Positions 1 to 64,000 of a DNA stretch of 64,000 bases are shown piece by piece (the first letter of the stretch is position 1; every line of letters begins with the position of its first letter). A program made the translations under genes and the position numbers. Source of the stretch: Ignavibacteriales bacterium (GTDB lineage: Bacteria; Bacteroidota; Ignavibacteria; Ignavibacteriales; Melioribacteraceae); assembly GCA_016177735.1 (NCBI GenBank), contig JACOUS010000018.1, positions 62,001-126,000 of the forward strand, written 5' to 3'. A model generated the notes under the pieces. That model worked only from the letters and a program-made list of their open reading frames with translations, was not told the DNA's origin and made no database searches.

Positions 1-23
1 AATTCATTTGGATCGTAATTCAT
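1..23 (-). CDS. 5' end of a truncated minus-strand gene
   Basis: An ATG on the minus strand at 23-21 is preceded, four bases away, by a strong GGAGG ribosome binding site (plus-strand 28-32). It opens a frame reading M-N-Y-D-P-N-E before the window ends. It starts 10 bases after the stop of the S9 peptidase, so it may be the next gene of the same operon. Too little is visible to name a product. Confidence 0.4.
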
Positions 24-33
24 ACCGCCTCCA

Positions 34-2052
34 TTATTTTTTATATTGATCGAACCACTCGAATACAGTTTTCCACCAAAGAAGAGCATTCTGCGGCTTA
101 ACTACAAAGTGGAATTCATCAGGGAAGTAGAGAAATTTACTCGGCACATTTTTTCTTTGAAGAGTTGAAAAGAGTTCCATTGCCTGTCCTTCGGCAACGC
201 GGAAATCCAACGCACCGTGAACAACAAGCATCGGCGTTTTAAAATTATCTGCAAAGCGGTGCGGCGACCATCTTTCGTACATCGCTCTGTTTTTCCACGG
301 CGTTCCGTTAAATTCCCATTCGGGGAACCAGAGTTCTTCGGTTGTTCCCCACATACTTTCAAGATTGAAAACGCCGTCGTGACAAACAAGCGCGTTGAAA
401 CGTTCCGTGTGTCCTTCGATCCAATTGATCATGTATCCGCCGTACGAAGCACCGGCGGCAAATGTATTTAGCGGATCGATAAATTTATAATTGGCAAGCG
501 CATAATCGTAAGCGTTCATCAAATCTGTGTAAACTTTTCCGCCCCAATCGCCGGAAATATCATCGGTAAATTTTTGCCCGTAGCCTGTACTTCCGCGCGG
601 ATTAGTAGCAACAACAACGTAACCTTTTGCGGCAAACATTTGTGCGTTCCATCTATAATGAAAATCATCCGACCAATGCCCTTGCGGACCGCCGTGAATT
701 AAAAATATCATCGGATACTTTTTCTTTGCATCAAAGAACGGCGGCTTGATAATGATTGATTGAACTTTGGCTTTTTCAGCACCTTCACTCCAAAAGGTTT
801 CCGGTTCGTTGAATTCAAGTTGCGCTGTTAAATATTTATTAATGTTTGTAATCTTTGTTATTCCGCCGCCGTTTGTTTTGAGCGCAAAAATTTCCGCCGG
901 CATTGTTGAGCGCTGGCGTTTGAAGAAAATTGTTTCGCCGTCCGCAGAAATTTTTAGATCGGTATTGATTCCTTCTTTTAAGAAAAGAAGATTTATTCCG
1001 CTGGCAATATCAAAACGATAGACTGAATTATAAATTTCGTTTGCAGCGGAGTAATAAATATATTTTTCGTCGGGCGACCAAACTACTTCTCCAACGGATA
1101 TATCGAGCTTCTCTGTAATGTTTCTCAACTCACCGGTTGAACGATTGTAAAACATGAGCGATTGTTTGTCCGCTTCAAAACCGGCGCGTGCCATCGAACG
1201 GAATGCAATATAATTTCCATCGGGAGAGTAAACCGGCTGGTTATCGCTGCCGGCACTTCTCGAAATCTTTTTTATTTCATTCAAAGAATTTTTGTTGATG
1301 ATAAAAATTTCGTTGTTAGTACTGATTGCAAGATTTTTATCGGGGTTCATCGTCAATGCAATTTCGTTTCCATCGGGTGAAAATGTATAATCCCAATGTC
1401 CGCCGAGATCAACCGGAGGGCAATCGGAAAGATTTCCTTGCATCAAGTCGGTGACTTCTTTGTTTTGCAAGTTCAGCAAAAATAGATGACTTCTTTTTTC
1501 GCCGCGCCAATCGTTCCACGAGCGGTACATCAATTCGGTGATGATCTTTGCTTTTACTTTGCTTTCATCTGCGGTTTTATCTTTTTGTTCATTGCATTCT
1601 TGAGTAGTGCAATCGGGATAAACACTCGATACGAACAAACCAAATTTTCCGTCATTCGACCACACGAATCCCGAAGCGCCGGTGTAAATGTTTGTTAACT
1701 GAACATCATTTTTACCTTCGAGACTGCATTGCCAAATTTGTCCTTTGTATTCGTAGGCAATTGATTTTCCATCCGGCGAAAATTTCGGATTGCTTTCATT
1801 CGCATCGGAATTTTTAAGTGCGCGTAAATTCTTTCCGTCCGAATCGACAAGCCAGATATCGGAATTTCCTTTGTTGCTTTCGAGATTGAAAGAAGTTGCT
1901 GCAAATGCAATAGTCTTTCCATCGGGCGAAACATCAAACGCACCGATTCTTTTCATTGCCCACATATCTTCAACAGTCATTGCACGTTTTTGCTGTGCAT
2001 TTACTTGGCTTATAAAAAGTAGGAACGAAATAAAATGTACGAAGTACTTCAT
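34..2052 (-). CDS. Secreted S9 family prolyl oligopeptidase-like peptidase (dipeptidyl/acylaminoacyl peptidase type)
   Basis: A 672-residue serine peptidase of the S9 (prolyl oligopeptidase) clan, expected to cleave peptides in the periplasm or outside the cell. Residues 1-19 form a signal peptide ending V-N-A before Q-Q. Residues about 30-400 contain repeated S-P-D-G-K/N blades of the TolB/WD40-like beta-propeller, and the C-terminal ~240 residues are the alpha/beta-hydrolase domain. The nucleophile motif G-A-S-Y-G-G-Y-M puts the catalytic Ser at 536; an H-G-G-P oxyanion motif lies upstream, and H-G-A-L-D-F-R-V and D-E-F-H-F supply the likely Asp and His. Length is normal for the family. The ATG follows directly from the signal peptide. 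A short following gene start at the window edge suggests an operon. The exact peptide specificity cannot be read from sequence. Confidence 0.93.
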   Translation of the reverse strand: MKYFVHFISFLLFISQVNAQQKRAMTVEDMWAMKRIGAFDVSPDGKTIAFAATSFNLESNKGNSDIWLVDSDGKNLRALKNSDANESNPKFSPDGKSIAYEYKGQIWQCSLEGKNDVQLTNIYTGASGFVWSNDGKFGLFVSSVYPDCTTQECNEQKDKTADESKVKAKIITELMYRSWNDWRGEKRSHLFLLNLQNKEVTDLMQGNLSDCPPVDLGGHWDYTFSPDGNEIALTMNPDKNLAISTNNEIFIINKNSLNEIKKISRSAGSDNQPVYSPDGNYIAFRSMARAGFEADKQSLMFYNRSTGELRNITEKLDISVGEVVWSPDEKYIYYSAANEIYNSVYRFDIASGINLLFLKEGINTDLKISADGETIFFKRQRSTMPAEIFALKTNGGGITKITNINKYLTAQLEFNEPETFWSEGAEKAKVQSIIIKPPFFDAKKKYPMIFLIHGGPQGHWSDDFHYRWNAQMFAAKGYVVVATNPRGSTGYGQKFTDDISGDWGGKVYTDLMNAYDYALANYKFIDPLNTFAAGASYGGYMINWIEGHTERFNALVCHDGVFNLESMWGTTEELWFPEWEFNGTPWKNRAMYERWSPHRFADNFKTPMLVVHGALDFRVAEGQAMELFSTLQRKNVPSKFLYFPDEFHFVVKPQNALLWWKTVFEWFDQYKK

Positions 2053-2416
2053 TGAAACCCCGTTAGAATGGATAATTTTAGTTGAATGTAAATTATAAAA
2101 AGAGTGCCGGAAAAAAAATGTTTTTTGTAATCACTTCTTTTAATTATTAGATGAGTAAAAAACAGCTTTGGTAAAAAGAACAGCGATTTGTAGATGCCGA
2201 ATCTGTTTTACACACTAAAGTTTTGTATTGCAAATATCATTAATTTGTTCTTAAGTTTTCAATAGAAAAAATTAAAAACAGAGGGCTTCAGTTATGAAAT
2301 CTTATTCTCATTTGTTGTGTGCCCCTCCCCGAAAAAATTATATCTAACCTTAAAAATATTTTATCCACATAAAATTTTACTCACATACATCGCTCAACAA
2401 AAATCTGGATAAAACT
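2053..2416. other. Divergent intergenic region
   Basis: AT-rich 364-base gap between the divergent S9 peptidase and the lipoprotein gene; it must hold promoters for both. I see no convincing RNA gene, repeat or conserved small ORF. A 17-codon ORF beginning at 2295 after an AGAGGG sequence is too short to support. Confidence 0.6.
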
Positions 2417-3475
2417 ATGAAACAGAAAATTCTTTTAGTTCTGATTGCAATTTTTTTTATAGTCATCAACTCGTGTAATGATGATATCGTTGGTCCACAA
2501 CTTAGCCGCAGAGATTATGTATGGACAGTTGATACATTAAAACCATTCGATGGCGCACCCCCATTTCAACTTTGGATGATGTCAATGTGGGGCAGCGATA
2601 CCAACAATATTTTTGTAGGCGGACATTCGGGTGTAGTTGTAGGTACTATTTTAAAATATGATGGGCAAAAGTGGAAACCGCTTGACTTGCCTTCAACTTA
2701 TGCTTTTGCGGAGATAAGACAAATTTTGGGATTTGATAAAAATGATGTTTTTTTTATTGGAAGCAGTGACTTTGAAAACCCGCAGACAGGTGTTTTTATT
2801 GACAGCAGTCTAATTTACCATTACAACGGAAGCACAATAGATATAATGCTTGAAGGAGAAGGAAGGGCATTATATACAATAGCTGGAGCAAAAAATGAAT
2901 TATATACAGCGGGACATGAAAAAATATTTTTCAAGTATGATGGTGTGAACTGGAAAAAGGAGGAATTTAAATTCTACATACCACCGGAAGCTAAAGATCG
3001 CTGGTGTACCTCAATACTGAAACGAAAGAATGGAGACCTTTGGATGAATTATTATACTTCAGTAGGGGCGCAAGAAATATATTACGCATACCAATTAATA
3101 AAAAGAGGAAACGACTGGGTTAAAATTGATTCAGTAAAAAGACCGGAAGAAAGATTTAAATGGTCAGGGAAATTATGGGAAACTCCAGATGGAGTTTTAT
3201 ATGCTGTAGGCAATTCATTAAGTTTTTTTGACGGAACTAACTGGTGCTTTTTACTAGGTCATGAAACAATACAGTGTATAGATGGAACAAGCAGCAATAA
3301 CATATTTGCTTGCGGTGAAAGAGTGTTTCACTACAACGGAAGGGATTGGCAGGAATTCAAAGAACTAACAGGTAAATATGGTGAGGCACAAGCCGTACAA
3401 TGCATTCAAGGACAAGTATTTATTCTTTTTTCAAATTACTCAAAAAGTTTTATTGTTAGGGGCAGGTTAAAGTAA
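2417..3475 (+). CDS. Putative lipoprotein with beta-propeller-like repeats, function unknown
   Basis: 352 residues. The N-terminus has a lysine-containing start, a hydrophobic stretch and then I-N-S-C, so Cys20 is a likely lipidation site and the protein is probably an outer-membrane or periplasmic lipoprotein. The body has loose repeats of the form aromatic-D/N-G-x-x-W (for example Y-D-G-Q-K-W, Y-N-G-S, Y-D-G-V-N-W, F-D-G-T-N-W, Y-N-G-R-D-W) followed by hydrophobic strands and N-N-I-F/D-V-F-F motifs, a pattern typical of beta-propeller proteins. No catalytic motif is recognised. It is followed 51 bases later by a sorting-domain gene on the same strand and may be co-transcribed with it. Hypothetical by any strict standard. 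Confidence 0.75.
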   Translation: MKQKILLVLIAIFFIVINSCNDDIVGPQLSRRDYVWTVDTLKPFDGAPPFQLWMMSMWGSDTNNIFVGGHSGVVVGTILKYDGQKWKPLDLPSTYAFAEIRQILGFDKNDVFFIGSSDFENPQTGVFIDSSLIYHYNGSTIDIMLEGEGRALYTIAGAKNELYTAGHEKIFFKYDGVNWKKEEFKFYIPPEAKDRWCTSILKRKNGDLWMNYYTSVGAQEIYYAYQLIKRGNDWVKIDSVKRPEERFKWSGKLWETPDGVLYAVGNSLSFFDGTNWCFLLGHETIQCIDGTSSNNIFACGERVFHYNGRDWQEFKELTGKYGEAQAVQCIQGQVFILFSNYSKSFIVRGRLK

Positions 3476-3526
3476 CCTTTTCCACACCCTATATTATACA
3501 ATAAAGAAACCAAAACCGGAGGTTTT

Positions 3527-4811
3527 ATGCACCGTTTTATTCTTACAGTACTATTTTGTCGCAATACAAGCTTAATATTTTCTCAAGCTTCTTCAGTAAC
3601 CCACAAATTTACAAATGAATTTGGAAATGGTGCTCAAGATGTTGGACTAATAAATGTGGAGGCTATTATAGGTAATGCAAGTTATCAACGAGCACCCATA
3701 TACCATACTCTTGCTTCAACACAGACTGGAACTTATGCTGCCCGAGCAAGGGATAATCAGCAGCATCTATACAATAATGAATATTATTATCAAAGATTCG
3801 AAAAGTGGATAACAACAGGGTTCCCAGATAGTTACGACTTAGCCTATTCTTATACAACTTACACCGGAACAAAAGAAAATTACAGTGCATGTTGCTAAGT
3901 TCTGGAGCGAACATAATATAACCATTCGTTCAATAATGTCCTTTTATGGCGATCATAGCGAACAAGTAACACTAAATTATAAGGGTAACAATTCCACCTT
4001 AAATACTACCGGTATTACGTATGTAGTTGATACAAAAACTCTAACGGTCACATTTCTAAATGATTTTTGGTATGAAAACATTCATTTTTATAATACCAAA
4101 ACAAACCCGATGACTTTGATAACTAACCCATATGACCCGATATCAATAGCGCTAATAATGACACATAAGGGCATCCCTGAATGGATAGCCGGAACACCAA
4201 GAAATTTAAGTGCTTCACCAACATCTACGGGACCAGAAGCAAAAATTCTGCTTACTTGGAATGAACATCCAAATCAAAATGTAAGTAAGTACGAAATATG
4301 GCGAATCTGCAATACGCCTCAACACCCAAACGAAACAAAGAAGATTGGAGAAGTAAGCAGAGGCACAACAAGCTTTGTTGATTATGATTTTTATTACTAC
4401 TATGGCGGCGCAACATCGGTGCCTACAACCGTTCAATATGACGTACGCGCATACTATTCAATTGAAGGCACTTATTCACCAACTGATTATATTTCTGTGC
4501 CTCTGTATTATCATGAATTATCAAAGAAAGCAGAATTGGCTCCAGAAATAAAAACATATTCAGTAGAAAACTACCCCAACCCGTTCAACCCAACAACAAC
4601 GATTAAGTATGCACTTCCTGAAGCCGGATTTGTTACGTTAAAAGTGTATGACATGCTGGGCAGAGAAGTTGTTGAATTAGTAAACGAGAACAAAACGGCT
4701 GGCTACCACGAAGTAACTTTTGATGCAAGCAAACTTACAAGCGGCGTTTACATTTATATAATACGAGCCGGTAAATACACAGAATCGAAGAAGATGATTT
4801 TGACGAAGTAA
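3527..4811 (+). pseudogene. Frameshifted secreted protein with Fn3 and type IX sorting domain
   Basis: Two overlapping reading frames look like one gene. The first (3527-3898, 123 residues) begins after a good GGAGG site and has a signal-like N-terminus, although C-R-N interrupts its hydrophobic core. It stops at 3898. The second frame is open from upstream of 3885 to 4811 and continues the same protein. Removing one A from the A4 run at 3876-3879 joins them as ...T-G-T-K-E-I-T-V-H-V-A-K-F. The second part holds a fibronectin type III-like segment (from about G-T-P-R-N-L-S) and a complete C-terminal sorting domain (N-Y-P-N-P-F-N-P through K-K-M-I-L-T-K). Either a true frameshift mutation or a sequencing error in a homopolymer. 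Function of the N-terminal domain is unknown. Confidence 0.75.
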
Positions 4812-4829
4812 ATTTTATTTGTACGAAAC

Positions 4830-4861
4830 AACCTCGAAGGTTTTCAGTAACCTTCGAGGTT
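4830..4861. terminator. 13-bp perfect hairpin between convergent genes, overlapping the 3' end of pgl
   Basis: Arms 4830-4842 and 4849-4861 are exactly complementary around a 6-base loop. It lies between the convergent sorting-domain gene and pgl and includes the last codons of pgl (N-L-E-G-Y-stop). Neither side has a proper T-run, so it may be a dispersed palindrome acting as a bidirectional terminator rather than a classical intrinsic one. Confidence 0.55.
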
Positions 4862-5599
4862 ATGTTTGAATTTTTCAGCAGCTTCCAAATCCAGCAGCCA
4901 AATCAACTCGCCGTTTGTCGGGTTGATAAATGATGCCGGCTGTAATTCATAACCGCCGCGCTTGCTTAAAATAGTATCAACGGTTTTGCTTTTATTTTTT
5001 CCGGTTACAAGAAAAACAATTTTCACGGAATTGTTAATCACTTTTCCGGTAAGTGTAATTCTTTTTTGTTTTGATGAAGGATGTTCGACCGCGGCACAGA
5101 TATCATTTGATTCAATCAATTCAAGCCGATCGGGAAAAATTGAAGCGGTGTGACCGTCTTCTCCCAAACCGAGCATTATTAAATCGAAACGGGGCAGATT
5201 AGAATCCACCGGAATATTTTCGGCAATTACCTTTGCGTAATTTTTTGCTTCTTCAACCGGATTATTTTCGCCGTGAATTCTAAAAATATTTTGCGGCGGA
5301 ATCTCGATGCGGCTGATTAAACTTTCGTAGGTCATTTTGTAATTACTTTCGGAATGATCCGGCGGAACGCAGCGTTCATCACCCCAAAATAATTTTACTT
5401 TCTGCCAATCAATTTTGGATTTGTAATTAACTGCGAGATAATCGAATACAGCTTTCGGTGTCGAGCCGCCGGAGATTGCAATGTTGAAAAAATTAATTGA
5501 TGCATCAACACCGTGCACAAGAATTCCGGCAAAGTGTTCGGATAGTTCGTCAATATTTTTCGATACAATTATTTTAGAGTTCACAATAGATCCCGTCAT
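4844..5599 (-). CDS. pgl: 6-phosphogluconolactonase
   Basis: Hydrolyses 6-phosphogluconolactone to 6-phosphogluconate, the second step of the oxidative pentose phosphate pathway, in the cytoplasm. 251 residues, the normal length of the DevB/SOL family. Family motifs are clear: I-S-G-G-S-T-P-K-A-V-F near residue 43, F-W-G-D-E-R-C-V-P-P-D-H-S-E-S-N-Y, and a G-L-G-E-D-G-H-T-A-S-I-F-P motif. The ATG at 5599 lies inside the end of zwf, giving a 26-base overlap that implies translational coupling. The last five codons lie inside a hairpin shared with the convergent gene. Confidence 0.96.
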   Translation of the reverse strand: MTGSIVNSKIIVSKNIDELSEHFAGILVHGVDASINFFNIAISGGSTPKAVFDYLAVNYKSKIDWQKVKLFWGDERCVPPDHSESNYKMTYESLISRIEIPPQNIFRIHGENNPVEEAKNYAKVIAENIPVDSNLPRFDLIMLGLGEDGHTASIFPDRLELIESNDICAAVEHPSSKQKRITLTGKVINNSVKIVFLVTGKNKSKTVDTILSKRGGYELQPASFINPTNGELIWLLDLEAAEKFKHNLEGY

Positions 5600-7094
5600 C
5601 AGCTAAATTTTTGCAAGGATAGCGCCAAGTAACTTCTCTGCCTTCGATGAGATCGTCTGCGTGTTCGGGTCCCCACGTACCGGCTGGATAACCGAAAAGA
5701 GGAATATCGTGATCGGATTTCCACGCTTCAATTACGGGCATTAAAAATTTCCATGCCGCCAGCACTTCTTCGGTGCGTGCAAATAAAGTTGAATCTCCTT
5801 TCATCGAATCGTAGAGCAGACGCTCATATGCCGATGGAATTCTTTCAACCGATAAATCCGAATAGTGGAAATCCATGTTAACAGTTTGCACATCGAATCC
5901 GGTGCCGGGAATTTTCATACCGAACTTCAGTAAAATTCCTTCATCGGGTTGAATGCGAATTACAAGCTGGTTGCTCGAATTTGTAAATCCGTTTCTGTTG
6001 AAAAGAAAATGGGGAGTCGATTTAAAATGAATTACAACTTCGCTGACGCGCGTGGGCATTCTTTTTCCGGTGCGGATATAAAATGGAATTCCGCCCCACC
6101 GCCAGTTATCGATATAAAATTTTAATGCCGAGTAAGTTTCTGTTAATGAGTGCGGATCGACGCCTTTTTCTTCGCGGTAGCCGATTGCGTGTTCGCCTTT
6201 AATTGTTGAAGCGAGATACTGCCCGCGTATCGCCGTTTTTTTTACTTCTTCTTTTTTGATCGGTCTGAAAGATTGAAATACTTTTAAAATTTCATTTCTG
6301 ATCGAAAGCGGTTCCAGCGAAGAAGGCGGTTCCATCGCAATCAATCCGACAATTTGCAGAAGATGATTTTGTACCATGTCTCTCAATGCGCCGGATGAGT
6401 CGTAATATCCGCCGCGGTCTTCAACGCCGATGTTTTCTACTGAAGTAACTTCAACGTGATGAATAAAATTTCTATTCCACAGCGGCTCGAAAATTCCGTT
6501 TGAAAATCTTGTGACTAAAAGATTCTGAATTGTTTCTTTGCCGAGGTAGTGATCGATTCTAAAAATTTGTTCTTCTTCCCACGACTCCATCAATTCATTT
6601 TTCAGTTGAACGGCACTATCGTAATCGTATCCGAAAGGTTTTTCAACAATCAATCTTTTCCAGCCGTCGTCTTGTTTATTCAAACCGTGCAGCGCCAAAT
6701 TTTTCGGTATGATTGAATATAAATTCGGCGGAGTGGATAAATAAAAAATTGTTCTGCCGCTGATCCCGTTTCCGGTTCTCAATTCTGTGAGTATATTTTT
6801 TAGAATTCCGAAATCATCACTGCTTTGAGTATTGATGGAGAGATAAAATATTTTTTTTATGAATGAATCTATTTTGGAGAGATCGTCAATCTCTTTGAAT
6901 TCATGAAGCGCGCTTTTCATTTTGGAGCGGAAATCTTCGTTGCTGAACCCGCTTCTTGAAACTCCGAGCAGAATAAATTTATCCGGCAGAAGATTTTGAA
7001 CAAAGAGGGAGTAAAGAGCCGGCACAAGTTTTCTTTTCGTTAAATCTCCTGAAGCGCCGAATATTACAAATATATGATCATCGGGTTTGTTCAT
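5574..7094 (-). CDS. zwf: Glucose-6-phosphate 1-dehydrogenase
   Basis: Oxidises glucose 6-phosphate to 6-phosphogluconolactone with reduction of NADP. 506 residues, as expected. The N-terminal dinucleotide-binding motif is I-F-G-A-S-G-D-L-T-K-R-K-L at about residues 11-23. The signature R-I-D-H-Y-L-G-K-E-T near residue 180 carries substrate-binding residues, and the G-G-Y-Y-D-S-S-G-A-L-R-D-M-V-Q-N-H motif follows. It is the first gene of a two-gene unit with pgl, whose start overlaps its end. 6-phosphogluconate dehydrogenase is not in the window. Confidence 0.97.
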   Translation of the reverse strand: MNKPDDHIFVIFGASGDLTKRKLVPALYSLFVQNLLPDKFILLGVSRSGFSNEDFRSKMKSALHEFKEIDDLSKIDSFIKKIFYLSINTQSSDDFGILKNILTELRTGNGISGRTIFYLSTPPNLYSIIPKNLALHGLNKQDDGWKRLIVEKPFGYDYDSAVQLKNELMESWEEEQIFRIDHYLGKETIQNLLVTRFSNGIFEPLWNRNFIHHVEVTSVENIGVEDRGGYYDSSGALRDMVQNHLLQIVGLIAMEPPSSLEPLSIRNEILKVFQSFRPIKKEEVKKTAIRGQYLASTIKGEHAIGYREEKGVDPHSLTETYSALKFYIDNWRWGGIPFYIRTGKRMPTRVSEVVIHFKSTPHFLFNRNGFTNSSNQLVIRIQPDEGILLKFGMKIPGTGFDVQTVNMDFHYSDLSVERIPSAYERLLYDSMKGDSTLFARTEEVLAAWKFLMPVIEAWKSDHDIPLFGYPAGTWGPEHADDLIEGREVTWRYPCKNLADDGIYCEL

Positions 7095-7428
7095 TTGTTT
7101 TTATCCATAGAGAAAAATTATATGATTAGATATTTAGCCCCTTGTGTTAATTAAGAAAACAAGAATAAAAAAACTGTTAAAAACAGTTGTACAAAAGTAA
7201 GTCGGTTTTTATTAACACACGGCTTAAGCCGTGTGTTAATGGGTAAAAAATAAAAAACAAAACCGTTTCAACGGTTTACAAATTAATTCACACAACTGGT
7301 ATATTTACAATATAGAAATGATCCGGTAATAAATTTAGTTCATTAAAAGGTATTTTTTTCCTTTTCTTGATAACCCATCTCAATTTCCATAATTTTGACT
7401 ACATTTTTACACAATATACTTGAGAATC
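7095..7428. repeat. Intergenic region with three short palindromes, including a perfect 30-bp palindrome
   Basis: The 334-base gap between zwf and leuS, which are transcribed away from each other, contains a loop-free 30-bp perfect palindrome at 7211-7240 and two hairpins: 7172-7188 (7-bp arms, 3-base loop) and 7260-7277 (8-bp arms, 2-base loop). All are flanked by A/T-rich runs. They look like dispersed repetitive palindromes rather than gene-specific operators. No gene is visible here; the promoters for both neighbours must lie in it. Confidence 0.7.
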
Positions 7429-9894
7429 ATGAAATACCCTTTTGAAGAGATTGAAATTAAATGGCAGAAATTTTGGGACGAAAAGAAAGTTTATAAAACT
7501 GATCTTTCAAACACTGCAAAAAAACTCTATTGCCTTGTAATGTTGCCGTATCCGTCCGCCGCAAAAATGCACATAGGACACTGGTATAATTACGGTCCAA
7601 CCGATTCGTATGCACGTTTCAAAAAGCTGAAAGGATTTAATGTATTTGAACCGCTCGGCTATGATGCATTCGGGCTTCCGGCAGAAAATTATGCAATTAA
7701 AACCGGAGTGCATCCGCAAGACAGTACTTTAAAAAATATTGCCGATATCCGCGAGATGTTTCTCCGCATGGGCGCAATGTACGATTGGGATTCCGAGTTG
7801 ATGACTTGCGTTCCCGAATATTATAAATGGAACCAATGGTTGTTCCTTCAACTTTATAAACAAGGGAAAGCATACCGTAAGAATGCGCCGGTAAATTGGT
7901 GCCCTTCGTGCCAAACAGTGCTTGCACGCGAACAAGTTTTGAGCGACGGCACTTGCGAACGATGCGGTACAACAGTTATTCAAAAAGCATTAACACAATG
8001 GTTCTTTAAAATCACAGATTATGTCGATGAACTTCTCGATGGGTTGAATAAAATAGATTGGCCCGAGAAAACCAAAGCGATGCAAGTCAATTGGATCGGA
8101 AAAAGTCACGGCACCGAAGCTGAATTTGCGATTGAAGGACACGATGAAAAAATTACGGTCTTCACAACTCGACCGGATACATTATTCGGTGTTACGTATG
8201 TAGTACTTGCGCCGGAAAAAGAACTTGTTCAAAAAATTACAAAGCCTGAATTCAAAGAAGGCGTTGATAAATATATCGACTCGATTAAATCTTTGAGCGA
8301 AGTTGACCGCACATCAACCGTGAAAGAAAAAACGGGTGTGCCAACCGGTGCATTCGCAATTAATCCGGTCAACGGCGAGCGCGTTCCGATTTGGATTGCC
8401 GATTACGTTCTTGCAACATACGGAACCGGTTACGTGATGGCTGTGCCTGGACACGACAAGCGCGATTTTGAATTCGCAAAGAAATTTAATCTGCCGGTTC
8501 GCAAAGTTATTCTTCAAGCCGGCACGAATGAATCGGATGAATTAAAAGAAGCGTACACCGAAGTTGGTACGATGATAAATTCCGGAAAATATAACGGAAC
8601 TCAATCGGATATCGGGATAGAAAAAATTTCTGCAAATCTCGAAGCACAAAATTTGGGAAGACGTACTGTTAATTACCGTTTGCGTGATTGGTTGATTTCA
8701 CGTCAACGATATTGGGGAACACCGATACCGATTATTCATTGCGATAAATGCGGCGAAGTTCCGGTGCCGGAAGATCAATTGCCGGTTCTACTTCCGTACA
8801 ATGTAAATTTTAAACCGGACGGCGGTTCTCCGCTTGCCGGCAATGAAGAATTTGTTCACACAAAATGCCCGAAGTGCGGCGGCAATGCCAAACGCGATGT
8901 TGATACGATGGATACGTTCGTTGATTCATCATGGTATTTTTTGCGTTACCTGAATCCAAAGTTTAATGACGGAATGTTTGATTCCGAACTCGCAAAAAAT
9001 TGGATGCCGGTCGATACTTATGTCGGTGGTGCAGAACATGCCGTGATGCACTTGCTGTATGCACGGTTCATCTATAAATTTTTACGCGATATCGGTTTGG
9101 TTAACGGCGATGAACCTTTCCAAAAATTGATTCATCAGGGAACGATTACCAGTCAAGGCGCAAAGATGTCGAAGTCGAAAGGGAATGTAGTTGACCCGAA
9201 TAATTTCACCGAACAATACGGCGCCGATGTATTCAGGATGTACCTGATGTTTATGGGTCCATACGATCTCGGCGGCGATTGGAGCGACAAAGGAATTGTT
9301 GGTGTTGACCGCTTTGTGCAGAGAACTTATACAATGTTCGAAACATATAAAGACATTGCGAAAGAAAATCCTTCGAATGATAAATATGAAATTGGCGGAT
9401 TGAATGATGCAGAAAAAAATATTTATAGAAAAGTAAACCAGACTTTGCAAAAGGTTGATATTGAGATTGATAACTTCCGTTTTAACACAGCAGTTGCTGC
9501 TTTGATGGAACTGCTCAACGAGTTGAAAGGTTTGAACGAATGCAGAAAAGATTTGCAGACTTACGTGCTCGAGCGGTTTGCATTAATGATTCTTCCGCTT
9601 GCACCGCATCTCGGTGAAGAATGCTGGAACTTGCTCGGAAAAGAAAAAACTATTTTTGAAGAACCAATTTGGTTTGAAGCAGATTCTTCCGCGTTGACAA
9701 AAGATAACGCTCTTGTTGTTGTGCAGATTAACGGGAAAGTTCGTGCAAAAATTGAAATGCCGCTCGATCTGCCCGAAGCAGAAGTGAAAAAAATCATTCT
9801 TTCGGATGACAAAGTAAAAACGCATATTGACGGCAAACAACTTGTTAAAGAAATTTACGTTCCCAACAAGATTTACAACATAGTAGTCCGGTAA
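7429..9894 (+). CDS. leuS: Leucyl-tRNA synthetase
   Basis: Charges tRNA-Leu with leucine; class I synthetase, cytoplasmic. The catalytic HIGH motif is literally H-I-G-H in K-M-H-I-G-H-W-Y-N-Y near residue 45, and the K-M-S-K-S loop is present in G-A-K-M-S-K-S-K-G-N. A zinc-binding C-P-x-C...C-E-R-C element and the CP1 editing domain with T-T-R-P-D-T-L-F-G are visible, as is the leucine-type V-D-T-M-D-T-F-V-D-S-S-W-Y-F motif. ATG 7429 (821 residues) is preferred to the TTG nine bases upstream because it gives the usual M-K-Y-P-F-E-E-I-E start. serS follows 235 bases later on the same strand. Confidence 0.97.
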   Translation: MKYPFEEIEIKWQKFWDEKKVYKTDLSNTAKKLYCLVMLPYPSAAKMHIGHWYNYGPTDSYARFKKLKGFNVFEPLGYDAFGLPAENYAIKTGVHPQDSTLKNIADIREMFLRMGAMYDWDSELMTCVPEYYKWNQWLFLQLYKQGKAYRKNAPVNWCPSCQTVLAREQVLSDGTCERCGTTVIQKALTQWFFKITDYVDELLDGLNKIDWPEKTKAMQVNWIGKSHGTEAEFAIEGHDEKITVFTTRPDTLFGVTYVVLAPEKELVQKITKPEFKEGVDKYIDSIKSLSEVDRTSTVKEKTGVPTGAFAINPVNGERVPIWIADYVLATYGTGYVMAVPGHDKRDFEFAKKFNLPVRKVILQAGTNESDELKEAYTEVGTMINSGKYNGTQSDIGIEKISANLEAQNLGRRTVNYRLRDWLISRQRYWGTPIPIIHCDKCGEVPVPEDQLPVLLPYNVNFKPDGGSPLAGNEEFVHTKCPKCGGNAKRDVDTMDTFVDSSWYFLRYLNPKFNDGMFDSELAKNWMPVDTYVGGAEHAVMHLLYARFIYKFLRDIGLVNGDEPFQKLIHQGTITSQGAKMSKSKGNVVDPNNFTEQYGADVFRMYLMFMGPYDLGGDWSDKGIVGVDRFVQRTYTMFETYKDIAKENPSNDKYEIGGLNDAEKNIYRKVNQTLQKVDIEIDNFRFNTAVAALMELLNELKGLNECRKDLQTYVLERFALMILPLAPHLGEECWNLLGKEKTIFEEPIWFEADSSALTKDNALVVVQINGKVRAKIEMPLDLPEAEVKKIILSDDKVKTHIDGKQLVKEIYVPNKIYNIVVR

Positions 9895-9965
9895 TTCTGA
9901 TATAGAAAGAGATGAAAAATTTTTTAGTGATGTAAAAAAAATATTTTTTGAGGAGAGAAAGAGAA

Positions 9966-10020
9966 ATATCTTACACAAAGCGGTAGGAGATTCTCCGCTT
10001 CGCTCAGAATTAAAAGTGAC
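9966..10020 (+). repeat. Dispersed ~55-bp repeat, copy 1 (second copy at 61198-61252)
   Basis: The segment between leuS and serS resembles a stretch immediately upstream of the sugar permease gene at 61251: both read ATNTCTTACAC, then GGTAGGAG, then TTCGCTTCGCTCAGA in the same order and spacing. TCGCTTCGCTCAGA is a common dispersed-repeat motif in this type of genome. No coding role is apparent. Confidence 0.6.
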
Positions 10021-10023
10021 TAC

Positions 10024-10137
10024 ATGGATTTTTATATAGCCGGCAAAGAACAAGCTCAAACCCAGCTTGATAATGCCGGAGAGTTTATTAAAATGATTGG
10101 AACTATTTATCAAAAGTTTTGGAGAAGTAATGCTTGA
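10024..10137 (+). CDS. Possible 37-residue ORF overlapping the serS start
   Basis: An ATG at 10024 opens [13 protein letters not shown] and ends N-A-stop at 10137, overlapping serS by eight bases. Composition is that of an amphipathic helical protein, and the frame is also open upstream through the dispersed repeat, so it could be the C-terminal remnant of a larger protein interrupted by the repeat. No ribosome binding site is evident. Real gene status is doubtful. Confidence 0.2.
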
Positions 10138-11407
10138 TATCAAATTCATCCGGGAAAATCCGGAAGCAGTTAGACAAGGATTAAGAAATAAAAATGCGGC
10201 AGATGTAATTGACGAAATTCTTTCATTGGATGAGAAGCGCCGTTCGTTCATTGCACAAACGGAAGATTTGAAGGCAAAGAAAAATCAAGTATCGGCTCAA
10301 ATTCCACAAATGAAAAAATCGGGACATGATACCGCAGCAGTTTTTGCAGAGATGAAACGTGTTGGTGATGAGATTGCATTTTTGGACGGACAGCTTAGCG
10401 ATATCGAAGAAAAAATTGATGATATACTTCGTCATACGCCAAATCTCGCGCACTCATCCGTTCCGGTTGGAACAAGTGCAGCAGAAAATGTAGAAGTTCG
10501 CCGCTGGCTTCCCGAAGGATTTTCTTTTGAGAATGAATTTAAAATTTTGGATCACACCGAACTCGGTAAAAAACTTTCGATACTCGATTTCGAAAGAGGA
10601 ACAAAAATTTCCGGTTCAGGTTTTCCGCTTTATACAAACAAAGGTGCTACACTCGAACGTGCGCTCATTAATTTCATGCTCGATTATCATTTGCAGAATC
10701 ACGGTTACAAAGAAATGATGCCGCCGATTCTTGTTAACAGGGATTCGATGAAAGGCACCGGGCAAATTCCGAAGATGGAAGAAGACATGTACTTTATCGA
10801 GAAAGACGGATTGTATCCTATTCCCACTGCGGAAGTGCCGATTACAAATATTCACCGCGATGAAATTCTTGCAGAGAAAGATTTGACAATTAAATATGTC
10901 GGTTACTCTCCGTGCTTCAGAAGAGAAGCCGGTTCGTACGGAAAAGAATCAAAAGGATTTTTGCGTGTTCATCAATTCAATAAAGTTGAGATGGTAAAAT
11001 TTTCCAAGCCGGAAAATTCTTACGATGAACTCGAAGCAATGGTTAACGACGCTGAAAATATTTTAAAGGCATTGAAAATTCCATACAGAATTTTAATGCT
11101 GTGCACGGGCGATTTAAGCTTCTCCGCAGCAAAATGTTACGATATTGAAACATGGTCGCCGGCGGAAAACAAATGGCTCGAAGCATCTTCATGCAGTAAC
11201 TTCGAAGCGTTTCAGGCGAGAAGGGCAAACATACGATTCAGAAGAGAAGAAACTAAAAAACCGGAATTCGTTCACACGCTTAACGGTTCCGGATTGGCAA
11301 CAAGCCGCTTGATGGTTTCATTACTTGAAAATTATCAAACGCCCGAAGGCAAAGTAATCGTTCCCGAAGTGTTGCATAAATACACGGGCTTTAAAATTAT
11401 TGGATAA
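10130..11407 (+). CDS. serS: Seryl-tRNA synthetase
   Basis: Charges tRNA-Ser (and tRNA-Sec where present); class II synthetase. The start is ATG 10130, with GGAGAAG nine bases upstream, giving the canonical [12 protein letters not shown] beginning and 425 residues; an upstream TTG would add a non-homologous tail. Residues about 25-100 form the long antiparallel coiled coil that binds the tRNA variable arm. Motif 2 is [21 protein letters not shown] and motif 3 is G-S-G-L-A-T-S-R-L. The P-T-A-E-V-P substrate motif is present. Confidence 0.97.
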
Positions 11408-11410
11408 ATC

Positions 11411-11485
11411 AGTGACGAGTGACGAGTTAATTATTGAATTCATTGTAAAATTTTTTCACTCTGCACTCTTCACTCATTTTGAACC
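11411..11485. repeat. Low-complexity GTGACGAG / ACTCTGCACTC dispersed repeat
   Basis: Directly after the serS stop codon there is a tandem GTGACGAGTGACGAG, and 40 bases later CACTCTGCACTCTTCACTC. Related words recur at 44339-44370, 44519-44540 and inside a coding region near 59609-59629. Probably a dispersed repeat. Confidence 0.5.
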
Positions 11486-11532
11486 GCTTTCTTTGAATTG
11501 GTGTTAATAAACAGAAAGGAAAAATTAATAGC

Positions 11533-13284
11533 TTGTTTGGCAGTTTAGGTCATCTCAAAAAATATTTTATCCGGTATAAAAACAAATTGGTATTAGGGAT
11601 AATTTTTATTCTCCTTTCCAATGTTGGACAAGTTTACATTCCGATTCTTCTCAAAGAAAGTATAAACGAACTTGAGAAACATGCCGATGTACGTATCATT
11701 GTTCAAAATGTTTTATTGATTATCGGTACTTCCGCATTTGCCGGAATTTTCCGCTACATGATACGTCAGACAATAATAGTTGTATCGAGAGAAGTGGAGT
11801 ACGATCTTCGCCAGGATTTTTGGGCACACATCCAAAAACTCCCGTTAAGATTTTTTCAGAACAATTCTACCGGCAACATAATGTCTCACGCAACAAATGA
11901 TATCAGCGCGGTGCGGACATTTGTCGGTCCGGCAGTAATGTATTCTATTGATACCGGCATTCGCTTCTTGCTCGTTTTGCCGATCATGCTTTGGATGAGC
12001 ATACCGATGACTCTTTATGCATTGATTCCTCTTCCGCTGCTGAGTTTTGCAGTTTACGCAGTGATGAAAAAAGTCCACACAAGATACACTCGCATTCAAG
12101 AAAAGTTTTCCGATTTAACGACACGCGCACAAGAAAATTTCAGCGGCATCAGAGTAATTAAATCTTACATCCGGGAAGAATATGAGATTAACGAGTTCAC
12201 AAACGAGAGTGCGGAATATCTAAAACGTAATATGGATTTGGTTCGTATCCGTTCTCTCTTCATGCCGGTATTTTATCTCATTGCCGGGCTTTCATCAATT
12301 ATTGTTTTGTGGTCCGGCGGAACGATGGTAATGCGCGGCGAAATGTCGCTTGGTACTATCATGGCATTCTTCTATTATTTGATGATGCTGATCTGGCCCA
12401 TGATTGCATTCGGCTGGGTTGCAAATATGGTTCAGCAAGCAGACGCAAGTATGAAACGTCTTCTCAAAATTTTTAACGAGCCGTACGAAATTTCCGAGAA
12501 TGAAAAAACAGATTCATCGATAAATAAAATTACCGGAATAATTGAGTTTAAAAACGTCAGCTTCCGCTACAACGAAAATCTTCCGCTTGTTTTGGATGAT
12601 ATGAATTTTACGATAAAGCAAGGGCAGACCGTTGCGTTTATCGGAAATACCGGCGCCGGCAAAACCACTCTTATTAATTTGATCTCGAGATTGTACGATG
12701 CAACCGGCGGCGAAGTTTTAATTGACGAACGAAACGTGAAAGAAATTCCGCTCGATGTTTTGAGAACAAACATCGGACTCGTACCGCAAGAAACTTTTCT
12801 ATTCTCCGATACGCTTACAAACAATATTCTTTACGGACTGGGAAACGAAGATGGTGAGTTGGTGGGAAAAGTTTCGGATATTTCACAATTATCAAAAGAT
12901 GTAAGCGAGTTTCCGCATGGTTACGAAACTATACTTGGCGAGCGCGGCATTACTTTATCGGGCGGGCAGAAACAACGCTCAGCACTTGCGCGTGCGCTTG
13001 CAGTCGATCCTAAAATTTTAATTCTCGATGATTCCTTTTCTGCCGTTGATACTCACACCGAAGAAGAAATTTTGAAACGACTCAAAAATTTTATGACTGA
13101 TAGAACAAGCATAATTATCAGCCACAGAATTTCTACCGTGAAAGATTCCGACAAAATTTTTGTGCTCGATAACGGCAAGATTGCCGAAGAAGGAACTCAC
13201 GAAGAACTTGTAGCAAAAGACGGCATATACGCCGAACTGTATTACAAACAATTGCTTGAAGAGGAATTAAAAGAAATAAGCTGA
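11533..13284 (+). CDS. ABC exporter half-transporter with degenerate Walker B (heterodimer subunit)
   Basis: 583 residues: an N-terminal six-helix type IV (MsbA/LmrA-like) membrane domain (about 1-320) fused to an ATPase domain. Walker A is G371-N-T-G-A-G-K377-T-T and the signature L475-S-G-G-Q is canonical. The Walker B reads I-L-I-L-D-D, so the usual catalytic glutamate is Asp500. This is the pattern of the degenerate subunit in heterodimeric exporters such as TM287/288 and BmrCD. The partner is probably the exporter at 14697, whose Walker B is canonical but whose signature is not. The start is TTG 11533 with AGGAAA upstream; the next Met is far inside the membrane domain. Substrate unknown (drug, lipid or peptide). 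Confidence 0.93.
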   Translation: MFGSLGHLKKYFIRYKNKLVLGIIFILLSNVGQVYIPILLKESINELEKHADVRIIVQNVLLIIGTSAFAGIFRYMIRQTIIVVSREVEYDLRQDFWAHIQKLPLRFFQNNSTGNIMSHATNDISAVRTFVGPAVMYSIDTGIRFLLVLPIMLWMSIPMTLYALIPLPLLSFAVYAVMKKVHTRYTRIQEKFSDLTTRAQENFSGIRVIKSYIREEYEINEFTNESAEYLKRNMDLVRIRSLFMPVFYLIAGLSSIIVLWSGGTMVMRGEMSLGTIMAFFYYLMMLIWPMIAFGWVANMVQQADASMKRLLKIFNEPYEISENEKTDSSINKITGIIEFKNVSFRYNENLPLVLDDMNFTIKQGQTVAFIGNTGAGKTTLINLISRLYDATGGEVLIDERNVKEIPLDVLRTNIGLVPQETFLFSDTLTNNILYGLGNEDGELVGKVSDISQLSKDVSEFPHGYETILGERGITLSGGQKQRSALARALAVDPKILILDDSFSAVDTHTEEEILKRLKNFMTDRTSIIISHRISTVKDSDKIFVLDNGKIAEEGTHEELVAKDGIYAELYYKQLLEEELKEIS

Positions 13285-13686
13285 CGGATTATAATAGAGA
13301 TAGAATTTTATCCTTAGATGGTTCGAAAAAAAACAAAATTAAATTGCTCCTACATTTTCCGTGTAAACGGAATCCCGCTTCACGGTGATATGTCGGGGGG
13401 ATAAAGAACCAAATATTATTTGGCTTTAGCCGCAATTTAAAGTTCAATTGCGACTAAAGTCGCGGTGAGTTTTCTAATTTGAATCCACGACCTAAAGTAC
13501 GTGGCAATTTTATGCTAACTCAGTAGTAATTGCCGCTATCCCGCCTATCTGCGGGCAAGCCCGGCCTTCGGCGGGCAAGCCCCCGGCCTTCGGCGGACAA
13601 GCTTTAGATAGTGGAATATGGGTAACTACTAATTCCCGACTTTAGTCCCATTTTGCTGATATTCGAATAATTAACGAGAATCACTT
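13285..13686. repeat. 402-base intergenic region packed with palindromic and GC-rich repeats
   Basis: No gene is visible. It holds an imperfect 16-bp hairpin (13422-13437 with 13446-13461, built on the word GACTAAAGTC), a second stem (13485-13489 with 13500-13504), and at 13541-13612 a strikingly GC-rich stretch with repeated GCGGGCAAGC and GGCCTTCGGCGG units. The GC-rich part is enclosed by an imperfect inverted repeat (AGTAGT near 13523 and ACTACT near 13625). These look like several nested dispersed elements. Confidence 0.7.
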
Positions 13687-14697
13687 ATGCCCAAAATAAA
13701 AATTGCTTTCTTTTCTGTACCGCAGAAAGAAAAAAATTATCTCACAAAGAAATTCGACAAAAAGAAATATGAACTCGCATTCCTTAAAGAAGGAATTGAT
13801 TCAACTAATCCGGCTTTGAAAGATGCAGATGTTCTTTCAGTATTCATTTATGATAACGTTGATAAAAAAGTAATCGACGCATCGAAAAAATTGAAACTGA
13901 TTGCAACGCGCAGTACCGGTTACAATCATATCAACACGGAATTTGCAAAGAAGAAAAAAATTTCCGTGTGCAACGTTCCGTATTACGGCGAGAATACAGT
14001 TGCGGAACATACATTTGCACTCATACTTGCTCTATCAAGAAATATTCATAAAGCGTATGTGCGAAGCCAGCAGAGCAATTTTTCTTTGGACGGATTGCGC
14101 GGATTTGATCTCCGCGGAAAAACACTTGGTGTAATCGGTGCCGGAAGTATCGGCGTGCATGTGATGAAAATTGCAAAAGGCTTCGGGATGAAAGTTGTTG
14201 CCTATGATGTGAAGAAAAATCACATGCTCGAAGAACTGCTCGATTTTAAATATGTCGATCTAAATACGTTGTTATCAGCTTCGGATATTATTACGCTTCA
14301 CTGTCCGTACAACGAGAAGACGCATCATTTGATAAACATGAACAACATCAGCAAAATTAAAAAGGGTGCATTGTTTGTCAACACGGCACGAAACGGAATT
14401 ATTGAACCGGCGGCACTCTATTATGCAATTGATAGAGGAATTTTTAGCGGCGCCGGGCTTGATGTTTTTGAAGGCGAAGAACTTCTTAAAGAAGAAAATC
14501 AGATGTTGACCAAAAATGTTCCGCTCGAAAATGTTGAAGCTCTGCTGAAAAGAAATTTGCTGCTCAGAAGAGAAAATATTATTCTAACTCCGCACATGGC
14601 TTTCGATTCGCAAGAAGCAGTTGAAAGAATTTTGGATACGACTGTTGAAAACATTAACTCATTTTTTGAAAACAAAAATTATTACAAAGTTATTTAA
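13687..14697 (+). CDS. D-2-hydroxyacid dehydrogenase (D-lactate dehydrogenase-like)
   Basis: 336-residue NAD-dependent reductase of 2-oxoacids; the closest functional type is fermentative D-lactate dehydrogenase (LdhA). The Rossmann motif G-V-I-G-A-G-S-I-G is at about residues 150-158. The substrate-binding Arg235 is in N-T-A-R-N-G, G-L-D-V-F-E-G-E carries the acidic member, and the catalytic His303 is in L-T-P-H-M-A-F. The stop overlaps the start of the next exporter gene as TAATG, so it is co-translated between the two exporter subunits. Whether it makes D-lactate or acts on another 2-oxoacid cannot be decided here. Confidence 0.9.
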   Translation: MPKIKIAFFSVPQKEKNYLTKKFDKKKYELAFLKEGIDSTNPALKDADVLSVFIYDNVDKKVIDASKKLKLIATRSTGYNHINTEFAKKKKISVCNVPYYGENTVAEHTFALILALSRNIHKAYVRSQQSNFSLDGLRGFDLRGKTLGVIGAGSIGVHVMKIAKGFGMKVVAYDVKKNHMLEELLDFKYVDLNTLLSASDIITLHCPYNEKTHHLINMNNISKIKKGALFVNTARNGIIEPAALYYAIDRGIFSGAGLDVFEGEELLKEENQMLTKNVPLENVEALLKRNLLLRRENIILTPHMAFDSQEAVERILDTTVENINSFFENKNYYKVI

Positions 14698-16487
14698 TGT
14701 CTGCAGATACAAAAGATGAAGAGATACTCGGTAAAGCGTACGATTCTAAATTAATGAAGCGTCTGCTTCAGTACGTAAAGCCTTATAAAAAGTATGTTAT
14801 ACTTGCAATCTTTTTGAACATACTTGTTGCGGCGCTCGGACCGCTCCGCCCGATTCTAACAAAAGTTGCCGTTGATGATTACATCATGCACAACGATTAC
14901 AACGGATTGCTGATGATCTGTCTTGTACTTCTCGCTGCATTAATCTTTCAATCGGTTGTTCAATATTTTCTCACATACTTTACCGAATTAATGGGGCAGA
15001 AGATCATTTACGATCTTCGCAAACAAATATTTACGCACGTTCAAAAACTTGCTTTAAGATATTTCGATAAAACACCGGTCGGAAGAACCGTAACGCGTGT
15101 AACAAACGACGTCGATGCACTCAACGAAATGTTTTCATCCGGCATTGTGGAAATCTTCAGCGATCTTTTTGTGATCGTGTGGATTTTCATTTTCATGTTC
15201 TCTTTGAGCTGGGATCTTTCTCTGGTAACTCTTGCCGTTATGCCGATTCTGATATTTACAACGATGGTTTTCAGAAAAAAAGTACGCGAGACTTACCGGG
15301 ATGTTCGAAAGCATCTTGCGCGTTTAAATTCTTACATGCAAGAACACGTTACCGGAATGAATGTTGTCCAAATCTTTGCCAAAGAAGAACATGAACTCGA
15401 AAAATTTTCCGGCATCAACAAAGACCACAAAACCGCAAACGTACGTTCCATTTTTTATTACGCAGTGTTTTATCCGTTTGTTGAATTACTGAATGCTGTT
15501 GCAATCGGTTTGATAATTTGGTACGGCGGCGGCGAAGTAATCCAAAGCCGTTTAACACTCGGCGTTCTTTTTGCTTTCATTCAATATGTGGAAATGTTTT
15601 GGAGACCCGTGCGTGATCTTTCTGAAAAGTATAATATTCTTCAAGGTGCGATGGCGGCTTCCGAAAGAATTTTCAAGCTGCTTGATGACCACACAATAAT
15701 TAAAAATCCAGATAACGCGGTTCTTCTTTCGAGAGTGCGCGGTGAGATTGAATTTAAAGATGTTTGGTTCGCATACAATCCCGGCGAGCATGTGTTGAAA
15801 AATGTTTCATTCAAAATTATGCCCGGCGAAACCGTCGCAATTGTGGGCGCAACCGGTGCCGGCAAAACAAGCATCATAAATATTCTTACGAGATTTTACG
15901 ATATAGAAAAGGGAAGCATTACACTCGATGGAATCGATATCCGCAGTTTGGATAAACGCGACCTTCGCAGATTTATTGCAATGGTGCTGCAAGATGTTTT
16001 TCTTTTCAGCGGAACGATAAAATCAAATATCAGTCTCGGCAATTCCGAAATTACGGATGAAAGAATTATTGCTGCAGCAAAAACCGTCGGTGCAGATAAA
16101 TTTATTTCACGTCTGCCTAATAAATATGACGAGATTGTAAAAGAGAAAGGCGCAACACTCAGCGTGGGTCAGCGGCAGTTAATTTCTTTTGCACGCGCGT
16201 TGGCTTATAATCCGCAAATTCTTATTTTGGATGAGGCTACTTCAAGTGTTGATACCGAAACGGAAATATTAATTCAGAGGGCAATAGAAAAACTTTTAGT
16301 CGGCAGAACTTCGATAGTAATTGCGCACCGCCTTTCAACAATTCAGAATGCGGATAAAATTCTTGTGATGCACAAAGGCGAATTGAAAGAGATGGGAACG
16401 CATCAGGAACTGCTTGCAAAAAGAGGAATTTACTACAAACTATATCAGCTGCAATATAAAGATCAGGAAATCATAAAGACCGCTTAA
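14697..16487 (+). CDS. ABC exporter half-transporter with canonical Walker B and altered signature (heterodimer partner)
   Basis: 596 residues: type IV exporter membrane domain (about 20-335) and ATPase domain. Walker A is G384-A-T-G-A-G-K390-T-S. The Walker B I-L-I-L-D-E has the catalytic Glu513. The signature is L488-S-V-G-Q, with Val in place of the first Gly. Together with the Asp500 of the exporter at 11533 this gives one consensus and one degenerate ATP site, as known for heterodimeric multidrug exporters (TM288/BmrD role). ATG 14697 overlaps the preceding stop codon. Located at the inner membrane; cargo unknown. Confidence 0.94.
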   Translation: MSADTKDEEILGKAYDSKLMKRLLQYVKPYKKYVILAIFLNILVAALGPLRPILTKVAVDDYIMHNDYNGLLMICLVLLAALIFQSVVQYFLTYFTELMGQKIIYDLRKQIFTHVQKLALRYFDKTPVGRTVTRVTNDVDALNEMFSSGIVEIFSDLFVIVWIFIFMFSLSWDLSLVTLAVMPILIFTTMVFRKKVRETYRDVRKHLARLNSYMQEHVTGMNVVQIFAKEEHELEKFSGINKDHKTANVRSIFYYAVFYPFVELLNAVAIGLIIWYGGGEVIQSRLTLGVLFAFIQYVEMFWRPVRDLSEKYNILQGAMAASERIFKLLDDHTIIKNPDNAVLLSRVRGEIEFKDVWFAYNPGEHVLKNVSFKIMPGETVAIVGATGAGKTSIINILTRFYDIEKGSITLDGIDIRSLDKRDLRRFIAMVLQDVFLFSGTIKSNISLGNSEITDERIIAAAKTVGADKFISRLPNKYDEIVKEKGATLSVGQRQLISFARALAYNPQILILDEATSSVDTETEILIQRAIEKLLVGRTSIVIAHRLSTIQNADKILVMHKGELKEMGTHQELLAKRGIYYKLYQLQYKDQEIIKTA

Positions 16488-16506
16488 ACATGCAAGGGAG
16501 GCACCC

Positions 16507-17517
16507 ATGGCAACAAAGCGTTTTATGACACTGCCGCGTCATATTCTCGAAGGAGAAAGATTACACCCCGAAGCAACCGGAGAACTTTCATCAATTCTTT
16601 TACAACTCGGGCTTGCTGCAAAATTAATTTCGTTGGAAGTTAACAAAGCCGGACTCGTTGATATTCTCGGCTTCACCGGCTCAAGCAATCAATCGGGCGA
16701 TGAAGTTAAAAAGCTCGATATCTATGCACACGAAACATTAATCAAAGCAATGGACCACGGCGGACATTTTTGCGTGATGGCTTCCGAAGAAGAAGGGGAC
16801 ATCATTCACATTCCGGCTAATCACAAAATCGGGAAGTATGTTCTTCTTTTCGATCCGCTCGACGGCTCATCCAACATTGATGCGAACGTGAGCATCGGAA
16901 CAATTTTTTCAATCTACAAAAGAGTCAGCGAAGGAACCGGACCGGGAACATTGGATGATTGTCTTCAGTCCGGTTACAATCAAGTTGCAGCCGGATATGT
17001 TGTTTACGGCTCTTCTACAATATTGGTTTACACTGCCGGACACGGCGTTCACGGTTTTACTCTCGATCCGGCTTTCGGAGAATTTCTTCTTTCGCACGAT
17101 GATATTAAAATTCCGAAACACGGAAGGATCTACAGCATCAACGAAGGAAATTATTTTTCGTGGGATAAAGGGTTGAAGGATTACATCAAATATCTGCAAG
17201 CCACCCAATTCGAAGGGAAGCCGTATCAAGCACGCTACATTGGTTCGATGGTTGCAGATGTTCACCGCACTTTACTCTACGGCGGAATTTTTATGTATCC
17301 CGGCGATAAAAGAAATGCAAAAGGAAAATTAAGATTGGTTTACGAATGCAACCCGATGTCATTCATAATTGAAGAAGCGGGCGGAAGAGCTACCGATGGC
17401 ATGCAGAGGATTTTGGAAAAGAAGCCGGAAGGTCTCCACGAGCGGACACCGATTTACGTCGGAAGTGTTGAAGATGTTTTGCTTGTAGAAAAATTTTTAC
17501 GCGAAGCCGAGGAATGA
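16507..17517 (+). CDS. fbp: Fructose-1,6-bisphosphatase class I
   Basis: Hydrolyses fructose 1,6-bisphosphate to fructose 6-phosphate in gluconeogenesis. 336 residues, as usual for class I. Metal-binding residues are in S-E-E-E-G-D and in D-P-L-D-G-S-S-N-I-D near residues 118-127; the C-terminal E-C-N-P-M-S-F-I-I-E-E-A-G-G motif is present. A very good site, AAGGGAGG, precedes the ATG at 16507. It follows the exporter by 19 bases and may share its transcript. With pckA at 24.6 kb it gives both signature gluconeogenic enzymes in this window. Confidence 0.97.
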   Translation: MATKRFMTLPRHILEGERLHPEATGELSSILLQLGLAAKLISLEVNKAGLVDILGFTGSSNQSGDEVKKLDIYAHETLIKAMDHGGHFCVMASEEEGDIIHIPANHKIGKYVLLFDPLDGSSNIDANVSIGTIFSIYKRVSEGTGPGTLDDCLQSGYNQVAAGYVVYGSSTILVYTAGHGVHGFTLDPAFGEFLLSHDDIKIPKHGRIYSINEGNYFSWDKGLKDYIKYLQATQFEGKPYQARYIGSMVADVHRTLLYGGIFMYPGDKRNAKGKLRLVYECNPMSFIIEEAGGRATDGMQRILEKKPEGLHERTPIYVGSVEDVLLVEKFLREAEE

Positions 17518-17520
17518 AAA

Positions 17521-17617
17521 CAAGTAGGAAAGACGAAGGATAAGTACGAAATACGATTTACGAGGTACGAAAAATAGGTTTCGGGAAACGAGCATCCGGC
17601 ATCTTGAAACAAGCATC
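17521..17617. repeat. Low-complexity TACGAAN-type and GAGCATCCGGCATC dispersed repeat
   Basis: Between the convergent fbp and protease genes: TACGAAATACGATTTACGAG is followed by GAGCATCCGGCATCTTG and AAGCATC. The same two word types recur at 39368-39590, also between convergent genes. Confidence 0.55.
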
Positions 17618-17657
17618 AAAAAAAAAACTGCGGTCAAGGTGCTACCTTGACTGCAGT
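17618..17657 (-). terminator. Intrinsic terminator of the secreted protease gene
   Basis: On the minus strand a 14-bp stem (arms 17657-17644 and 17640-17627, one G-U pair, 3-base loop) is followed by a run of about ten T (plus-strand A at 17618-17627). It lies just after the protease stop codon. Confidence 0.88.
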
Positions 17658-17663
17658 TATTGA

Positions 17664-18875
17664 TTATTTCATCAAAATTATTTTTTTGGTGGAAATAAAA
17701 TCACCGCTTCTCATTCTTATAAAATAGATTCCGCTTGCAAGGTTATTGGCATTAAAAGTTATTTCATAATTGCCTTTTGTTTGATACTCACTTACAAGAG
17801 AACGAACAACTCTTCCCAAAATATCATACACACTTATTTGTACAGAACTATTTGCCGGTATAACATAATTTACTTTTGTTGATTGATTAAATGGGTTCGG
17901 ATATGCTTCGGATAAATAATAATTGTTTGGAATCTCTTTGTTTGGAATATTGTTTTCAATCAACTGTTTAAACGCATAAAACATATCTTTATTTATTTTC
18001 ATATGTCTTGATTTAGTAGCCCAATTTAGAACACCGAATGAATAGTACTGGTTATTATCCGTATAGAACAATGAACTGCCGCTTTGCCCGGGTATTCCGA
18101 ATATATTGTAACCTATATAAAAACCGTCGATTAAATCCAAGGTACCGTAGTTATAATACAACGTATCGCCGTAATAAACTCGTGTGCTGTCAGAAACATC
18201 TACAGTACCCGGGTAACTAAGTTTATGAAATAGATTATTTCTAAAGAAATTATCATCGTCTGAAAACGCAATCCCAATCCAACCGGTTTTAATCCCAATC
18301 GGCTCTCGCAATTTTATTATAGCAATATCTTTGGTTAGCGGATGATATAGAGCGCTCTTAAAGAAAAAGTATTTTTGACTTGTACCTGAACGGAATGAAG
18401 GGTTTTCTCTACCGTTATCATATGCTGGGATAGCTAGTAGGCTGTCGAGGAAGAGATATTTGTTCGCAACCTTGTCATAATATTGAATGCAGTGACAGGC
18501 AGTCAAAACAAGATCGGCTGTGATCATAATTCCAGAGCATGTTTGTTTAATAGAATCATTCTCATATCGGAATAATTTAACAGCAGTTCTGATCGGGTAG
18601 TCGTTTACAGAAAAGAAATTCTGCACCGGAGTATAGTCGATGAACCCGGCTCCACTATATGTGTTTGTAGGTTTATCCGTTGGAAGAAAAACAAATCCTT
18701 CTTCAGTGCCGTAATCCCGCTGAGTGAAATCAAAATTCTTATCTTCAGAGGAGTAGCTTTGCAAAACAATTTTTATCTCTTTCGTTTTGTTCTCGTATGA
18801 AATCAAAGAATCGATTTGCGAGAACAAACGAAATGGTAGAATGATTAATAGAATTAATGTTTTTAGTTTTATCAT
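17664..18875 (-). CDS. Secreted trypsin-like (S1/V8-type) serine protease with type IX sorting domain
   Basis: 403 residues. Residues 1-19 resemble a signal peptide (M-I-K-L-K-T-L-I-L-L-I-I then F-R-L-F-S-Q). A chymotrypsin-fold catalytic triad is readable: His128 in L-T-A-C-H-C, Asp183 in K-D-I-A-I-I-K-L and Ser265 in G-Q-S-G-S-S. G-x-S-G-S is typical of V8/glutamyl-endopeptidase-like members. The last ~80 residues are a sorting domain (A-Y-P-N-P-F-N-Q through K-K-I-I-L-M-K), so the protein should cross the outer membrane by the type IX system and be released or anchored at the surface. An intrinsic terminator follows. Substrate unknown. Confidence 0.9.
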   Translation of the reverse strand: MIKLKTLILLIILPFRLFSQIDSLISYENKTKEIKIVLQSYSSEDKNFDFTQRDYGTEEGFVFLPTDKPTNTYSGAGFIDYTPVQNFFSVNDYPIRTAVKLFRYENDSIKQTCSGIMITADLVLTACHCIQYYDKVANKYLFLDSLLAIPAYDNGRENPSFRSGTSQKYFFFKSALYHPLTKDIAIIKLREPIGIKTGWIGIAFSDDDNFFRNNLFHKLSYPGTVDVSDSTRVYYGDTLYYNYGTLDLIDGFYIGYNIFGIPGQSGSSLFYTDNNQYYSFGVLNWATKSRHMKINKDMFYAFKQLIENNIPNKEIPNNYYLSEAYPNPFNQSTKVNYVIPANSSVQISVYDILGRVVRSLVSEYQTKGNYEITFNANNLASGIYFIRMRSGDFISTKKIILMK

Positions 18876-19040
18876 ACGCTAAAATTTATTTAGAGGATAT
18901 TTCAAAAGTAATTCAAAAGAATCCGTGGCAATCCGCCGAACCAGATTTTATCCGCGTTCTATTCTTTCCAATAGTGATGGCAACGCCATAAAAAATTTTA
19001 CTTTTTAGGACAGTCTTTTGTTTGCGCTGTGGTCACTATC

Positions 19041-19486
19041 CTACCTTTGTTGTAAGAAACTTTCAGGTTCTATTTCAACTGTTCCACCCTCTTTTACCCA
19101 GAAAAGACCTATTCCAGATTTTAAAATAAATTGCTTAATTATATTTAGAATATTTTTATGGGGCTGATTATCAGGCAACGCAATTCCACAAAATATTTCC
19201 GTACCGTTTTTTTTAATACATAGCGCTTCAGCAGATTTAAATAACGCCATAGCTATATGACCCTAATTTGTGAATTGCTAAAAGTATGACCATAGTTTGC
19301 ACTATCTTTTCGTGAGCTTGTTTCGCCTTTAGCTTCTATATACAACTCAATTTTATTCGTCTCATTTTCTTTCGATGCAATAATATCATATCCATGTTGA
19401 TTTGTATTAGAACGACATTCGATCTTAAACTTTTTTTCACTAAGTAAATTACAAACAGTGTCTACTATATCACTTTCCTTTAACAT
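19041..19486 (-). pseudogene. Broken PD-(D/E)XK nuclease-like gene
   Basis: Two adjacent minus-strand frames, 19486-19253 (77 residues) and 19250-19041 (69 residues), read as one split gene. The first carries H-G-Y-D-I-I-A-S-K and then I-E-L-Y-I-E-A-K-G-E-T-S-S, an arrangement (G-Y-D ... E-x-K) of restriction-endonuclease-like folds. Its end F-S-N-S-Q-I-R-V should continue as H-I-A-M-A-L-F-K in the other frame. One missing base near 19259-19264 explains the break. The second half has I-A-L-P-D and F-W-V-K-E-G-G-T-V-E. A start with an AGG site precedes the first part. Function of the family is unknown; possibly defence-related. Confidence 0.65.
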
Positions 19487-19611
19487 AAAGAGACCTCATT
19501 AAATGATTATTAAAATTTCAATTCAGTCAAAATACTGTTCGGTTGACGGACAGACGTGGTTCTTGTCATCGTTCATTTCGTGTTTCTTGTTGTATGATTA
19601 ATGTATTTTAT

Positions 19612-19977
19612 TCAATTTGTTTTTATGTGTCGTCGCGCTTTAAAAGAAATATATGCAACACCGATTGTTACAGCGAGCATTCCGGGCGACATTTCAATAA
19701 AGGGCATACCTCTCAGCACAATCAATGTGCCGATAACTCCCCATGCAAGTGTTTCAACAGCCCAAACGAGAATTACAATCCAAGCCCATTTGGTTCGTTT
19801 CCACAAACTCCACGCGGCAATAGTTGCAAGCAATCCCTCCGCGAACGAAAACATTGCAAGTCGTTCAGCAATTGCACCTGAACCAACATAATATTGCCTG
19901 AGACTGTTTAACAAACCGATTAAAGCCAGAGCTGCAAATATCCAGATAATTGTTGCGGGTTTTTTCTTTGTTGGCAT
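19612..19977 (-). CDS. Small four-helix membrane protein, function unknown
   Basis: 121 residues from ATG 19977, which has GAGGGA about eight bases upstream; an ATG five codons earlier has no such site. Lysine-rich start M-P-T-K-K-K, then four hydrophobic segments (about residues 8-26, 40-60, 66-85 and 90-112), with a basic tail ending R-R-H-I-K-T-N. It resembles small inner-membrane proteins of unknown function. It sits in a run of minus-strand accessory genes (19.0-21.9 kb). Confidence 0.7.
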   Translation of the reverse strand: MPTKKKPATIIWIFAALALIGLLNSLRQYYVGSGAIAERLAMFSFAEGLLATIAAWSLWKRTKWAWIVILVWAVETLAWGVIGTLIVLRGMPFIEMSPGMLAVTIGVAYISFKARRHIKTN

Positions 19978-20007
19978 TTTGTTATCCCTCATGAAAATTT
20001 TTTGGTC

Positions 20008-20925
20008 TTACCAAATAGGAATTATCCCATAATCGGATTTTATAAAAAATTTTTTGTTATTAGTTAGATCGGTCAATTGATAAAAATATTTTCCACGTTC
20101 ATAATCAAACTTAATTGTTCCTTGCCGGTTGAGATTGTCTATATAATTCAGATTACCGTCCTCAAGAAAGTATTTATTGCCAAATTGGGCTAACATTATA
20201 TTTTGATAATTTACAAGTTCAGTATTGTCGATTGGTGTAACATTATTTTTTAGTGTATCGAAAATAATCCACGCCGTAAAACCGTCATTATCGTAGTTTA
20301 TAAGAAATTTATTCGAATCGATGATAGCACTTATAGCGGTATAGTCTGAATTGTTTATTTCTTCAATTTCAAAAAACTTTTCATTGTTTTTTTTCCAAAA
20401 CGTATGGTAGTAACTTTCCCATCCGCTTGTGGCAATAATTGCAGAAGTATCTTCTGTATTAAAGTTTATAACATGGGGAGCTTGGAATCCTTCACCGTCG
20501 GAAGATTCTCCGCTTTTGATGAAGTAAACATTCCCGTTTTTGTAGTTGATAACTTTCAGATCAAATAACCATTTCGTCCATCCTTCATTACTTTCGATTA
20601 TTTTGCATTCATTCAACGAAATGAATCTCGTAATCCGGTCATAATGAACATAATCGAAATAACAGCTATCCTTCGGCAGATACTCGAATGTTTTTTTCCC
20701 GTTTTCAAAAACTTCTATTTTATTTCCATTGTATCGAATGTATGACGGGATGTATTGTCGAATAGTTGCGGAATCAAAATTGAGTGTATCGACTGCACCT
20801 TGTTGAGCAGTACTATTTGATTCTCGAAGAGCATCCGAATTACTACCAATTATATATGCTGCAATAATGCAGGTTATTCCGAAAACTATAATGGAAGACA
20901 AAATAATTACGACTTTCTTTTTCAT
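20008..20925 (-). CDS. Membrane-anchored or secreted hypothetical protein
   Basis: 305 residues. A short basic start (M-K-K-K) is followed by a hydrophobic segment at about 4-26, then a serine-rich linker and a mostly beta-strand-like domain rich in N, D and Y. The Cys in the hydrophobic segment does not fit a lipobox, so an uncleaved anchor or signal peptide is more likely. AAGGA lies before the ATG. I recognise no domain or catalytic motif. It lies 30 bases upstream of the small membrane protein gene and probably shares its transcript. Confidence 0.7.
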   Translation of the reverse strand: MKKKVVIILSSIIVFGITCIIAAYIIGSNSDALRESNSTAQQGAVDTLNFDSATIRQYIPSYIRYNGNKIEVFENGKKTFEYLPKDSCYFDYVHYDRITRFISLNECKIIESNEGWTKWLFDLKVINYKNGNVYFIKSGESSDGEGFQAPHVINFNTEDTSAIIATSGWESYYHTFWKKNNEKFFEIEEINNSDYTAISAIIDSNKFLINYDNDGFTAWIIFDTLKNNVTPIDNTELVNYQNIMLAQFGNKYFLEDGNLNYIDNLNRQGTIKFDYERGKYFYQLTDLTNNKKFFIKSDYGIIPIW

Positions 20926-20949
20926 TTGAGATCCTTATTGTTCCACGCA

Positions 20950-21284
20950 TTATTTCATATATGGTATTGATGGTATTCCTATTGAGATTACAATTTTAAG
21001 AGCATCCTCTTTTGAGAAACCCTTATTAATCAATGCGTCGTAATAATTTTTTGTAAACTCGGCTAACTTTTCGGCGTTACTCTTGTCGCTCAAAACATCG
21101 AACATACTATTCATCATACCGGTCATCATTTGACCCATCATAGGACCCATCATTTGTTGAACATTTTCAAAAGACTCGGAACTTGTTTCTGTTTTTGTTG
21201 TGTCTTGTTCTTGTGCTGTACAAACAGATGTGACAGACAATGCCAAAAAAATGCAAATGCATAGAAAAGTATTTTCGTTTTCAT
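20950..21284 (-). pseudogene. Small secreted Met-rich protein, frameshifted in its signal peptide at a T7 run
   Basis: The mature part is a 98-codon frame ending at 20950 with an E/T/S-rich segment, a methionine-rich stretch (Q-Q-M-M-G-P-M-M-G-Q-M-M) and a C-terminal helical part with G-F-S-K-E-D-A-L. A good signal peptide start, ATG 21284 (M-K-T-K-I-L-F-Y-A-F-A-F-F), lies in another frame. One extra T in the T7 run (plus-strand A at 21245-21251) would join them as F-F-L-A-L-S-V-T-S-V-C-T-A-Q, a normal signal peptide with cleavage after C-T-A. So the gene is off by one base in a homopolymer: mutation, sequencing error or slippage switch. Function unknown. Confidence 0.65.
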
Positions 21285-21609
21285 GTTAGTGATTCTTTTA
21301 TTGTTGAGTAAATTATTAGGCTGATTATAGAAAAGTTTATCCACGCGAAAAGTCTTTTCGAAAAGATTAAGAAGCTCACTGTGATGTGACTCTGCAAAAG
21401 AAGAAATCATTCATGCCCTCAAAAACTAAAAATCAATTTAGTTCACGCTCGATTTTTTGTCAATCACATTATTGTGGGTAAGTTATTGGAGCTGCAAAAT
21501 AAAAGAGTGAATGTCTGTTATGAAGATTTTTTTCTTGGAGTGAAATGCTGGTGTGCGTGTTAAAGTCCGGCAAAAAAAAACCGGACTTTAAATTTCCCAA
21601 ATTCGGCGG
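21285..21609. other. Intergenic region with one hairpin
   Basis: 325 bases between two minus-strand genes. The visible structure is a 9-bp hairpin (21562-21570 with 21581-21589) around a loop containing nine A, just after the end of the 86-residue gene; it may act as its terminator although no T-run follows. Otherwise nothing is recognised. Confidence 0.5.
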
Positions 21610-21870
21610 TTATAATTTTTTTAGTTCTTCGGAAATCTGTTTTGCAAGTTCGTCGAGAGTTGTGCCGACGACTTTAATTTTTGCGGAGTGGACTAAAATT
21701 TCCGGGGCATCGCCTTCGCCTTTCATGTATTTGAATAATCCGAATCCCAATCTATTCCGGTCGTTTGTGATAGGAATATTCTCTTTGAATTTTTCCGCAA
21801 CGGTGTAAACTTTTTTTTCGAGTGAGCCTTCCGGAAAAAGTTTAACTGCCGGAGGAGGTAAAGTAGTCAT
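21610..21870 (-). CDS. Small conserved-looking hypothetical protein
   Basis: 86 residues, no signal peptide or membrane segment. Begins M-T-T-L-P-P-P-A-V-K-L-F-P-E-G-S and contains R-N-R-L-G-F-G-L-F-K-Y and T-T-L-D-E-L-A-K-Q-I-S-E-E-L near the C-terminus. AAGGA seven bases before the ATG supports the start. No family is recognised; probably a small cytoplasmic protein. Confidence 0.65.
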   Translation of the reverse strand: MTTLPPPAVKLFPEGSLEKKVYTVAEKFKENIPITNDRNRLGFGLFKYMKGEGDAPEILVHSAKIKVVGTTLDELAKQISEELKKL

Positions 21871-21947
21871 GATAAAATCCTTATAAAATACGGACGAAAA
21901 ATAACCAAGAAATTTGAGCAGAACAAATCATATTAGTGGATGCATAG

Positions 21948-22027
21948 CTGTCCCAAACTTTTCTCATATCGGCTAATACATCTGATTTTCTTGGTGTCGT
22001 AATTCATTAAAAAAAAGTTTGGGACAG
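21948..22027. mobile_element. 80-bp MITE-like element with 15-bp perfect terminal inverted repeats
   Basis: CTGTCCCAAACTTTT at 21948-21962 is repeated in exact inverted form at 22013-22027, bracketing 50 bases with no coding potential. This is the structure of a small non-autonomous transposon or an IS remnant. No clear target duplication is visible and there is no transposase in the window. Confidence 0.6.
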
Positions 22028-22086
22028 AATGGAGTGGAAGGCAAAATCAATTTTGGTTAGATTTGCAGTTAATAAGTTCAGGCTCT

Positions 22087-23079
22087 ATGTTGACGGAAAT
22101 TCCGAAAAGAATATTGATAATCCGCCTAAGTTCTTTAGGCGATGTTCTGCTTGCTACACCGCTAATTCGATCAATTAAGACACAACATCCCGAAACGCAA
22201 ATCGATTTTCTCGTCCGCGAAGAATACAAATCAATTCTGCAGTTCAATCCGAATATAAATATACTCTATGCACTTTCCCGCTCGGAGAAGATGAAATTCC
22301 TAACTGAAATTTTGAAGAAGAACAATTATGATTTTGTGATCGATCTTCAAAATAACTTCCGCTCGCGTTTGATTAGGAATGCGCTCGGCAAAAAAATATT
22401 TTCTTTTAAGAAACCGGTAATCGAAAAATATTTACTCGTTCGGTTCAAGATAAATCTTTTTAAGAAGTTGAAAACAATTACCGAACTTTATGCCGAATCG
22501 GTTCCGCAGTACAAACTTGACGGCAAAGGTTTGGAATTATTTATCCCCGAAAATGTTCAAACGCAGTTAAACGCGGACGGAAACTACATCGGCTTAACGC
22601 CCGGTTCAAAACATTTTACAAAAAGATGGCTCGAAGAATATTTTATCGAACTCGGAAATGAATTGGTAAAAAATAATTTCACCCCGGTAATTTTTGGAGG
22701 AAGAGATGATAAAGAAATTTGCGAAAGAATTGTCCGTGGAATCGACGGCTCGATAAATTTGTGCAATAACAACGATCTTTATCAAACATCTGCGGATATG
22801 AAAATTTGCAAAGTGATTGTGTGCAACGATTCCGGATTGATGCACACAGCTGCGGCGTCGGGAGTGCAGGTAATTGCAATCTTCGGTTCGTCGGTAAAAG
22901 AATTCGGGTTTACTCCGTACGGTGTGCGAAATTTAATCTTAGAAAATAATTCATTATCTTGCAGACCATGCAGTCATATTGGAAGAAGTAGCTGCCCTAA
23001 AAAACACTTCAAATGCATGAAGGAACTTACGCCGCAGATAGTTCTCGATAACACATTAAAATTTCTTTCTGAATTATGA
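22087..23079 (+). CDS. ADP-heptose:LPS heptosyltransferase-like (glycosyltransferase family 9)
   Basis: Predicted to add a heptose (or a related sugar) to the inner core of lipopolysaccharide at the cytoplasmic face of the inner membrane. 330 residues from ATG 22087. The family N-terminus I-L-I-I-R-L-S-S-L-G-D-V-L-L-A-T-P is intact, followed later by G-L-T-P-G-S-K-H-F-T-K-R-W, F-G-G-R-D-D and the donor-site region C-N-D-S-G-L-M-H-T-A-A-A. A cysteine-rich C-terminal stretch (C-R-P-C ... C-P ... C-M) is also typical. Its stop overlaps the waaA start as ATGA, so the two are coupled. The exact acceptor position is not readable. Confidence 0.9.
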   Translation: MLTEIPKRILIIRLSSLGDVLLATPLIRSIKTQHPETQIDFLVREEYKSILQFNPNINILYALSRSEKMKFLTEILKKNNYDFVIDLQNNFRSRLIRNALGKKIFSFKKPVIEKYLLVRFKINLFKKLKTITELYAESVPQYKLDGKGLELFIPENVQTQLNADGNYIGLTPGSKHFTKRWLEEYFIELGNELVKNNFTPVIFGGRDDKEICERIVRGIDGSINLCNNNDLYQTSADMKICKVIVCNDSGLMHTAAASGVQVIAIFGSSVKEFGFTPYGVRNLILENNSLSCRPCSHIGRSSCPKKHFKCMKELTPQIVLDNTLKFLSEL

Positions 23080-24353
23080 AAAAATTTTGGTTTCTCTTTT
23101 ACAATATTTTGATTGTACCGCTCGGCAAGGTATTGGTTTTCTTTGCTTTTCTTTACAATGCAAAAATTAAAACCGGCATACGCGATCGGAAAAAATTATT
23201 TGAGAATTTGATAATCGATCTTGCCGGAATTGACCGGAAGAAAAAAATGCTTTGGTTTCATTCGGCATCGATGGGCGAGTTTGAACAAGCAAAGCCAATT
23301 ATCGAACAAATCAAGAAAGAAAAAAATTACAACATCATCGTAACATTCTTTTCACCTTCGGGCTACAGAAATTCTTTGAAGTATCCGTATGCAGATGTTA
23401 TCTCGTACATTCCATTCGATACCCCGAGCTTGACAGAAAGATTTTTAAATCTTGTCCGTCCGAACATTGCAATATTTATGCGTTACGATATCTGGCCCAA
23501 CATGATCTGGCAGTTGGATAGTAAAAGAATACCGTACTTTATTGTTGATGCAACAATGCGAAGCAACACGAAACGAAATTTGCCGATAGTGCACGATTTT
23601 CATAAATCACTTTTTGCCGGAGTGACTCGCATCCTTTCCGTATCGCAAGATGATGCGGAAAATTTTAAAATGTTTGATATCGATTCTGCGAAGATCAGCA
23701 TTGTTGGCGATACGCGTTTCGACAGAGTTTATCAAAAAAGTCTGCAAGCAAAAGAGAAGAAACTTTTTAAAGATGATTTTTTTGACGGCAAAAAAGTTTT
23801 TGTATTCGGCAGTTCTTGGGAAAGCGACGAAGATGTTATGCTTCCGGCACTCTTGAAGCTGATGGAATTTGACGAAAGTGTTGTCATAATTATTGTTCCG
23901 CACGAACCGACAATAGATCATATAGAAAAACTTGAGCACTTACTATTTAATAAAATCTCTTCAATTCGTTTTTCGTACCTGAACAATTACCGCGGCGAAA
24001 GAATCATCATAATTGATTCAATCGGCATATTGTTGACCCTCTACACTTATGCGCACGCGGCTTATGTGGGCGGAAGTTTTAAACAAGGAATTCACAACGT
24101 GCTTGAACCGGCAGTGTACGGAATTCCGGTTATGTGCGGTCCTAAAATTGAAAACAGTCAGGAAGCTGTAGTGCTAAAATCCAAGGGCGGCGCTTTTGTT
24201 GTTCATAACAAAAGAGAAGCATACAGAATTTTGAGAAGAATTTTTTCCGATGAGAATTTTAGAACGGGTGCCGGAAAAATTTGCGCTGATTACGTCAAAA
24301 GCAACATCAACGCAACGGAAAGAATAATTAAAGAGATTTACAAATTTGTGTAA
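23076..24353 (+). CDS. waaA: 3-deoxy-D-manno-octulosonic acid (Kdo) transferase
   Basis: Transfers Kdo from CMP-Kdo to lipid A precursor, starting the LPS core. 425 residues, the usual length. An N-terminal membrane anchor (about 4-26) precedes W-F-H-S-A-S-M-G-E-F-E-Q-A-K-P, whose Glu is the family's conserved acidic residue. P-F-D-T-P, R-Y-D-I-W-P-N and the C-terminal V-G-G-S-F-K-Q-G-I-H-N-V-L-E-P-A-V-Y-G-I-P-V donor-binding motif are all present. The ATG at 23076 overlaps the previous stop codon. It is strong evidence for an LPS-type outer membrane. Confidence 0.95.
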   Translation: MKKFWFLFYNILIVPLGKVLVFFAFLYNAKIKTGIRDRKKLFENLIIDLAGIDRKKKMLWFHSASMGEFEQAKPIIEQIKKEKNYNIIVTFFSPSGYRNSLKYPYADVISYIPFDTPSLTERFLNLVRPNIAIFMRYDIWPNMIWQLDSKRIPYFIVDATMRSNTKRNLPIVHDFHKSLFAGVTRILSVSQDDAENFKMFDIDSAKISIVGDTRFDRVYQKSLQAKEKKLFKDDFFDGKKVFVFGSSWESDEDVMLPALLKLMEFDESVVIIIVPHEPTIDHIEKLEHLLFNKISSIRFSYLNNYRGERIIIIDSIGILLTLYTYAHAAYVGGSFKQGIHNVLEPAVYGIPVMCGPKIENSQEAVVLKSKGGAFVVHNKREAYRILRRIFSDENFRTGAGKICADYVKSNINATERIIKEIYKFV

Positions 24354-24394
24354 GTGTGGCTTTAGTTGTTAATAGCCTGAATACTTTTTAGTGC

Positions 24395-24510
24395 CGGTAA
24401 ATTTTCTGTGGAACTCAAAGACTTCTCAGTGTCTCTCCGTGAAAGAAAAGATAAAAGAATAACACAGAGTACACAGAGAATCCGCAGAGATTCACAGACG
24501 AAAAAACCGG
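24395..24510. repeat. Low-complexity CACAGAG-type dispersed repeat
   Basis: Between waaA and pckA: CTCAGTGTCTCTCCGTG, then ACACAGAGTACACAGAG and CCGCAGAGATTCACAG. The repeating CACAGAG words suggest a degraded dispersed repeat of the same general class as the element at 26209-26290. Confidence 0.45.
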
Positions 24511-24592
24511 GTTAAGTAATTCAGGAATGAAGAAAGTATTTAATAAAAATTTATGTAACACAAGAAACCAATTAAAAAATCAAAGGAGAATT

Positions 24593-26191
24593 ATGAAAAC
24601 AAAGATAGAGGTATGGCAGCAGCTCTGTGATATGGGAATGTGCAATATCAATAATCTTTTTTACAATCTTACAACTCCGGCGCTGTATGAACAGGCAGTC
24701 CGCAGACGCGAAGCATTGATATCTCATCTCGGTCCGCTTGTTGTTAGAACCGGGCAGCACACCGGGAGAAGTCCGAACGATAAATTCATTGTAAAAGAAA
24801 GTTCGTGCGACGGAAATGTTTGGTGGGGAAAAGTAAACCGTCCGATAGACGAAAAATATTTCGAACGGATTTACAACCACATGCTTTCATACGTTCAGCA
24901 CAAAGACCTTTATGTTTTGGATGCATACGCCGGAACCGATCCGGATTACCGATTGCCGATACGAATAATAACCGAAACTGCATGGCACAATTTGTTTGCA
25001 AGAAATTTATTTGTTCAGCCGAAGCTTGGAGAATTATCGCATCATCATCCCGAATTTTCGGTAATTAATATGCCGTATTTTCAAGCTGATCCCGAAAACG
25101 ACGGAACAAATTCCGGAGTGTTTATTATTATCAACTTTGCAAAAAAAGTTGTTCTCATCGGCGGTACGAGTTACGCCGGTGAAATAAAGAAATCAATTTT
25201 CACGGTAATGAATTATCTGATGCCGCTCAAAGGTGTTATGTCGATGCACTGTTCTGCAAATGTTGGCGCCGCCGGCGATGTTGCTGTGATGTTCGGACTT
25301 TCGGGCACCGGCAAAACTACTCTATCTGCCGACCCGAAAAGAAAACTTATCGGCGATGACGAACACGGCTGGACGGACAGCGGTATTTTCAATTACGAAG
25401 GTGGATGCTACGCAAAAGTTATAAAGCTTTCTCACGAAGCCGAGCCGGATATTTTTGAAACAACAAGAAAGTTCGGAACGGTTCTCGAAAATGTTGCCAT
25501 GAATATGGGAACAAGAAGACTCGATCTTAACGACGAAACACTCACCGAAAATACACGTGCGGCATATCCGCTTACACATATTGAAAATATTGTTCCGTTG
25601 GGAACGGCGGGGCATCCGGCAAATATTGTAATGCTGACTGCAGATGCATTCGGCGTATTGCCGCCGATTGCAAAATTAACTTCCGAACAGGCGATGTATC
25701 ATTTCCTTTCCGGTTACACTGCAAAAGTTGCCGGAACCGAAAAAGGTGTTACCGAACCGAAGGCAACATTCAGCACTTGCTTCGGTGCACCGTTCATGGT
25801 TTTGCAGCCCTCGGTTTATGCAAAACTTCTCGGCGATAAAATCAAAAAGCATAATGTAAAATGCTGGCTTGTTAATACCGGCTGGACCGGCGGTCAATAC
25901 GGCGAAGGTTCGAGAATGAAAATTTCTTACACACGCGCTATGTTGAATGCTGCACTTGCCGGTGAACTCGATAATGTTGAAACTTTCGAAGACCCGTACT
26001 TCGGTCTGCAAGTTCCCAAAGAAGTGAAAGGTGTTCCGGCAGAGGTTCTTAATCCGAGAAACACATGGGCAGACAAAGCTAAATATGATGAGACTGCTAA
26101 AAAACTTGTTAACATGTTCCATGAGAATTTCAAAAACTTTGAAAAGGATACGAGCGAAGAAATCCGTAAAGCCGGACCGAAGATGTTATAA
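24593..26191 (+). CDS. pckA: Phosphoenolpyruvate carboxykinase (ATP)
   Basis: Interconverts oxaloacetate + ATP and phosphoenolpyruvate + CO2 + ADP: gluconeogenesis, or in the reverse direction CO2 fixation during succinate/propionate fermentation. 532 residues from ATG 24593, which has AAAGGAG six bases upstream; the longer upstream frame is non-coding. The ATP-binding loop G-L-S-G-T-G-K-T-T and the L-I-G-D-D-E-H-G-W metal-binding segment are intact, as are R-T-G-Q-H-T-G-R-S-P-N-D-K-F near the N-terminus and N-T-G-W-T-G-G. Its product links to the methylmalonyl-CoA genes at 40.7-46.7 kb. Confidence 0.97.
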   Translation: MKTKIEVWQQLCDMGMCNINNLFYNLTTPALYEQAVRRREALISHLGPLVVRTGQHTGRSPNDKFIVKESSCDGNVWWGKVNRPIDEKYFERIYNHMLSYVQHKDLYVLDAYAGTDPDYRLPIRIITETAWHNLFARNLFVQPKLGELSHHHPEFSVINMPYFQADPENDGTNSGVFIIINFAKKVVLIGGTSYAGEIKKSIFTVMNYLMPLKGVMSMHCSANVGAAGDVAVMFGLSGTGKTTLSADPKRKLIGDDEHGWTDSGIFNYEGGCYAKVIKLSHEAEPDIFETTRKFGTVLENVAMNMGTRRLDLNDETLTENTRAAYPLTHIENIVPLGTAGHPANIVMLTADAFGVLPPIAKLTSEQAMYHFLSGYTAKVAGTEKGVTEPKATFSTCFGAPFMVLQPSVYAKLLGDKIKKHNVKCWLVNTGWTGGQYGEGSRMKISYTRAMLNAALAGELDNVETFEDPYFGLQVPKEVKGVPAEVLNPRNTWADKAKYDETAKKLVNMFHENFKNFEKDTSEEIRKAGPKML

Positions 26192-26208
26192 GTAAAAAAG
26201 AACTAAAT

Positions 26209-26290
26209 AGAACGCGGAGAACGCAGACGACACGGATTACCGCGGATTTATCTGCGCTAATCCGCTTAATCAGCGTTATCCGTGTTCTAT
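26209..26290. repeat. Palindromic dispersed repeat after pckA
   Basis: Nested inverted arms ACACGGAT (26230-26237) / ATCCGTGT (26278-26285) and GCGGATT (26242-26248) / AATCCGC (26259-26265) make a cruciform-like structure. Related CCGCG/GCGGAT words occur near 18920-18960 and 32030. Confidence 0.6.
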
Positions 26291-26352
26291 AAAAATTTTT
26301 AATACGTTGTGAATTATTGTTATTTTTATGTGAGAATAAAAAAGTAGGGCGA

Positions 26353-27450
26353 ATGGAAATAACCGCTGAAATTACCGGTATTGAGTATAAGATTAAATTA
26401 TCATCCGATCTGCAATCTGTCGATTACAAAGATTTTAATATCAATAGGGCACCGGCATCTTGTCTTGTAAAAGATAATAAGAAGGTATTTGCAATTTCAA
26501 AATGGATTTCCCCTAAAAGAAGCCGGTCATATCCTTACGAAAAAGTTTATAACACTCTTTCTGTTTCTAAAAAGATTACTGTTATTCCTATAATTAAAGA
26601 TGAAGGTTACGAAGGTGACAGAGACTTTATTCAATGGGATACGATTTCATTAATGAGTTTGCTGGATGTTTATGTAATTCTTGCTTATTACAATGATGCT
26701 ATAAAGCATAAAACGAAAAAAGACAAAGTTACTAAGCAACAATTTGATAACAATTTTATACTTTCTAAAATAAAAGAGATTGGGAGCTACCATAGTTCAG
26801 CATTACACTGGAATCTAAAAGAAGTTGGGAAGATTTCTCAAATAATTAAACTTGTACAAAGATCTTATTTGAATCTTGGTGCAAGCTTAAGTGTAAGATT
26901 TCATAATGCACAAGGGATGGAAGATTTTAAAAATCAATTTAGCATAGATGTTAATACTTTTATGGAATTATCGCGCGCAAAAGCGAAGGAAGCACAAGCA
27001 CGTGAATCTAAAACTTCGCAACCAAAAGAATTTCTAAAAACAAAAACTAAAGCTACTATAACGATAAAAAATTATTTAGGTGGTTTATATTTTTTAACTA
27101 CTGATGAGATCTTAATTAAAGAGAAAACTGTTCACTTAATAGAGTGTAAACACACAAAGAAATCTTTAATACCTAGTAAGAGTGATATTAAAGACGGTTT
27201 ACTCAAAATGATTTTATATTCTAATCTAGAAGAAGTAACTGTTGATGGCAAGGCATATAAAGCAAAGCCTGTGCTAAATATAACTTCATCAAAACTTAGC
27301 GGAGAGCTAAATTCAAGTGAGGCACCAAATAAAATCAATGATTTTTTTATCAAGAATAAATTTAATACTCTACAAAGAAATTTCGTAACGGAACTATTTC
27401 TTGAAGCAAAGACAAATAATTTCAATATTATTTTGCAGAATGGTGCATAA
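26353..27450 (+). CDS. Putative type II restriction endonuclease (PD-(D/E)XK type)
   Basis: 365 residues from ATG 26353 (AGTAGGG upstream); a TTG 12 codons earlier lacks support. No family name is recognised, but position and a motif make it the likely nuclease: Asp251 in T-T-D-E-I-L, then thirteen residues to Glu264-Cys-Lys266 (L-I-E-C-K-H-T-K-K), the D-x(n)-E-x-K metal site of PD-(D/E)XK enzymes. Its TAA is followed directly by the ATG of a DNA adenine methyltransferase. Base composition is visibly more AT-rich than the neighbouring housekeeping genes, fitting acquisition. It would cut at the sequence protected by the partner; the recognition site is unknown. Confidence 0.75.
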   Translation: MEITAEITGIEYKIKLSSDLQSVDYKDFNINRAPASCLVKDNKKVFAISKWISPKRSRSYPYEKVYNTLSVSKKITVIPIIKDEGYEGDRDFIQWDTISLMSLLDVYVILAYYNDAIKHKTKKDKVTKQQFDNNFILSKIKEIGSYHSSALHWNLKEVGKISQIIKLVQRSYLNLGASLSVRFHNAQGMEDFKNQFSIDVNTFMELSRAKAKEAQARESKTSQPKEFLKTKTKATITIKNYLGGLYFLTTDEILIKEKTVHLIECKHTKKSLIPSKSDIKDGLLKMILYSNLEEVTVDGKAYKAKPVLNITSSKLSGELNSSEAPNKINDFFIKNKFNTLQRNFVTELFLEAKTNNFNIILQNGA

Positions 27451-28368
27451 ATGATTAAAAGTCCGTTAAGATATCCTGGTGGTAAAAGCAGAGCTATAGA
27501 TTTAATCTCCACTTTAATTCCTGATTATGATGAATATAGAGAACCATTTCTTGGCGGTGGTTCGTTGTTCCTTTATCTCAAACAAAAATTTCCTAACGGT
27601 AAGTATTGGGTTAATGATTTATACTTACCTCTTTATAAATTTTGGAAAATGTGTCAAAAAGATATTGATGCGGTTGTAAATCAAATATGGGAGTGGAGAA
27701 TAAGCTACACAGGTGGAAAGGAACTGCACAAGTATTTAGTGGAGAACATTAATTCATTTGACGATATTAAAAAAGCAAGTGCCTTTTTTATTTTCAACAG
27801 AATTACTTTTTCCGGCACAAGTGAAAGTGGAGGTTATTCAGAACAAGCATTTAAGGGGAGATTTACGGCTTCAAGTATTGATAGAGTAAAAAGATTGAGA
27901 AATATTCTTCAAGAAACCGAGATTACAAATCAAGATTACCAAGAAGTAGTTGAAGCAAAAGGTGAAAACGTATTTATATTTTTAGATCCACCTTACTATT
28001 CGGCGACTAAATCTGCTCTTTATGGAAAGAACGGCACGCTTCATAAAACATTTGATCACTTTAGATTCGCCGAAGTTATGAAGCGTTGCAAATATAATTG
28101 GTTGATTACTTATGATGACAGCCCGTTTATTAGAGAGTTATTTTCGTTTGCTTATCAAAACAGTTGGGATTTGACCTATGGAATGAGAAATGTTACTCCA
28201 TCATCAAATCAATTTGGTAAAGAATTATTTGTATCGAATTATTTAGAGCGACTTCCGAGTGAAAACCAATTAAGGTTATTTGCCGAGCCCAAAAGTAGGT
28301 ACGCTAAATCAAAGGCTAAAAAAGCAGTTAAGCACCAAACAGGACAAAGAAAGAAGAAGGCAGACTGA
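27451..28368 (+). CDS. DNA adenine N6-methyltransferase (D12/Dam class) of a type II RM system
   Basis: 305 residues. The class signature begins at the N-terminus: S-P-L-R-Y-P-G-G-K-S-R (AdoMet site), E-P-F-L-G-G-G-S-L-F as the F-x-G-x-G motif, and the catalytic D179-P-P-Y182 motif. G-R-F-T and V-N-D-L-Y also match the Dam/D12 family. A lysine-rich C-terminal tail (S-K-A-K-K ... R-K-K-K-A-D) follows the catalytic domain. It abuts the endonuclease gene with no gap. Methylation of adenine should protect host DNA. Confidence 0.92.
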   Translation: MIKSPLRYPGGKSRAIDLISTLIPDYDEYREPFLGGGSLFLYLKQKFPNGKYWVNDLYLPLYKFWKMCQKDIDAVVNQIWEWRISYTGGKELHKYLVENINSFDDIKKASAFFIFNRITFSGTSESGGYSEQAFKGRFTASSIDRVKRLRNILQETEITNQDYQEVVEAKGENVFIFLDPPYYSATKSALYGKNGTLHKTFDHFRFAEVMKRCKYNWLITYDDSPFIRELFSFAYQNSWDLTYGMRNVTPSSNQFGKELFVSNYLERLPSENQLRLFAEPKSRYAKSKAKKAVKHQTGQRKKKAD

Positions 28369-28576
28369 CAAAGTCACGAATGCTTAGAAATAATTCTATC
28401 GATTACTTCACTCCTTATGCACCTCCGCGAGATCCGCTTTGGCTGATTTTTACACGCAAAGTGCACCAAGAAAGACAGTAAAAATATCATCCGCAAAAAA
28501 TATTCACCGCAAGCCGATTTTATTTCTTACCGCTATTTCATAAATTGAGCACGAATTTCTACCGGATTAAAACTTC

Positions 28577-31500
28577 ATGGATTCCACATTGGATAAAACA
28601 TTCGATTTTACAAAAAGCGATTTATCGTTCAGAGATGCGCTGGAATCGGCTCCGGTGGGAATTTTAATTTTCGACGGCGAGTTCCTCATAAAATATATCA
28701 ACAAAAATTTTTTCCGGTTCAACGGAGTAGTAAAAGGTGTACCCGCCGATGTAGCCGGCAAAAGTATTTATGAGTACAGAATTTTTGAAGATATTGATAT
28801 TCGAAAAGATCTGAATGAGCTCCGCGGCGGTTCTGCATTCGAAAAAGAACTGATCACGTCGCGCACACTTTCGGGAAGTAAAATTTCAATCGTTATTAAA
28901 TGCGTGCCGGTATTTTCCGGTTCAGATTTTTACGGCGGCATCATAATTATTGAAGATGTTAAAATTAGTTCCGCTGCCACGGAAATTTTGCAGATTCACT
29001 CGCAGAGTTTCCAAAACTTTTTGTATCTCATCAGCGACTTTTTTTTCTTTGTTGATGCCGAAGGAAATATTAAAACCTCTCTTCCAAAGAATTATGATGA
29101 TTATCCGATTCTCTTTGAGTCTGATATTTCGAAATCATCCAAACATCCTTCAAAACTTTCCAACATATTATTCAAGAAACTTTTGGATGCTGTAGTATCC
29201 GGCAGAAAAACAATCGAAGCTGAAATTCCTTTTTTCAAAGGAACAAAAGAGGAACGGCTGAAAGTTACCCTCATCCCGATGAAAGAAGAGGAATCGAAAG
29301 TTGAAATAATTATTGCGCTTGTTAAAAATATTACCGGCGAATCGGGTGCGAAAGTTTTTGCCGATGAAGAGATTAAAGAGTTGAGAAGATATCAGCACAT
29401 GATCACAAATATTCTGGACGGCGTGGTTGGTTTGGATAAAGGCGGCAAAATTACTTTTTGGAATGAATCGGCGGCAAAACTTTTCGGGTTGACACGAAGC
29501 GAAGTGCACGGGAAATTTATCGGCAAGATTTTTAACCAAATTACTTCCGGTTATTTTGAAAAATTGAAAACAGAACTTGCCGAACAAAAATTATGGGAAG
29601 GGCAGTTTAAAATCGGCGAAGATGATTCGATTGCTGAAGTGTTTGCGGTACGAATCGGGGTTCTGCACGAAGACGCCGGCGATAATTTTATAATGCTCTG
29701 TTCGAATATTACAAGCAGAGATAGGCTCGAAAGAGAACTGCGGCAATCCGAACAAAGATTTAGAAACGTGGTTACTAACTCGCACGAATATATCTGCATA
29801 CTTGATCCGGGCGGGAAAATCACTTACGCTAATCCGTATTTTCTCGAAACGTTTCAATACAGCGAAGAAGAAATCACATCGCTCAATTTTTCCGATCTTG
29901 TTGATACGCTTTATCTTGCAAGCCGCAGCTTCAATCTGAATGAAATAATTTCTTACAACACGCGCTCGCTGGAACTTCCGCTGATAAATAAACCGGGACA
30001 AAGAATTCATGTGCTTGCAAGTTTTTCTGCAGTGTCTGATATCGGCGGCACAGTAGAATATTACAATGTTATTTTAACTGACATTACTCTGAAAAAAGAA
30101 TCTGAGAAAGATCTTCTGCTGATCCGCTCGCTGTTCGAAGCATCGCACGACGGCATTGCGCTGATAAGCAAAAAAAGATTTGTACTTGTTAACGATTCAT
30201 TTGTAAGAATGTTCGGCTATCGCAGTGCAAGCGAGATAATCGGGCAAGACCCGTTCGATTTTATGGATGCGAAAGATATTCACAAAGTAAAAACATACAT
30301 TGATTCGATTGATGGAGGAAAAGATTTTCCCACGCGATATGATTTTACAGGCAAGCGGAGGAACAATTCTTCTTTTGAAGTTGAAATATCGGTTTCAACT
30401 TACGAAACGGACGAAGAAAAATTTATTGTGTGGGTTCTGCGCGATGTTACCGAAGAAAAGAAAGCTCAGGAAGCCATGCAAATTTCCGAAGAACGTTATA
30501 GAAGTATTTCTGAAAATATAAATGAAAGTTTTTGGACGGGCGGACTTGTTAACGGTGAATTGAATACCGAGTTCTTCACCCCGGCTATTAAAAAAATCAG
30601 CGGTTATTCGGACGATGCATTTGCGAAAGATTCTTCTCTTTGGAAAAAAATTATTCATCCTGATGATGCCGAAGAGTTTGAAAACAGACTTCAAAAATTT
30701 CTTGCCGATCAGACAAGAATATTCGAATCGTTCGAATACAGAATTCTTGATCTGCTCGGAAATACAATTTGGATTGAGAACAAAATTAACCTGAAACGAA
30801 ATCCGCAAGGCGTGATTCAAAAAGTTTACGGAACAATCAGCGATATCACTCTTGCAAAAAAAGCCGATGAGGATTTGAAAAAATCTGCACGCGATCTTAA
30901 AGAACTTAACGAAGCAAAGGACAGATTTATTTCAATCATATCGCACGATCTCCGCACGCCTTTTACTTCAATACTCGGCTTTACGGATTTTCTTTTAACA
31001 GACGAAGATCTTCCGAAAGATAAACAAGAACAGTATGTGAAGTTCATTCAGGAATCGGCGAAGAGTATGCTCGGATTGGTTAACTCGCTTCTCGATTGGA
31101 CGAGACTGCAGACCGGCAGAATCAAATTCGAGCCGGAAAGAATTAATTCAAGAATAATTGTGCAAAAGGTAATCCAAATTCTTTCGGGTGCGGCGATACA
31201 AAAAAATATCAGTCTCATTTCAGAAATTGACAAAGATATTTTTATTCATGCCGATGAAAGCCTTCTGCTTCAGGCGTTTAACAATCTGGTTTCGAATGCA
31301 ATCAAGTTTACCAAAGACGGCGGCAGTATCAGGATCTCTGCAGACGTTAATATTGAAAAAAGGCAGATAGAATTTGCAGTGAAAGATGAAGGAGTCGGAA
31401 TTAGGAGCGAAGACCTATCGAAACTTTTCAAAGTGGATGCGAAATTTACAACGCCCGGCACCGCCGGCGAAAAGGGAAGCGGGCTCGGTCTCTCGCTTGT

Positions 31501-31975
31501 TCACGATATAATTACAAAACACGGCGGTGAAATATGGGTTGAAAGCGAAGTAGGCAAAGGAACCAAATTTATTTTTTCAATGCCGGTCGCTTCTTCAAAT
31601 CTTCTTTTGGTTGATGATATAAAAACAGACAGACTTCTTTACGTAAAACTTTTGAAGAGCATTGTTCCCAACTACAATATTCTGGAAGCGGAAAACGGCA
31701 AACAAGCTTTTGATATAATTAAACAATCATCGCCCGCACTTGTAATAACAGACCACAAAATGCCGTTGATGAGCGGATATGATCTTGTTAAACAAATTAA
31801 TGTTACCGATCTAAAATACAGACCGCCGGTAATAATTCTTTCGAGCGATATAAATCATGCAATCGAATCGGAGTACAAAGAATTGGGCGTCGAATTTATT
31901 TTTCAGAAACCGGTTAATCTCGGCAATTTCAAAAACGCTATAGAGAAGTCGTTAAGAAAGGCAGTGTTTAGTTAA
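28577..31975 (+). CDS. Multi-PAS hybrid sensor histidine kinase with C-terminal receiver domain
   Basis: 1132 residues, without obvious membrane segments, so probably cytoplasmic. About five to six PAS-like modules precede the kinase core (roughly 15-130, possibly 140-260, 265-385, 395-510, 515-635, 640-765), including S-E-Q-R-F-R-N-V-V and S-E-E-R-Y-R-S-I-S starts. The phospho-accepting His790 lies in I-I-S-H-D-L-R-T-P-F. The N box N-N-L-V-S-N-A-I-K-F, G1 D-E-G-V-G-I and G2 G-S-G-L-G-L-S-L complete the HATPase domain. The receiver (about 1010-1128) has L-L-L-V-D-D, phospho-acceptor Asp1059 in V-I-T-D-H-K-M-P, and F-Q-K-P. No separate response regulator is adjacent, so phosphotransfer to another protein is likely. 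The signal is unknown. Confidence 0.93.
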   Translation: MDSTLDKTFDFTKSDLSFRDALESAPVGILIFDGEFLIKYINKNFFRFNGVVKGVPADVAGKSIYEYRIFEDIDIRKDLNELRGGSAFEKELITSRTLSGSKISIVIKCVPVFSGSDFYGGIIIIEDVKISSAATEILQIHSQSFQNFLYLISDFFFFVDAEGNIKTSLPKNYDDYPILFESDISKSSKHPSKLSNILFKKLLDAVVSGRKTIEAEIPFFKGTKEERLKVTLIPMKEEESKVEIIIALVKNITGESGAKVFADEEIKELRRYQHMITNILDGVVGLDKGGKITFWNESAAKLFGLTRSEVHGKFIGKIFNQITSGYFEKLKTELAEQKLWEGQFKIGEDDSIAEVFAVRIGVLHEDAGDNFIMLCSNITSRDRLERELRQSEQRFRNVVTNSHEYICILDPGGKITYANPYFLETFQYSEEEITSLNFSDLVDTLYLASRSFNLNEIISYNTRSLELPLINKPGQRIHVLASFSAVSDIGGTVEYYNVILTDITLKKESEKDLLLIRSLFEASHDGIALISKKRFVLVNDSFVRMFGYRSASEIIGQDPFDFMDAKDIHKVKTYIDSIDGGKDFPTRYDFTGKRRNNSSFEVEISVSTYETDEEKFIVWVLRDVTEEKKAQEAMQISEERYRSISENINESFWTGGLVNGELNTEFFTPAIKKISGYSDDAFAKDSSLWKKIIHPDDAEEFENRLQKFLADQTRIFESFEYRILDLLGNTIWIENKINLKRNPQGVIQKVYGTISDITLAKKADEDLKKSARDLKELNEAKDRFISIISHDLRTPFTSILGFTDFLLTDEDLPKDKQEQYVKFIQESAKSMLGLVNSLLDWTRLQTGRIKFEPERINSRIIVQKVIQILSGAAIQKNISLISEIDKDIFIHADESLLLQAFNNLVSNAIKFTKDGGSIRISADVNIEKRQIEFAVKDEGVGIRSEDLSKLFKVDAKFTTPGTAGEKGSGLGLSLVHDIITKHGGEIWVESEVGKGTKFIFSMPVASSNLLLVDDIKTDRLLYVKLLKSIVPNYNILEAENGKQAFDIIKQSSPALVITDHKMPLMSGYDLVKQINVTDLKYRPPVIILSSDINHAIESEYKELGVEFIFQKPVNLGNFKNAIEKSLRKAVFS

Positions 31976-31983
31976 CGGACGCT

Positions 31984-32124
31984 GCTGTATCAAAAGTAAA
32001 ATTTTTTTAAAATAATAGCCCGCTGATAAAAGCGGATGAAACAGATTAACGCAGACTTGCTTGCAGTTTACCTATCGTAGATAGGCAAGCAAGTTTTTTA
32101 GTTGTATAATATTTCTGATACAGC
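31984..32124. mobile_element. Possible 141-bp MITE-like element between kinase and pullulanase genes
   Basis: GCTGTATCAAAA at 31984 and an inverted, imperfect match (GCTGTATCAGAA on the minus strand) ending at 32124 bracket a non-coding stretch that contains the kinase terminator hairpin. The repeat ends resemble those of the 80-bp element at 21948 (CTGT..CCA). Boundaries are uncertain. Confidence 0.35.
32055..32099 (+). terminator. Intrinsic terminator after the histidine kinase
   Basis: Outer arms ACTTGCTTG and CAAGCAAGT, inner arms CCTATC and GATAGG around a GTA loop, with a 6-7 base bulge on the left, followed by TTTTTTT at about 32093-32099. Confidence 0.7.
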
Positions 32125-32132
32125 CTCTACTT

Positions 32133-34250
32133 TTATTTTAATTTTAGAACAACGCCGCTTGCCGGCTCAAGTTTTATTTTGTTGGAAACTTCGTACAAAG
32201 ATTTTGTGCCGGCAGAATTTTTATCAACCAACACATCGTAAGTTCCTTCGTGCAGAGTAAATTCCACTTCATTTTTTTGATCTGCATTAAAGAGAACAAT
32301 AAAAGTTTGCTGTTCGTAATTGATTGAATAGCCGAGCGCAAATTTGCTTTTCGGATTATCATAAAAGAAAATATTGTTGTAATCGGCTCTACGGAATGCT
32401 TCGTATTTTTTTCTTAGTTCGATCAAACCTTTGTAATAATTGAGAAGGTCTTTGTTGATCTCTGCATGCTTGTAATTGATGTAATTTGTTTCGGTGTCTT
32501 TGTTATAACTGTTGTGATCGATTCTTCCTTTTTCGGGATCGTTCACATCGATGGTGTGGGGAACTACTTTCGAGCGTGCAAATTCTTGCCCGGCATGAAT
32601 CATTGTAATTCCTTGAGCAGTAAATAGAAACAACGCACCGAGTTTATTCAGTTTGGTTTGGCACGGAGTCAGTTTAACGTGTTTATCAATATTCTTTATA
32701 ATTTTGTTCGGATCGGTTTCGTGCGAAGCAATTCTGATAAAATCGCCAAATGTGTATCCGTCATGAGATTCGAGATAGTTAACCGAATGTTCTTTCTTCT
32801 GAAATAATCCGAGCGAATCGCGTACAAGCGTTCCATTAACATAACTTTTAATTCGTTTCGGCGAATTGTTATTGTACCACTGCCCGAAAATCCAGCCGGG
32901 TGCATCGTTCGGATTTTCTCCTTTAATTCCGTTACGTATCTGATCGTTCCAAGCGGCGTAATTATGTTTTGAAAATCCATCGGGCGAGTAACCTCCGCCG
33001 CCCCACGCTTCGGCGATTAAAATTACATCGGGATTAATTTTTTTTGCTTCGCTGTAAATTTCATCAATTGTCTGCCAGTCAATCAAAGTTGCAAGGTCAA
33101 ACCTGAACCCGTCAATTTTATATTCTTTCATCCAGTGCAAAATGCTTTCAACAATCAACCGGCGCACCATCGGTCTTTCTGTTTTTAGATCGTTGCCGCA
33201 CCAGCTGGTCTGCAAATAATTTCCTTTATCATCGAGACGGAAATAATATTCTTTATCGATTTGTTTCAGGTTACCGGCTTCATATTCGGAAAGATGATTG
33301 TAAACTACATCCATGATTACCGCAATTTCTTCTTTGTGGAATGCTTTTACCATGTCTTTAAAATCTTTTATCTGCTTACCGTCTTTGCCAAGCCACGTAT
33401 TCCATTTGAATTTATCCCGGCTTTCTGAATAGTATGATGCCGGTGCAAAGAAAGCACCGGTCATATATCCCCAATGATTTCGTTCATAAGGATTCCAAGT
33501 GTTGAATTTTCCGTCGATTGAATCCTGAAAAGGAATTTCGGCAAAGCCAAAATCCTGTGCCGGCATAAGTTCTACAGTATTTACGCCGAGTGATTTGATG
33601 TATCCGAGTCCGCCTTTAATTCCTTTTTCGATCAAACCGTTGTACGAGCCCGGTCTTTTTGCGCCGGATGATTTGTGTGCAGTCATATCGCGCACATGCA
33701 TTTCGTAAATGATCAAATCGCGAGGATCTTGTTTTATCCAATCCGTTCCTTCCCAATCATAATTTTCTTCTTTTGTAACGATTGCTCTGCGCGGATTCAT
33801 GTATGTAGTGAAAGTTGCAACAGCTTTGGCATATGGATCGACACAGATAGTTTTGTTTGCGTTGCTGATGTCTTCACCTTTTTGAAAAATTTTGTAGCCG
33901 TAGTACGAACCGGTTAATTCATCATCGGTTTCAATTTCCCAAACTCCGTTCGGGTCTTTTGCCATGAAATATTCTTTGCCGGTTTTGTCATCGAGATTTT
34001 TGAAAACGCAAAGACGCACTTGTTCGGCAGAAGGCGCAAATAATCTGAAATACGTTTTTCCGTTTTCGATAAATGAACCAAGTTTTTTTGTGGAGTAGTA
34101 TTTATCTAATTCCTGATAACGTTTTATAAATAGACTTGTGTCTAAATGTACTGCGGTATTTTCTTTAGAGTACAAATCGAATTCCTTTGCATTAATTGAT
34201 TGATTAGCAGATAAAATGATCAGCAGCGCTATTATGTTTTTTAAGTTCAT
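32133..34250 (-). CDS. pulA: Secreted type I pullulanase-like alpha-glucan debranching enzyme (GH13)
   Basis: 705 residues. A signal peptide ending I-N-A (about residue 21) suggests periplasmic or surface location. The N-terminal part (about 50-150) is a CBM48-like beta domain (F-R-L-F-A-P-S-A-E-Q-V-R-L). The GH13 barrel has V-V-Y-N-H, nucleophile Asp385 in G-F-R-F-D-L-A-T, acid/base Glu414 in I-A-E-A-W-G, and Asp497 in S-H-D-G. N-H-W-G-Y-M-T is a variant of the Y-N-W-G-Y motif of pullulanases. It should cleave alpha-1,6 branches in pullulan, starch or glycogen. Specificity between pullulan and other branched alpha-glucans is inferred. It is transcribed away from the kinase terminator, without neighbouring sugar genes. 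Confidence 0.9.
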   Translation of the reverse strand: MNLKNIIALLIILSANQSINAKEFDLYSKENTAVHLDTSLFIKRYQELDKYYSTKKLGSFIENGKTYFRLFAPSAEQVRLCVFKNLDDKTGKEYFMAKDPNGVWEIETDDELTGSYYGYKIFQKGEDISNANKTICVDPYAKAVATFTTYMNPRRAIVTKEENYDWEGTDWIKQDPRDLIIYEMHVRDMTAHKSSGAKRPGSYNGLIEKGIKGGLGYIKSLGVNTVELMPAQDFGFAEIPFQDSIDGKFNTWNPYERNHWGYMTGAFFAPASYYSESRDKFKWNTWLGKDGKQIKDFKDMVKAFHKEEIAVIMDVVYNHLSEYEAGNLKQIDKEYYFRLDDKGNYLQTSWCGNDLKTERPMVRRLIVESILHWMKEYKIDGFRFDLATLIDWQTIDEIYSEAKKINPDVILIAEAWGGGGYSPDGFSKHNYAAWNDQIRNGIKGENPNDAPGWIFGQWYNNNSPKRIKSYVNGTLVRDSLGLFQKKEHSVNYLESHDGYTFGDFIRIASHETDPNKIIKNIDKHVKLTPCQTKLNKLGALFLFTAQGITMIHAGQEFARSKVVPHTIDVNDPEKGRIDHNSYNKDTETNYINYKHAEINKDLLNYYKGLIELRKKYEAFRRADYNNIFFYDNPKSKFALGYSINYEQQTFIVLFNADQKNEVEFTLHEGTYDVLVDKNSAGTKSLYEVSNKIKLEPASGVVLKLK

Positions 34251-34390
34251 GGTCTATTATCGTAATTATTGGGCGTCAACTTAAGGATTTGTGGATAATA
34301 ATCTGAGATTTTTTTGCTGGTGCTTTTAGATTTGAATATGGCAATTCTGAATCCAAAAAAATTTAATCTAATAAAAACACGATGTAAAAT

Positions 34391-35809
34391 TTATTTGAGC
34401 AGCAGCATTTTTCTTGTTCCCTGAAATTCTAACCCCGATTTACCGGGGGAAGAATCGCTTACTCTTAATGTGTAAAAATATATGCCGGATGATAAACTAT
34501 AGCGCAGATTGGAAATCTGCTCTACATTTAATTGTACAGAATATTTTCCGGGCAATTGTTGTTCATTCACAAGCGCAGCAACCTCTCTTCCAAGAACATC
34601 ATAAACTTTCAAAGTTGTGTAACCTGAAACTTGCAACGTGTAACTAATGGTCGTTTCCGGATTGAATGGATTCGGGTAATTCTGATACAACTCAAATGAT
34701 GTTGGGACCTCGGCAAATTCTTCAACGCCGGTAACTTTATCTAATTTGTGAATATATACATAAGGCGGGTCAATCAAGAGATGAGAGTAATTGTACAAAG
34801 TACTGATATCAATTTTATTTATTAAACTGTCTTCTGCAAGTGAATAGATAAAAAGAGAGTCGCTGTAAATTGTTGCGAAGTAATTCTCGTCAACATCAAC
34901 GGCGGTATTTGCACCAACCCTTAACTTTGTTTGCGGCTCATCGAATTTTGATTCAGCTTCTAAAAAGTTTTTACTCACAAGATAATTGTCGTTTATGTAA
35001 AATAATTTTTGGCTTTTGTACGCCCAGAAATATCTAGCTCCAATATCGAGCGAATCAATTTTCGTTATGACAGTATTTGCAAACTTAGTTATCTGCAACT
35101 CGCTCACCCATTCAAAACTCATGATTGATGTTGAATCGGTTAGCTGATAAATCTTTTCCGGTGCCGGTGAAAAAGTATAAGGAATATTTTGGAATTTTAT
35201 CTCTTCGGAAAAAGTAGGAAATATATTGTTGTCAAAATCTTCGAGATAAAATTTATAGTCTTCTTCGTTCATGTCTTTAACAACAACTAAGTATTTCGAA
35301 TTTAGTTTGCCGGCTACATGCAAAACATATATTCCATTCTCGGTATTACCAATGTTGTTAAGCTGATAGGACGAGAGGTGGTAACCCGCTAATGAATAAT
35401 TGTTGCTTAAAATTATTCCTTTGTTTGTTGAAATCGCTTTTGCATCAGTAGATAAATAAATACCGGTACCGTATTCGGGATAGTAGCCTGAAAATAATAT
35501 GCTTTCATTATTGGTATTGGCATTTATTAAAACTGTTTGGTAAGAGGGAAAAGGGATTCCACTTCTGCTGCTGTTAGATGTTTTTTTAATCAAGTACGTT
35601 GTGCTATTAGTAGTAAAGACTTTTTCGTAAAACTGATCTGTCGAATATTCATTTGCAAAAACCGATTCCCATTCTGCGGCAGCATTATTTGTATCGACAG
35701 CGGATTGGTGAAAATTAATTTTGATTAGCGAGCCGTGATAAGTTTTGTGCTGTGCAAAGGTTGTGTTGAAAAATAGTATGAACAAAACGATACTTAAAAG
35801 AGTTTTCAT
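34391..35809 (-). CDS. Secreted hypothetical protein with type IX sorting domain
   Basis: 472 residues: signal peptide ending F-A-Q-H at about 20, then about 370 residues of beta-rich sequence with no family I recognise (possibly a beta-propeller), then a sorting domain from N-Y-P-N-P-F-N-P-E-T-T-I to R-K-M-L-L-L-K. The sorting domain is longer than in its relatives: extra residues occur around L-Q-V-S-G-Y, I-S-N-L-R-Y-S and S-D-S-S-P-G-K-S-G-L, and the DNA encoding them matches palindromic or low-complexity repeat words. The gene lies seven bases downstream of the M1 aminopeptidase on the same strand, so they are probably one operon. Confidence 0.82.
   Translation of the reverse strand: MKTLLSIVLFILFFNTTFAQHKTYHGSLIKINFHQSAVDTNNAAAEWESVFANEYSTDQFYEKVFTTNSTTYLIKKTSNSSRSGIPFPSYQTVLINANTNNESILFSGYYPEYGTGIYLSTDAKAISTNKGIILSNNYSLAGYHLSSYQLNNIGNTENGIYVLHVAGKLNSKYLVVVKDMNEEDYKFYLEDFDNNIFPTFSEEIKFQNIPYTFSPAPEKIYQLTDSTSIMSFEWVSELQITKFANTVITKIDSLDIGARYFWAYKSQKLFYINDNYLVSKNFLEAESKFDEPQTKLRVGANTAVDVDENYFATIYSDSLFIYSLAEDSLINKIDISTLYNYSHLLIDPPYVYIHKLDKVTGVEEFAEVPTSFELYQNYPNPFNPETTISYTLQVSGYTTLKVYDVLGREVAALVNEQQLPGKYSVQLNVEQISNLRYSLSSGIYFYTLRVSDSSPGKSGLEFQGTRKMLLLK
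34502..34524. repeat. AGCGCAGATT palindrome inside a coding region
   Basis: AGCGCAGATT and the nearly inverted AATCTGCTCT flank a GGA loop. It is the same CGCAGATT / AATCTGCG word as the intergenic hairpins at 40656-40682 and 51011-51037. Here it encodes part of the sorting domain of the gene at 34391. Confidence 0.55.
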
Positions 35810-35816
35810 GTTGAAT

Positions 35817-37865
35817 CTATTTTGTTAGCAGCATTTTTTTTGTTTCAACAAAACTATGTTCTGAGCTTGCCGAAGAACTGACGGTTAATTTATAAAAGTA
35901 AACACCGCTCGTCAACAAATAATTTTGCGCATCAAATTTTATTTTGTATCTGCCGGGCTGATGAAAGCCGTTCACCAGTGCAGCAATTTCTCTTCCGAGG
36001 ATGTCGTAAATTTTCAACGTTACAAATTGTAGAGACGTTGCATGTTCACCCGTCCGTAAGGCGGGCAGCGTCTCTACGTTTGGGATTGTGTACTCAATTG
36101 TTGTTTCCGGATTGAACGGATTCGGATAATTCTGCTCCAACACAAAAGAAATCGGTAAACTATTTTCGTCATCAACATCTGTTACAGAAAGAACTTGTTT
36201 CAGAATCCAATTATCCGGATCGAATTCCATTTTGGTAACTGCAGAGTTCAGTTCTGTCTCAAAAACTTGTTCTTGGGCATTGTTGAAATAAGTAATTGTA
36301 GTATCGCCGGAATTGGTTTTGAGTTTAACTTTAACCGGCATTGTAAAAAATTGCGGATTTGAATTAACTTCTTGCCTAACCCGGAGTCTGAAAAGATGTT
36401 TTCCGTTTGCAAGCGGAGTTGAGTTCCAACCGAGATTATATTTGGGATAATTCTCGCCGTAAATCCATTCGCTGAAAAAATAATCGAGATCGGTTCCGGC
36501 AACTTGTTCTGCAACGCCTTGGAAATCTTCCGTTACCGCAACACCGTATGCATAACGCTGATCATTTGCATATTCTTTCATTAACTGAAAAAATTTTTCA
36601 TCGCCTGTAACTCCTCTCAACATGTGAAGTACCGTTGCACCCTTTGCGTATGATCTTCTATAATTAAAAATAGAACCGACGCTGGAAATATCCTGAACGT
36701 AAACTGAACCTTGAGCCCCCATTGATATAGCAAGGTTTGAGGTCATCTCTTCTTTATATTTTTGTTCATTGTATTTTGCTTCTAAATAAAGTGCCTCGAG
36801 GTAGGTCGCAAAGCCTTCGTTGAGCCAGATGTGTTCCCACGTTTTGCAAGTAATTTTATCGCCGAACCATTGATGTGCAAGTTCGTGTGCGACTACACTT
36901 TCGCTGCTTAAAGAGCCAAGTCCCATCGAAGTAATTGTTTGATGTTCCATTCCGCCGCCCCATGGAAATTGTGCATGCCCGTATTTTTCTTTCACGAACG
37001 GATATGTTCCAAACATATCGGAAAAAATTTTGATCATATCGTTTGTCAAATCCAAATTTGATTTAACTGTTTCCAAATTTTCAGGATAGACGTAATGTTT
37101 TAAAAGCAGAAATTTGCCCGGCTCGTATTCACAATATCTTGTGTAAATAGAATAGTTGGTAATTGCAACAGAGATTAAATAGTTAGCAATCGGGTAGCGG
37201 TTTTTCCATTTGTAAGTTTTTGTGCCGTCGCCATTCTCCTTTTCTTCAACTAATATTCCGTTTGAGACAGACACAAATTTTTTATCTGCTGTTAACCACA
37301 CATCCGATGAATCAACTTTATCAGCCGGAGTATCTTTGCCGGGCCACCAATCGCGTGCACCGTACGGTTCGCTCAAACTCCAGATGACCGGCGTGCTTCG
37401 CGATCTATCTGTGAATCCAAAACTCTCAAAACTTGACGGGTTGTTGCCCGGTGTTCCCTGATAACGAATCTCAACGGAGAATTCTTCTCCGGCAGAATAT
37501 GTTTTGCCCAAGAAAATTTTCAACTGATCGTTGTTGTGAGAAAATGTAAGCGAAGAATTATTTTGTTTGACCGATTGAACTGTCAGCACATTCGAAAGAT
37601 CGAGGAAGAAATTATTCATTTCTTGAAGTGCCTTCGCTTTAACTGTAGCTGTTCCTACGAGGGATTCCGTGCTGGTGTAAAATTTAAGATCGAGCTTGTA
37701 ATAGAGTGCATCGATTGTTTCATCGCCGGGATATGCTGCCCGGGAAATTTTGCTTAATCGTTCGAACGCTTTTGTTTTTCCTTCGGAACAGTAATACGCT
37801 CCGTCTTGAGCCGAAAGTGTAAGTACAGTCAAAAATAAAAAAGCAGCAAAGTAGCATTGTTTCAT
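35817..37865 (-). CDS. Secreted M1 family zinc aminopeptidase with type IX sorting domain
   Basis: 682 residues: signal peptide (about 1-19, ending L-S-A), an N-terminal beta-sheet domain, then the gluzincin catalytic domain. The exopeptidase motif appears as G-G-G-M-E-H (variant of G-x-M-E-N). The zinc site is H327-E328-L-A-H331 with the third ligand Glu350 eighteen residues on (W-L-N-E-G-F-A-T-Y). The C-terminus is a sorting domain (N-Y-P-N-P-F-N-P-E-T-T-I to K-K-M-L-L-T-K), so it is exported through the type IX system. That domain carries an extra segment around A-L-R-T-G-E-H-A-T-S encoded by a palindromic repeat (36029-36077), and a second at S-S-S-A-S-S-E-H-S-F. It probably trims N-terminal residues from external peptides. 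Confidence 0.93.
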   Translation of the reverse strand: MKQCYFAAFLFLTVLTLSAQDGAYYCSEGKTKAFERLSKISRAAYPGDETIDALYYKLDLKFYTSTESLVGTATVKAKALQEMNNFFLDLSNVLTVQSVKQNNSSLTFSHNNDQLKIFLGKTYSAGEEFSVEIRYQGTPGNNPSSFESFGFTDRSRSTPVIWSLSEPYGARDWWPGKDTPADKVDSSDVWLTADKKFVSVSNGILVEEKENGDGTKTYKWKNRYPIANYLISVAITNYSIYTRYCEYEPGKFLLLKHYVYPENLETVKSNLDLTNDMIKIFSDMFGTYPFVKEKYGHAQFPWGGGMEHQTITSMGLGSLSSESVVAHELAHQWFGDKITCKTWEHIWLNEGFATYLEALYLEAKYNEQKYKEEMTSNLAISMGAQGSVYVQDISSVGSIFNYRRSYAKGATVLHMLRGVTGDEKFFQLMKEYANDQRYAYGVAVTEDFQGVAEQVAGTDLDYFFSEWIYGENYPKYNLGWNSTPLANGKHLFRLRVRQEVNSNPQFFTMPVKVKLKTNSGDTTITYFNNAQEQVFETELNSAVTKMEFDPDNWILKQVLSVTDVDDENSLPISFVLEQNYPNPFNPETTIEYTIPNVETLPALRTGEHATSLQFVTLKIYDILGREIAALVNGFHQPGRYKIKFDAQNYLLTSGVYFYKLTVSSSASSEHSFVETKKMLLTK
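36029..36077. repeat. 49-bp palindromic repeat inserted in the M1 aminopeptidase sorting domain
   Basis: Outer arms GTAGAGACG (36029-36037) and CGTCTCTAC (36069-36077) enclose inner arms CCCG and CGGG. It encodes about 16 residues that have no counterpart in the other sorting domains in this window. Confidence 0.65.
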
Positions 37866-38046
37866 TATTCAACCTAAATTTTTCTGAAGCAAAATATTTA
37901 ACAACATTTTGGGAAGAAAGGGAAATTTTCAGGTATCAAAAATTTTCTTTGCCGGTAAAATTTCCTGAGATGGATTTGCTTTAGTCCCGGCAAATATTTT
38001 ACTAACTTACGGCAAAAATTTGCAGAAATAAAAACAGAAATCCTTT

Positions 38047-39345
38047 ATGAAAAAATTGCCTCTTCATACAAAAATATTTATCGGATTGTTTGCCGGGCTT
38101 GCTCTCGGAATTTTGACTAATTTCTTTTTCAGCGGAAACGAGAATGTAACATGGTTTGCCGCTAATATTGCCCAGCCAGCCGGGCAAATCTTTTTGCGGA
38201 TGATCTTTATGATTATTGTTCCGCTCATATTCACTGCTATTGCGCTTGGTGTCGCAGATTTTCGTGATGTAAAAAAGATCGGAAGAATCGGCGGAAGGGT
38301 ACTCCTCTTCACATTTTTTATAACAACAATCTCTGTGCTCATCGGAATATTTTTGGTGGATCTGTTTCGACCCGGTGCCGGCATTTCGGAGGAAAGCCGC
38401 ACAGCTTTGATGCAAACGCTTCCAAACAATCAAGCCGTTAGTGGAATCATTACTTCCGCGCACGAAGCAAAAAGTTTTGTACAGATTATTTTGGATTTAA
38501 TTCCGCGTAATCCTTTTCAAGAAATTGTTTTTTATCTCGATCCGAATTACCGCGGCGGCGGTCTGCTTGCACTAATGTTTTTTGCATTGATATTCGGGCT
38601 CGGAATGGCTGTTGCCGATTACGAAAAAGTTGAACCGCTTATCAAAACTTTGCAAGGTGTTTACGAAGTTGTGATGAAGATGATCGACTTTGCAATGAAG
38701 CTTGCACCGTACGGAGTTGCCGCATTAATTTTTTCTACTGCGTCTCAGCTTGGTTTTAAAATCATTCTCGTTCTGCTTAATTATGTTCTGATCGTGCTCG
38801 GTGCATTGCTGATTCATTTCTTTTTTACCTACGGCGCAATTTTAAAATATGTTATCAAAAGAAGTCCGGTAGAATTTTTCAAAGGAATCGGCGAAGTAAT
38901 CATTACGGCATTTTCAACAAGTTCATCGAATGCGACACTGCCGACTTCAATCCGTGTTACGCATGAAAAACTTAAAGTAGATAAAGATATTACAAATTTT
39001 GTTTTGACTGTCGGCTCAACTGCGAATCAAAACGGCACGGCACTTTACGAAGGAATTACGGTTTTGTTTCTCGCACAATTTTTTGGAGTTGATCTGACTA
39101 TCACCCAGCAATTGATTGTTGTGTTTCTTGCAATATTAGCCGGTGTTGGAACTGCGGGCGTGCCGGGCGGATCACTGCCGCTTGTTGTAATGGTTATGCA
39201 GACTATCGGCGTTCCGGCTGAAGGAATCGGTATTATTCTCGGAGTTGATCGATTGCTCGATATGTCGAGAACCGTTGTTAATGTTAGCGGAGATATTGTG
39301 CTTGCATGCTGGGTCGATGCTACGGAAAAAAAGAAGCTTCAATGA
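38047..39345 (+). CDS. Dicarboxylate/amino-acid:cation symporter (DAACS family)
   Basis: 432 residues, inner-membrane secondary transporter expected to take up glutamate, aspartate or C4-dicarboxylates with Na+ or H+. Several hydrophobic segments are seen. Family motifs are the serine-rich hairpin S-T-S-S-S-N-A-T-L-P-T-S, N-Q-N-G-T-A-L-Y-E (TM7, variant of N-M-D-G-T), G-T-A-G-V-P-G-G and D-R-L-L-D-M-S-R-T-V-V-N-V-S-G-D. The substrate (Glu/Asp versus succinate/fumarate) cannot be read from the motifs; proximity to the methylmalonyl-CoA genes would fit a C4-dicarboxylate. The gene is convergent with the TerC gene. Confidence 0.92.
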   Translation: MKKLPLHTKIFIGLFAGLALGILTNFFFSGNENVTWFAANIAQPAGQIFLRMIFMIIVPLIFTAIALGVADFRDVKKIGRIGGRVLLFTFFITTISVLIGIFLVDLFRPGAGISEESRTALMQTLPNNQAVSGIITSAHEAKSFVQIILDLIPRNPFQEIVFYLDPNYRGGGLLALMFFALIFGLGMAVADYEKVEPLIKTLQGVYEVVMKMIDFAMKLAPYGVAALIFSTASQLGFKIILVLLNYVLIVLGALLIHFFFTYGAILKYVIKRSPVEFFKGIGEVIITAFSTSSSNATLPTSIRVTHEKLKVDKDITNFVLTVGSTANQNGTALYEGITVLFLAQFFGVDLTITQQLIVVFLAILAGVGTAGVPGGSLPLVVMVMQTIGVPAEGIGIILGVDRLLDMSRTVVNVSGDIVLACWVDATEKKKLQ

Positions 39346-39360
39346 AATAAAGAAATAACT

Positions 39361-39590
39361 CGATACTATGGGCAAGTACGAATTACGAAGTACGAACGCA
39401 ATTTTGGATTTAGGAATTACGATTTAGGAGTTTAAAAACACAAATCCACTTTTGACAAAACTTTCTTATAAATTCTGACTCCTGATTTCAGTCTTCTCCA
39501 TAGAAGTTCTTCGGACAAGCATCCGGAATCCAGTATCTCCGAAGGAGTCCTATGGACGAACATCAGCATCAAGAACAAGAGTTTAACCGC
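39361..39590. repeat. Dispersed repeats between convergent genes
   Basis: TACGAATTACGAAGTACGAA near 39377 and a later TTAGGAATTACGATTTAGGAG, then a ~20-bp imperfect inverted repeat (39496-39515 with 39538-39557) around AGCATCCGGAATCC, then AACATCAGCATC. It matches the word types at 17521-17617. Confidence 0.55.
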
Positions 39591-39631
39591 CATATTTTAA
39601 GCGGGCATGAGCAAGATTCTTGAGGAATGTT

Positions 39632-40561
39632 CTACTTCCTCTTTTCACTTTCCTTTATTACAACCGAAGCAAAAATTGAAATTGCGAGCGTTGCAATGAT
39701 TATTATCAGCGAAACTTGTACTGGAATATGAATCACTCCCGAAATCAACATCTTCACACCGACGAAGAAAAGTATAAATGAAATTCCGTACTTGAGATAT
39801 TTGAACAAGCCCAAAATTCCGGCAAGCGCAAAAAACAATGAACGAAGCCCGAGTATTGCAAATAAGTTGGATGTTATGGCTATGAACGGATCGCGTGTAA
39901 TTGCAAGTACTGCCGGAATCGAATCGATTGCAAAAATCAAATCGGTAGATTCAACAAGTATTAAAGTAATGAAAGCTACAGTGCCGTAAATTTTTTTATT
40001 GTGCTTAACAAAAAAGTGATCCGAATTTTCGTCGGTTTTTATTCTAAAGAATTTTTTTGCAAGCTTGACAAAAACATTTTTTTCCGGGTGTATTTCTTCA
40101 TCTTTTGAAGTGAGCATTTTGTAAGCAGTGTAAACCAGTATTGCACCGAAGATGTAAATCATAAATTGGAATCTGGTGATCAATTCAACACCGGCAACAA
40201 TAAAGAGTATTCTAAGAACCACCGCACCGATAATTCCCCATTTCAGAATTCTCGGCTGGTGTTTGGTTTTAATTCCCATCACGTTGAAAATCATGATGAA
40301 GACGAACAGATTATCTACAGAAAGAGAATACTCAACAAGATAACCGGCAATAAACTCAAAAGATTTTGTACCGCCTTCGGGAAAGAAAAAGTAGATAAAT
40401 ATTGAGAACAAAAAAGCAGAAGAAATCCAAACGGAAGTCCATAGCAGCGCGGTTTTTACACGAATCTCGTCTTTGCGGTGATCCGTCATGAACATATCAA
40501 TTGTAAAAACTACTATGAATAATGCGGCAAAAATTACCCAGAATAAAAAATGTATTTCCAT
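39632..40561 (-). CDS. TerC/Alx family integral membrane protein
   Basis: 309 residues with about nine hydrophobic segments. The TerC family hallmarks are present: D-M-F-M-T-D near the start, the A-G-Y-L-V-E-Y-S-L-S-V-D-N-L-F-V-F motif (about residue 75-90) with acidic residues in membrane segments, and later V-E-S-T-D-L-I-F-A-I-D-S-I-P-A. Members export metal ions, notably Mn2+ in the Alx group, or confer tellurite resistance. It is a single gene here. I looked for a Mn riboswitch of the yybP-ykoY type before it and did not see one. Confidence 0.92.
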   Translation of the reverse strand: MEIHFLFWVIFAALFIVVFTIDMFMTDHRKDEIRVKTALLWTSVWISSAFLFSIFIYFFFPEGGTKSFEFIAGYLVEYSLSVDNLFVFIMIFNVMGIKTKHQPRILKWGIIGAVVLRILFIVAGVELITRFQFMIYIFGAILVYTAYKMLTSKDEEIHPEKNVFVKLAKKFFRIKTDENSDHFFVKHNKKIYGTVAFITLILVESTDLIFAIDSIPAVLAITRDPFIAITSNLFAILGLRSLFFALAGILGLFKYLKYGISFILFFVGVKMLISGVIHIPVQVSLIIIIATLAISIFASVVIKESEKRK

Positions 40562-40655
40562 GTTTTAGCTGTTATTAAATTTTTGGTTGGACAAAGATAA
40601 TTAAAGAGCCGTAATTCTGTGGAAAAAAACGGAATAAAATTTTGTGCAGTAAAAT

Positions 40656-40682
40656 GTAACGCAGATCTATAATCTGCGTTAC
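40656..40682. repeat. Perfect 11-bp hairpin after the oadB-like gene
   Basis: Arms GTAACGCAGAT (40656-40666) and ATCTGCGTTAC (40672-40682) with loop CTATA. It follows the last gene of the Na+ pump operon and may end transcription, but no T-run is adjacent; it belongs to the CGCAGAT repeat family. Confidence 0.7.
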
Positions 40683-40713
40683 TCAAAAAAATAAAAATCT
40701 GCGCACATTAAAA

Positions 40714-41877
40714 TCAGCCCATGAAAAACGAAAGAAGGATACCGGCGGCAACAGCCGAGCCGATTACACCGGCAACATTAGGAGCCATTGCATGCATCAG
40801 CAGATGATTTTTCGGATCGTACTGCAAACCAACTACTTGGGAAACGCGTGCACTATCCGGTACTGCAGAAACGCCGGCATTGCCTATCAGCGGATTAATT
40901 TTATTTTCATCGCTCAAAAATAGATTCATAATTTTTGCAAACATAACGCCGCCGAATGTTGCAATCATAAACGAAACTGCTCCAAGCGCAAAAATTCCGA
41001 TTGACTTCGCCGTTAAAAATGTTGTTGCTTGTGTTGATGCACCAACCGTCAAGCCGATTAATATTGTCACAATATCAATCAGCGAGCCTTTTGCAGTATC
41101 AGCCAAACGTTTTGTAACGCCGCTCTCTTTCAAAATATTTCCGAAGAACAACATTCCGAGAAGTGGAAGAGCACTCGGAGTAATAAAGCAAGTAAGTAAT
41201 AACCCAACAATCGGGAAAAGAATTTTTTCAAGTTTTGAAACCTGACGCGGCGGTTTCATCTTTATCAAACGTTCTTTATCGGTTGTCAAAAGTTTCATAA
41301 TTGGCGGCTGAATTACCGGCACGAGTGCCATGTAAGAATATGCTGAAACTGCTATTGCACCAACAAGTTCGGGTGCTAATTTGGAAGAGAGGAAAATTGC
41401 TGTCGGTCCATCGGCGCCACCGATAATGCCGATAGCAGCAGCTTGCTGCGGTAAGTAACCGAGAGCCAATGCAATTGTGTACGCACCAAAAATTCCAAGT
41501 TGTGATGCGGCACCGAGCAAGATTAATTTTGGATTGGAAAGCAAAGTTGAAAAGTCTGTCATCGCACCGATGCCGAGAAAAATCAGCGGCGGGTAAATTC
41601 CTTTTGTGACACCGAAATATAAATAGTTAAGGACACTGCCGTTTTCATAAATACCGACTTGCAAATTTGCATTTTCAAGAAACGGAATGTTGCCGATGAG
41701 AATTCCGAATCCAATTGGAACGAGTAAAAGCGGTTCGTAATCTTTTGCGATTGCGAGATATATAAATGCAAACGCAACCATAATCATGATGCAATGACCG
41801 ATTGTGAAATTTGCGAATGCGGTGTACCGCATAAATTGATCGAAGCCGTGAGCTGTAAATTCGAAAAACTGCTGCAT
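40714..41877 (-). CDS. mmdB: Na+-translocating decarboxylase beta subunit (OadB/MmdB/GcdB type)
   Basis: 387 residues, about ten membrane segments. This subunit decarboxylates the carboxybiotin of the carrier and couples it to Na+ export across the inner membrane. Diagnostic motifs are I-G-I-I-G-G-A-D-G-P-T-A-I-F (conserved Asp) and S-A-Y-S-Y-M-A-L-V-P-V-I-Q-P-P with the conserved Tyr/Ser region, and G-N-A-G-V-S-A-V-P-D-S-A-R-V near the end. It is two bases after the biotin carrier gene in the same operon. The neighbours point to methylmalonyl-CoA as substrate. Confidence 0.95.
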   Translation of the reverse strand: MQQFFEFTAHGFDQFMRYTAFANFTIGHCIMIMVAFAFIYLAIAKDYEPLLLVPIGFGILIGNIPFLENANLQVGIYENGSVLNYLYFGVTKGIYPPLIFLGIGAMTDFSTLLSNPKLILLGAASQLGIFGAYTIALALGYLPQQAAAIGIIGGADGPTAIFLSSKLAPELVGAIAVSAYSYMALVPVIQPPIMKLLTTDKERLIKMKPPRQVSKLEKILFPIVGLLLTCFITPSALPLLGMLFFGNILKESGVTKRLADTAKGSLIDIVTILIGLTVGASTQATTFLTAKSIGIFALGAVSFMIATFGGVMFAKIMNLFLSDENKINPLIGNAGVSAVPDSARVSQVVGLQYDPKNHLLMHAMAPNVAGVIGSAVAAGILLSFFMG

Positions 41878-41879
41878 GG

Positions 41880-42323
41880 TTAACCTCCGATCTCTACAAG
41901 AAGTTCGCCTTCAAGAACCGAATCGCCCGGTTTAACTTTTATCGAAATTATTTTTCCTTCTTTATCGGCGTTAACATTGTTTTCCATTTTCATAGCTTCG
42001 AGCGTGAGAAGTTTATCACCGATCTTTACCGTATCGCCTTCTTTTACATGAACGTGAAGAATTACGCCCGGCAGCGGAGATTTTACATGACCAACTCCTT
42101 TTGGCTCTGCCGGACTGCTTGTTTTTGCAACCTGCTTAACAATATCGGTAGAAGGAGAAACAACAGATCTTACTAAACGCGGTGTTTTTGTAGCTTGAAT
42201 TTTTTTATCGATCTCTACCTGGTATGAAGTGCCGTTCACTTCAATTTCAGCAACATTATCTTCTACATTAATTATATCAACTTCATATTGGCTGCCGTTG
42301 ATTTTTAATTTGAATTTTTTCAT
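41880..42323 (-). CDS. mmdC: Biotin carboxyl carrier subunit of the Na+ pump decarboxylase
   Basis: 147 residues: an N-terminal basic region, a proline/alanine-poor linker, and a C-terminal biotinyl domain (about 78-147). The biotinylated lysine is Lys112 in L-E-A-M-K-M-E-N-N. The carrier moves CO2 from the carboxyltransferase to the membrane beta subunit. The ATG lies 12 bases after the gamma-subunit stop and the gene ends two bases before mmdB. Confidence 0.95.
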   Translation of the reverse strand: MKKFKLKINGSQYEVDIINVEDNVAEIEVNGTSYQVEIDKKIQATKTPRLVRSVVSPSTDIVKQVAKTSSPAEPKGVGHVKSPLPGVILHVHVKEGDTVKIGDKLLTLEAMKMENNVNADKEGKIISIKVKPGDSVLEGELLVEIGG

Positions 42324-42335
42324 CGCTTCAATTCC

Positions 42336-42758
42336 TTATCTGGGGTATTGTCTTAATCCGTAGATTTTAGAACTCCACGGTGAATAAGTTTTGGTTACTC
42401 TGTTAATGGTAAGTACTGTGCATTCGTGATCGTGCATTTCACTCATATAAAGATGTAATGCAACAGCAATTGCCGCATTAATATCGCCCGAAGTTTCAAG
42501 AACTTTTATGACTTCTTTTTCTTTCTTACCGGCTCTTTCCAAATTTCTTTTTAGTTTGAGGTTGAGAATTTTTGTGATGTTGAGAAATAAAATGTAAAGA
42601 AGCAGAAGGGAAAGGAACACAACAGCCATTCCGATGAAGGTCATTCCGACTCCCCACGGATCAATTTCGTTAAACCGTTGTGCGTTCTGTGAAATTTTTG
42701 CTTTTGCGAGTGAATCTACCGTTGCTGTGCTTGCTTGTGCTATTATTGCAAATATCAT
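42336..42758 (-). CDS. oadG: Na+ pump decarboxylase gamma subunit (OadG-like)
   Basis: 140 residues from ATG 42758, which has AAGGAGG just upstream; a longer frame into mmdA is not needed. One membrane helix (about 34-55, W-G-V-G-M-T-F-I-G-M-A-V-V-F) carries the OadG/MmdD signature G-x-x-x-V-F-x-x-L; the C-terminal part has H-L-Y-M-S-E-M-H-D-H-E and ends Y-S-P-W-S-S-K. It stabilises the complex by connecting alpha and beta subunits. Sits between mmdA and the biotin carrier. Confidence 0.85.
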   Translation of the reverse strand: MIFAIIAQASTATVDSLAKAKISQNAQRFNEIDPWGVGMTFIGMAVVFLSLLLLYILFLNITKILNLKLKRNLERAGKKEKEVIKVLETSGDINAAIAVALHLYMSEMHDHECTVLTINRVTKTYSPWSSKIYGLRQYPR

Positions 42759-42768
42759 TTCTTCCTCC

Positions 42769-44328
42769 TTATAACGGCATGTTAGAATGTTTCTTGGGAG
42801 GATTAACATCTTTCTTTGTTGAAAGAGACTGCAGTGCACGTATAATTCTGAATCTTGTATTTCGCGGTTCAATCACATCATCTATAAAACCATACTTTGC
42901 CGCAACGTACGGGTTGGCAAATTTTCTTTTGTACTCTTCTTCTTTTTTGTTGATGAACTGTAGACGTTCTTGTTCATCCTGAATTTCGCTGATCTCTTTA
43001 TTGTGAAGAACCTCGATTGCGCCGCGCGGACCCATAACTGCAACTTCTGCCGTGGGCCATGCATAGTTGATATCGCCGCGCAAATGTTTGGAACCCATTA
43101 CGTCGTAAGCGCCGCCGTATGCTTTGCGTAGTATGATTGTAATTTTCGGAACCGTTGCTTCGCCGTATGCAAATAAAAGTTTTGCACCGTGAAGAATTAT
43201 TCCGCCGTATTCTTGCGTTGTGCCGGGTAAAAATCCCGGTACATCAACCAGCGTTACAATTGGTATGTTGAATGCATCGCAGAAGCGGACGAATCTTCCG
43301 GCTTTGCGCGATGAATTAATATCGAGTACTCCGGCAAGATAATTTGGTTGATTTGCAACAATGCCGACAGAGATTCCGTTAAATCGTGCGAAGCCGACAA
43401 CAATGTTTGGAGCGTAGTGACGCTGTACTTCAACAAATTCATGATAATCCGTAATTGCATGAATTACATCTTTTACATCGTAAGGTTTGTTCGGGCTTTC
43501 GGGAATAATTTCGTTGAGCGAATCTTCGAGTCTGTCGATCGGGTCATCACAAAATGCAAGAGGCGGATCTTCCAAATTATTTTGCGGCATGTAACTCAAA
43601 AGTTTTCTGATAAGAAGAATTCCTTCTTGTTCGTCTTCGGCAACAAAATGTGTAACGCCGGATTTTGATCCGTGAACCATTGCACCGCCGAGTTCGTCAT
43701 CGGTTACTGTTTCTCCGGTAACAGTCTTTACAACTTTTGGACCGGTAACAAACATATAGCTTTTACCTTTGGTCATAATTGTAAAATCAGTTAGAGCCGG
43801 CGAATAAACTGCACCGCCGGCACATGGACCAAAGATTGCTGATATCTGCGGCACAACTCCCGATGCTAAAATATTTCGTTGAAAAATTTCAGCATAGCCG
43901 CCGAGACTTTTGACACCTTCTTGAATTCTCGCGCCGCCGCTGTCGTTAATTCCAATTACCGGTGCGCCCACTTTCATTGCTTTGTCCATCACTTTACAAA
44001 TTTTCTGCGCGTACATTTCTGAAAGTGATCCGCCGAAAACGGTAAAGTCTTGCGAGAAAACATAAACGAGTCTGCCGTCGATTGTACCGTAGCCGGTTAC
44101 AACGCCATCTGATAAATAAGTTTGCTTGTCCAAACCGAAATCAACTGTTCTGTGCGAAACAAACATGTCGAACTCTTCGAAGCTTCCTTCGTCGAGTAGC
44201 ATATCGATTCTTTCGCGGGCAGTGAATTTTCCTTTTTGGTGCTGGGATTCGATTCTTTTTTCGCCGCCGCCAAGCCGTGCTTTTTCACGCTTATCCAGTA
44301 ATTCTTGAATCTTCTCTTGAATAGGCAT
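42769..44328 (-). CDS. mmdA: Methylmalonyl-CoA decarboxylase alpha / acyl-CoA carboxyltransferase subunit
   Basis: 519 residues, the carboxyltransferase of the biotin-dependent complex, moving the carboxyl group between methylmalonyl-CoA and biotin. Typical motifs: G-G-G-E-K-R-I-E-x-Q-H near the start, G-A-R-I-Q-E-G-V at the acyl-CoA oxyanion site, [12 protein letters not shown] and [10 protein letters not shown]. Sequence alone does not separate MmdA from propionyl-CoA carboxylase beta; the beta and gamma membrane subunits beside it favour the Na+-pumping decarboxylase, which may run in the carboxylating direction too. Confidence 0.95.
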
Positions 44329-44338
44329 TATTCCTCCT

Positions 44339-44540
44339 GAATAGAGTGATGAGTGAAGAATGTAGAATGTAGGGATTTTTTTTTCGATGAGATAATCAAC
44401 CTTTGCTACACTTGACTAATCTTTCGTATTCATCACGATCTTTAATTTGCTGTTTTATTCGATTGCTATATTAGATTTATTCTTTATGAAAAATTTCCAT
44501 TTATAATTTTCTGAAAAACTCTACGCTCCTCACTCGTCAC
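44339..44540. repeat. GAGTGATGAGTGAAGAATG / inverted CTCCTCACTCGTCAC repeat pair
   Basis: Two related stretches at 44344-44370 and about 44519-44540 are roughly inverted copies of each other, flanking the gap between mce and mmdA. The second one runs through the last codons of the epimerase gene (K-S-D-E-stop). They share words with the repeat at 11411-11485. Confidence 0.45.
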
Positions 44541-44949
44541 TTTTCGCGGGTTTCTCACACAGTTCCGTTAAAACTCCGTAAGTAGATTTCGGATGAAGGA
44601 AAGCGATGTTCAAGCCTTCTGCACCTCTGCGCGGTTCTTTATCGATTAATTGAACGCCTTTTGCTTCAACTTCTTTTAGTGTGTCTTTCAAATTACTTGC
44701 GGCAAAAGCAATGTGATGAATTCCTTCTCCTTTTTTTTCGATGAACTTACCAACCGGTCCGTCCGGTTCGGTCGATTCGAGCAATTCAATTTTTGTTTGT
44801 CCTATCATAAAAAAAGCGGTCTTCACTTTTTGATCTTTCACTTCTTCGACGGCATAACATTTTAATCCGAGAACATTTTCGTAATACTTAATTGAGTCAT
44901 CTAAATTTTTGACCGCAATACCGATATGTTCTATGTGTGTTAGTTCCAT
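44530..44949 (-). CDS. mce: Methylmalonyl-CoA epimerase
   Basis: Interconverts (R)- and (S)-methylmalonyl-CoA between the mutase and the decarboxylase. 139 residues, a vicinal-oxygen-chelate (glyoxalase-like) fold: H-I-G-I-A-V near the N-terminus supplies a metal ligand, with E-L-L-E, G-E-G-I-H-H-I-A-F and L-T-E-L providing the others. Lies between the mutase (110 bases upstream) and mmdA (201 bases downstream) on the same strand. Its last codons overlap a dispersed repeat. Confidence 0.95.
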   Translation of the reverse strand: MELTHIEHIGIAVKNLDDSIKYYENVLGLKCYAVEEVKDQKVKTAFFMIGQTKIELLESTEPDGPVGKFIEKKGEGIHHIAFAASNLKDTLKEVEAKGVQLIDKEPRRGAEGLNIAFLHPKSTYGVLTELCEKPAKSDE

Positions 44950-45059
44950 TTTTATATCCGTTTACTGATTTCAAATTGTTGTTTCGTCATGATAACTATT
45001 GTCGAATTGTTATATGATTATATTGTTAAGCAACTTGATATTAGCTAACAATAGAGCAA

Positions 45060-46739
45060 TTAAATAACAACACGCTCTTTGTACTCGCCAAACACTTCTC
45101 GCATCGTGTTGCAAATTTCTCCGATGCTTGCATAAACTTTAACAGCATCAAGAATGTACGGCATAACATTGTCTGTTCCTTCCGCAGCTTTTCTCAATGC
45201 ATCAAGTTTTGTTTTTACTTCGTTGTTGTTTCGCTGTGCACGTATTTTATTTAGGAATTCAATCTGCTCGCGCTGAACTTTTTCATCGATCTTTAACAAA
45301 TTATTGTTCTTCTCTTCGTTCTCGGCAAATTTATTTACGCCGACAACAGTCCGTTCATTGCTTTCCAATTCATGATTAAATCTATAGGCAGATTTTTGTA
45401 TTTCCGTTTGAATGTATCCGGCTTCAATTGCGTTAATAACTCCGCCCATCGCATCAATTTTGTTGATATATTCTTCGGCTTCTTTTTCTATTTGGTCGGT
45501 GAGTGATTCAATATAGTATGAACCGGCGAGCGGGTCGATTGTATTTGTTACTCCGCTTTCGTAAGCAACAATCTGCTGTGTTCGCAAAGCAATCTTTACC
45601 GATTCTTCTGTGGGCAGCGCGAGCGCTTCATCTCGCGAATTTGTGTGCAAGCTTTGTGTTCCGCCGAGTACCGCAGCAAGTGTTTGAATTGTGACTCTGA
45701 TAATATTGTTATCGACTTGCTGAGCAGTTAAAGTTGAGCCGGCAGTTTGTGTGTGGAAACGAAGCATCATCGATTTATCTTTTTTCGCACCGAATCTTTC
45801 TTTCATAATTTTTGCCCACAATCTACGCGCCGCGCGATACTTCGCAATTTCTTCAAACAAATCGTTGTGTGCATTAAAGAAGAAAGAAAGTTGTCCGGCA
45901 AATTCATCAACATCGAGCCCGGCATTAATTGCGGCATGAACGTAAGCCATGCCGTCTGCAAGAGTAAATCCAACTTCTTGCGCTGCGGTAGATCCGGCTT
46001 CGCGAATGTGATAACCGGAAATAGAAATTGTATTCCACTTCGGAATTTCTTTCGAGCAGAATTCAAAAATGTTTGTAATCAATCTCATGGAAGGTTTCGG
46101 CGGATAAATATAAGTTCCGCGCGCAACGTATTCTTTCAAAATATCATTTTGAATTGTACCGCTGATTTTGTCTCTGCCAACTCCTTGTTTTTCGGCAACG
46201 GCAATGTACATTGCGAGCAGAACGGAAGCCGGTGCGTTAATTGTCATCGATGTAGAAACTTTATCGAGCGGAATTTGATCGAACAAAATTTCCATATCGG
46301 CAAGTGTATCGATTGCAACACCAACTTTCCCGACTTCACCCAAAGCCATCGAATCATCGCTGTCGTAACCAATTTGGGTTGGAAGATCGAAAGCAACAGA
46401 GAGACCGCTTTGCCCTTGCGATAATAAGTAACGATATCTTTCGTTTGATTCTTTTGCGGTACCGAACCCGGCGTATTGGCGCATTGTCCAAAATCTTCCG
46501 CGGTACATTGTCGGCTGAACACCGCGGGTAAATGGATATGCACCGGGGTAACTAAGGTTCTCGTTATAATTTTCTAAAGACGAATCGGTTGGCAAATAAA
46601 GCGGTTTTACTTCCGTGAATGATAGTGTCGTAAAATTTTTTAATCGCTCGGGAAACTTTGAGATTGTTTTTTTGTAAGTGTTTTCATTCCAATTATTGTA
46701 TGAATCCTGTACTTTTTTCTTAAGATCATCAATATTCAT
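45060..46739 (-). CDS. Methylmalonyl-CoA mutase, large (substrate-binding) subunit
   Basis: Catalyses succinyl-CoA to (R)-methylmalonyl-CoA with coenzyme B12. 559 residues cover only the TIM-barrel part; the B12-binding domain (H-x-D-x-x-G) is absent and so must be a separate gene, as in many bacteria and archaea. Signature motifs: [45 protein letters not shown], and C-terminal [18 protein letters not shown] precedes ATG 46739. No small-subunit gene occurs in the window. Confidence 0.95.
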
Positions 46740-46949
46740 TTCAGAGATCCTTTCTTTGTAAGCATTAAGTTAACGGCAATTAGTATGCCCGTCACAAAGG
46801 ACAAAAAGTTTTAATAAAACTGAGAATGTAATAGGAATTTAATGAATAGAATGAATTAAGAGAATTGCTCTTTTAAAAAAAGCTTCTCAATAATTGGAAT
46901 GAAGTTATCTTTTATTGGAAAAATAGATTAAAAAAACTTAGCGGCTTAC

Positions 46950-46978
46950 TTGACAAAAAACTCATGATGCTCTATTTT
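46950..46978 (+). promoter_or_regulatory. Sigma70-type promoter of tRNA-Asn
   Basis: TTGACA (46950-46955), a 17-base spacer and TATTTT (46973-46978) lie about 37 bases upstream of the tRNA. Confidence 0.7.
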
Positions 46979-47014
46979 TAGACCTCAATTTTGTGACGAA
47001 AGAAAATTTTGTAT

Positions 47015-47086
47015 TCCGCGGTAGCTCAATGGCAGAGCATGCGGCTGTTAACCGCAGGGTTGTAGGTTCGAGCCCTACCCGCGGAG
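47015..47086 (+). tRNA. tRNA-Asn (anticodon GTT)
   Basis: 72 nucleotides form a complete cloverleaf: acceptor TCCGCGG / CCGCGGA, D stem GCTC / GAGC, anticodon stem TGCGG / CCGCA with anticodon GTT at 47047-47049, and T stem GTAGG / CCTAC with the loop TTCGAGC. Discriminator G; the CCA end is not encoded. A promoter and an intrinsic terminator flank it. Confidence 0.97.
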
Positions 47087-47091
47087 CGAAG

Positions 47092-47122
47092 AGGCTTGCG
47101 GTTTAATCACAAGCCTTTTTTA
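47092..47122 (+). terminator. Intrinsic terminator of tRNA-Asn
   Basis: AGGCTTG (47092-47098) and CAAGCCT (47110-47116) with an 11-base loop, followed by a T-run. Confidence 0.9.
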
Positions 47123-47233
47123 TTTGAACTTGAGCAGTGGCTGTTTGTTGATTTTTATTAACAAAGTATTTCAGGTGCTCTGTTCGTATTAATTAATTTA
47201 TATTTATCATTATTTTTAAGGAGCATCTTTAAG

Positions 47234-47446
47234 ATGGCTGAAAAAGTAAATGGGACCGTTAAATGGTTCAACAGCTCTAAAGGTTACGGCTTCATCTCTC
47301 GCAAAGACGGCGATGATGTATTTGTTCATTTCCAGGCTATTCAGGGCGATGGATACCGTACTCTTCAAGAAGGTCAGCAAGTTGAATTTGTTGTAGCTCA
47401 AGGTCAAAAAGGTCCGCAAGCACAAGAAGTTAAAGTTCTCAACTAA
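47234..47446 (+). CDS. Cold-shock family nucleic-acid-binding protein
   Basis: 70 residues, a single CSD. The RNA-binding motifs K-G-Y-G-F-I and V-F-V-H-F are both present. AAGGAGC lies before ATG 47234, and a 110-base AT-rich leader lies between the tRNA terminator and the start; long leaders in this family can act as temperature-sensing structures, but none was folded here. A clear intrinsic terminator follows. Acts as an RNA chaperone in the cytoplasm; whether it is cold-induced cannot be read. Confidence 0.97.
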
Positions 47447-47478
47447 ACTTTAATTCAATAATAACTTGAAATACGAAG

Positions 47479-47503
47479 CCCCGATTTTCAATCGGGGTTT
47501 TTT
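47479..47503 (+). terminator. Intrinsic terminator of the cold-shock gene
   Basis: CCCCGATT (47479-47486), loop TTC, AATCGGGG (47490-47497), then TTTTTT. Confidence 0.92.
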
Positions 47504-47539
47504 ATTTTAAAAATTTTCTTCCGCACTCATTAATTATTC

Positions 47540-47568
47540 TTGACAATCTACTCAATTAGGATTAGTTT
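47540..47568 (+). promoter_or_regulatory. Promoter candidate for the LacI gene
   Basis: TTGACA (47540-47545), a 17-base spacer and TAGTTT (47563-47568) lie immediately upstream of the operator palindrome. Confidence 0.5.
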
Positions 47569-47577
47569 TAAATCATT

Positions 47578-47593
47578 ATGTAAACGTTTACAT
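47578..47593. promoter_or_regulatory. LacI-type operator palindrome
   Basis: ATGTAAACGTTTACAT is a perfect 16-bp palindrome with the central CG typical of LacI/GalR-family operators. It starts about ten bases after the proposed -10 box and ends 15 bases before the start codon, so binding would block transcription; it implies autoregulation of the following gene and possibly the locus. Confidence 0.75.
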
Positions 47594-47608
47594 TCAATTA
47601 TTTGGCAA

Positions 47609-48604
47609 ATGAACGCTAACATCAAAGAAATAGCAAAACGGGCGAATGTTTCTATTGCCACGGTTTCGAGGGCATTGAGCGGGCAAAATAATGTGCGCGA
47701 GGAAACTAAAAAACATATCCTAAAAATTGCACGGCAGTTAAATTACAATCCGAATCTGCTTGCAAGAAATTTTGTGAAAGGGAAATCAAACATAATTGGT
47801 TTGATTCTTCCCGACATATCCGATGAATTTTTTTCAGAGATTATTAAAAGCATCGACGATACTTCATTTATCAGCGGGTACTTTACGATGGTAATCAGTT
47901 CGCACAAAAACCGCTCGCTTGTCGAATCAATCAATACGATGATGAACAGCGGCATTGCGGGCGGATTCATTCTGCTTGTGCCTTTTATGAATTCCGAAAT
48001 TGAAAAAGCTTTGAAGAGCGAGCGCGTACCGTTTGTAATTATCAGCGGAGATAGTGAGCTGGGCGATTACGACATAATAACAATTGATAATTATAATGCT
48101 GCGTACAACGCGGTAAAATTTCTTGCCGATAACGGCTATAAAAAAATTGCTCACATTGCCGGACCGGATGAAAATAATGATGCTGCTTTACGGCGCGAAG
48201 GTTTTTTGAACGCTTGCACAAAATTGAAACTCGAAACTAAAAAATCATGGATTGTGAAAGCTGATTTTACGTTGGAAAGCGGCGAGCGTGCCGCAAATTT
48301 AATATTAAAGCAGAAAGAAAGACCGGAAGTAATTTTTGCGGCGAACGATATGACGGCAATCGGTTGTTACAACGCGGCATCAAAACTTGGATTAAAAATT
48401 CCCGATGATATTGCAATCATAGGCTTCGATGATGTGCTGATATCCCAGTATGTTAGCCCGCCGCTCACCACAATTAAAGTGGATACGGAAACTATCGGAA
48501 AAACTGCCGCAGAAAAATTAATTCAGAAAATGACGCAGACAGAAAAATTAAAACCGCAGACGATAAAAATTTCTACGGAGCTTGTAATTAGAAATTCATG
48601 TTAA
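47609..48604 (+). CDS. LacI/GalR family transcriptional regulator of the glycan locus
   Basis: 331 residues from ATG 47609. The helix-turn-helix begins at once, I-K-E-I-A-K-R-A-N-V-S-I-A-T-V-S-R-A-L-S, the normal layout of the family, followed by the hinge and a periplasmic-binding-protein-like effector domain with I-G-L-I-L-P-D-I-S-D and A-N-D-M-T-A-I-G. The ribosome site is weak, but a TTG further upstream lies within the promoter and gives no homologous residues. It sits first in the glycan gene cluster, so it probably represses it until a glucan oligosaccharide binds. The effector is inferred only. Confidence 0.93.
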   Translation: MNANIKEIAKRANVSIATVSRALSGQNNVREETKKHILKIARQLNYNPNLLARNFVKGKSNIIGLILPDISDEFFSEIIKSIDDTSFISGYFTMVISSHKNRSLVESINTMMNSGIAGGFILLVPFMNSEIEKALKSERVPFVIISGDSELGDYDIITIDNYNAAYNAVKFLADNGYKKIAHIAGPDENNDAALRREGFLNACTKLKLETKKSWIVKADFTLESGERAANLILKQKERPEVIFAANDMTAIGCYNAASKLGLKIPDDIAIIGFDDVLISQYVSPPLTTIKVDTETIGKTAAEKLIQKMTQTEKLKPQTIKISTELVIRNSC

Positions 48605-48628
48605 ACTAAAAACGGGTGAAGAAAAAGA

Positions 48629-51004
48629 ATGGGTAAGTTTCAAACAAAATACGGCTACTTTACGGATGACGGAAGCGAATATGTTATCACAAACATAAAA
48701 ACACCCAAACCGTGGGTGAATGTTATTTCAAACGGAACATACGGTTTGGTAATTTCTCAAACCGGCGGCGGATTCAGTTTTAATGAACATTCAGAATTCA
48801 ACCGGTTGAACAGATGGCACCAGGATCTAATACGCGACGACTGGGGAAAATATTTTTATTTCAAGAACAACAAAACCAACGAAGTTTGGAATCCAACATG
48901 GATGCCTACAAAAATTCTTATCGAAAATTTTGAAGCGAGATTCGGTTTCGGTTACGCAATTTTTAAATCCGAGTACAAAGGAATTTTTGTTGAGCTGAAA
49001 ATTTTTATTCCGATGAATGATAACCTGGAGATCTGGAATTTTAAAGTAACAAACAACAGCGGCAAAGAACTTGACCTTTCTATCTATTCTTATTTTGAAT
49101 GGTGTCTCGGTTCGTCTGCAGATCATCACAGAGAATTTCATAAAACATTTATCGAAACGGAATTCAATGCCGAGAATAATGTTATGCTCGCAACAAAACG
49201 TTTGTGGGAAATTCCCCTTGGCGACCGCGGACACTGGAATATTGAATACCCGTATTACGGATTTATTTCAGCCAACCGCGCGATAATTGATTACGAAGGC
49301 GACAAAGAAAATTTTATCGGGCAGTACGGTAGTTTGGATAAACCCGACGCGCTTACGAACCAATCTCTATCCAATAAAACCGGCAAATGGAATGATTCAA
49401 TTGGAACCGTGCGTGTTCGTTTTTCTATTCCGGCTGGCTCATCGAAATCATCTTCATTTTATCTGGGAATAAAGCCTTCCAAAAAAGAAGTTTACGAAAC
49501 GTTGAAAAAATACCGGAGTGATGATCAAATAGAAAAAGCTTTTGATGAAGTAAAAAACTTTTGGCAGAATTTTTTATCTACTCTGGAAATTAATACGCCG
49601 GACGAAGCGATGAATATTATGGTCAACAAATGGATCAGGTATCAAGCAACTGCCGGAAGATTGTGGGCGCGCACTGCGTACTACCAGCAGAGCGGGGCGT
49701 TTGGTTTCAGAGATCAATTACAGGACAGCCTTGTTTATCTGCCGGTTGATAAATCACTCACTGAAAAACAAATTCGTTTGCATGCTCGTCATCAATTTGA
49801 AGAAGGAACGGTTTTGCATTGGTGGCACCCGATCAGCGAAACCGGTCTGCCGACAAAAATGACGGACGATCTTCTCTGGCTGCCGTACGTGCTTTTCCAT
49901 TATCTCGATGAAACTGCGAACTACAAATTTTTAGATGAAACGGAACCGTACTACGATAACAAACAAAAAGACGATTCGCTTTTCGATCATTGCGCAGCGG
50001 CAATTGAAGTGGTTCTGAAACGTTACAGCGAACGCGGCTTGCCGTTGATTGGCGCCGGCGATTGGAACGACGGATTGAGTGCTGTCGGTCTCGAATTTAA
50101 AGGCGAATCGATCTGGCTCGCACATTTCTTCTATTTGATACTAAAACGTTTTGCCGGAGTGTGTGAAAAAGTAGAACAGAAAGAATTTCAAAATCGTTAC
50201 GAACTAAAAGCGGAAGAATTAAAAGAAGCAATCAACAAATATGCTTGGGACGGCGAATGGTTTTGGCGTGCAACAAAAGATAACGGCGAGAAAATAGGAA
50301 GTATTGAAAACGAAGAGGGGAAAATTTTCCTCAATGCGCAGACATGGAGCGTAATTGCCGATTCAACAGACGATCACCGCAAAGCAGATGCAATGGACTC
50401 GGTTGAAAAATATTTGTTGAAAAATAACGGCGCACTTTTGCTGTGGCCCGCTTACACGAAGCCAGATAAATATATCGGTTACCTTTCACGTTACGCACCG
50501 GCGCGAAGGGAAAACGGTGGAGTTTACACTCACGCCGCAACTTGGGCAATTCAAGCTTTTGCAATGATGAAAGATGCAGAGAATGCATTTGAATCATACA
50601 AAAGATTATCGCCAATCAACAGCGGAATGCATCCAGATAAATATGTTGCAGAGCCGTTCGTTACGCCGGGAAATATCGACGGTCCCGATTCTCCAAATTA
50701 CGGAATGGGCGGCTGGACTTGGTACACGGGTTCTGCCCAGTGGTTTCAAAAAGAAATTTTGGAATGGATACTCGGCGTTCGTCCGACGGAAAAAGGCTTG
50801 TTGATCGATCCGTGCATCCCGAAAACTTGGAACGAATATAAAGTGAAAAGAACTTTCCGCGGAACGATTTACAACATCATTGTAAAAAATCAAAACGGTG
50901 TCTCGTTCGGTGTGAAAGAAATTTTTGTGAACGGTGTTCCGGTTAGAGGAAACGTAATTCCGGTTCAGTCAAATAAAATAGTTGATGTAGAAGTAATTCT
51001 ATAA
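48629..51004 (+). CDS. GH94 family glycoside phosphorylase (cellobiose-phosphorylase-like)
   Basis: 791 residues, without a signal peptide, so cytoplasmic. Family GH94 enzymes split beta-glucosides with phosphate to give glucose 1-phosphate. Hallmarks: N-terminal beta domain start N-G-T-Y-G-L-V-I-S, the active-site helix G-F-R-D362-Q-L-Q-D366, W-H-P-I-S-E-T-G-L-P-T, G-A-G-D-W-N-D-G, R-E-N-G-G-V-Y-T-H-A and C-terminal G-G-W-T-W-Y-T-G-S-A. At ~790 residues it matches cellobiose- or laminaribiose-type enzymes; known 1,2-beta-oligoglucan phosphorylases are longer, over 1000 residues. The linkage is therefore unresolved. It follows lacI by 24 bases. Confidence 0.93.
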   Translation: MGKFQTKYGYFTDDGSEYVITNIKTPKPWVNVISNGTYGLVISQTGGGFSFNEHSEFNRLNRWHQDLIRDDWGKYFYFKNNKTNEVWNPTWMPTKILIENFEARFGFGYAIFKSEYKGIFVELKIFIPMNDNLEIWNFKVTNNSGKELDLSIYSYFEWCLGSSADHHREFHKTFIETEFNAENNVMLATKRLWEIPLGDRGHWNIEYPYYGFISANRAIIDYEGDKENFIGQYGSLDKPDALTNQSLSNKTGKWNDSIGTVRVRFSIPAGSSKSSSFYLGIKPSKKEVYETLKKYRSDDQIEKAFDEVKNFWQNFLSTLEINTPDEAMNIMVNKWIRYQATAGRLWARTAYYQQSGAFGFRDQLQDSLVYLPVDKSLTEKQIRLHARHQFEEGTVLHWWHPISETGLPTKMTDDLLWLPYVLFHYLDETANYKFLDETEPYYDNKQKDDSLFDHCAAAIEVVLKRYSERGLPLIGAGDWNDGLSAVGLEFKGESIWLAHFFYLILKRFAGVCEKVEQKEFQNRYELKAEELKEAINKYAWDGEWFWRATKDNGEKIGSIENEEGKIFLNAQTWSVIADSTDDHRKADAMDSVEKYLLKNNGALLLWPAYTKPDKYIGYLSRYAPARRENGGVYTHAATWAIQAFAMMKDAENAFESYKRLSPINSGMHPDKYVAEPFVTPGNIDGPDSPNYGMGGWTWYTGSAQWFQKEILEWILGVRPTEKGLLIDPCIPKTWNEYKVKRTFRGTIYNIIVKNQNGVSFGVKEIFVNGVPVRGNVIPVQSNKIVDVEVIL

Positions 51005-51010
51005 AAGAAG

Positions 51011-51037
51011 GCGCGCAGACTTAATAAGTCTGCGTGT
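51011..51037 (+). repeat. Intra-operon hairpin of the CGCAGAnT family
   Basis: CGCAGACTT (51014-51022), loop AAT, AAGTCTGCG (51026-51034); the stem extends outward with wobble pairs. It lies between the phosphorylase and the next gene. It may moderate or stabilise the transcript. Confidence 0.6.
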
Positions 51038-51061
51038 TTGTTCAAAAAAGTAGGAGAGGCA

Positions 51062-52444
51062 ATGAGAAAATTATTTATAAACATCGCATTGGTGTCTTTT
51101 GTCTTTTCAAGTTATGCGTTTTCGCAATCAACATACAAACCTTATTGGGAAAATAAATTTGAATTAACCGCAGAACAAAAAACTTTTCTCGATACACTTC
51201 AATACAAAACTTTTCTTTATTTCATTAATGAAATAAATACTGAAAACGGATTGGTAAAAGACCGTTCGACTGAAGCATCGCCGGCTACAATTGCGGCTAC
51301 GGGATTTGCAATTCCGATTTGGGCAATTGGCGCAGAGAAGGGATGGATCACAAAAGAGAAAGCAGTTAAACTGACTTATAATCTTCTCAACTTTTTTTAT
51401 AACTCCGAACAGAGCATGGATAAATTTGCAGCCGGTCACGACGGCTTCTACTATCATTTTCTTGGAATGAAAGACGGTAAACGATTTTGGAACTGCGAAC
51501 TCTCTTCGATTGATTCGGGATTACTTTTTTGCGGAATGATATTCGCGCGGAATTATTATAACGGCGATACGGAAAAAGAAAAAGCGATCCGGGAGTTGAC
51601 AAATAAAATAATCGGCAGAGCTAATTACGATTACTTTGCGCACGATGCCGATGCAAAATTTCCGAACGGAATTTCGATGGGCTGGCATGAACGTGAAGGT
51701 GTTTTTGAAATTTCGTGGTGGGGTTACACCGAAGCTTTGTTCCTTTACGTCATTGCTGCCGGGATGGATATGCAAAACGCTCCGGAAGGTTTTAAAGATA
51801 CTTTTGTTAAACATTATCAATGGCGCGAACCGTATCAGAATTTGGGTCATGTTGTTTTTCCTTCGTTGTTTTCACATCAATATTCGATGATGTTTTTGGA
51901 TACGCGCGGTCTGCAAGATAAATACATGAAAGAAAAAGGAAGCGATTATTTCGAAAACTCACGCCGTGCAGTATACACGCAATGGAATTACGCGAAAGAA
52001 AATCCCGAAGGATGGGAGGGCTACGATTCACTTTGCTGGGGCTGGACTGCAAGTGATGGTCCCGGTGATTTCGAAAAAGACGGAAAAAAATTTGGAGGTT
52101 ATGCCGCTCGCGGTAATTCGGGTCCGGATTCTGTAGAATATGATGACGGTACAATCGTTCCAACTGCCGCCGGGGCTTCAATTCCGTTTGCACCGGAAAT
52201 TACAATTCCTACTTTGATGAACATGTATGAAAAATATAAATCGATTGGAGTGTGGGGCAAGTACGGATTTTATGATTCGTTCAACCCGACTTTGAATTGG
52301 GTCAACCCGGATTATCTCGGTCTCGATCAAGGTCCGATTGTTATCATGATTGAAAATTTTTACAACGGATTTGTTTGGAAATATTTTATGAAAGATCCGG
52401 TTGTGCAGAAAGGATTAGAGCGTTTGGGTTTTGAAAAGAAATAA
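51062..52444 (+). CDS. PF10091/GH144-type secreted glucanase-like protein
   Basis: 460 residues from ATG 51062, which has AGGAGAGG upstream and gives a signal peptide (R-K-L-F-I-N-I-A-L ... A-F-S-Q). A longer TTG frame is discounted. The body matches the 'putative glucoamylase' domain PF10091 (COG5368): E-N-G-L-V-K-D-R-S near the start, W-N-C-E-L-S-S-I-D-S-G-L-L, W-G-Y-T-E-A-L, S-L-C-W-G-W-T-A-S-D, Y-D-D-G-T-I-V-P-T-A and L-D-Q-G-P-I-V-I-M-I. GH144 members are endo- or exo-beta-1,2-glucanases. It has no sorting domain, so it may remain periplasmic. Catalytic residues were not assigned. It differs from the related protein at 57785 in lacking the Fn3 and C-terminal domains. Confidence 0.85.
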   Translation: MRKLFINIALVSFVFSSYAFSQSTYKPYWENKFELTAEQKTFLDTLQYKTFLYFINEINTENGLVKDRSTEASPATIAATGFAIPIWAIGAEKGWITKEKAVKLTYNLLNFFYNSEQSMDKFAAGHDGFYYHFLGMKDGKRFWNCELSSIDSGLLFCGMIFARNYYNGDTEKEKAIRELTNKIIGRANYDYFAHDADAKFPNGISMGWHEREGVFEISWWGYTEALFLYVIAAGMDMQNAPEGFKDTFVKHYQWREPYQNLGHVVFPSLFSHQYSMMFLDTRGLQDKYMKEKGSDYFENSRRAVYTQWNYAKENPEGWEGYDSLCWGWTASDGPGDFEKDGKKFGGYAARGNSGPDSVEYDDGTIVPTAAGASIPFAPEITIPTLMNMYEKYKSIGVWGKYGFYDSFNPTLNWVNPDYLGLDQGPIVIMIENFYNGFVWKYFMKDPVVQKGLERLGFEKK

Positions 52445-52497
52445 TCATTAAAAAAATCTTTTGTGAAGATTTGGAAGCAATTCGTGTTAATTATAAA

Positions 52498-55400
52498 ATG
52501 AGTTGGCAGATGAAAGAGGTAATATCAAAAATTATAATCGCCATTCTTGTTCTGCTTTCGCTTGCGATACAATTATTTGCACAGCCGAAAACGCTTGATG
52601 AATTCAATACAACAGAGGGCTGGCAGATTTTTGCTTCAGAAGGTGTCGAAATAAAAATTTCAACTGTCGATGGATGGAAAGGGAAATGTCTCCATCTCGA
52701 TTATAACTTCACGAAAGGTTCCGGCTACGGCGGCATCCAAAAAGTTTTGCCGATTGCATATCCGGAAAATTATCAATTCAATTTTTATCTCAGAGCTCAA
52801 TCGCCGAACAATAATCTGGAATTCAAACTGCTCAGCGCTAATAATGAGAATGTTTGGTGGTACAACAACCGCAATTATGAATTTCCCGATCAATGGACAA
52901 AATATGTAATCAAAAAAAGAAAGATTGAATTTGCATGGGGACCAACCACAGATAAAACTTTGCGGCAGACGGAGAAACTTGAATTTACAATTGCTTCGTA
53001 TAACGGCGGTAAAGGAACAATTTATCTCGACGAATTGAAATTCGAACCTCTGCCGGAATTATTGAGTGCACTGCTTCAGCCTTTGTTTACGGCAACATCC
53101 ACATCAAAAAAATCAGATGTAAAATTTTTAAGCGATAAAAATCATGGAACTATTTGGCGCAGTAATTCAAAAGAGAAACAAGAAATCATTCTCGATTTGC
53201 AAGGAAGAAAAGAATACGGCGGCTTAAAAATTGTTTGGGACGAAAAAGATTTCGCGAGCAAGTTCAATCTCCAAATTTCCGATGACGGAAAAACGTGGGA
53301 AAAGATTTACACGGCTGCCAAGGAGAATCCCAACATAAATTATATTCGTCTGCCGGAGTTTGAATCCGCACTCATCAAAATTCAATTGGAGAAAAGTTTT
53401 AGTGGGAAAGGATTTGGGATAAGAGAAATAGAAATTAAAGACGGCGAGTATTCGGCTGACATCAACCGCTTCTTTATTAACATTGCAAAAGACCATACGC
53501 GCGGATTTTACCCGAGATATTTCAACGAAGAAAAATCTTACTGGACTGTAGTGGGTGTAAGCGAAGATGTGAAAGAGGCTTTGATAAATGAAGACGGCGC
53601 AGTTGAAGTTGATAAACAGAATTTTTCGCTCGAACCGTTTTTGTATTACGACGGCAAACTTAAAACATGGAACAGCCAGCAAAACATTCAGCGGCTCGAA
53701 AAAAATTATCTGCCGGTTCCAAGTGTAAAATGGCTCGGCGATATCCAGCTTGAAGTGAAAGCATTTGCCGACGGCGAAGCAAACAAATCATCCGTACTTT
53801 ATCTTTCATACACTTTAAAAAATATTTCGAAGGAAGTGAAAGAAGGGAATCTGTTTGTTGCAGTTCGTCCGTTTCAAGTTAATCCTTATTATCAGTGGCT
53901 CAATGTTACCGGCGGTGCTGCAAAAATCAGATCAATAAAAACAGAGAAGAACAAAATAGTTGTGAACGGCGCCAAGTATATCGTTCCAATTAGCAAGGCG
54001 GACGGCTTCGGCGCTGCATCATTTGATGACGGCGATGTAACTTCGTTTTTATCGCAAGACAAACTTCCGCAGAAAAAAAATGTTGTTGATAAAATTGGTT
54101 ATGCATCAGCCGCGATGAAATTTTCTTTTGATTTGAAACCACAGGAAGAAAAAATATTTTACGTTGCAGTTCCATTCTATAAAGAAATCCCGGGCAAACT
54201 TAATTCCGGCAAAGCACAGTTTGTAAATCAAAAATTGGAAGAGACGAAAAAATTTTGGGAAGAAAAAATCACACACGTAAAATTTAATCTTCCTTCTTCG
54301 GCTGATAAAATTGTAAACACGATCCGAACAAATCTTGCAAACATTTTGATCAACCGCGATAAAGCCGGAATACAGCCGGGCTCGCGTTCATACGAGCGTT
54401 CATGGATACGTGACGGCTCACTCACTTCTTCGGCACTTTTGAAAAACGGAATTGTGAAGGAAGTCCGCGAGTTTGCAGATTGGTATTCGGCGAATCAATT
54501 TGAAAACGGAAAAGTGCCGTGTGTTGTTGACCGCCGCGGTCCCGATCCGGTACCGGAAAACGACAGTCACGGTGAACTTGTTTATCTCATCAAACAATAT
54601 TTTAATTACTCGAAAGACACAACATGGCTCCGCTCGAAATTTGAAAATGTGAATAAAACAGTTGACTACATAAAATTTTTGGTTGATCAGCGCTCGACTG
54701 ATTTTTACAAAAGCGGAAACGACAGCATCCGCGCTTGTTACGGAATTCTTCCCGAATCAATTTCGCACGAAGGTTATTCTGATAAACCACGTCATTCGTA
54801 CTGGGATGATTTCTTCGGCATGAAAGGTTTGAAAGACGCCGTTGAGATTGCTGATCTGCTCGGTGAAAAAGAAGAATCAAAAAAAATCGCCGGCATCCGC
54901 GATGAATTCAAAAAAAATCTTTATGAATCAATCGAGCTTGCAACGAAGCGGAAAAAAATAAATTATATACCGGGCTGCGCCGAACTCGGAGATTTTGATG
55001 CCACATCAACTACAATTGCACTTTATCCGTGCAACGAGTTGAACAATCTGCCGCACGAACTTCTTCAAAATACTTTTGACAAATATTTTGAGAACACACA
55101 AAACCGTGCAAAACCAGAAACGGTGTGGGATGCGTACACGCCGTATGAAGTCCGCACGATTGGCTCGTTTATATTTTTGGATCAGCCGGAACGCGCGCAC
55201 TGGCTGCTCGAATATTTTTTGAATGATCAGCGACCGCAAGGCTGGAATCATTGGGCGGAAGTTGTTTGGAAAGACAGACGCATTCCGCGTTTCATCGGCG
55301 ATATGCCGCACACGTGGGTCGGTTCGGATTTTATAAATTCGATGCGCACTATGTTCATTTATGAAAATGAATATGATTCCACAATTGTTCTCGGCGCCGG

Positions 55401-55683
55401 ACTTTATCAAGATTGGATCGATGCACCGAACGGAATGAGTATTGAACATTTGCCTTCGTACTACGGCGATATTTCATACTTCGTTAAAAAAGAAAATGAA
55501 AAGTACAGAGTTGATATCGTACTTCACGAAAACGAAAATGTGAAAGTTGTTCTGAAAAATTTCAATCAGAAAAAATTGCCGAAGAAAATTTTGGCAGACG
55601 GGATCGAGTTGAAAAATTTTACGGAGAATTCCATTCCGTTTTATATCGGTAAAACTCCGGTGAGTCTTGAGATTTTTTATTAA
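52498..55683 (+). CDS. Large discoidin-containing six-hairpin glycosidase-like enzyme, family unassigned
   Basis: About 1061 residues from ATG 52498; an ATG four codons on may be the real start of the signal peptide (K-I-I-I-A-I-L ... L-F-A-Q). No clear ribosome site was found. Order of domains: CBM-like jelly roll (about 30-190), discoidin/F5-8 type C-like domain (about 210-320), a beta-rich linker domain (about 330-590), then an (alpha/alpha)6-type catalytic region (about 600-960) with S-Y-E-R-S-W-I-R-D-G, H-G-E-L-V-Y, Y-W-D-D-F-F-G and D-A-Y-T-P-Y-E-V, then a short beta domain. The acidic R-D-G and W-D-D segments are plausible active-site residues. Homologous proteins are usually annotated only by the F5/8 domain. 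A carbohydrate-acting enzyme is likely from its neighbours; activity unknown. Confidence 0.75.
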   Translation: MSWQMKEVISKIIIAILVLLSLAIQLFAQPKTLDEFNTTEGWQIFASEGVEIKISTVDGWKGKCLHLDYNFTKGSGYGGIQKVLPIAYPENYQFNFYLRAQSPNNNLEFKLLSANNENVWWYNNRNYEFPDQWTKYVIKKRKIEFAWGPTTDKTLRQTEKLEFTIASYNGGKGTIYLDELKFEPLPELLSALLQPLFTATSTSKKSDVKFLSDKNHGTIWRSNSKEKQEIILDLQGRKEYGGLKIVWDEKDFASKFNLQISDDGKTWEKIYTAAKENPNINYIRLPEFESALIKIQLEKSFSGKGFGIREIEIKDGEYSADINRFFINIAKDHTRGFYPRYFNEEKSYWTVVGVSEDVKEALINEDGAVEVDKQNFSLEPFLYYDGKLKTWNSQQNIQRLEKNYLPVPSVKWLGDIQLEVKAFADGEANKSSVLYLSYTLKNISKEVKEGNLFVAVRPFQVNPYYQWLNVTGGAAKIRSIKTEKNKIVVNGAKYIVPISKADGFGAASFDDGDVTSFLSQDKLPQKKNVVDKIGYASAAMKFSFDLKPQEEKIFYVAVPFYKEIPGKLNSGKAQFVNQKLEETKKFWEEKITHVKFNLPSSADKIVNTIRTNLANILINRDKAGIQPGSRSYERSWIRDGSLTSSALLKNGIVKEVREFADWYSANQFENGKVPCVVDRRGPDPVPENDSHGELVYLIKQYFNYSKDTTWLRSKFENVNKTVDYIKFLVDQRSTDFYKSGNDSIRACYGILPESISHEGYSDKPRHSYWDDFFGMKGLKDAVEIADLLGEKEESKKIAGIRDEFKKNLYESIELATKRKKINYIPGCAELGDFDATSTTIALYPCNELNNLPHELLQNTFDKYFENTQNRAKPETVWDAYTPYEVRTIGSFIFLDQPERAHWLLEYFLNDQRPQGWNHWAEVVWKDRRIPRFIGDMPHTWVGSDFINSMRTMFIYENEYDSTIVLGAGLYQDWIDAPNGMSIEHLPSYYGDISYFVKKENEKYRVDIVLHENENVKVVLKNFNQKKLPKKILADGIELKNFTENSIPFYIGKTPVSLEIFY

Positions 55684-55703
55684 TAGATGTTACAAACGAG
55701 AAT

Positions 55704-57788
55704 ATGATTTTGAACGAAAAAATAAAATTAAACGGAAGCTGGTTTTACAAAACCGATGCAGATTCAAAATTGGATTATGAATCTGTGCGCAGATTGTTTT
55801 TATCGGGGAAGATAAAAGATGAGATGCGCGTTCCATCCAACTGGCAGCTTGCCGGCTTGAACAATTTCAGCGGTGCTGTTTGGTTTATAAAAAAATTTAA
55901 TGTAAGCGAAAAATTTTTTGCAAAACGAATAAAAATTCTTAAGTTGAAAGGCAAAGATTACATTGCAGATATTTGGTTGAACAAAAGCTTTGTGAGGCAC
56001 CATGAAGGTTATTTCCAAACGTTCAACTGCGATATCGGCAAATTTATTTTAAAGCAGAATCTGCTTGTCGTAAAAATAACCTCGCCTTTCGAAGAACCCG
56101 GCAAAGTTTGGCCCCTCAAGAAAAAACTTATCAAAGGAATTTTTAATCATCACGATTGCAGACCCGGCGCGTGGGATCCGAAACACGGGCAAGATCAAAA
56201 CACCGGCGGAATTTGGAACGATGTGCTGATCGAATCTGCAGATGGTGTTTGGCTCGAATCCGTGAGGCTTGATTCGAAAATTAATTACGCAAAAAATTAT
56301 GCGGATGTTAACATCAAAGCGGATTACCTTTCCGCTCTTTCAAAATCAGTGAAAGAAGAAATAGTTGCCGAGGTTCTTTCGCCGGATGGAAAAATTTTCG
56401 AACATCGTTTTAACGAAACTATAAAACCGGGGATGCAGACTTTTAAAATTTCGTTTGAAATTAATAACCCGTTTTTGTGGTGGAGTTGGGACATCGGCAA
56501 ACCGGATCTTTACAGAATAAAAATCTCATCAAAACTATTTGACGATTACAAAACTACTTTCGGAATCCGCGAAGTTAAACTTGACGACGAACAAATTTTT
56601 TATCTAAACGGAAAAAGATTATTCCTCCGCGGCACGAACATTATTCCGACACAATTTTTAAGCGATCTGACAAAAAAGAAAATAGAAAAACAAGTAACAC
56701 TGATTCGCGAAGCAAAGCTTAATGTAGTGCGAGTGCATGCCCACGTTAACCGTGATGAATTTTATGACGAGTGCGACAAGCAAGGAATTTTAGTTTGGCA
56801 AGATTTTGCACTGCAATGGACTTACGACGACTCCGAAGAATTTGCTAAGAATGCCGTCACTCAAATTAAAGAGATGGTACGCCAGCATTACAACCATCCT
56901 TCGATTTCATTTTGGTGCTGTCACAACGAACCCGGCAAGCAGATCGAAACATTGGATAAAAAATTATTTAATGCTGCTGCAAGCGAAGACAAAACTCGTG
57001 TAATCCGCATCGCTTCAAATTATGAAGAGCACGCATACGATGGCTGGTACTGGGGCGATAAAGAACATTATGCAGCCGCTCCGATGGGTCCGCTGGTTAC
57101 TGAATTTGGCGCGCAAGGTATTCCCGAAATTTCTTCGTTGAAAAAAATTCTTTCATTGGAAGATATCCGCAAACCGAATTGGGAAAAATGGAAGTATCAT
57201 AATTTTCAATACGAGCAGACTTTCCAAATTGCCGGCGTGCAAAAAGGAAAGAACACGCACGAGTTGATTCGTAATTCGCAAAATTATCAAGCCGAACTTT
57301 TACAGACAGCAATTGATTCTTACCGGCGCAAACGTTTCAACGGTATCAACGGAATTTTTCAATTTATGATGATCGACTGCTGGCAATCGATCACGTGGTC
57401 GGTTGTTGATTATTATTTCAAAAAGAAGAAAGCGTATTTCGCTTTGCAAAAAACGATGCAGCCGGTTTATGTTTCTGTTCGTGTACGGCAGAAAAAATAT
57501 TTTGCCGGTGCAAAATTAAATATCGATTGCTGGCTGATTAATGACTTGCACGAATCATTTTCAAATTGCAAACTTGCGTTTGATCTTAACGGAAAAATTG
57601 TAAACGAAATGGAAATGGGAACGGTTACGGAAGATTCGATTCGTTTTATCGACTGGGAATCGATTCATTTAATTTTGCCGAAAAACTTAAAAGCCGGAAA
57701 ACATTCTGTTGAAATTTTCTTGAAGAGTGATAAAAAAATTTTGACGGCAAATAATTTTGAGATTGAAATCGAGAGGGACACACGATGA
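55704..57788 (+). CDS. GH2 family glycoside hydrolase
   Basis: 694 residues and no signal peptide, so it should act in the cytoplasm. The classic GH2 order is present: sugar-binding jelly roll (about 10-170, with D-I-W-L-N and H-E-G-Y-F), Ig-like domain, and TIM barrel starting near 300 (F-Y-L-N-G-K-R-L-F-L-R-G). The acid/base Glu409 is in W-C-C-H-N-E-P and the nucleophile Glu467 is in V-T-E-F-G. GH2 includes beta-galactosidases, beta-mannosidases and beta-glucuronidases; with this context a beta-glucosidase or other exo-activity on imported oligosaccharide is plausible, but substrate is not readable. The stop overlaps the next ATG as ATGA. Confidence 0.92.
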   Translation: MILNEKIKLNGSWFYKTDADSKLDYESVRRLFLSGKIKDEMRVPSNWQLAGLNNFSGAVWFIKKFNVSEKFFAKRIKILKLKGKDYIADIWLNKSFVRHHEGYFQTFNCDIGKFILKQNLLVVKITSPFEEPGKVWPLKKKLIKGIFNHHDCRPGAWDPKHGQDQNTGGIWNDVLIESADGVWLESVRLDSKINYAKNYADVNIKADYLSALSKSVKEEIVAEVLSPDGKIFEHRFNETIKPGMQTFKISFEINNPFLWWSWDIGKPDLYRIKISSKLFDDYKTTFGIREVKLDDEQIFYLNGKRLFLRGTNIIPTQFLSDLTKKKIEKQVTLIREAKLNVVRVHAHVNRDEFYDECDKQGILVWQDFALQWTYDDSEEFAKNAVTQIKEMVRQHYNHPSISFWCCHNEPGKQIETLDKKLFNAAASEDKTRVIRIASNYEEHAYDGWYWGDKEHYAAAPMGPLVTEFGAQGIPEISSLKKILSLEDIRKPNWEKWKYHNFQYEQTFQIAGVQKGKNTHELIRNSQNYQAELLQTAIDSYRRKRFNGINGIFQFMMIDCWQSITWSVVDYYFKKKKAYFALQKTMQPVYVSVRVRQKKYFAGAKLNIDCWLINDLHESFSNCKLAFDLNGKIVNEMEMGTVTEDSIRFIDWESIHLILPKNLKAGKHSVEIFLKSDKKILTANNFEIEIERDTR

Positions 57789-59755
57789 AAAAAATAATTT
57801 TGTTCTGCTGTTCATTTATTTTTATGCTGAATGTTTTCGTGTATGCACAAGATACAACACCACCGGCAGTGCCGTCAAATTTTCGTGCGTACTCGTACGA
57901 GCTTCACGGCGATCTTTATTGGGATGCTAACACAGAAACAGATTTGTCGGGTTATCTTCTTTATAAATGGAACGGTTCGTCATTCGCATTTTCCCAAAAC
58001 TTGAGCAAAGATGTAACATGGCAAATGTATTGGTACGGGTTCACCGGTGTCGGCGAGAAATTTAAAATACGTGCGTACGATACTTCGGGAAATGTTTCCG
58101 ATTTCAGTGATGAAGTAGAAATCTCAACACATGAAATGACCGATGACGAATTTATGGATATGGTTCAGCGCGCTGTGTTCAGATATTTTTGGGATTGGGG
58201 CGACCCAACTTCAGGTGTTGCACGCGAACGCTGGCATTCCGATGAGAGCGATAAAACAAATACAATTGGCGGCGGCGGCTTCGGAGTTATGGCAATTTTA
58301 GTCGGTGTTGAACGCGGTTTTGTTACTCGCGGACAAGGTGCAGAAAGAATTTTAAAGATTGTTGATTTCCTTGCAAACAAAATTGAAAAATTCCACGGTG
58401 CATTTCCACATTGGTTCAACGGCACAACAGGCAAAGTTGTAAAATTTGGCGTGCAAGACGGCGGCGATATTGTTGAAACAGCTTTCATGATTCAAGGCTT
58501 GCTTGCAGCACGGCAATATTTTAATCAACAAGACAACACCGAAGCACAAATAAGAAATTTGACCACACAACTTTGGGAAAATGTTGATTGGGATTTTTAC
58601 CGCAACTATTCAACCGGGCTTTATTGGAACTGGTCGCCCACGATGGGATTCAATTTCAGCGACACATTTATTTTCCACGGATGGAACGAAACATTAATGC
58701 CGTACCTACTCGCAGTTGCATCGCCAACACACGGCATTCAAAAAATGTATTATGATTCCGGATGGGCGACAAACGGCGGAATAAGATATACGGGAAGTGC
58801 ACGCTACGGTTACGATTTGTATCTCGGAAATAAAAACAGTTACGGCGGACCTCTCTTCTTTACCCATTATTCTTTTCTTGGATTTGATCCGCGCACGAAA
58901 CGTGATAAGTATGCAAATTATTTTGCGCAAAATATAAATCAGAGTTTGATCAACTATTCTTACTGTGTCGATAATCCTAAAAAATTTACCGGCTATAGTG
59001 AAAACTGCTGGGGACTGACTGCAAGCTATTCGGTACCGGGCGTCGATTATACCGCGCATGAGCCGATGAATAACGATAACGGAACAATTGCACCGACTGC
59101 AGCGCTTTCATCGATGCCGTACACTCCGTATGCATCAAAACAAGCTATGAAATATTTTTACAGAACGTTCAAAGATAAGTTGTGGGGCAAGTTTGGTTTT
59201 AAAGATGCATTCAATCTAACTTACTCCGCAAACGGCGTGAGCGGCGAATGGTTCAGCGGCGGTTATCTGGCAATCGATCAGGGACCGATTATTTGCATGA
59301 TCGAAAATTACCGCTCGCAATTATTGTGGAATTTGTTTATGACTGATCCCGATATTCAAACGGCACTTCCTAAAATTCCATTTTATGATGACCAATTTCC
59401 TCCGACTGATGTTGAAGAAAAAAATGAAATGCCGGACGGATTTAAGTTGAATCAAAATTATCCGAACCCGTTCAACCCGGAAACGACAATTAAATATGTA
59501 CTTCCCGAAGCGGCGAATGTTACATTAAAAGTTTTTGATGTTTTAGGCAGAGAAGTAACAACACTTGTAAATGAATTTAAGCAAGCCGGTATCTATTATT
59601 CTACATTCACCGCTCTGCACTCTGCATTCTCAAGCGGAGTATATTTTTACACATTAAGGGTATGGGTTTCTCCAGAAGGGATGCCTTCGGCATTCGTCGG
59701 CTCACTTCGTTCCTCGGAATTTCAGGTAACACGCAAAATGCTTTTGCTCAAATAA
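57785..59755 (+). CDS. Surface GH144-type glucanase-like protein with Fn3 and type IX sorting domain
   Basis: 656 residues: signal peptide (1-21, ending V-Y-A-Q), one Fn3 domain (about 25-115, P-P-A-V-P-S-N-F-R-A), a PF10091 domain (about 120-545) with G-G-G-G-F-G-V-M-A, F-H-G-W-N-E-T-L-M-P, C-W-G-L-T-A-S and D-Q-G-P-I-I-C-M-I-E, and a C-terminal sorting domain. PF10091 proteins characterised as GH144 cut beta-1,2-glucan. The sorting domain carries two extra segments (around A-L-H-S-A-F-S and S-P-E-G-M-P-S-A-F-V-G-S) that look encoded by dispersed repeats. Probably the surface enzyme that starts polymer breakdown. Confidence 0.88.
   Translation: MKKIILFCCSFIFMLNVFVYAQDTTPPAVPSNFRAYSYELHGDLYWDANTETDLSGYLLYKWNGSSFAFSQNLSKDVTWQMYWYGFTGVGEKFKIRAYDTSGNVSDFSDEVEISTHEMTDDEFMDMVQRAVFRYFWDWGDPTSGVARERWHSDESDKTNTIGGGGFGVMAILVGVERGFVTRGQGAERILKIVDFLANKIEKFHGAFPHWFNGTTGKVVKFGVQDGGDIVETAFMIQGLLAARQYFNQQDNTEAQIRNLTTQLWENVDWDFYRNYSTGLYWNWSPTMGFNFSDTFIFHGWNETLMPYLLAVASPTHGIQKMYYDSGWATNGGIRYTGSARYGYDLYLGNKNSYGGPLFFTHYSFLGFDPRTKRDKYANYFAQNINQSLINYSYCVDNPKKFTGYSENCWGLTASYSVPGVDYTAHEPMNNDNGTIAPTAALSSMPYTPYASKQAMKYFYRTFKDKLWGKFGFKDAFNLTYSANGVSGEWFSGGYLAIDQGPIICMIENYRSQLLWNLFMTDPDIQTALPKIPFYDDQFPPTDVEEKNEMPDGFKLNQNYPNPFNPETTIKYVLPEAANVTLKVFDVLGREVTTLVNEFKQAGIYYSTFTALHSAFSSGVYFYTLRVWVSPEGMPSAFVGSLRSSEFQVTRKMLLLK
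59609..59722. repeat. Dispersed-repeat sequence inside a coding region
   Basis: GCTCTGCACTCTGCATTCTC near 59611 shares CTCTGCACTC with the intergenic repeat at about 11459; TCCAGAAGGGATGCCTTCGG (59671) and GGCTCACTTCGTTCCTCGGA (59699) resemble the TTCGCTTCGCTCAGA repeat class. Both are in frame in the sorting domain. Confidence 0.5.
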
Positions 59756-59781
59756 AGTTATTGTAAACAATAAAAAATATA

Positions 59782-61065
59782 ATGAACAAACTGAAAAATT
59801 TTTTTACTGTCATCTGTTTCCTGACTACTGCCTTCTGCCTTTTGAGCTGCTCACAAAAGAAGGAAGATGAAATCACATTAAATTTTTGGGCGATGGGTGT
59901 TGAAGGTGAATATGTTTCCAAACTTGTGCCCGAATTTGAAAAACAAAACCCCGGCATAAAAGTAAAAGTATTGCAGATTGCCTGGGTCGCAGCGCACGAA
60001 AAACTAATTACAGCATTTGCGAGCGGAACATTACCGGATGTATTTCAACTTGGCAACACATGGATTCCGGAATTCCAATCGCTCGGTTCAATCGAACCGC
60101 TCAATAATTACATTGCTAAATCATCCGTCGTTTCAGCGCAAAACTATTTTGAAGGAATTTGGGAAACGAACAAGATTGATGAAACCGTTTACGGTATTCC
60201 GTGGTATGTTGATACACGCGTTCTATTTTATCGTACCGATATTTTAAAAAGTGTCGGTTACAATTCTGCACCGCGGACATGGGCGGAACTTTACGATGCT
60301 TCAAAAAAAATAAAACAGAAGTACAACAGATATTCTTTCTTCATTCCAACTAATGAGTGGCTCCCGTTTATACTTTTTGGTATTCAAAATAATGCACGGC
60401 TGTTGAGAGATAATAATCAGCACGGAGATTTTACAAGCAAAGAATTCAGAGAGGCAATTGAGTACCTCGCAAAATTTTATTATGAAGGATTAGCACCGGT
60501 AGATATGCAGCAAGTGTTAAATGTTTATCAAGCATTTGGCGAAGGTTTCTTCTCGATGTACATCACCGGTCCATGGAATGTAACGGAATTCCAAAATCGT
60601 TTGCCTAAAGAATTACAAGATGATTGGATGACTGCACCGCTTCCTTCGCCGGATAATGATTATCCCGGTTATTCTTTGCCGGGCGGATCGAGCATTGTTC
60701 TCAATGCAGATTCAAAACAGAAAGATGCGGCGTGGAAGTGGATCGAATTTTTATCGAAGAACGAAACACAGTACAATTTTTATAAACTTGTTTCATCGCT
60801 TCCTTCTCTAAAAAAAGTTTGGGAATATCCCGAATTTGCCGGCAATATTTATATGAAAGCTTTTTATGATCAGCTTCAGAAAACAAAACCGACTCCCAAA
60901 ATTCCGGAGTGGGAACAGATAGTGTTTCAAAAAATTCAGCAGCAGACTGTTGAACCGATTGCGCGGAAAAAAATGACGATTGATGCCGCACTGAAACAAT
61001 TGAACAATGATGTTAATAACATTCTCGAAAAGCGAAGATGGCTGCTCCTTAATTCTGAGGAGTGA
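59782..61065 (+). CDS. Sugar ABC transporter solute-binding lipoprotein
   Basis: 427 residues. The N-terminus ends in L-L-S-C, so Cys23 is a lipid anchor; the rest is a family 1 (MalE/UgpB) solute-binding protein with L-N-F-W-A-M-G, F-E-K-Q-N-P-G-I-K-V, A-F-A-S-G-T-L-P-D-V-F-Q and Y-G-I-P-W-Y-V-D. It captures oligosaccharides in the periplasm for the permeases at 61251 and 62132. In beta-1,2-glucan loci such as that of Listeria, a binding protein of this type recognises sophorooligosaccharides. Here the ligand is inferred. Confidence 0.95.
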   Translation: MNKLKNFFTVICFLTTAFCLLSCSQKKEDEITLNFWAMGVEGEYVSKLVPEFEKQNPGIKVKVLQIAWVAAHEKLITAFASGTLPDVFQLGNTWIPEFQSLGSIEPLNNYIAKSSVVSAQNYFEGIWETNKIDETVYGIPWYVDTRVLFYRTDILKSVGYNSAPRTWAELYDASKKIKQKYNRYSFFIPTNEWLPFILFGIQNNARLLRDNNQHGDFTSKEFREAIEYLAKFYYEGLAPVDMQQVLNVYQAFGEGFFSMYITGPWNVTEFQNRLPKELQDDWMTAPLPSPDNDYPGYSLPGGSSIVLNADSKQKDAAWKWIEFLSKNETQYNFYKLVSSLPSLKKVWEYPEFAGNIYMKAFYDQLQKTKPTPKIPEWEQIVFQKIQQQTVEPIARKKMTIDAALKQLNNDVNNILEKRRWLLLNSEE

Positions 61066-61197
61066 AACGACGAAGAATCTCCTAATAATATTTGTGTGCA
61101 AAATTATTAATTGGGTTTTTTAAGCAGTAGCAATTTTAGACTGCACAATTTGTTAGTGAAGTAAATAAAGAAATAAATTCTAAAGAATAGCGCAGCA

Positions 61198-61252
61198 AGA
61201 ATCTCTTACACGAATTGGTAGGAGGCTCTTCGCTTCGCTCAGAGCCGAATGT
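61198..61252 (+). repeat. Dispersed ~55-bp repeat, copy 2, ending at a start codon
   Basis: Matches the copy at 9966-10020 and abuts the permease GTG at 61251. It contains a hairpin, GGCTCT (61224-61229) with AGAGCC (61241-61246), which lies where the ribosome would bind. Confidence 0.6.
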
Positions 61253-62135
61253 GAAAACAAATACAAAACTTAGTGTGTTAATACTTTTTCTCGGTCCATC
61301 GCTCATTGTGATTTTCGTTTTCTTTTTTCTGCCCGTGATTGCGGCATTCACGATGAGCTTTACCGATTTTGATATTTATTCGCTCGGAAATTTTGATTAT
61401 CTCCGCGTTACCGGTTTTGATAATTACAAAAAACTTTTGAACGAACCGCTTTTTTGGACAGCATTAAAAAATACTTTTTACTTTGTACTTGTCGGCGGAC
61501 CTTTATCAGTTGCGGCATCGCTCGGTACCGCACTTCTGCTCAATTCAAAATTGATAAAGTACAAAAGCATTTTCCGCATGATTTATTTTCTTCCGGTTGT
61601 TACGACACTTGTTGCCGTTTCGATTGTTTGGCGTTACTTCTATCATCCGCGTTTCGGATTGCTCAATTACATATTAAGTTTTATCGGGCTTGGTCCGTTT
61701 GACTGGCTCGGCGATCCGAATCTTGCGATGCCGGCAATTATTATTCTTGCAGTGTGGAAAAATTTCGGTTACAACATGATAATTTTTATTGCCGGTCTGC
61801 AAAACATTCCCGAAGATTTGTACGAAGCCGCGGGCATCGAAGGTGCGACGGCATGGCAGCAATTCAAACACATTACAATTCCACTACTTGCACCGACAAC
61901 ACTTTTTATCAGCGTGATTACAATGATCGGCTACTTCCAATTGTTTGCCGAGCCGTACGTGATGACGCAAGGCGGACCATTGAACAGCACGCTCAGTATT
62001 GTGCTTTACATGTATCAGGAAGGATTCCGCTGGTGGAATATAGGTTACTCGACAGCAATTGCATTTGCTCTTTTCATTATCATTTTGATCGGCACGTTAA
62101 TTCAATTTAGATTGCAGAAGGAGAGCGAAGCATGA
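61251..62135 (+). CDS. Sugar ABC transporter permease (MalF/UgpA type)
   Basis: 294 residues from GTG 61251, giving M-K-T-N-T-K-L-S-V-L-I-L-F-L. A TTG 12 codons upstream would translate the dispersed repeat and is discounted. Six membrane segments are seen, with the conserved ATPase-contacting loop E-A-A-G-I-E-G-A-T-A-W-Q-Q-F-K-H-I-T-I-P. It is the first permease; the stop overlaps the start of the second as ATGA. Confidence 0.92.
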   Translation: MKTNTKLSVLILFLGPSLIVIFVFFFLPVIAAFTMSFTDFDIYSLGNFDYLRVTGFDNYKKLLNEPLFWTALKNTFYFVLVGGPLSVAASLGTALLLNSKLIKYKSIFRMIYFLPVVTTLVAVSIVWRYFYHPRFGLLNYILSFIGLGPFDWLGDPNLAMPAIIILAVWKNFGYNMIIFIAGLQNIPEDLYEAAGIEGATAWQQFKHITIPLLAPTTLFISVITMIGYFQLFAEPYVMTQGGPLNSTLSIVLYMYQEGFRWWNIGYSTAIAFALFIIILIGTLIQFRLQKESEA

Positions 62136-62941
62136 AAAAATTTCTGATAATCTCGCTTGCGGTAATTGTTGCTGTTATGACTTTCACCCCTTTTTTGTGG
62201 ATGCTCTCCGCTTCGTTCATGAAAAGCGGTGCAGCAAATACGTATCCTCCCAAAATTTTTCCCGATGAATTTGATTTCTCGCATTACAAAACTTTGTTCA
62301 CGCGTTTGAACCTAACACGTTATTTAATCAACAGTACAGTTATTTCGCTCGGTGTTACTGCCTTATCGCTTCTGTTCAATTCGATGGCTGGCTACGCATT
62401 TGCAAAGTTCAGATTCAAAAAGAAAAAATCTTTTTTCAAATTTTTGTTAAGTGCAATGATAATTCCCGGACAAGTTACAATGCTTCCCGTCTTTTTAATT
62501 TTGAAAAACATGGGATTGATAAATACATATTGGGCAATAATAGTTCCGGCAATGGCAAGCATCTTCGGAATATTTTTGATACGCCAGTATGCGTTTTCAA
62601 TTCCCGATAGTTTGATCGAAGCCGCAAAGATGGACAGCGCAACCGAACTACAAATTTATTTCCGCATAATACTTCCATTGTGCAAACCGATTCTTGTTAC
62701 TCTCGGGTTGTTTACTTTTATGGGAACGTGGAATGATTTTCTTTGGCCACTGATTGTTATGACCGATATGAACATGTACACGCTTCCGGTTGCACTTGCA
62801 AACTTGATGAGCGAGCACGTTCAGGATACTGAATTGATGATGGCTGGATCGGTGATTACAATTCTTCCGGTGCTTGTTGTTTTCCTCGCTTTGCAGAAGT
62901 ATTACATAAAAGGAATTATGATGGGGAGTGTGAAAGAGTAA
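62132..62941 (+). CDS. Sugar ABC transporter permease (MalG/UgpE type)
   Basis: 269 residues. The EAA loop is [20 protein letters not shown], with about six hydrophobic segments. It pairs with the permease at 61251 to form the channel in the inner membrane. The ATG overlaps the previous stop codon. Confidence 0.94.
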
Positions 62942-63072
62942 TATTTGCAGCCCTGAACGAAGTGAAGGGTCTCAAAGAATTTGATTGTGAAATTCTCGAA
63001 CAGAGGTACTCAACCAATAAAAGTCGCATTAATTTGTCACTTCGTTCTTCAGAATTAAAAATAGGAGAGACA
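62942..63072 (+). repeat. Palindrome-rich spacer of dispersed-repeat type
   Basis: Between the second permease and the ATPase: CCCTGAACGAAGTGAAGGGT, then the hairpin AGAATTT / AAATTCT (62976-62996), then CACTTCGTTCTTCAGAATT. These share words with the repeats at 9966, 59699 and 61198. Confidence 0.5.
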
Positions 63073-64000
63073 ATGGCAGAAGTAAAACTGATCAACGTTG
63101 GAAAAATTTACGAGGGCAAAAACAGAGCCGTCAGCAATGTAAATATTGAAATAAAAGACAAAGAATTTGTTGTGCTCGTTGGTCCTTCCGGCTGCGGCAA
63201 ATCGACAACATTGAGGATGATTGCCGGTCTCGAAGAAATTTCTGAAGGAGAAATTTATATTGACGGCAAACTTGTGAACAACGTTCCTCCGAAAGACAGA
63301 GACATTGCAATGGTTTTTCAAAATTATGCTTTGTATCCTCACATGACTGTTTTTGAAAACATGGCGTTCGGATTAAAGCTCAGAAAATTTTCCAAAGAAG
63401 AAATAAAAGAACGCGTTAATTATGCCGCAAAAATTTTAGATATCGAAAATCTTCTCGATAGAAGACCGAAACAACTTTCCGGTGGTCAGAGACAGCGTGT
63501 TGCTGTCGGACGTGCAATTGTCCGCAAGCCAAAAGTTTTTTTGTTCGATGAACCGCTGAGCAATCTCGATGCAAAACTTCGTGTGCAGATGCGTTCGGAA
63601 CTTGCACGCCTTCATCAAAAACTTGAAACAACCGTCGTTTATGTTACGCACGATCAAACAGAAGCGATGACGATGGGAAGCAGAATTGTTGTAATGAAAG
63701 ACGGGCTCGTTCATCAGGTAGATGCGCCGTTGAATCTTTACAACAAACCGGTGAATAAATTTGTCGCCGGGTTTATCGGCAGCCCCGCAATGAATTTTAT
63801 TGACGGATTTATTATTCAACACGAAGGATTAATATTCACAAGCGAAAAAGAAGAGCTTTCATTTACACTTGAACCGGAACATGCAAAGAAGCTGAATCAG
63901 TTTATAAACAAGAAAGTTACTCTGGGAATTCGTCCCGAAGATTTTTTTGATGCAGATGAAAACGCCGATGCCTTGAATATAAATCTCGAAGTAGTCGAAC
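63073..64000 (+). CDS. Sugar ABC transporter ATP-binding protein (MsmK/UgpC type), incomplete
   Basis: The ATG at 63073 follows AGGAGAG; the frame is open to the window end (309 codons, so partial). Walker A is [10 protein letters not shown] (about residues 38-47), signature [10 protein letters not shown], Walker B V-F-L-F-D-E-P, H-loop V-T-H-D. The C-terminal OB-type domain has begun (L-G-I-R-P-E-D). MsmK/UgpC-like ATPases energise several sugar importers. It belongs with the two permeases and the binding protein. Confidence 0.95.

Follow-up and report, generated by a model that had tools for sequence, protein, structure and literature searches.

Mining of sgl clusters and their homologues has yielded new β-1,2-glucan enzymes, among them the GH35 transferase IaSGT, reported in passages of PMC8861115, and the GH192-194 enzymes, described in parts of PMC12102758. 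As portrayed in those passages of PMC8861115, the Ignavibacterium album SGL cluster that holds IaSGT resembles the locus analysed here, from a related group, in its two GH144 genes, its GH94 gene and its ABC binding protein, and the same passages make no mention of the protein on which we focus. GH144 is a β-1,2-glucanase family. One of its members, XcSGL (XCC2207), is the best solved match of a GH144 protein in our locus; a homologue of the focal protein is found in a GH144-ABC locus of Xanthomonas sacchari, although XcSGL and the focal protein belong to separate families. Passages of PMC11228985 report that X. campestris produces α-1,6-cyclised β-1,2-glucohexadecaose and that the α-1,6-cyclised glucan is vital in infecting model plants.

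Enzymes of family GH15, which counts glucoamylase, glucodextranase, isomaltose glucohydrolase and trehalase among its members and dextran dextrinase as a retaining homologue, place a super-β-sandwich ahead of an (α/α)6 domain, the order that is also predicted for the focal protein. According to parts of PMC12446779, their W-x-R-D motif binds glucose at subsite -1, their general acid lies in the α5→α6 loop and their general base in the α11→α12 loop. Here, we describe a conserved, apparently uncharacterised enzyme of β-1,2-glucan loci, hereafter the target, for which candidate catalytic residues can be named and the list of substrates shortened. It is encoded in a 64,000-nucleotide stretch of DNA from an Ignavibacteriales bacterium, the window, and a search of the open-licence literature on the subject found no description of it.

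Home locus and modular architecture

The genes of the home locus all lie on the + strand. A LacI-type regulator (47540..48604) is followed by a GH94 phosphorylase (48629..51004), which by eye has no signal peptide and which, among solved structures, best matches the phosphorylase part of cyclic β-1,2-glucan synthase, and by a GH144 gene with a signal-peptide-like start (51038..52444; best solved match XcSGL, 8xul, 8.9e-90). Beyond the target (52498..55683) come a GH2 protein, by eye again without a signal peptide (55704..57788), a GH144 protein with a T9SS sorting tail (57785..59755) and an ABC sugar importer (59782..62941) consisting of a binding protein (59782-61065) and two permeases (61215-62135 and 62132-62941). 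The first-pass annotation placed the target between two glucanase-like genes; GH144 genes do flank it on either side, but the GH2 gene intervenes downstream, so that the order reads GH144, target, GH2, GH144. The home genome has no MdoG/OpgG match at E ≤1e-5, and its only two PF10091 matches at E ≤1e-20 are the GH144 genes of this locus, which therefore looks degradative; a role in OPG synthesis by the genome itself was rejected on the same grounds.

The target reading frame encodes a real, strongly conserved protein of ~1,060 aa. It stops at 55683, reads longest from TTG 52471, and contains in-frame ATGs at 52498, which gives 1061 aa, and at 52510. The second ATG is the more likely start and yields a signal-peptide-like N-terminus, MKEVISKIIIAILVLLSLAIQLFAQ, whose end, judged by eye from the sequence, falls between LFA and Q (52510..52581); 22 of 31 homologues exceed a simple hydrophobicity threshold for a signal-peptide-like start.

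Of the two N-terminal modules claimed in the first pass, the CBM-like one is best described as a CBM11-like β-sandwich (~residues 29-190; 52582..53067): PF03425 (CBM11) matches 8 of 16 homologues at E ≤1 (best 4.8e-5), the target itself having no match, the family profile finds CtCBM11 at 1.5e-5, and the modelled module superposes with Z 15.6 and 3.1 Å across 154 residues. The F5/8-like module was confirmed as an F5/8 type C (CBM32-like) module (residues 198-309; 53089..53424), matched by PF00754 in the target with 46.9 bits against a cut-off of 28.2 and in 16/16 homologues at E ≤1. A predicted super-β-sandwich follows (~residues 326-560; 53473..54177), as indicated by predicted strands and fold matches across the domain. 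The (α/α)6-like region of the first-pass annotation corresponds to a predicted barrel (~residues 595-952; 54280..55353), for which predicted helices over residues 600-952, fold matches and profile comparison all argue, and predicted strands point to a C-terminal β domain (~residues 990-1061; 55465..55680).

A conserved companion of β-1,2-glucan genes

Across relatives, the target gene is a conserved companion of β-1,2-glucan genes, with GH144 as its steady neighbour and often with an SOGP-like GH94 gene and an oligosaccharide importer. In each of the 16 genomes at family and order level that have a long copy, the home genome included, a GH144 gene shares the contig with the target and lies no more than 10 kb away, whereas GH144 is present in 10 of the 40 other searched genomes, all without a long copy (Fisher 1.3e-7, kinship ignored). 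This link to a glucan locus is far stronger than first noted. A scripted scan found GH144 in 30 of 34 target-bearing stretches; among the others, L137 contains GH144 by annotation and Pfam, L037 has it at 9.7 kb, beyond the stretch edge, L139 carries SOGP (SOGP_N 3.1e-68) and GH15 in its place, and L140 has no related neighbour gene. GH35 occurs in 4 of the 34.

Outside the phylum, homologues adjoin GH144 in Croceibacterium and Xanthomonas sacchari. The Xanthomonas locus, arranged LacI-TonB receptor-GH144-ABC, is located next to glucokinase, and its target copy is frameshifted in the record examined. The Methylosinus homologue adjoins SOGP and GH15, and the Methylocystis homologue has no such neighbour. 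None of three distant matches (L017, 546 aa; L018, 774 aa; L020, 780 aa) scores as high as a Pfam cut-off or offered a lead, and a search of viral contigs with two peptide patterns confirmed no relative.

Family placement and predicted active site

Identity to the target ranges from 36 to 71% for 18 homologues in one alignment. The catalytic half of the target has no Pfam or NCBIfam match at cut-off, and searches of solved structures at E ≤1 and, a second time, at E ≤0.01 returned no catalytic-half relative by sequence; the chains that matched were CBM11 chains and chains aligned through the F5/8C module. Below threshold, PF00723 (GH15) scores 15.9 bits against a gathering score of 22. TIGR01577, which we take to be a GH15-type model (oligosaccharide amylase), matches 19/19 homologues at E ≤0.001 (best 1.1e-9), all far below cut-off (target 22 bits, cut-off 820.7), and the trehalase model TreH1, presumably also GH15-type, matches 10/19 at the same E-value, again sub-threshold (target 16.4 bits, cut-off 820). 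With scores below these cut-offs, a plain GH15 assignment was not made.

GH78, GH133, GH94 and GH65 share the (α/α)6 superfamily with the target, which reaches none of their Pfam cut-offs. The best Pfam match of the catalytic domain is PF17389 (GH78; 2e-4, 21.2 bits against a cut-off of 24.5), which also matches 12 of 16 homologues at E ≤1 (best 1.3e-7). PF06202 (GH133) matches 9 of the 16 (best 6.5e-5) but not the target at E ≤1; PF17167 (GH94 catalytic domain) has no target match at E ≤1 and is absent among the 21 families matching the 16 homologues, and GH65 has no Pfam match in the target. Profile-profile comparison of residues 326-1061 gave probabilities of 96% for GH78, 91% for GH15, 84% for GH133, 82% for GH94 and 74% for GH65, the last from 8 members; for the barrel end alone the values were 96% (GH78), 86% (GH133), 23% (GH65) and 19% (GH94). 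The GH78 alignment spans 373 columns, that of GH15 110 columns, or 32 for the barrel alone, and identities are 14-19% in the alignments with GH78, GH133, GH94 and GH65. The proteins encoded nearby (GH144, GH2 and the binding protein) gave 0.2-0.5%; GH144 membership, at 0.2% and with no PF10091 match at E ≤1, was rejected.

Fold matches (VIA), obtained with a target model of mean pLDDT 64, were led by dextran dextrinase (Z 20.2, 8.3 Å, 482 aligned), with glucoamylase (Z 18.8, 7.2 Å, 443 aligned) and glucodextranase (Z 18.3, 7.9 Å, 490 aligned) also among the best, all three being GH15-type according to passages of PMC12446779. The first-pass annotation had suggested comparison with GH15 and GH94, among other folds; GH94 is close behind, and GH94 and GH116 structures score 1 to 3 Z units below the best GH15 structure, so close that a barrel preceded by a super-β-sandwich is not specific to GH15. 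Taken together, the motifs, the structural matches and the sequence models that score below threshold point to GH15 as the nearest family neighbourhood, with GH78, GH133 and GH94 competing and with profile-profile probability by itself placing GH78 first. The earlier view that the protein fits no known glycoside hydrolase family thus stands as regards Pfam and NCBIfam cut-offs but gives way to a GH15 neighbourhood, and its suggestion of a new carbohydrate-active family survives as a candidacy.

When 31 sequences, drawn from the home phylum and from three Alphaproteobacteria, were aligned, nine acidic positions in the catalytic half showed no variation, and a tenth, E956, is conserved in 30/30. 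Of the three motifs reported in the first pass, R-D-G (within W636-I-R-D-G) and Y-W-D-D (768-771) were found as described, whereas H-G-E proved to be H-E-G, within S756-H-E-G-Y-S. The predicted subsite -1 motif W636-I-R638-D639 (54403..54414), with W636, R638 and D639 each conserved in 31/31, aligns with W-I-R-D of Pfam-positive GH15 sequences and falls in a predicted α1→α2 loop. A forced global alignment of the target with GH15 was informative for this first motif only. GH94 can be aligned at the R-D motif too, which therefore does not decide between α and β substrates. Two glutamates are invariant (31/31 each) and, by predicted helices, would fall in the GH15 acid and base loops, namely E758, the predicted general acid, in S-H-E-G-Y-S of the α5→α6 loop (54769..54771), and E921, the predicted general base, in W-A-E-V-V of the α11→α12 loop (55258..55260). 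D935, a predicted O6 contact (55300..55302; 31/31), lies 14 residues past E921 in 31/31 sequences; GH15 likewise has an acidic residue after the second glutamate, at +16 in dextran dextrinase, which has E858 and E874 (passages of PMC12446779). Both target models have a mean pLDDT of 63-64, and W636-D639, E758, E921 and D935 all fall in stretches below 50, which makes the loop placement provisional. The target also differs from GH15 in its CBM11-like and F5/8C front, in its residence in β-1,2-glucan loci and in having H-E-G-Y-S where the Pfam-positive GH15 protein beside the Methylosinus homologue has L-W-E-E.

Proposed function and competing readings

The target is likely a carbohydrate-active protein and a candidate new glycoside hydrolase family of a β-1,2-glucan locus, and it is most likely an exo-glucosidase. 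We tentatively favour, at somewhat less than an even chance, a periplasmic exo-glucosidase of an unclassified GH15-like family that serves β-1,2-glucan use. The CBM11-like and F5/8C modules would bind glucan, W636-x-R638-D639 would grip the terminal glucose at subsite -1, and E758 would donate a proton while E921 activates water, a pairing that predicts inversion of the anomer. Extracellular GH144 would cleave the glucan into pieces that enter the periplasm, where secreted GH144 and the target would complete the fragments for passage through the importer to the cytosolic phosphorylase; the contribution of the target would be to remove a terminal glucose beyond the reach of GH144 and GH94. The best-fitting terminal glucose known is the single α-1,6-linked residue of Glc-α-1,6-(β-1,2-Glc)n that GH144 would leave on α-1,6-cyclised β-1,2-glucans, and the α-linked glucose of these glucans is our preferred, though unproved, substrate. 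This α-1,6 reading stems from the Xanthomonas homologue locus, the α-1,6-cyclised glucan of X. campestris and the GH15 fold matches, among which are enzymes active on α-1,6 bonds (passages of PMC12446779). A bolder version, in our estimate rather unlikely, holds that the target founds a new glycoside hydrolase family, represented both in the phylum that contains Ignavibacteria and in Pseudomonadota, and breaks open the α-1,6 junction, or its trimmed remnant, of α-1,6-cyclised β-1,2-glucans as the catabolic counterpart of the Xanthomonas OpgD-type cyclase. Were action on these glucans true, a route for their bacterial consumption would have been shown.

The main rival, plainly unlikely on balance, is a periplasmic exo-β-glucosidase that fills the place of a secreted GH3 and attacks β-1,2-gluco-oligosaccharides, or else the β-1,6 side glucoses that OPG-type glucans carry. 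It ranks first because GH3 is found mostly in loci lacking the target: among GH144 loci without the target, 6 of 10 have a GH3 gene, compared with 2 of the 34 stretches that carry it (Fisher 0.0007, kinship ignored), as would fit a β-glucosidase stand-in; the six GH3 proteins of target-less loci have signal-peptide-like starts by eye. The fold scores near β-acting GH94 and GH116 agree with it, and parts of PMC11842490 describe OPGs that bear β-1,6 side glucoses. Two of the six GH3 proteins (L141, L150), however, are only ~33-34% identical to the GH3 of L021 and are encoded on the strand opposite to the cluster, GH3 and the target co-occur in L021 and L137, and the sub-threshold sequence models indicate α-acting enzymes. 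Moreover, E921 is invariant, unlike in GH94 phosphorylases, which use phosphate instead of a base glutamate.

We consider it quite improbable that the target remodels β-1,2-gluco-oligosaccharides as a transglucosylase or phosphorylase instead of hydrolysing these oligosaccharides. The architecture is common to GH94 phosphorylases, and dextran dextrinase, the top fold match, is a retaining transglucosidase that bears the glutamate pair of inverting GH15 enzymes (passages of PMC12446779), so that mechanism is unreadable from sequence; yet the signal-peptide-like starts of most homologues place the protein where phosphorolysis would waste glucose-1-phosphate, and the acid at the GH15 base position is invariant.

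Removal of another sugar or substituent from decorated glucans, for example a deoxy-hexose as in GH78 α-L-rhamnosidases, appears decidedly improbable: the GH78 profile and PF17389 lead their respective comparisons, and rhamnosidase folds align at ~4 Å over 247-269 residues, but the target remains below the PF17389 cut-off and has W-x-R-D where the compared GH78 sequence has W-T-G-D. Finally, that the target is catalytically inactive and serves to bind or capture glucan, as its two binding modules N-terminal to the catalytic half might suggest, is barely credible given the nine acidic residues of that half that are invariant from the home phylum to three Alphaproteobacteria.

Sequence matches and predicted fold

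The reading frame of the unclassified secreted protein on the forward strand runs from TTG 52471 to 55683, with in-frame ATG starts at 52498 or 52510; residue numbers used here count from ATG 52498. F5/8 type C is the sole region above the Pfam cut-off (residues 198-309, two overlapping models), which bears out the F5/8-like module proposed in the first-pass annotation. The two six-hairpin matches both fall below threshold: Bac_rhamnosid6H scores 21.2 bits against a cut-off of 24.5, and GH15 scores 15.9 against 22. The NCBIfam oligosaccharide amylase model, which we take to be GH15-type, scores 22 bits, well below its cut-off of 820.7. All 19 homologues in one alignment match TIGR01577 (best 1.1e-9), ten match the trehalase model TreH1 and one matches TreH2. 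Searched against the PDB, the sequence returns only two CBM32-type chains; a 19-homologue profile gains CBM11 as an extra match and finds no catalytic relative in the PDB at E up to 0.01.

Profile-profile comparison with hhalign, for which the references were small alignments of family members taken from relatives, gave probabilities for residues 326-1061 of 96 for GH78, 91 for GH15, 84 for GH133, 82 for GH94, 74 for GH65 and 56 for a GH63-like family, versus 0.2 for GH144, 0.5 for GH2 and 0.3 for the binding protein among the neighbouring families. For residues 560-1061 alone the values were GH78 96, GH15 90, GH133 86, GH63-like 34, GH65 23 and GH94 19. GH78 ranks first on this test, its alignment extending over 373 columns, as against just 110 for GH15 (32 with the barrel end alone), the latter centred on the W-x-R-D region.

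Two AlphaFold models were built on six-row alignments and reach a mean pLDDT of 62.8 for the whole mature protein and 64.3 for residues 326-1061. Both combine a super-β-sandwich with a helical barrel and a C-terminal β domain; the longer one adds two β modules in front, of which the N-terminal one resembles CBM11 (Z 15.6, 3.1 Å, 154 residues). In the VIA structure comparison the catalytic model best matches dextran dextrinase (Z 20.2) and the phosphorylase portion of cyclic glucan synthase (19.1), followed by glucoamylase (18.8), GH94 cellobiose phosphorylase (18.4), glucodextranase (18.3), GH116 (17.7) and rhamnosidases (16.6 and below). The rmsd is large (7-11 Å), although the rhamnosidases and an invertase superpose at ~4 Å over 247-269 residues. 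In the fold comparison called for by the first-pass annotation, these model-based matches place the catalytic part in a superfamily, not in one family.

The literature searched on the subject yielded no description of this protein, and the report on the I. album cluster presents the same kind of locus with other enzymes (PMC8861115). The protein probably represents a new GH family, although both its superfamily and its pathway are already known.

Homologues, invariant residues and predicted active site

Matches at E ≤ 0.001 occur in 26 of 58 relatives, many through the F5/8C module alone or as distant fragments, and long matches (E ≤ 1e-100) in 16 of the 58, a set that includes the home genome and one fragment at a contig edge. 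Across the phylum, the family profile identifies 37 of 395 genomes at E ≤ 1e-10, 19 of these at E ≤ 1e-200. Four plasmid-collection records outside the phylum carry a homologue, in Croceibacterium (43%), Xanthomonas sacchari (37%), Methylosinus (30%) and Methylocystis (32%); for three of these copies the annotation goes no further than 'discoidin domain-containing protein', and the fourth has no listed feature.

A 31-sequence alignment comprised 28 home-phylum copies plus those of Croceibacterium, Methylosinus and Methylocystis, the X. sacchari copy, the copy L023 and the pieces from genome G001 being excluded as broken or split. Identical in all 31 are D639, E687, D689, E758, D770, D832, D834, E921 and D935, with E921 and D935 invariably 14 residues apart; E956 is identical in 30/30, and E884 differs in two of the 31. 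W636-I-R-D639 aligns with W-I-R-D of GH15, W-G-R-D of GH133 and W-T-G-D of one GH78 sequence, and E921 with S-E-I of GH133.

According to one structural account, GH15 enzymes carry the general acid in the α5→α6 loop and the general base in the α11→α12 loop; in dextran dextrinase, Arg542-Asp543 bind the -1 sugar at O4 and O6, the latter being touched as well by Glu874, which lies 16 residues past Glu858. The GH15-type glutamates do not distinguish inverting from retaining enzymes (PMC12446779). When predicted helices are counted from 600-618 through 943-952, omitting short turns, W636-D639 lies in α1→α2, E758 in α5→α6, and E921 and D935 in α11→α12. This predicted GH15-like layout is consistent yet weak, since all of the motif residues lie in stretches of pLDDT < 50 and are placed by helix count.

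The β-1,2-glucan locus and its variants

In the window the genes are ordered LacI, GH94, GH144, the target gene, GH2, a GH144 with a T9SS tail, a binding protein and two permeases. The GH94 is closest to the phosphorylase portion of cyclic β-1,2-glucan synthase, and the first GH144 to XcSGL (8xul). Each of the 16 genomes that carry a long copy has a GH144 on the same contig within 10 kb, as against 10 of the 40 remaining genomes searched. A script detected GH144 in 30 of the 34 target-bearing stretches, a binding protein in 20, GH2 in 15, GH94 in 14, GH35 in four and GH3 in two, but these are not independent cases, because several come from a single genus and contig ends truncate some of them. 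Of the four stretches for which the script gave no GH144, one locus (L137) has it by annotation and Pfam, another (L037) has it 9.7 kb away, Methylosinus has SOGP and GH15 in its place, and for the Methylocystis copy (L140) a related neighbour was not found.

In X. sacchari the gene order is LacI, a TonB receptor, GH144, a binding protein, two permeases and a target copy that is frameshifted in the record examined; edd, pgl, glk and zwf follow on the other strand. The N-terminus of the Methylosinus copy does not resemble a signal peptide, and the gene adjoins SOGP, with an SbmA-like ABC gene and a Pfam-positive GH15 nearby (L139:3583-13395). These features suggest that the pathway there is cytosolic and perhaps biosynthetic. 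MdoG/OpgG had no match in the home genome at E up to 1e-5.

Ten GH144 loci of relatives without a long copy contain much of the core (binding protein 7/10, GH2 7/10, GH94 6/10). In one of these relatives a 46-residue match to the target (G002:C138:11317-11454; loci L019, L150), apparently a remnant, contains a stop codon and adjoins GH144, so the gene has probably been lost there. The shared core and this remnant therefore mark the enzyme as an accessory, perhaps serving a subset of substrates.

Several further features were observed. The smaller GH144 has, by eye, a plain signal peptide in the window; among the four loci that hold it without the long target protein, its start is lipobox-like (S-C, G-C) in L141, L147 and L150 and plain in L149. 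By BLAST over 44 stretches (34 with the target and 10 without), GH2, represented by window 55704-57788, occurs in 22 and an IaSGT-like GH35 gene in five, and no stretch has both; the GH2 may replace the β-1,2-glucosyltransferase in the cytosol or may hydrolyse sophorose. In three stretches (L061, L062, L063) the adjacent GH94 is 1,156-1,161 aa long, just ~34-35% identical to that of the window, and perhaps of full SOGP type. Adjoining the window locus on the reverse strand (42769-46739) are genes named by eye as propionyl-CoA carboxylase-, methylmalonyl-CoA epimerase- and methylmalonyl-CoA mutase-like.

Candidate substrates

Two readings fit, α-linked glucose or β-glucose. A GH15-type site would act on α-linked glucose, for which the best known candidate would be the α-1,6 junction in the cyclised glucans that X. 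campestris OpgD produces, as described in two reports (PMC11228985, PMC11842490). Action on β-glucose also fits, in that GH3 occurs in six of the ten target-less loci versus two of the 34 target-bearing stretches, as if the two enzymes alternate; four of these six GH3 proteins are ~48-59% identical to the GH3 of target-bearing locus L021, but the remaining two are only ~33-34% identical to it and lie on the opposite strand. We weight α-linked glucose above β-glucose, by a margin that is not large, on the strength of the sub-threshold sequence models, which favour α-acting enzymes.
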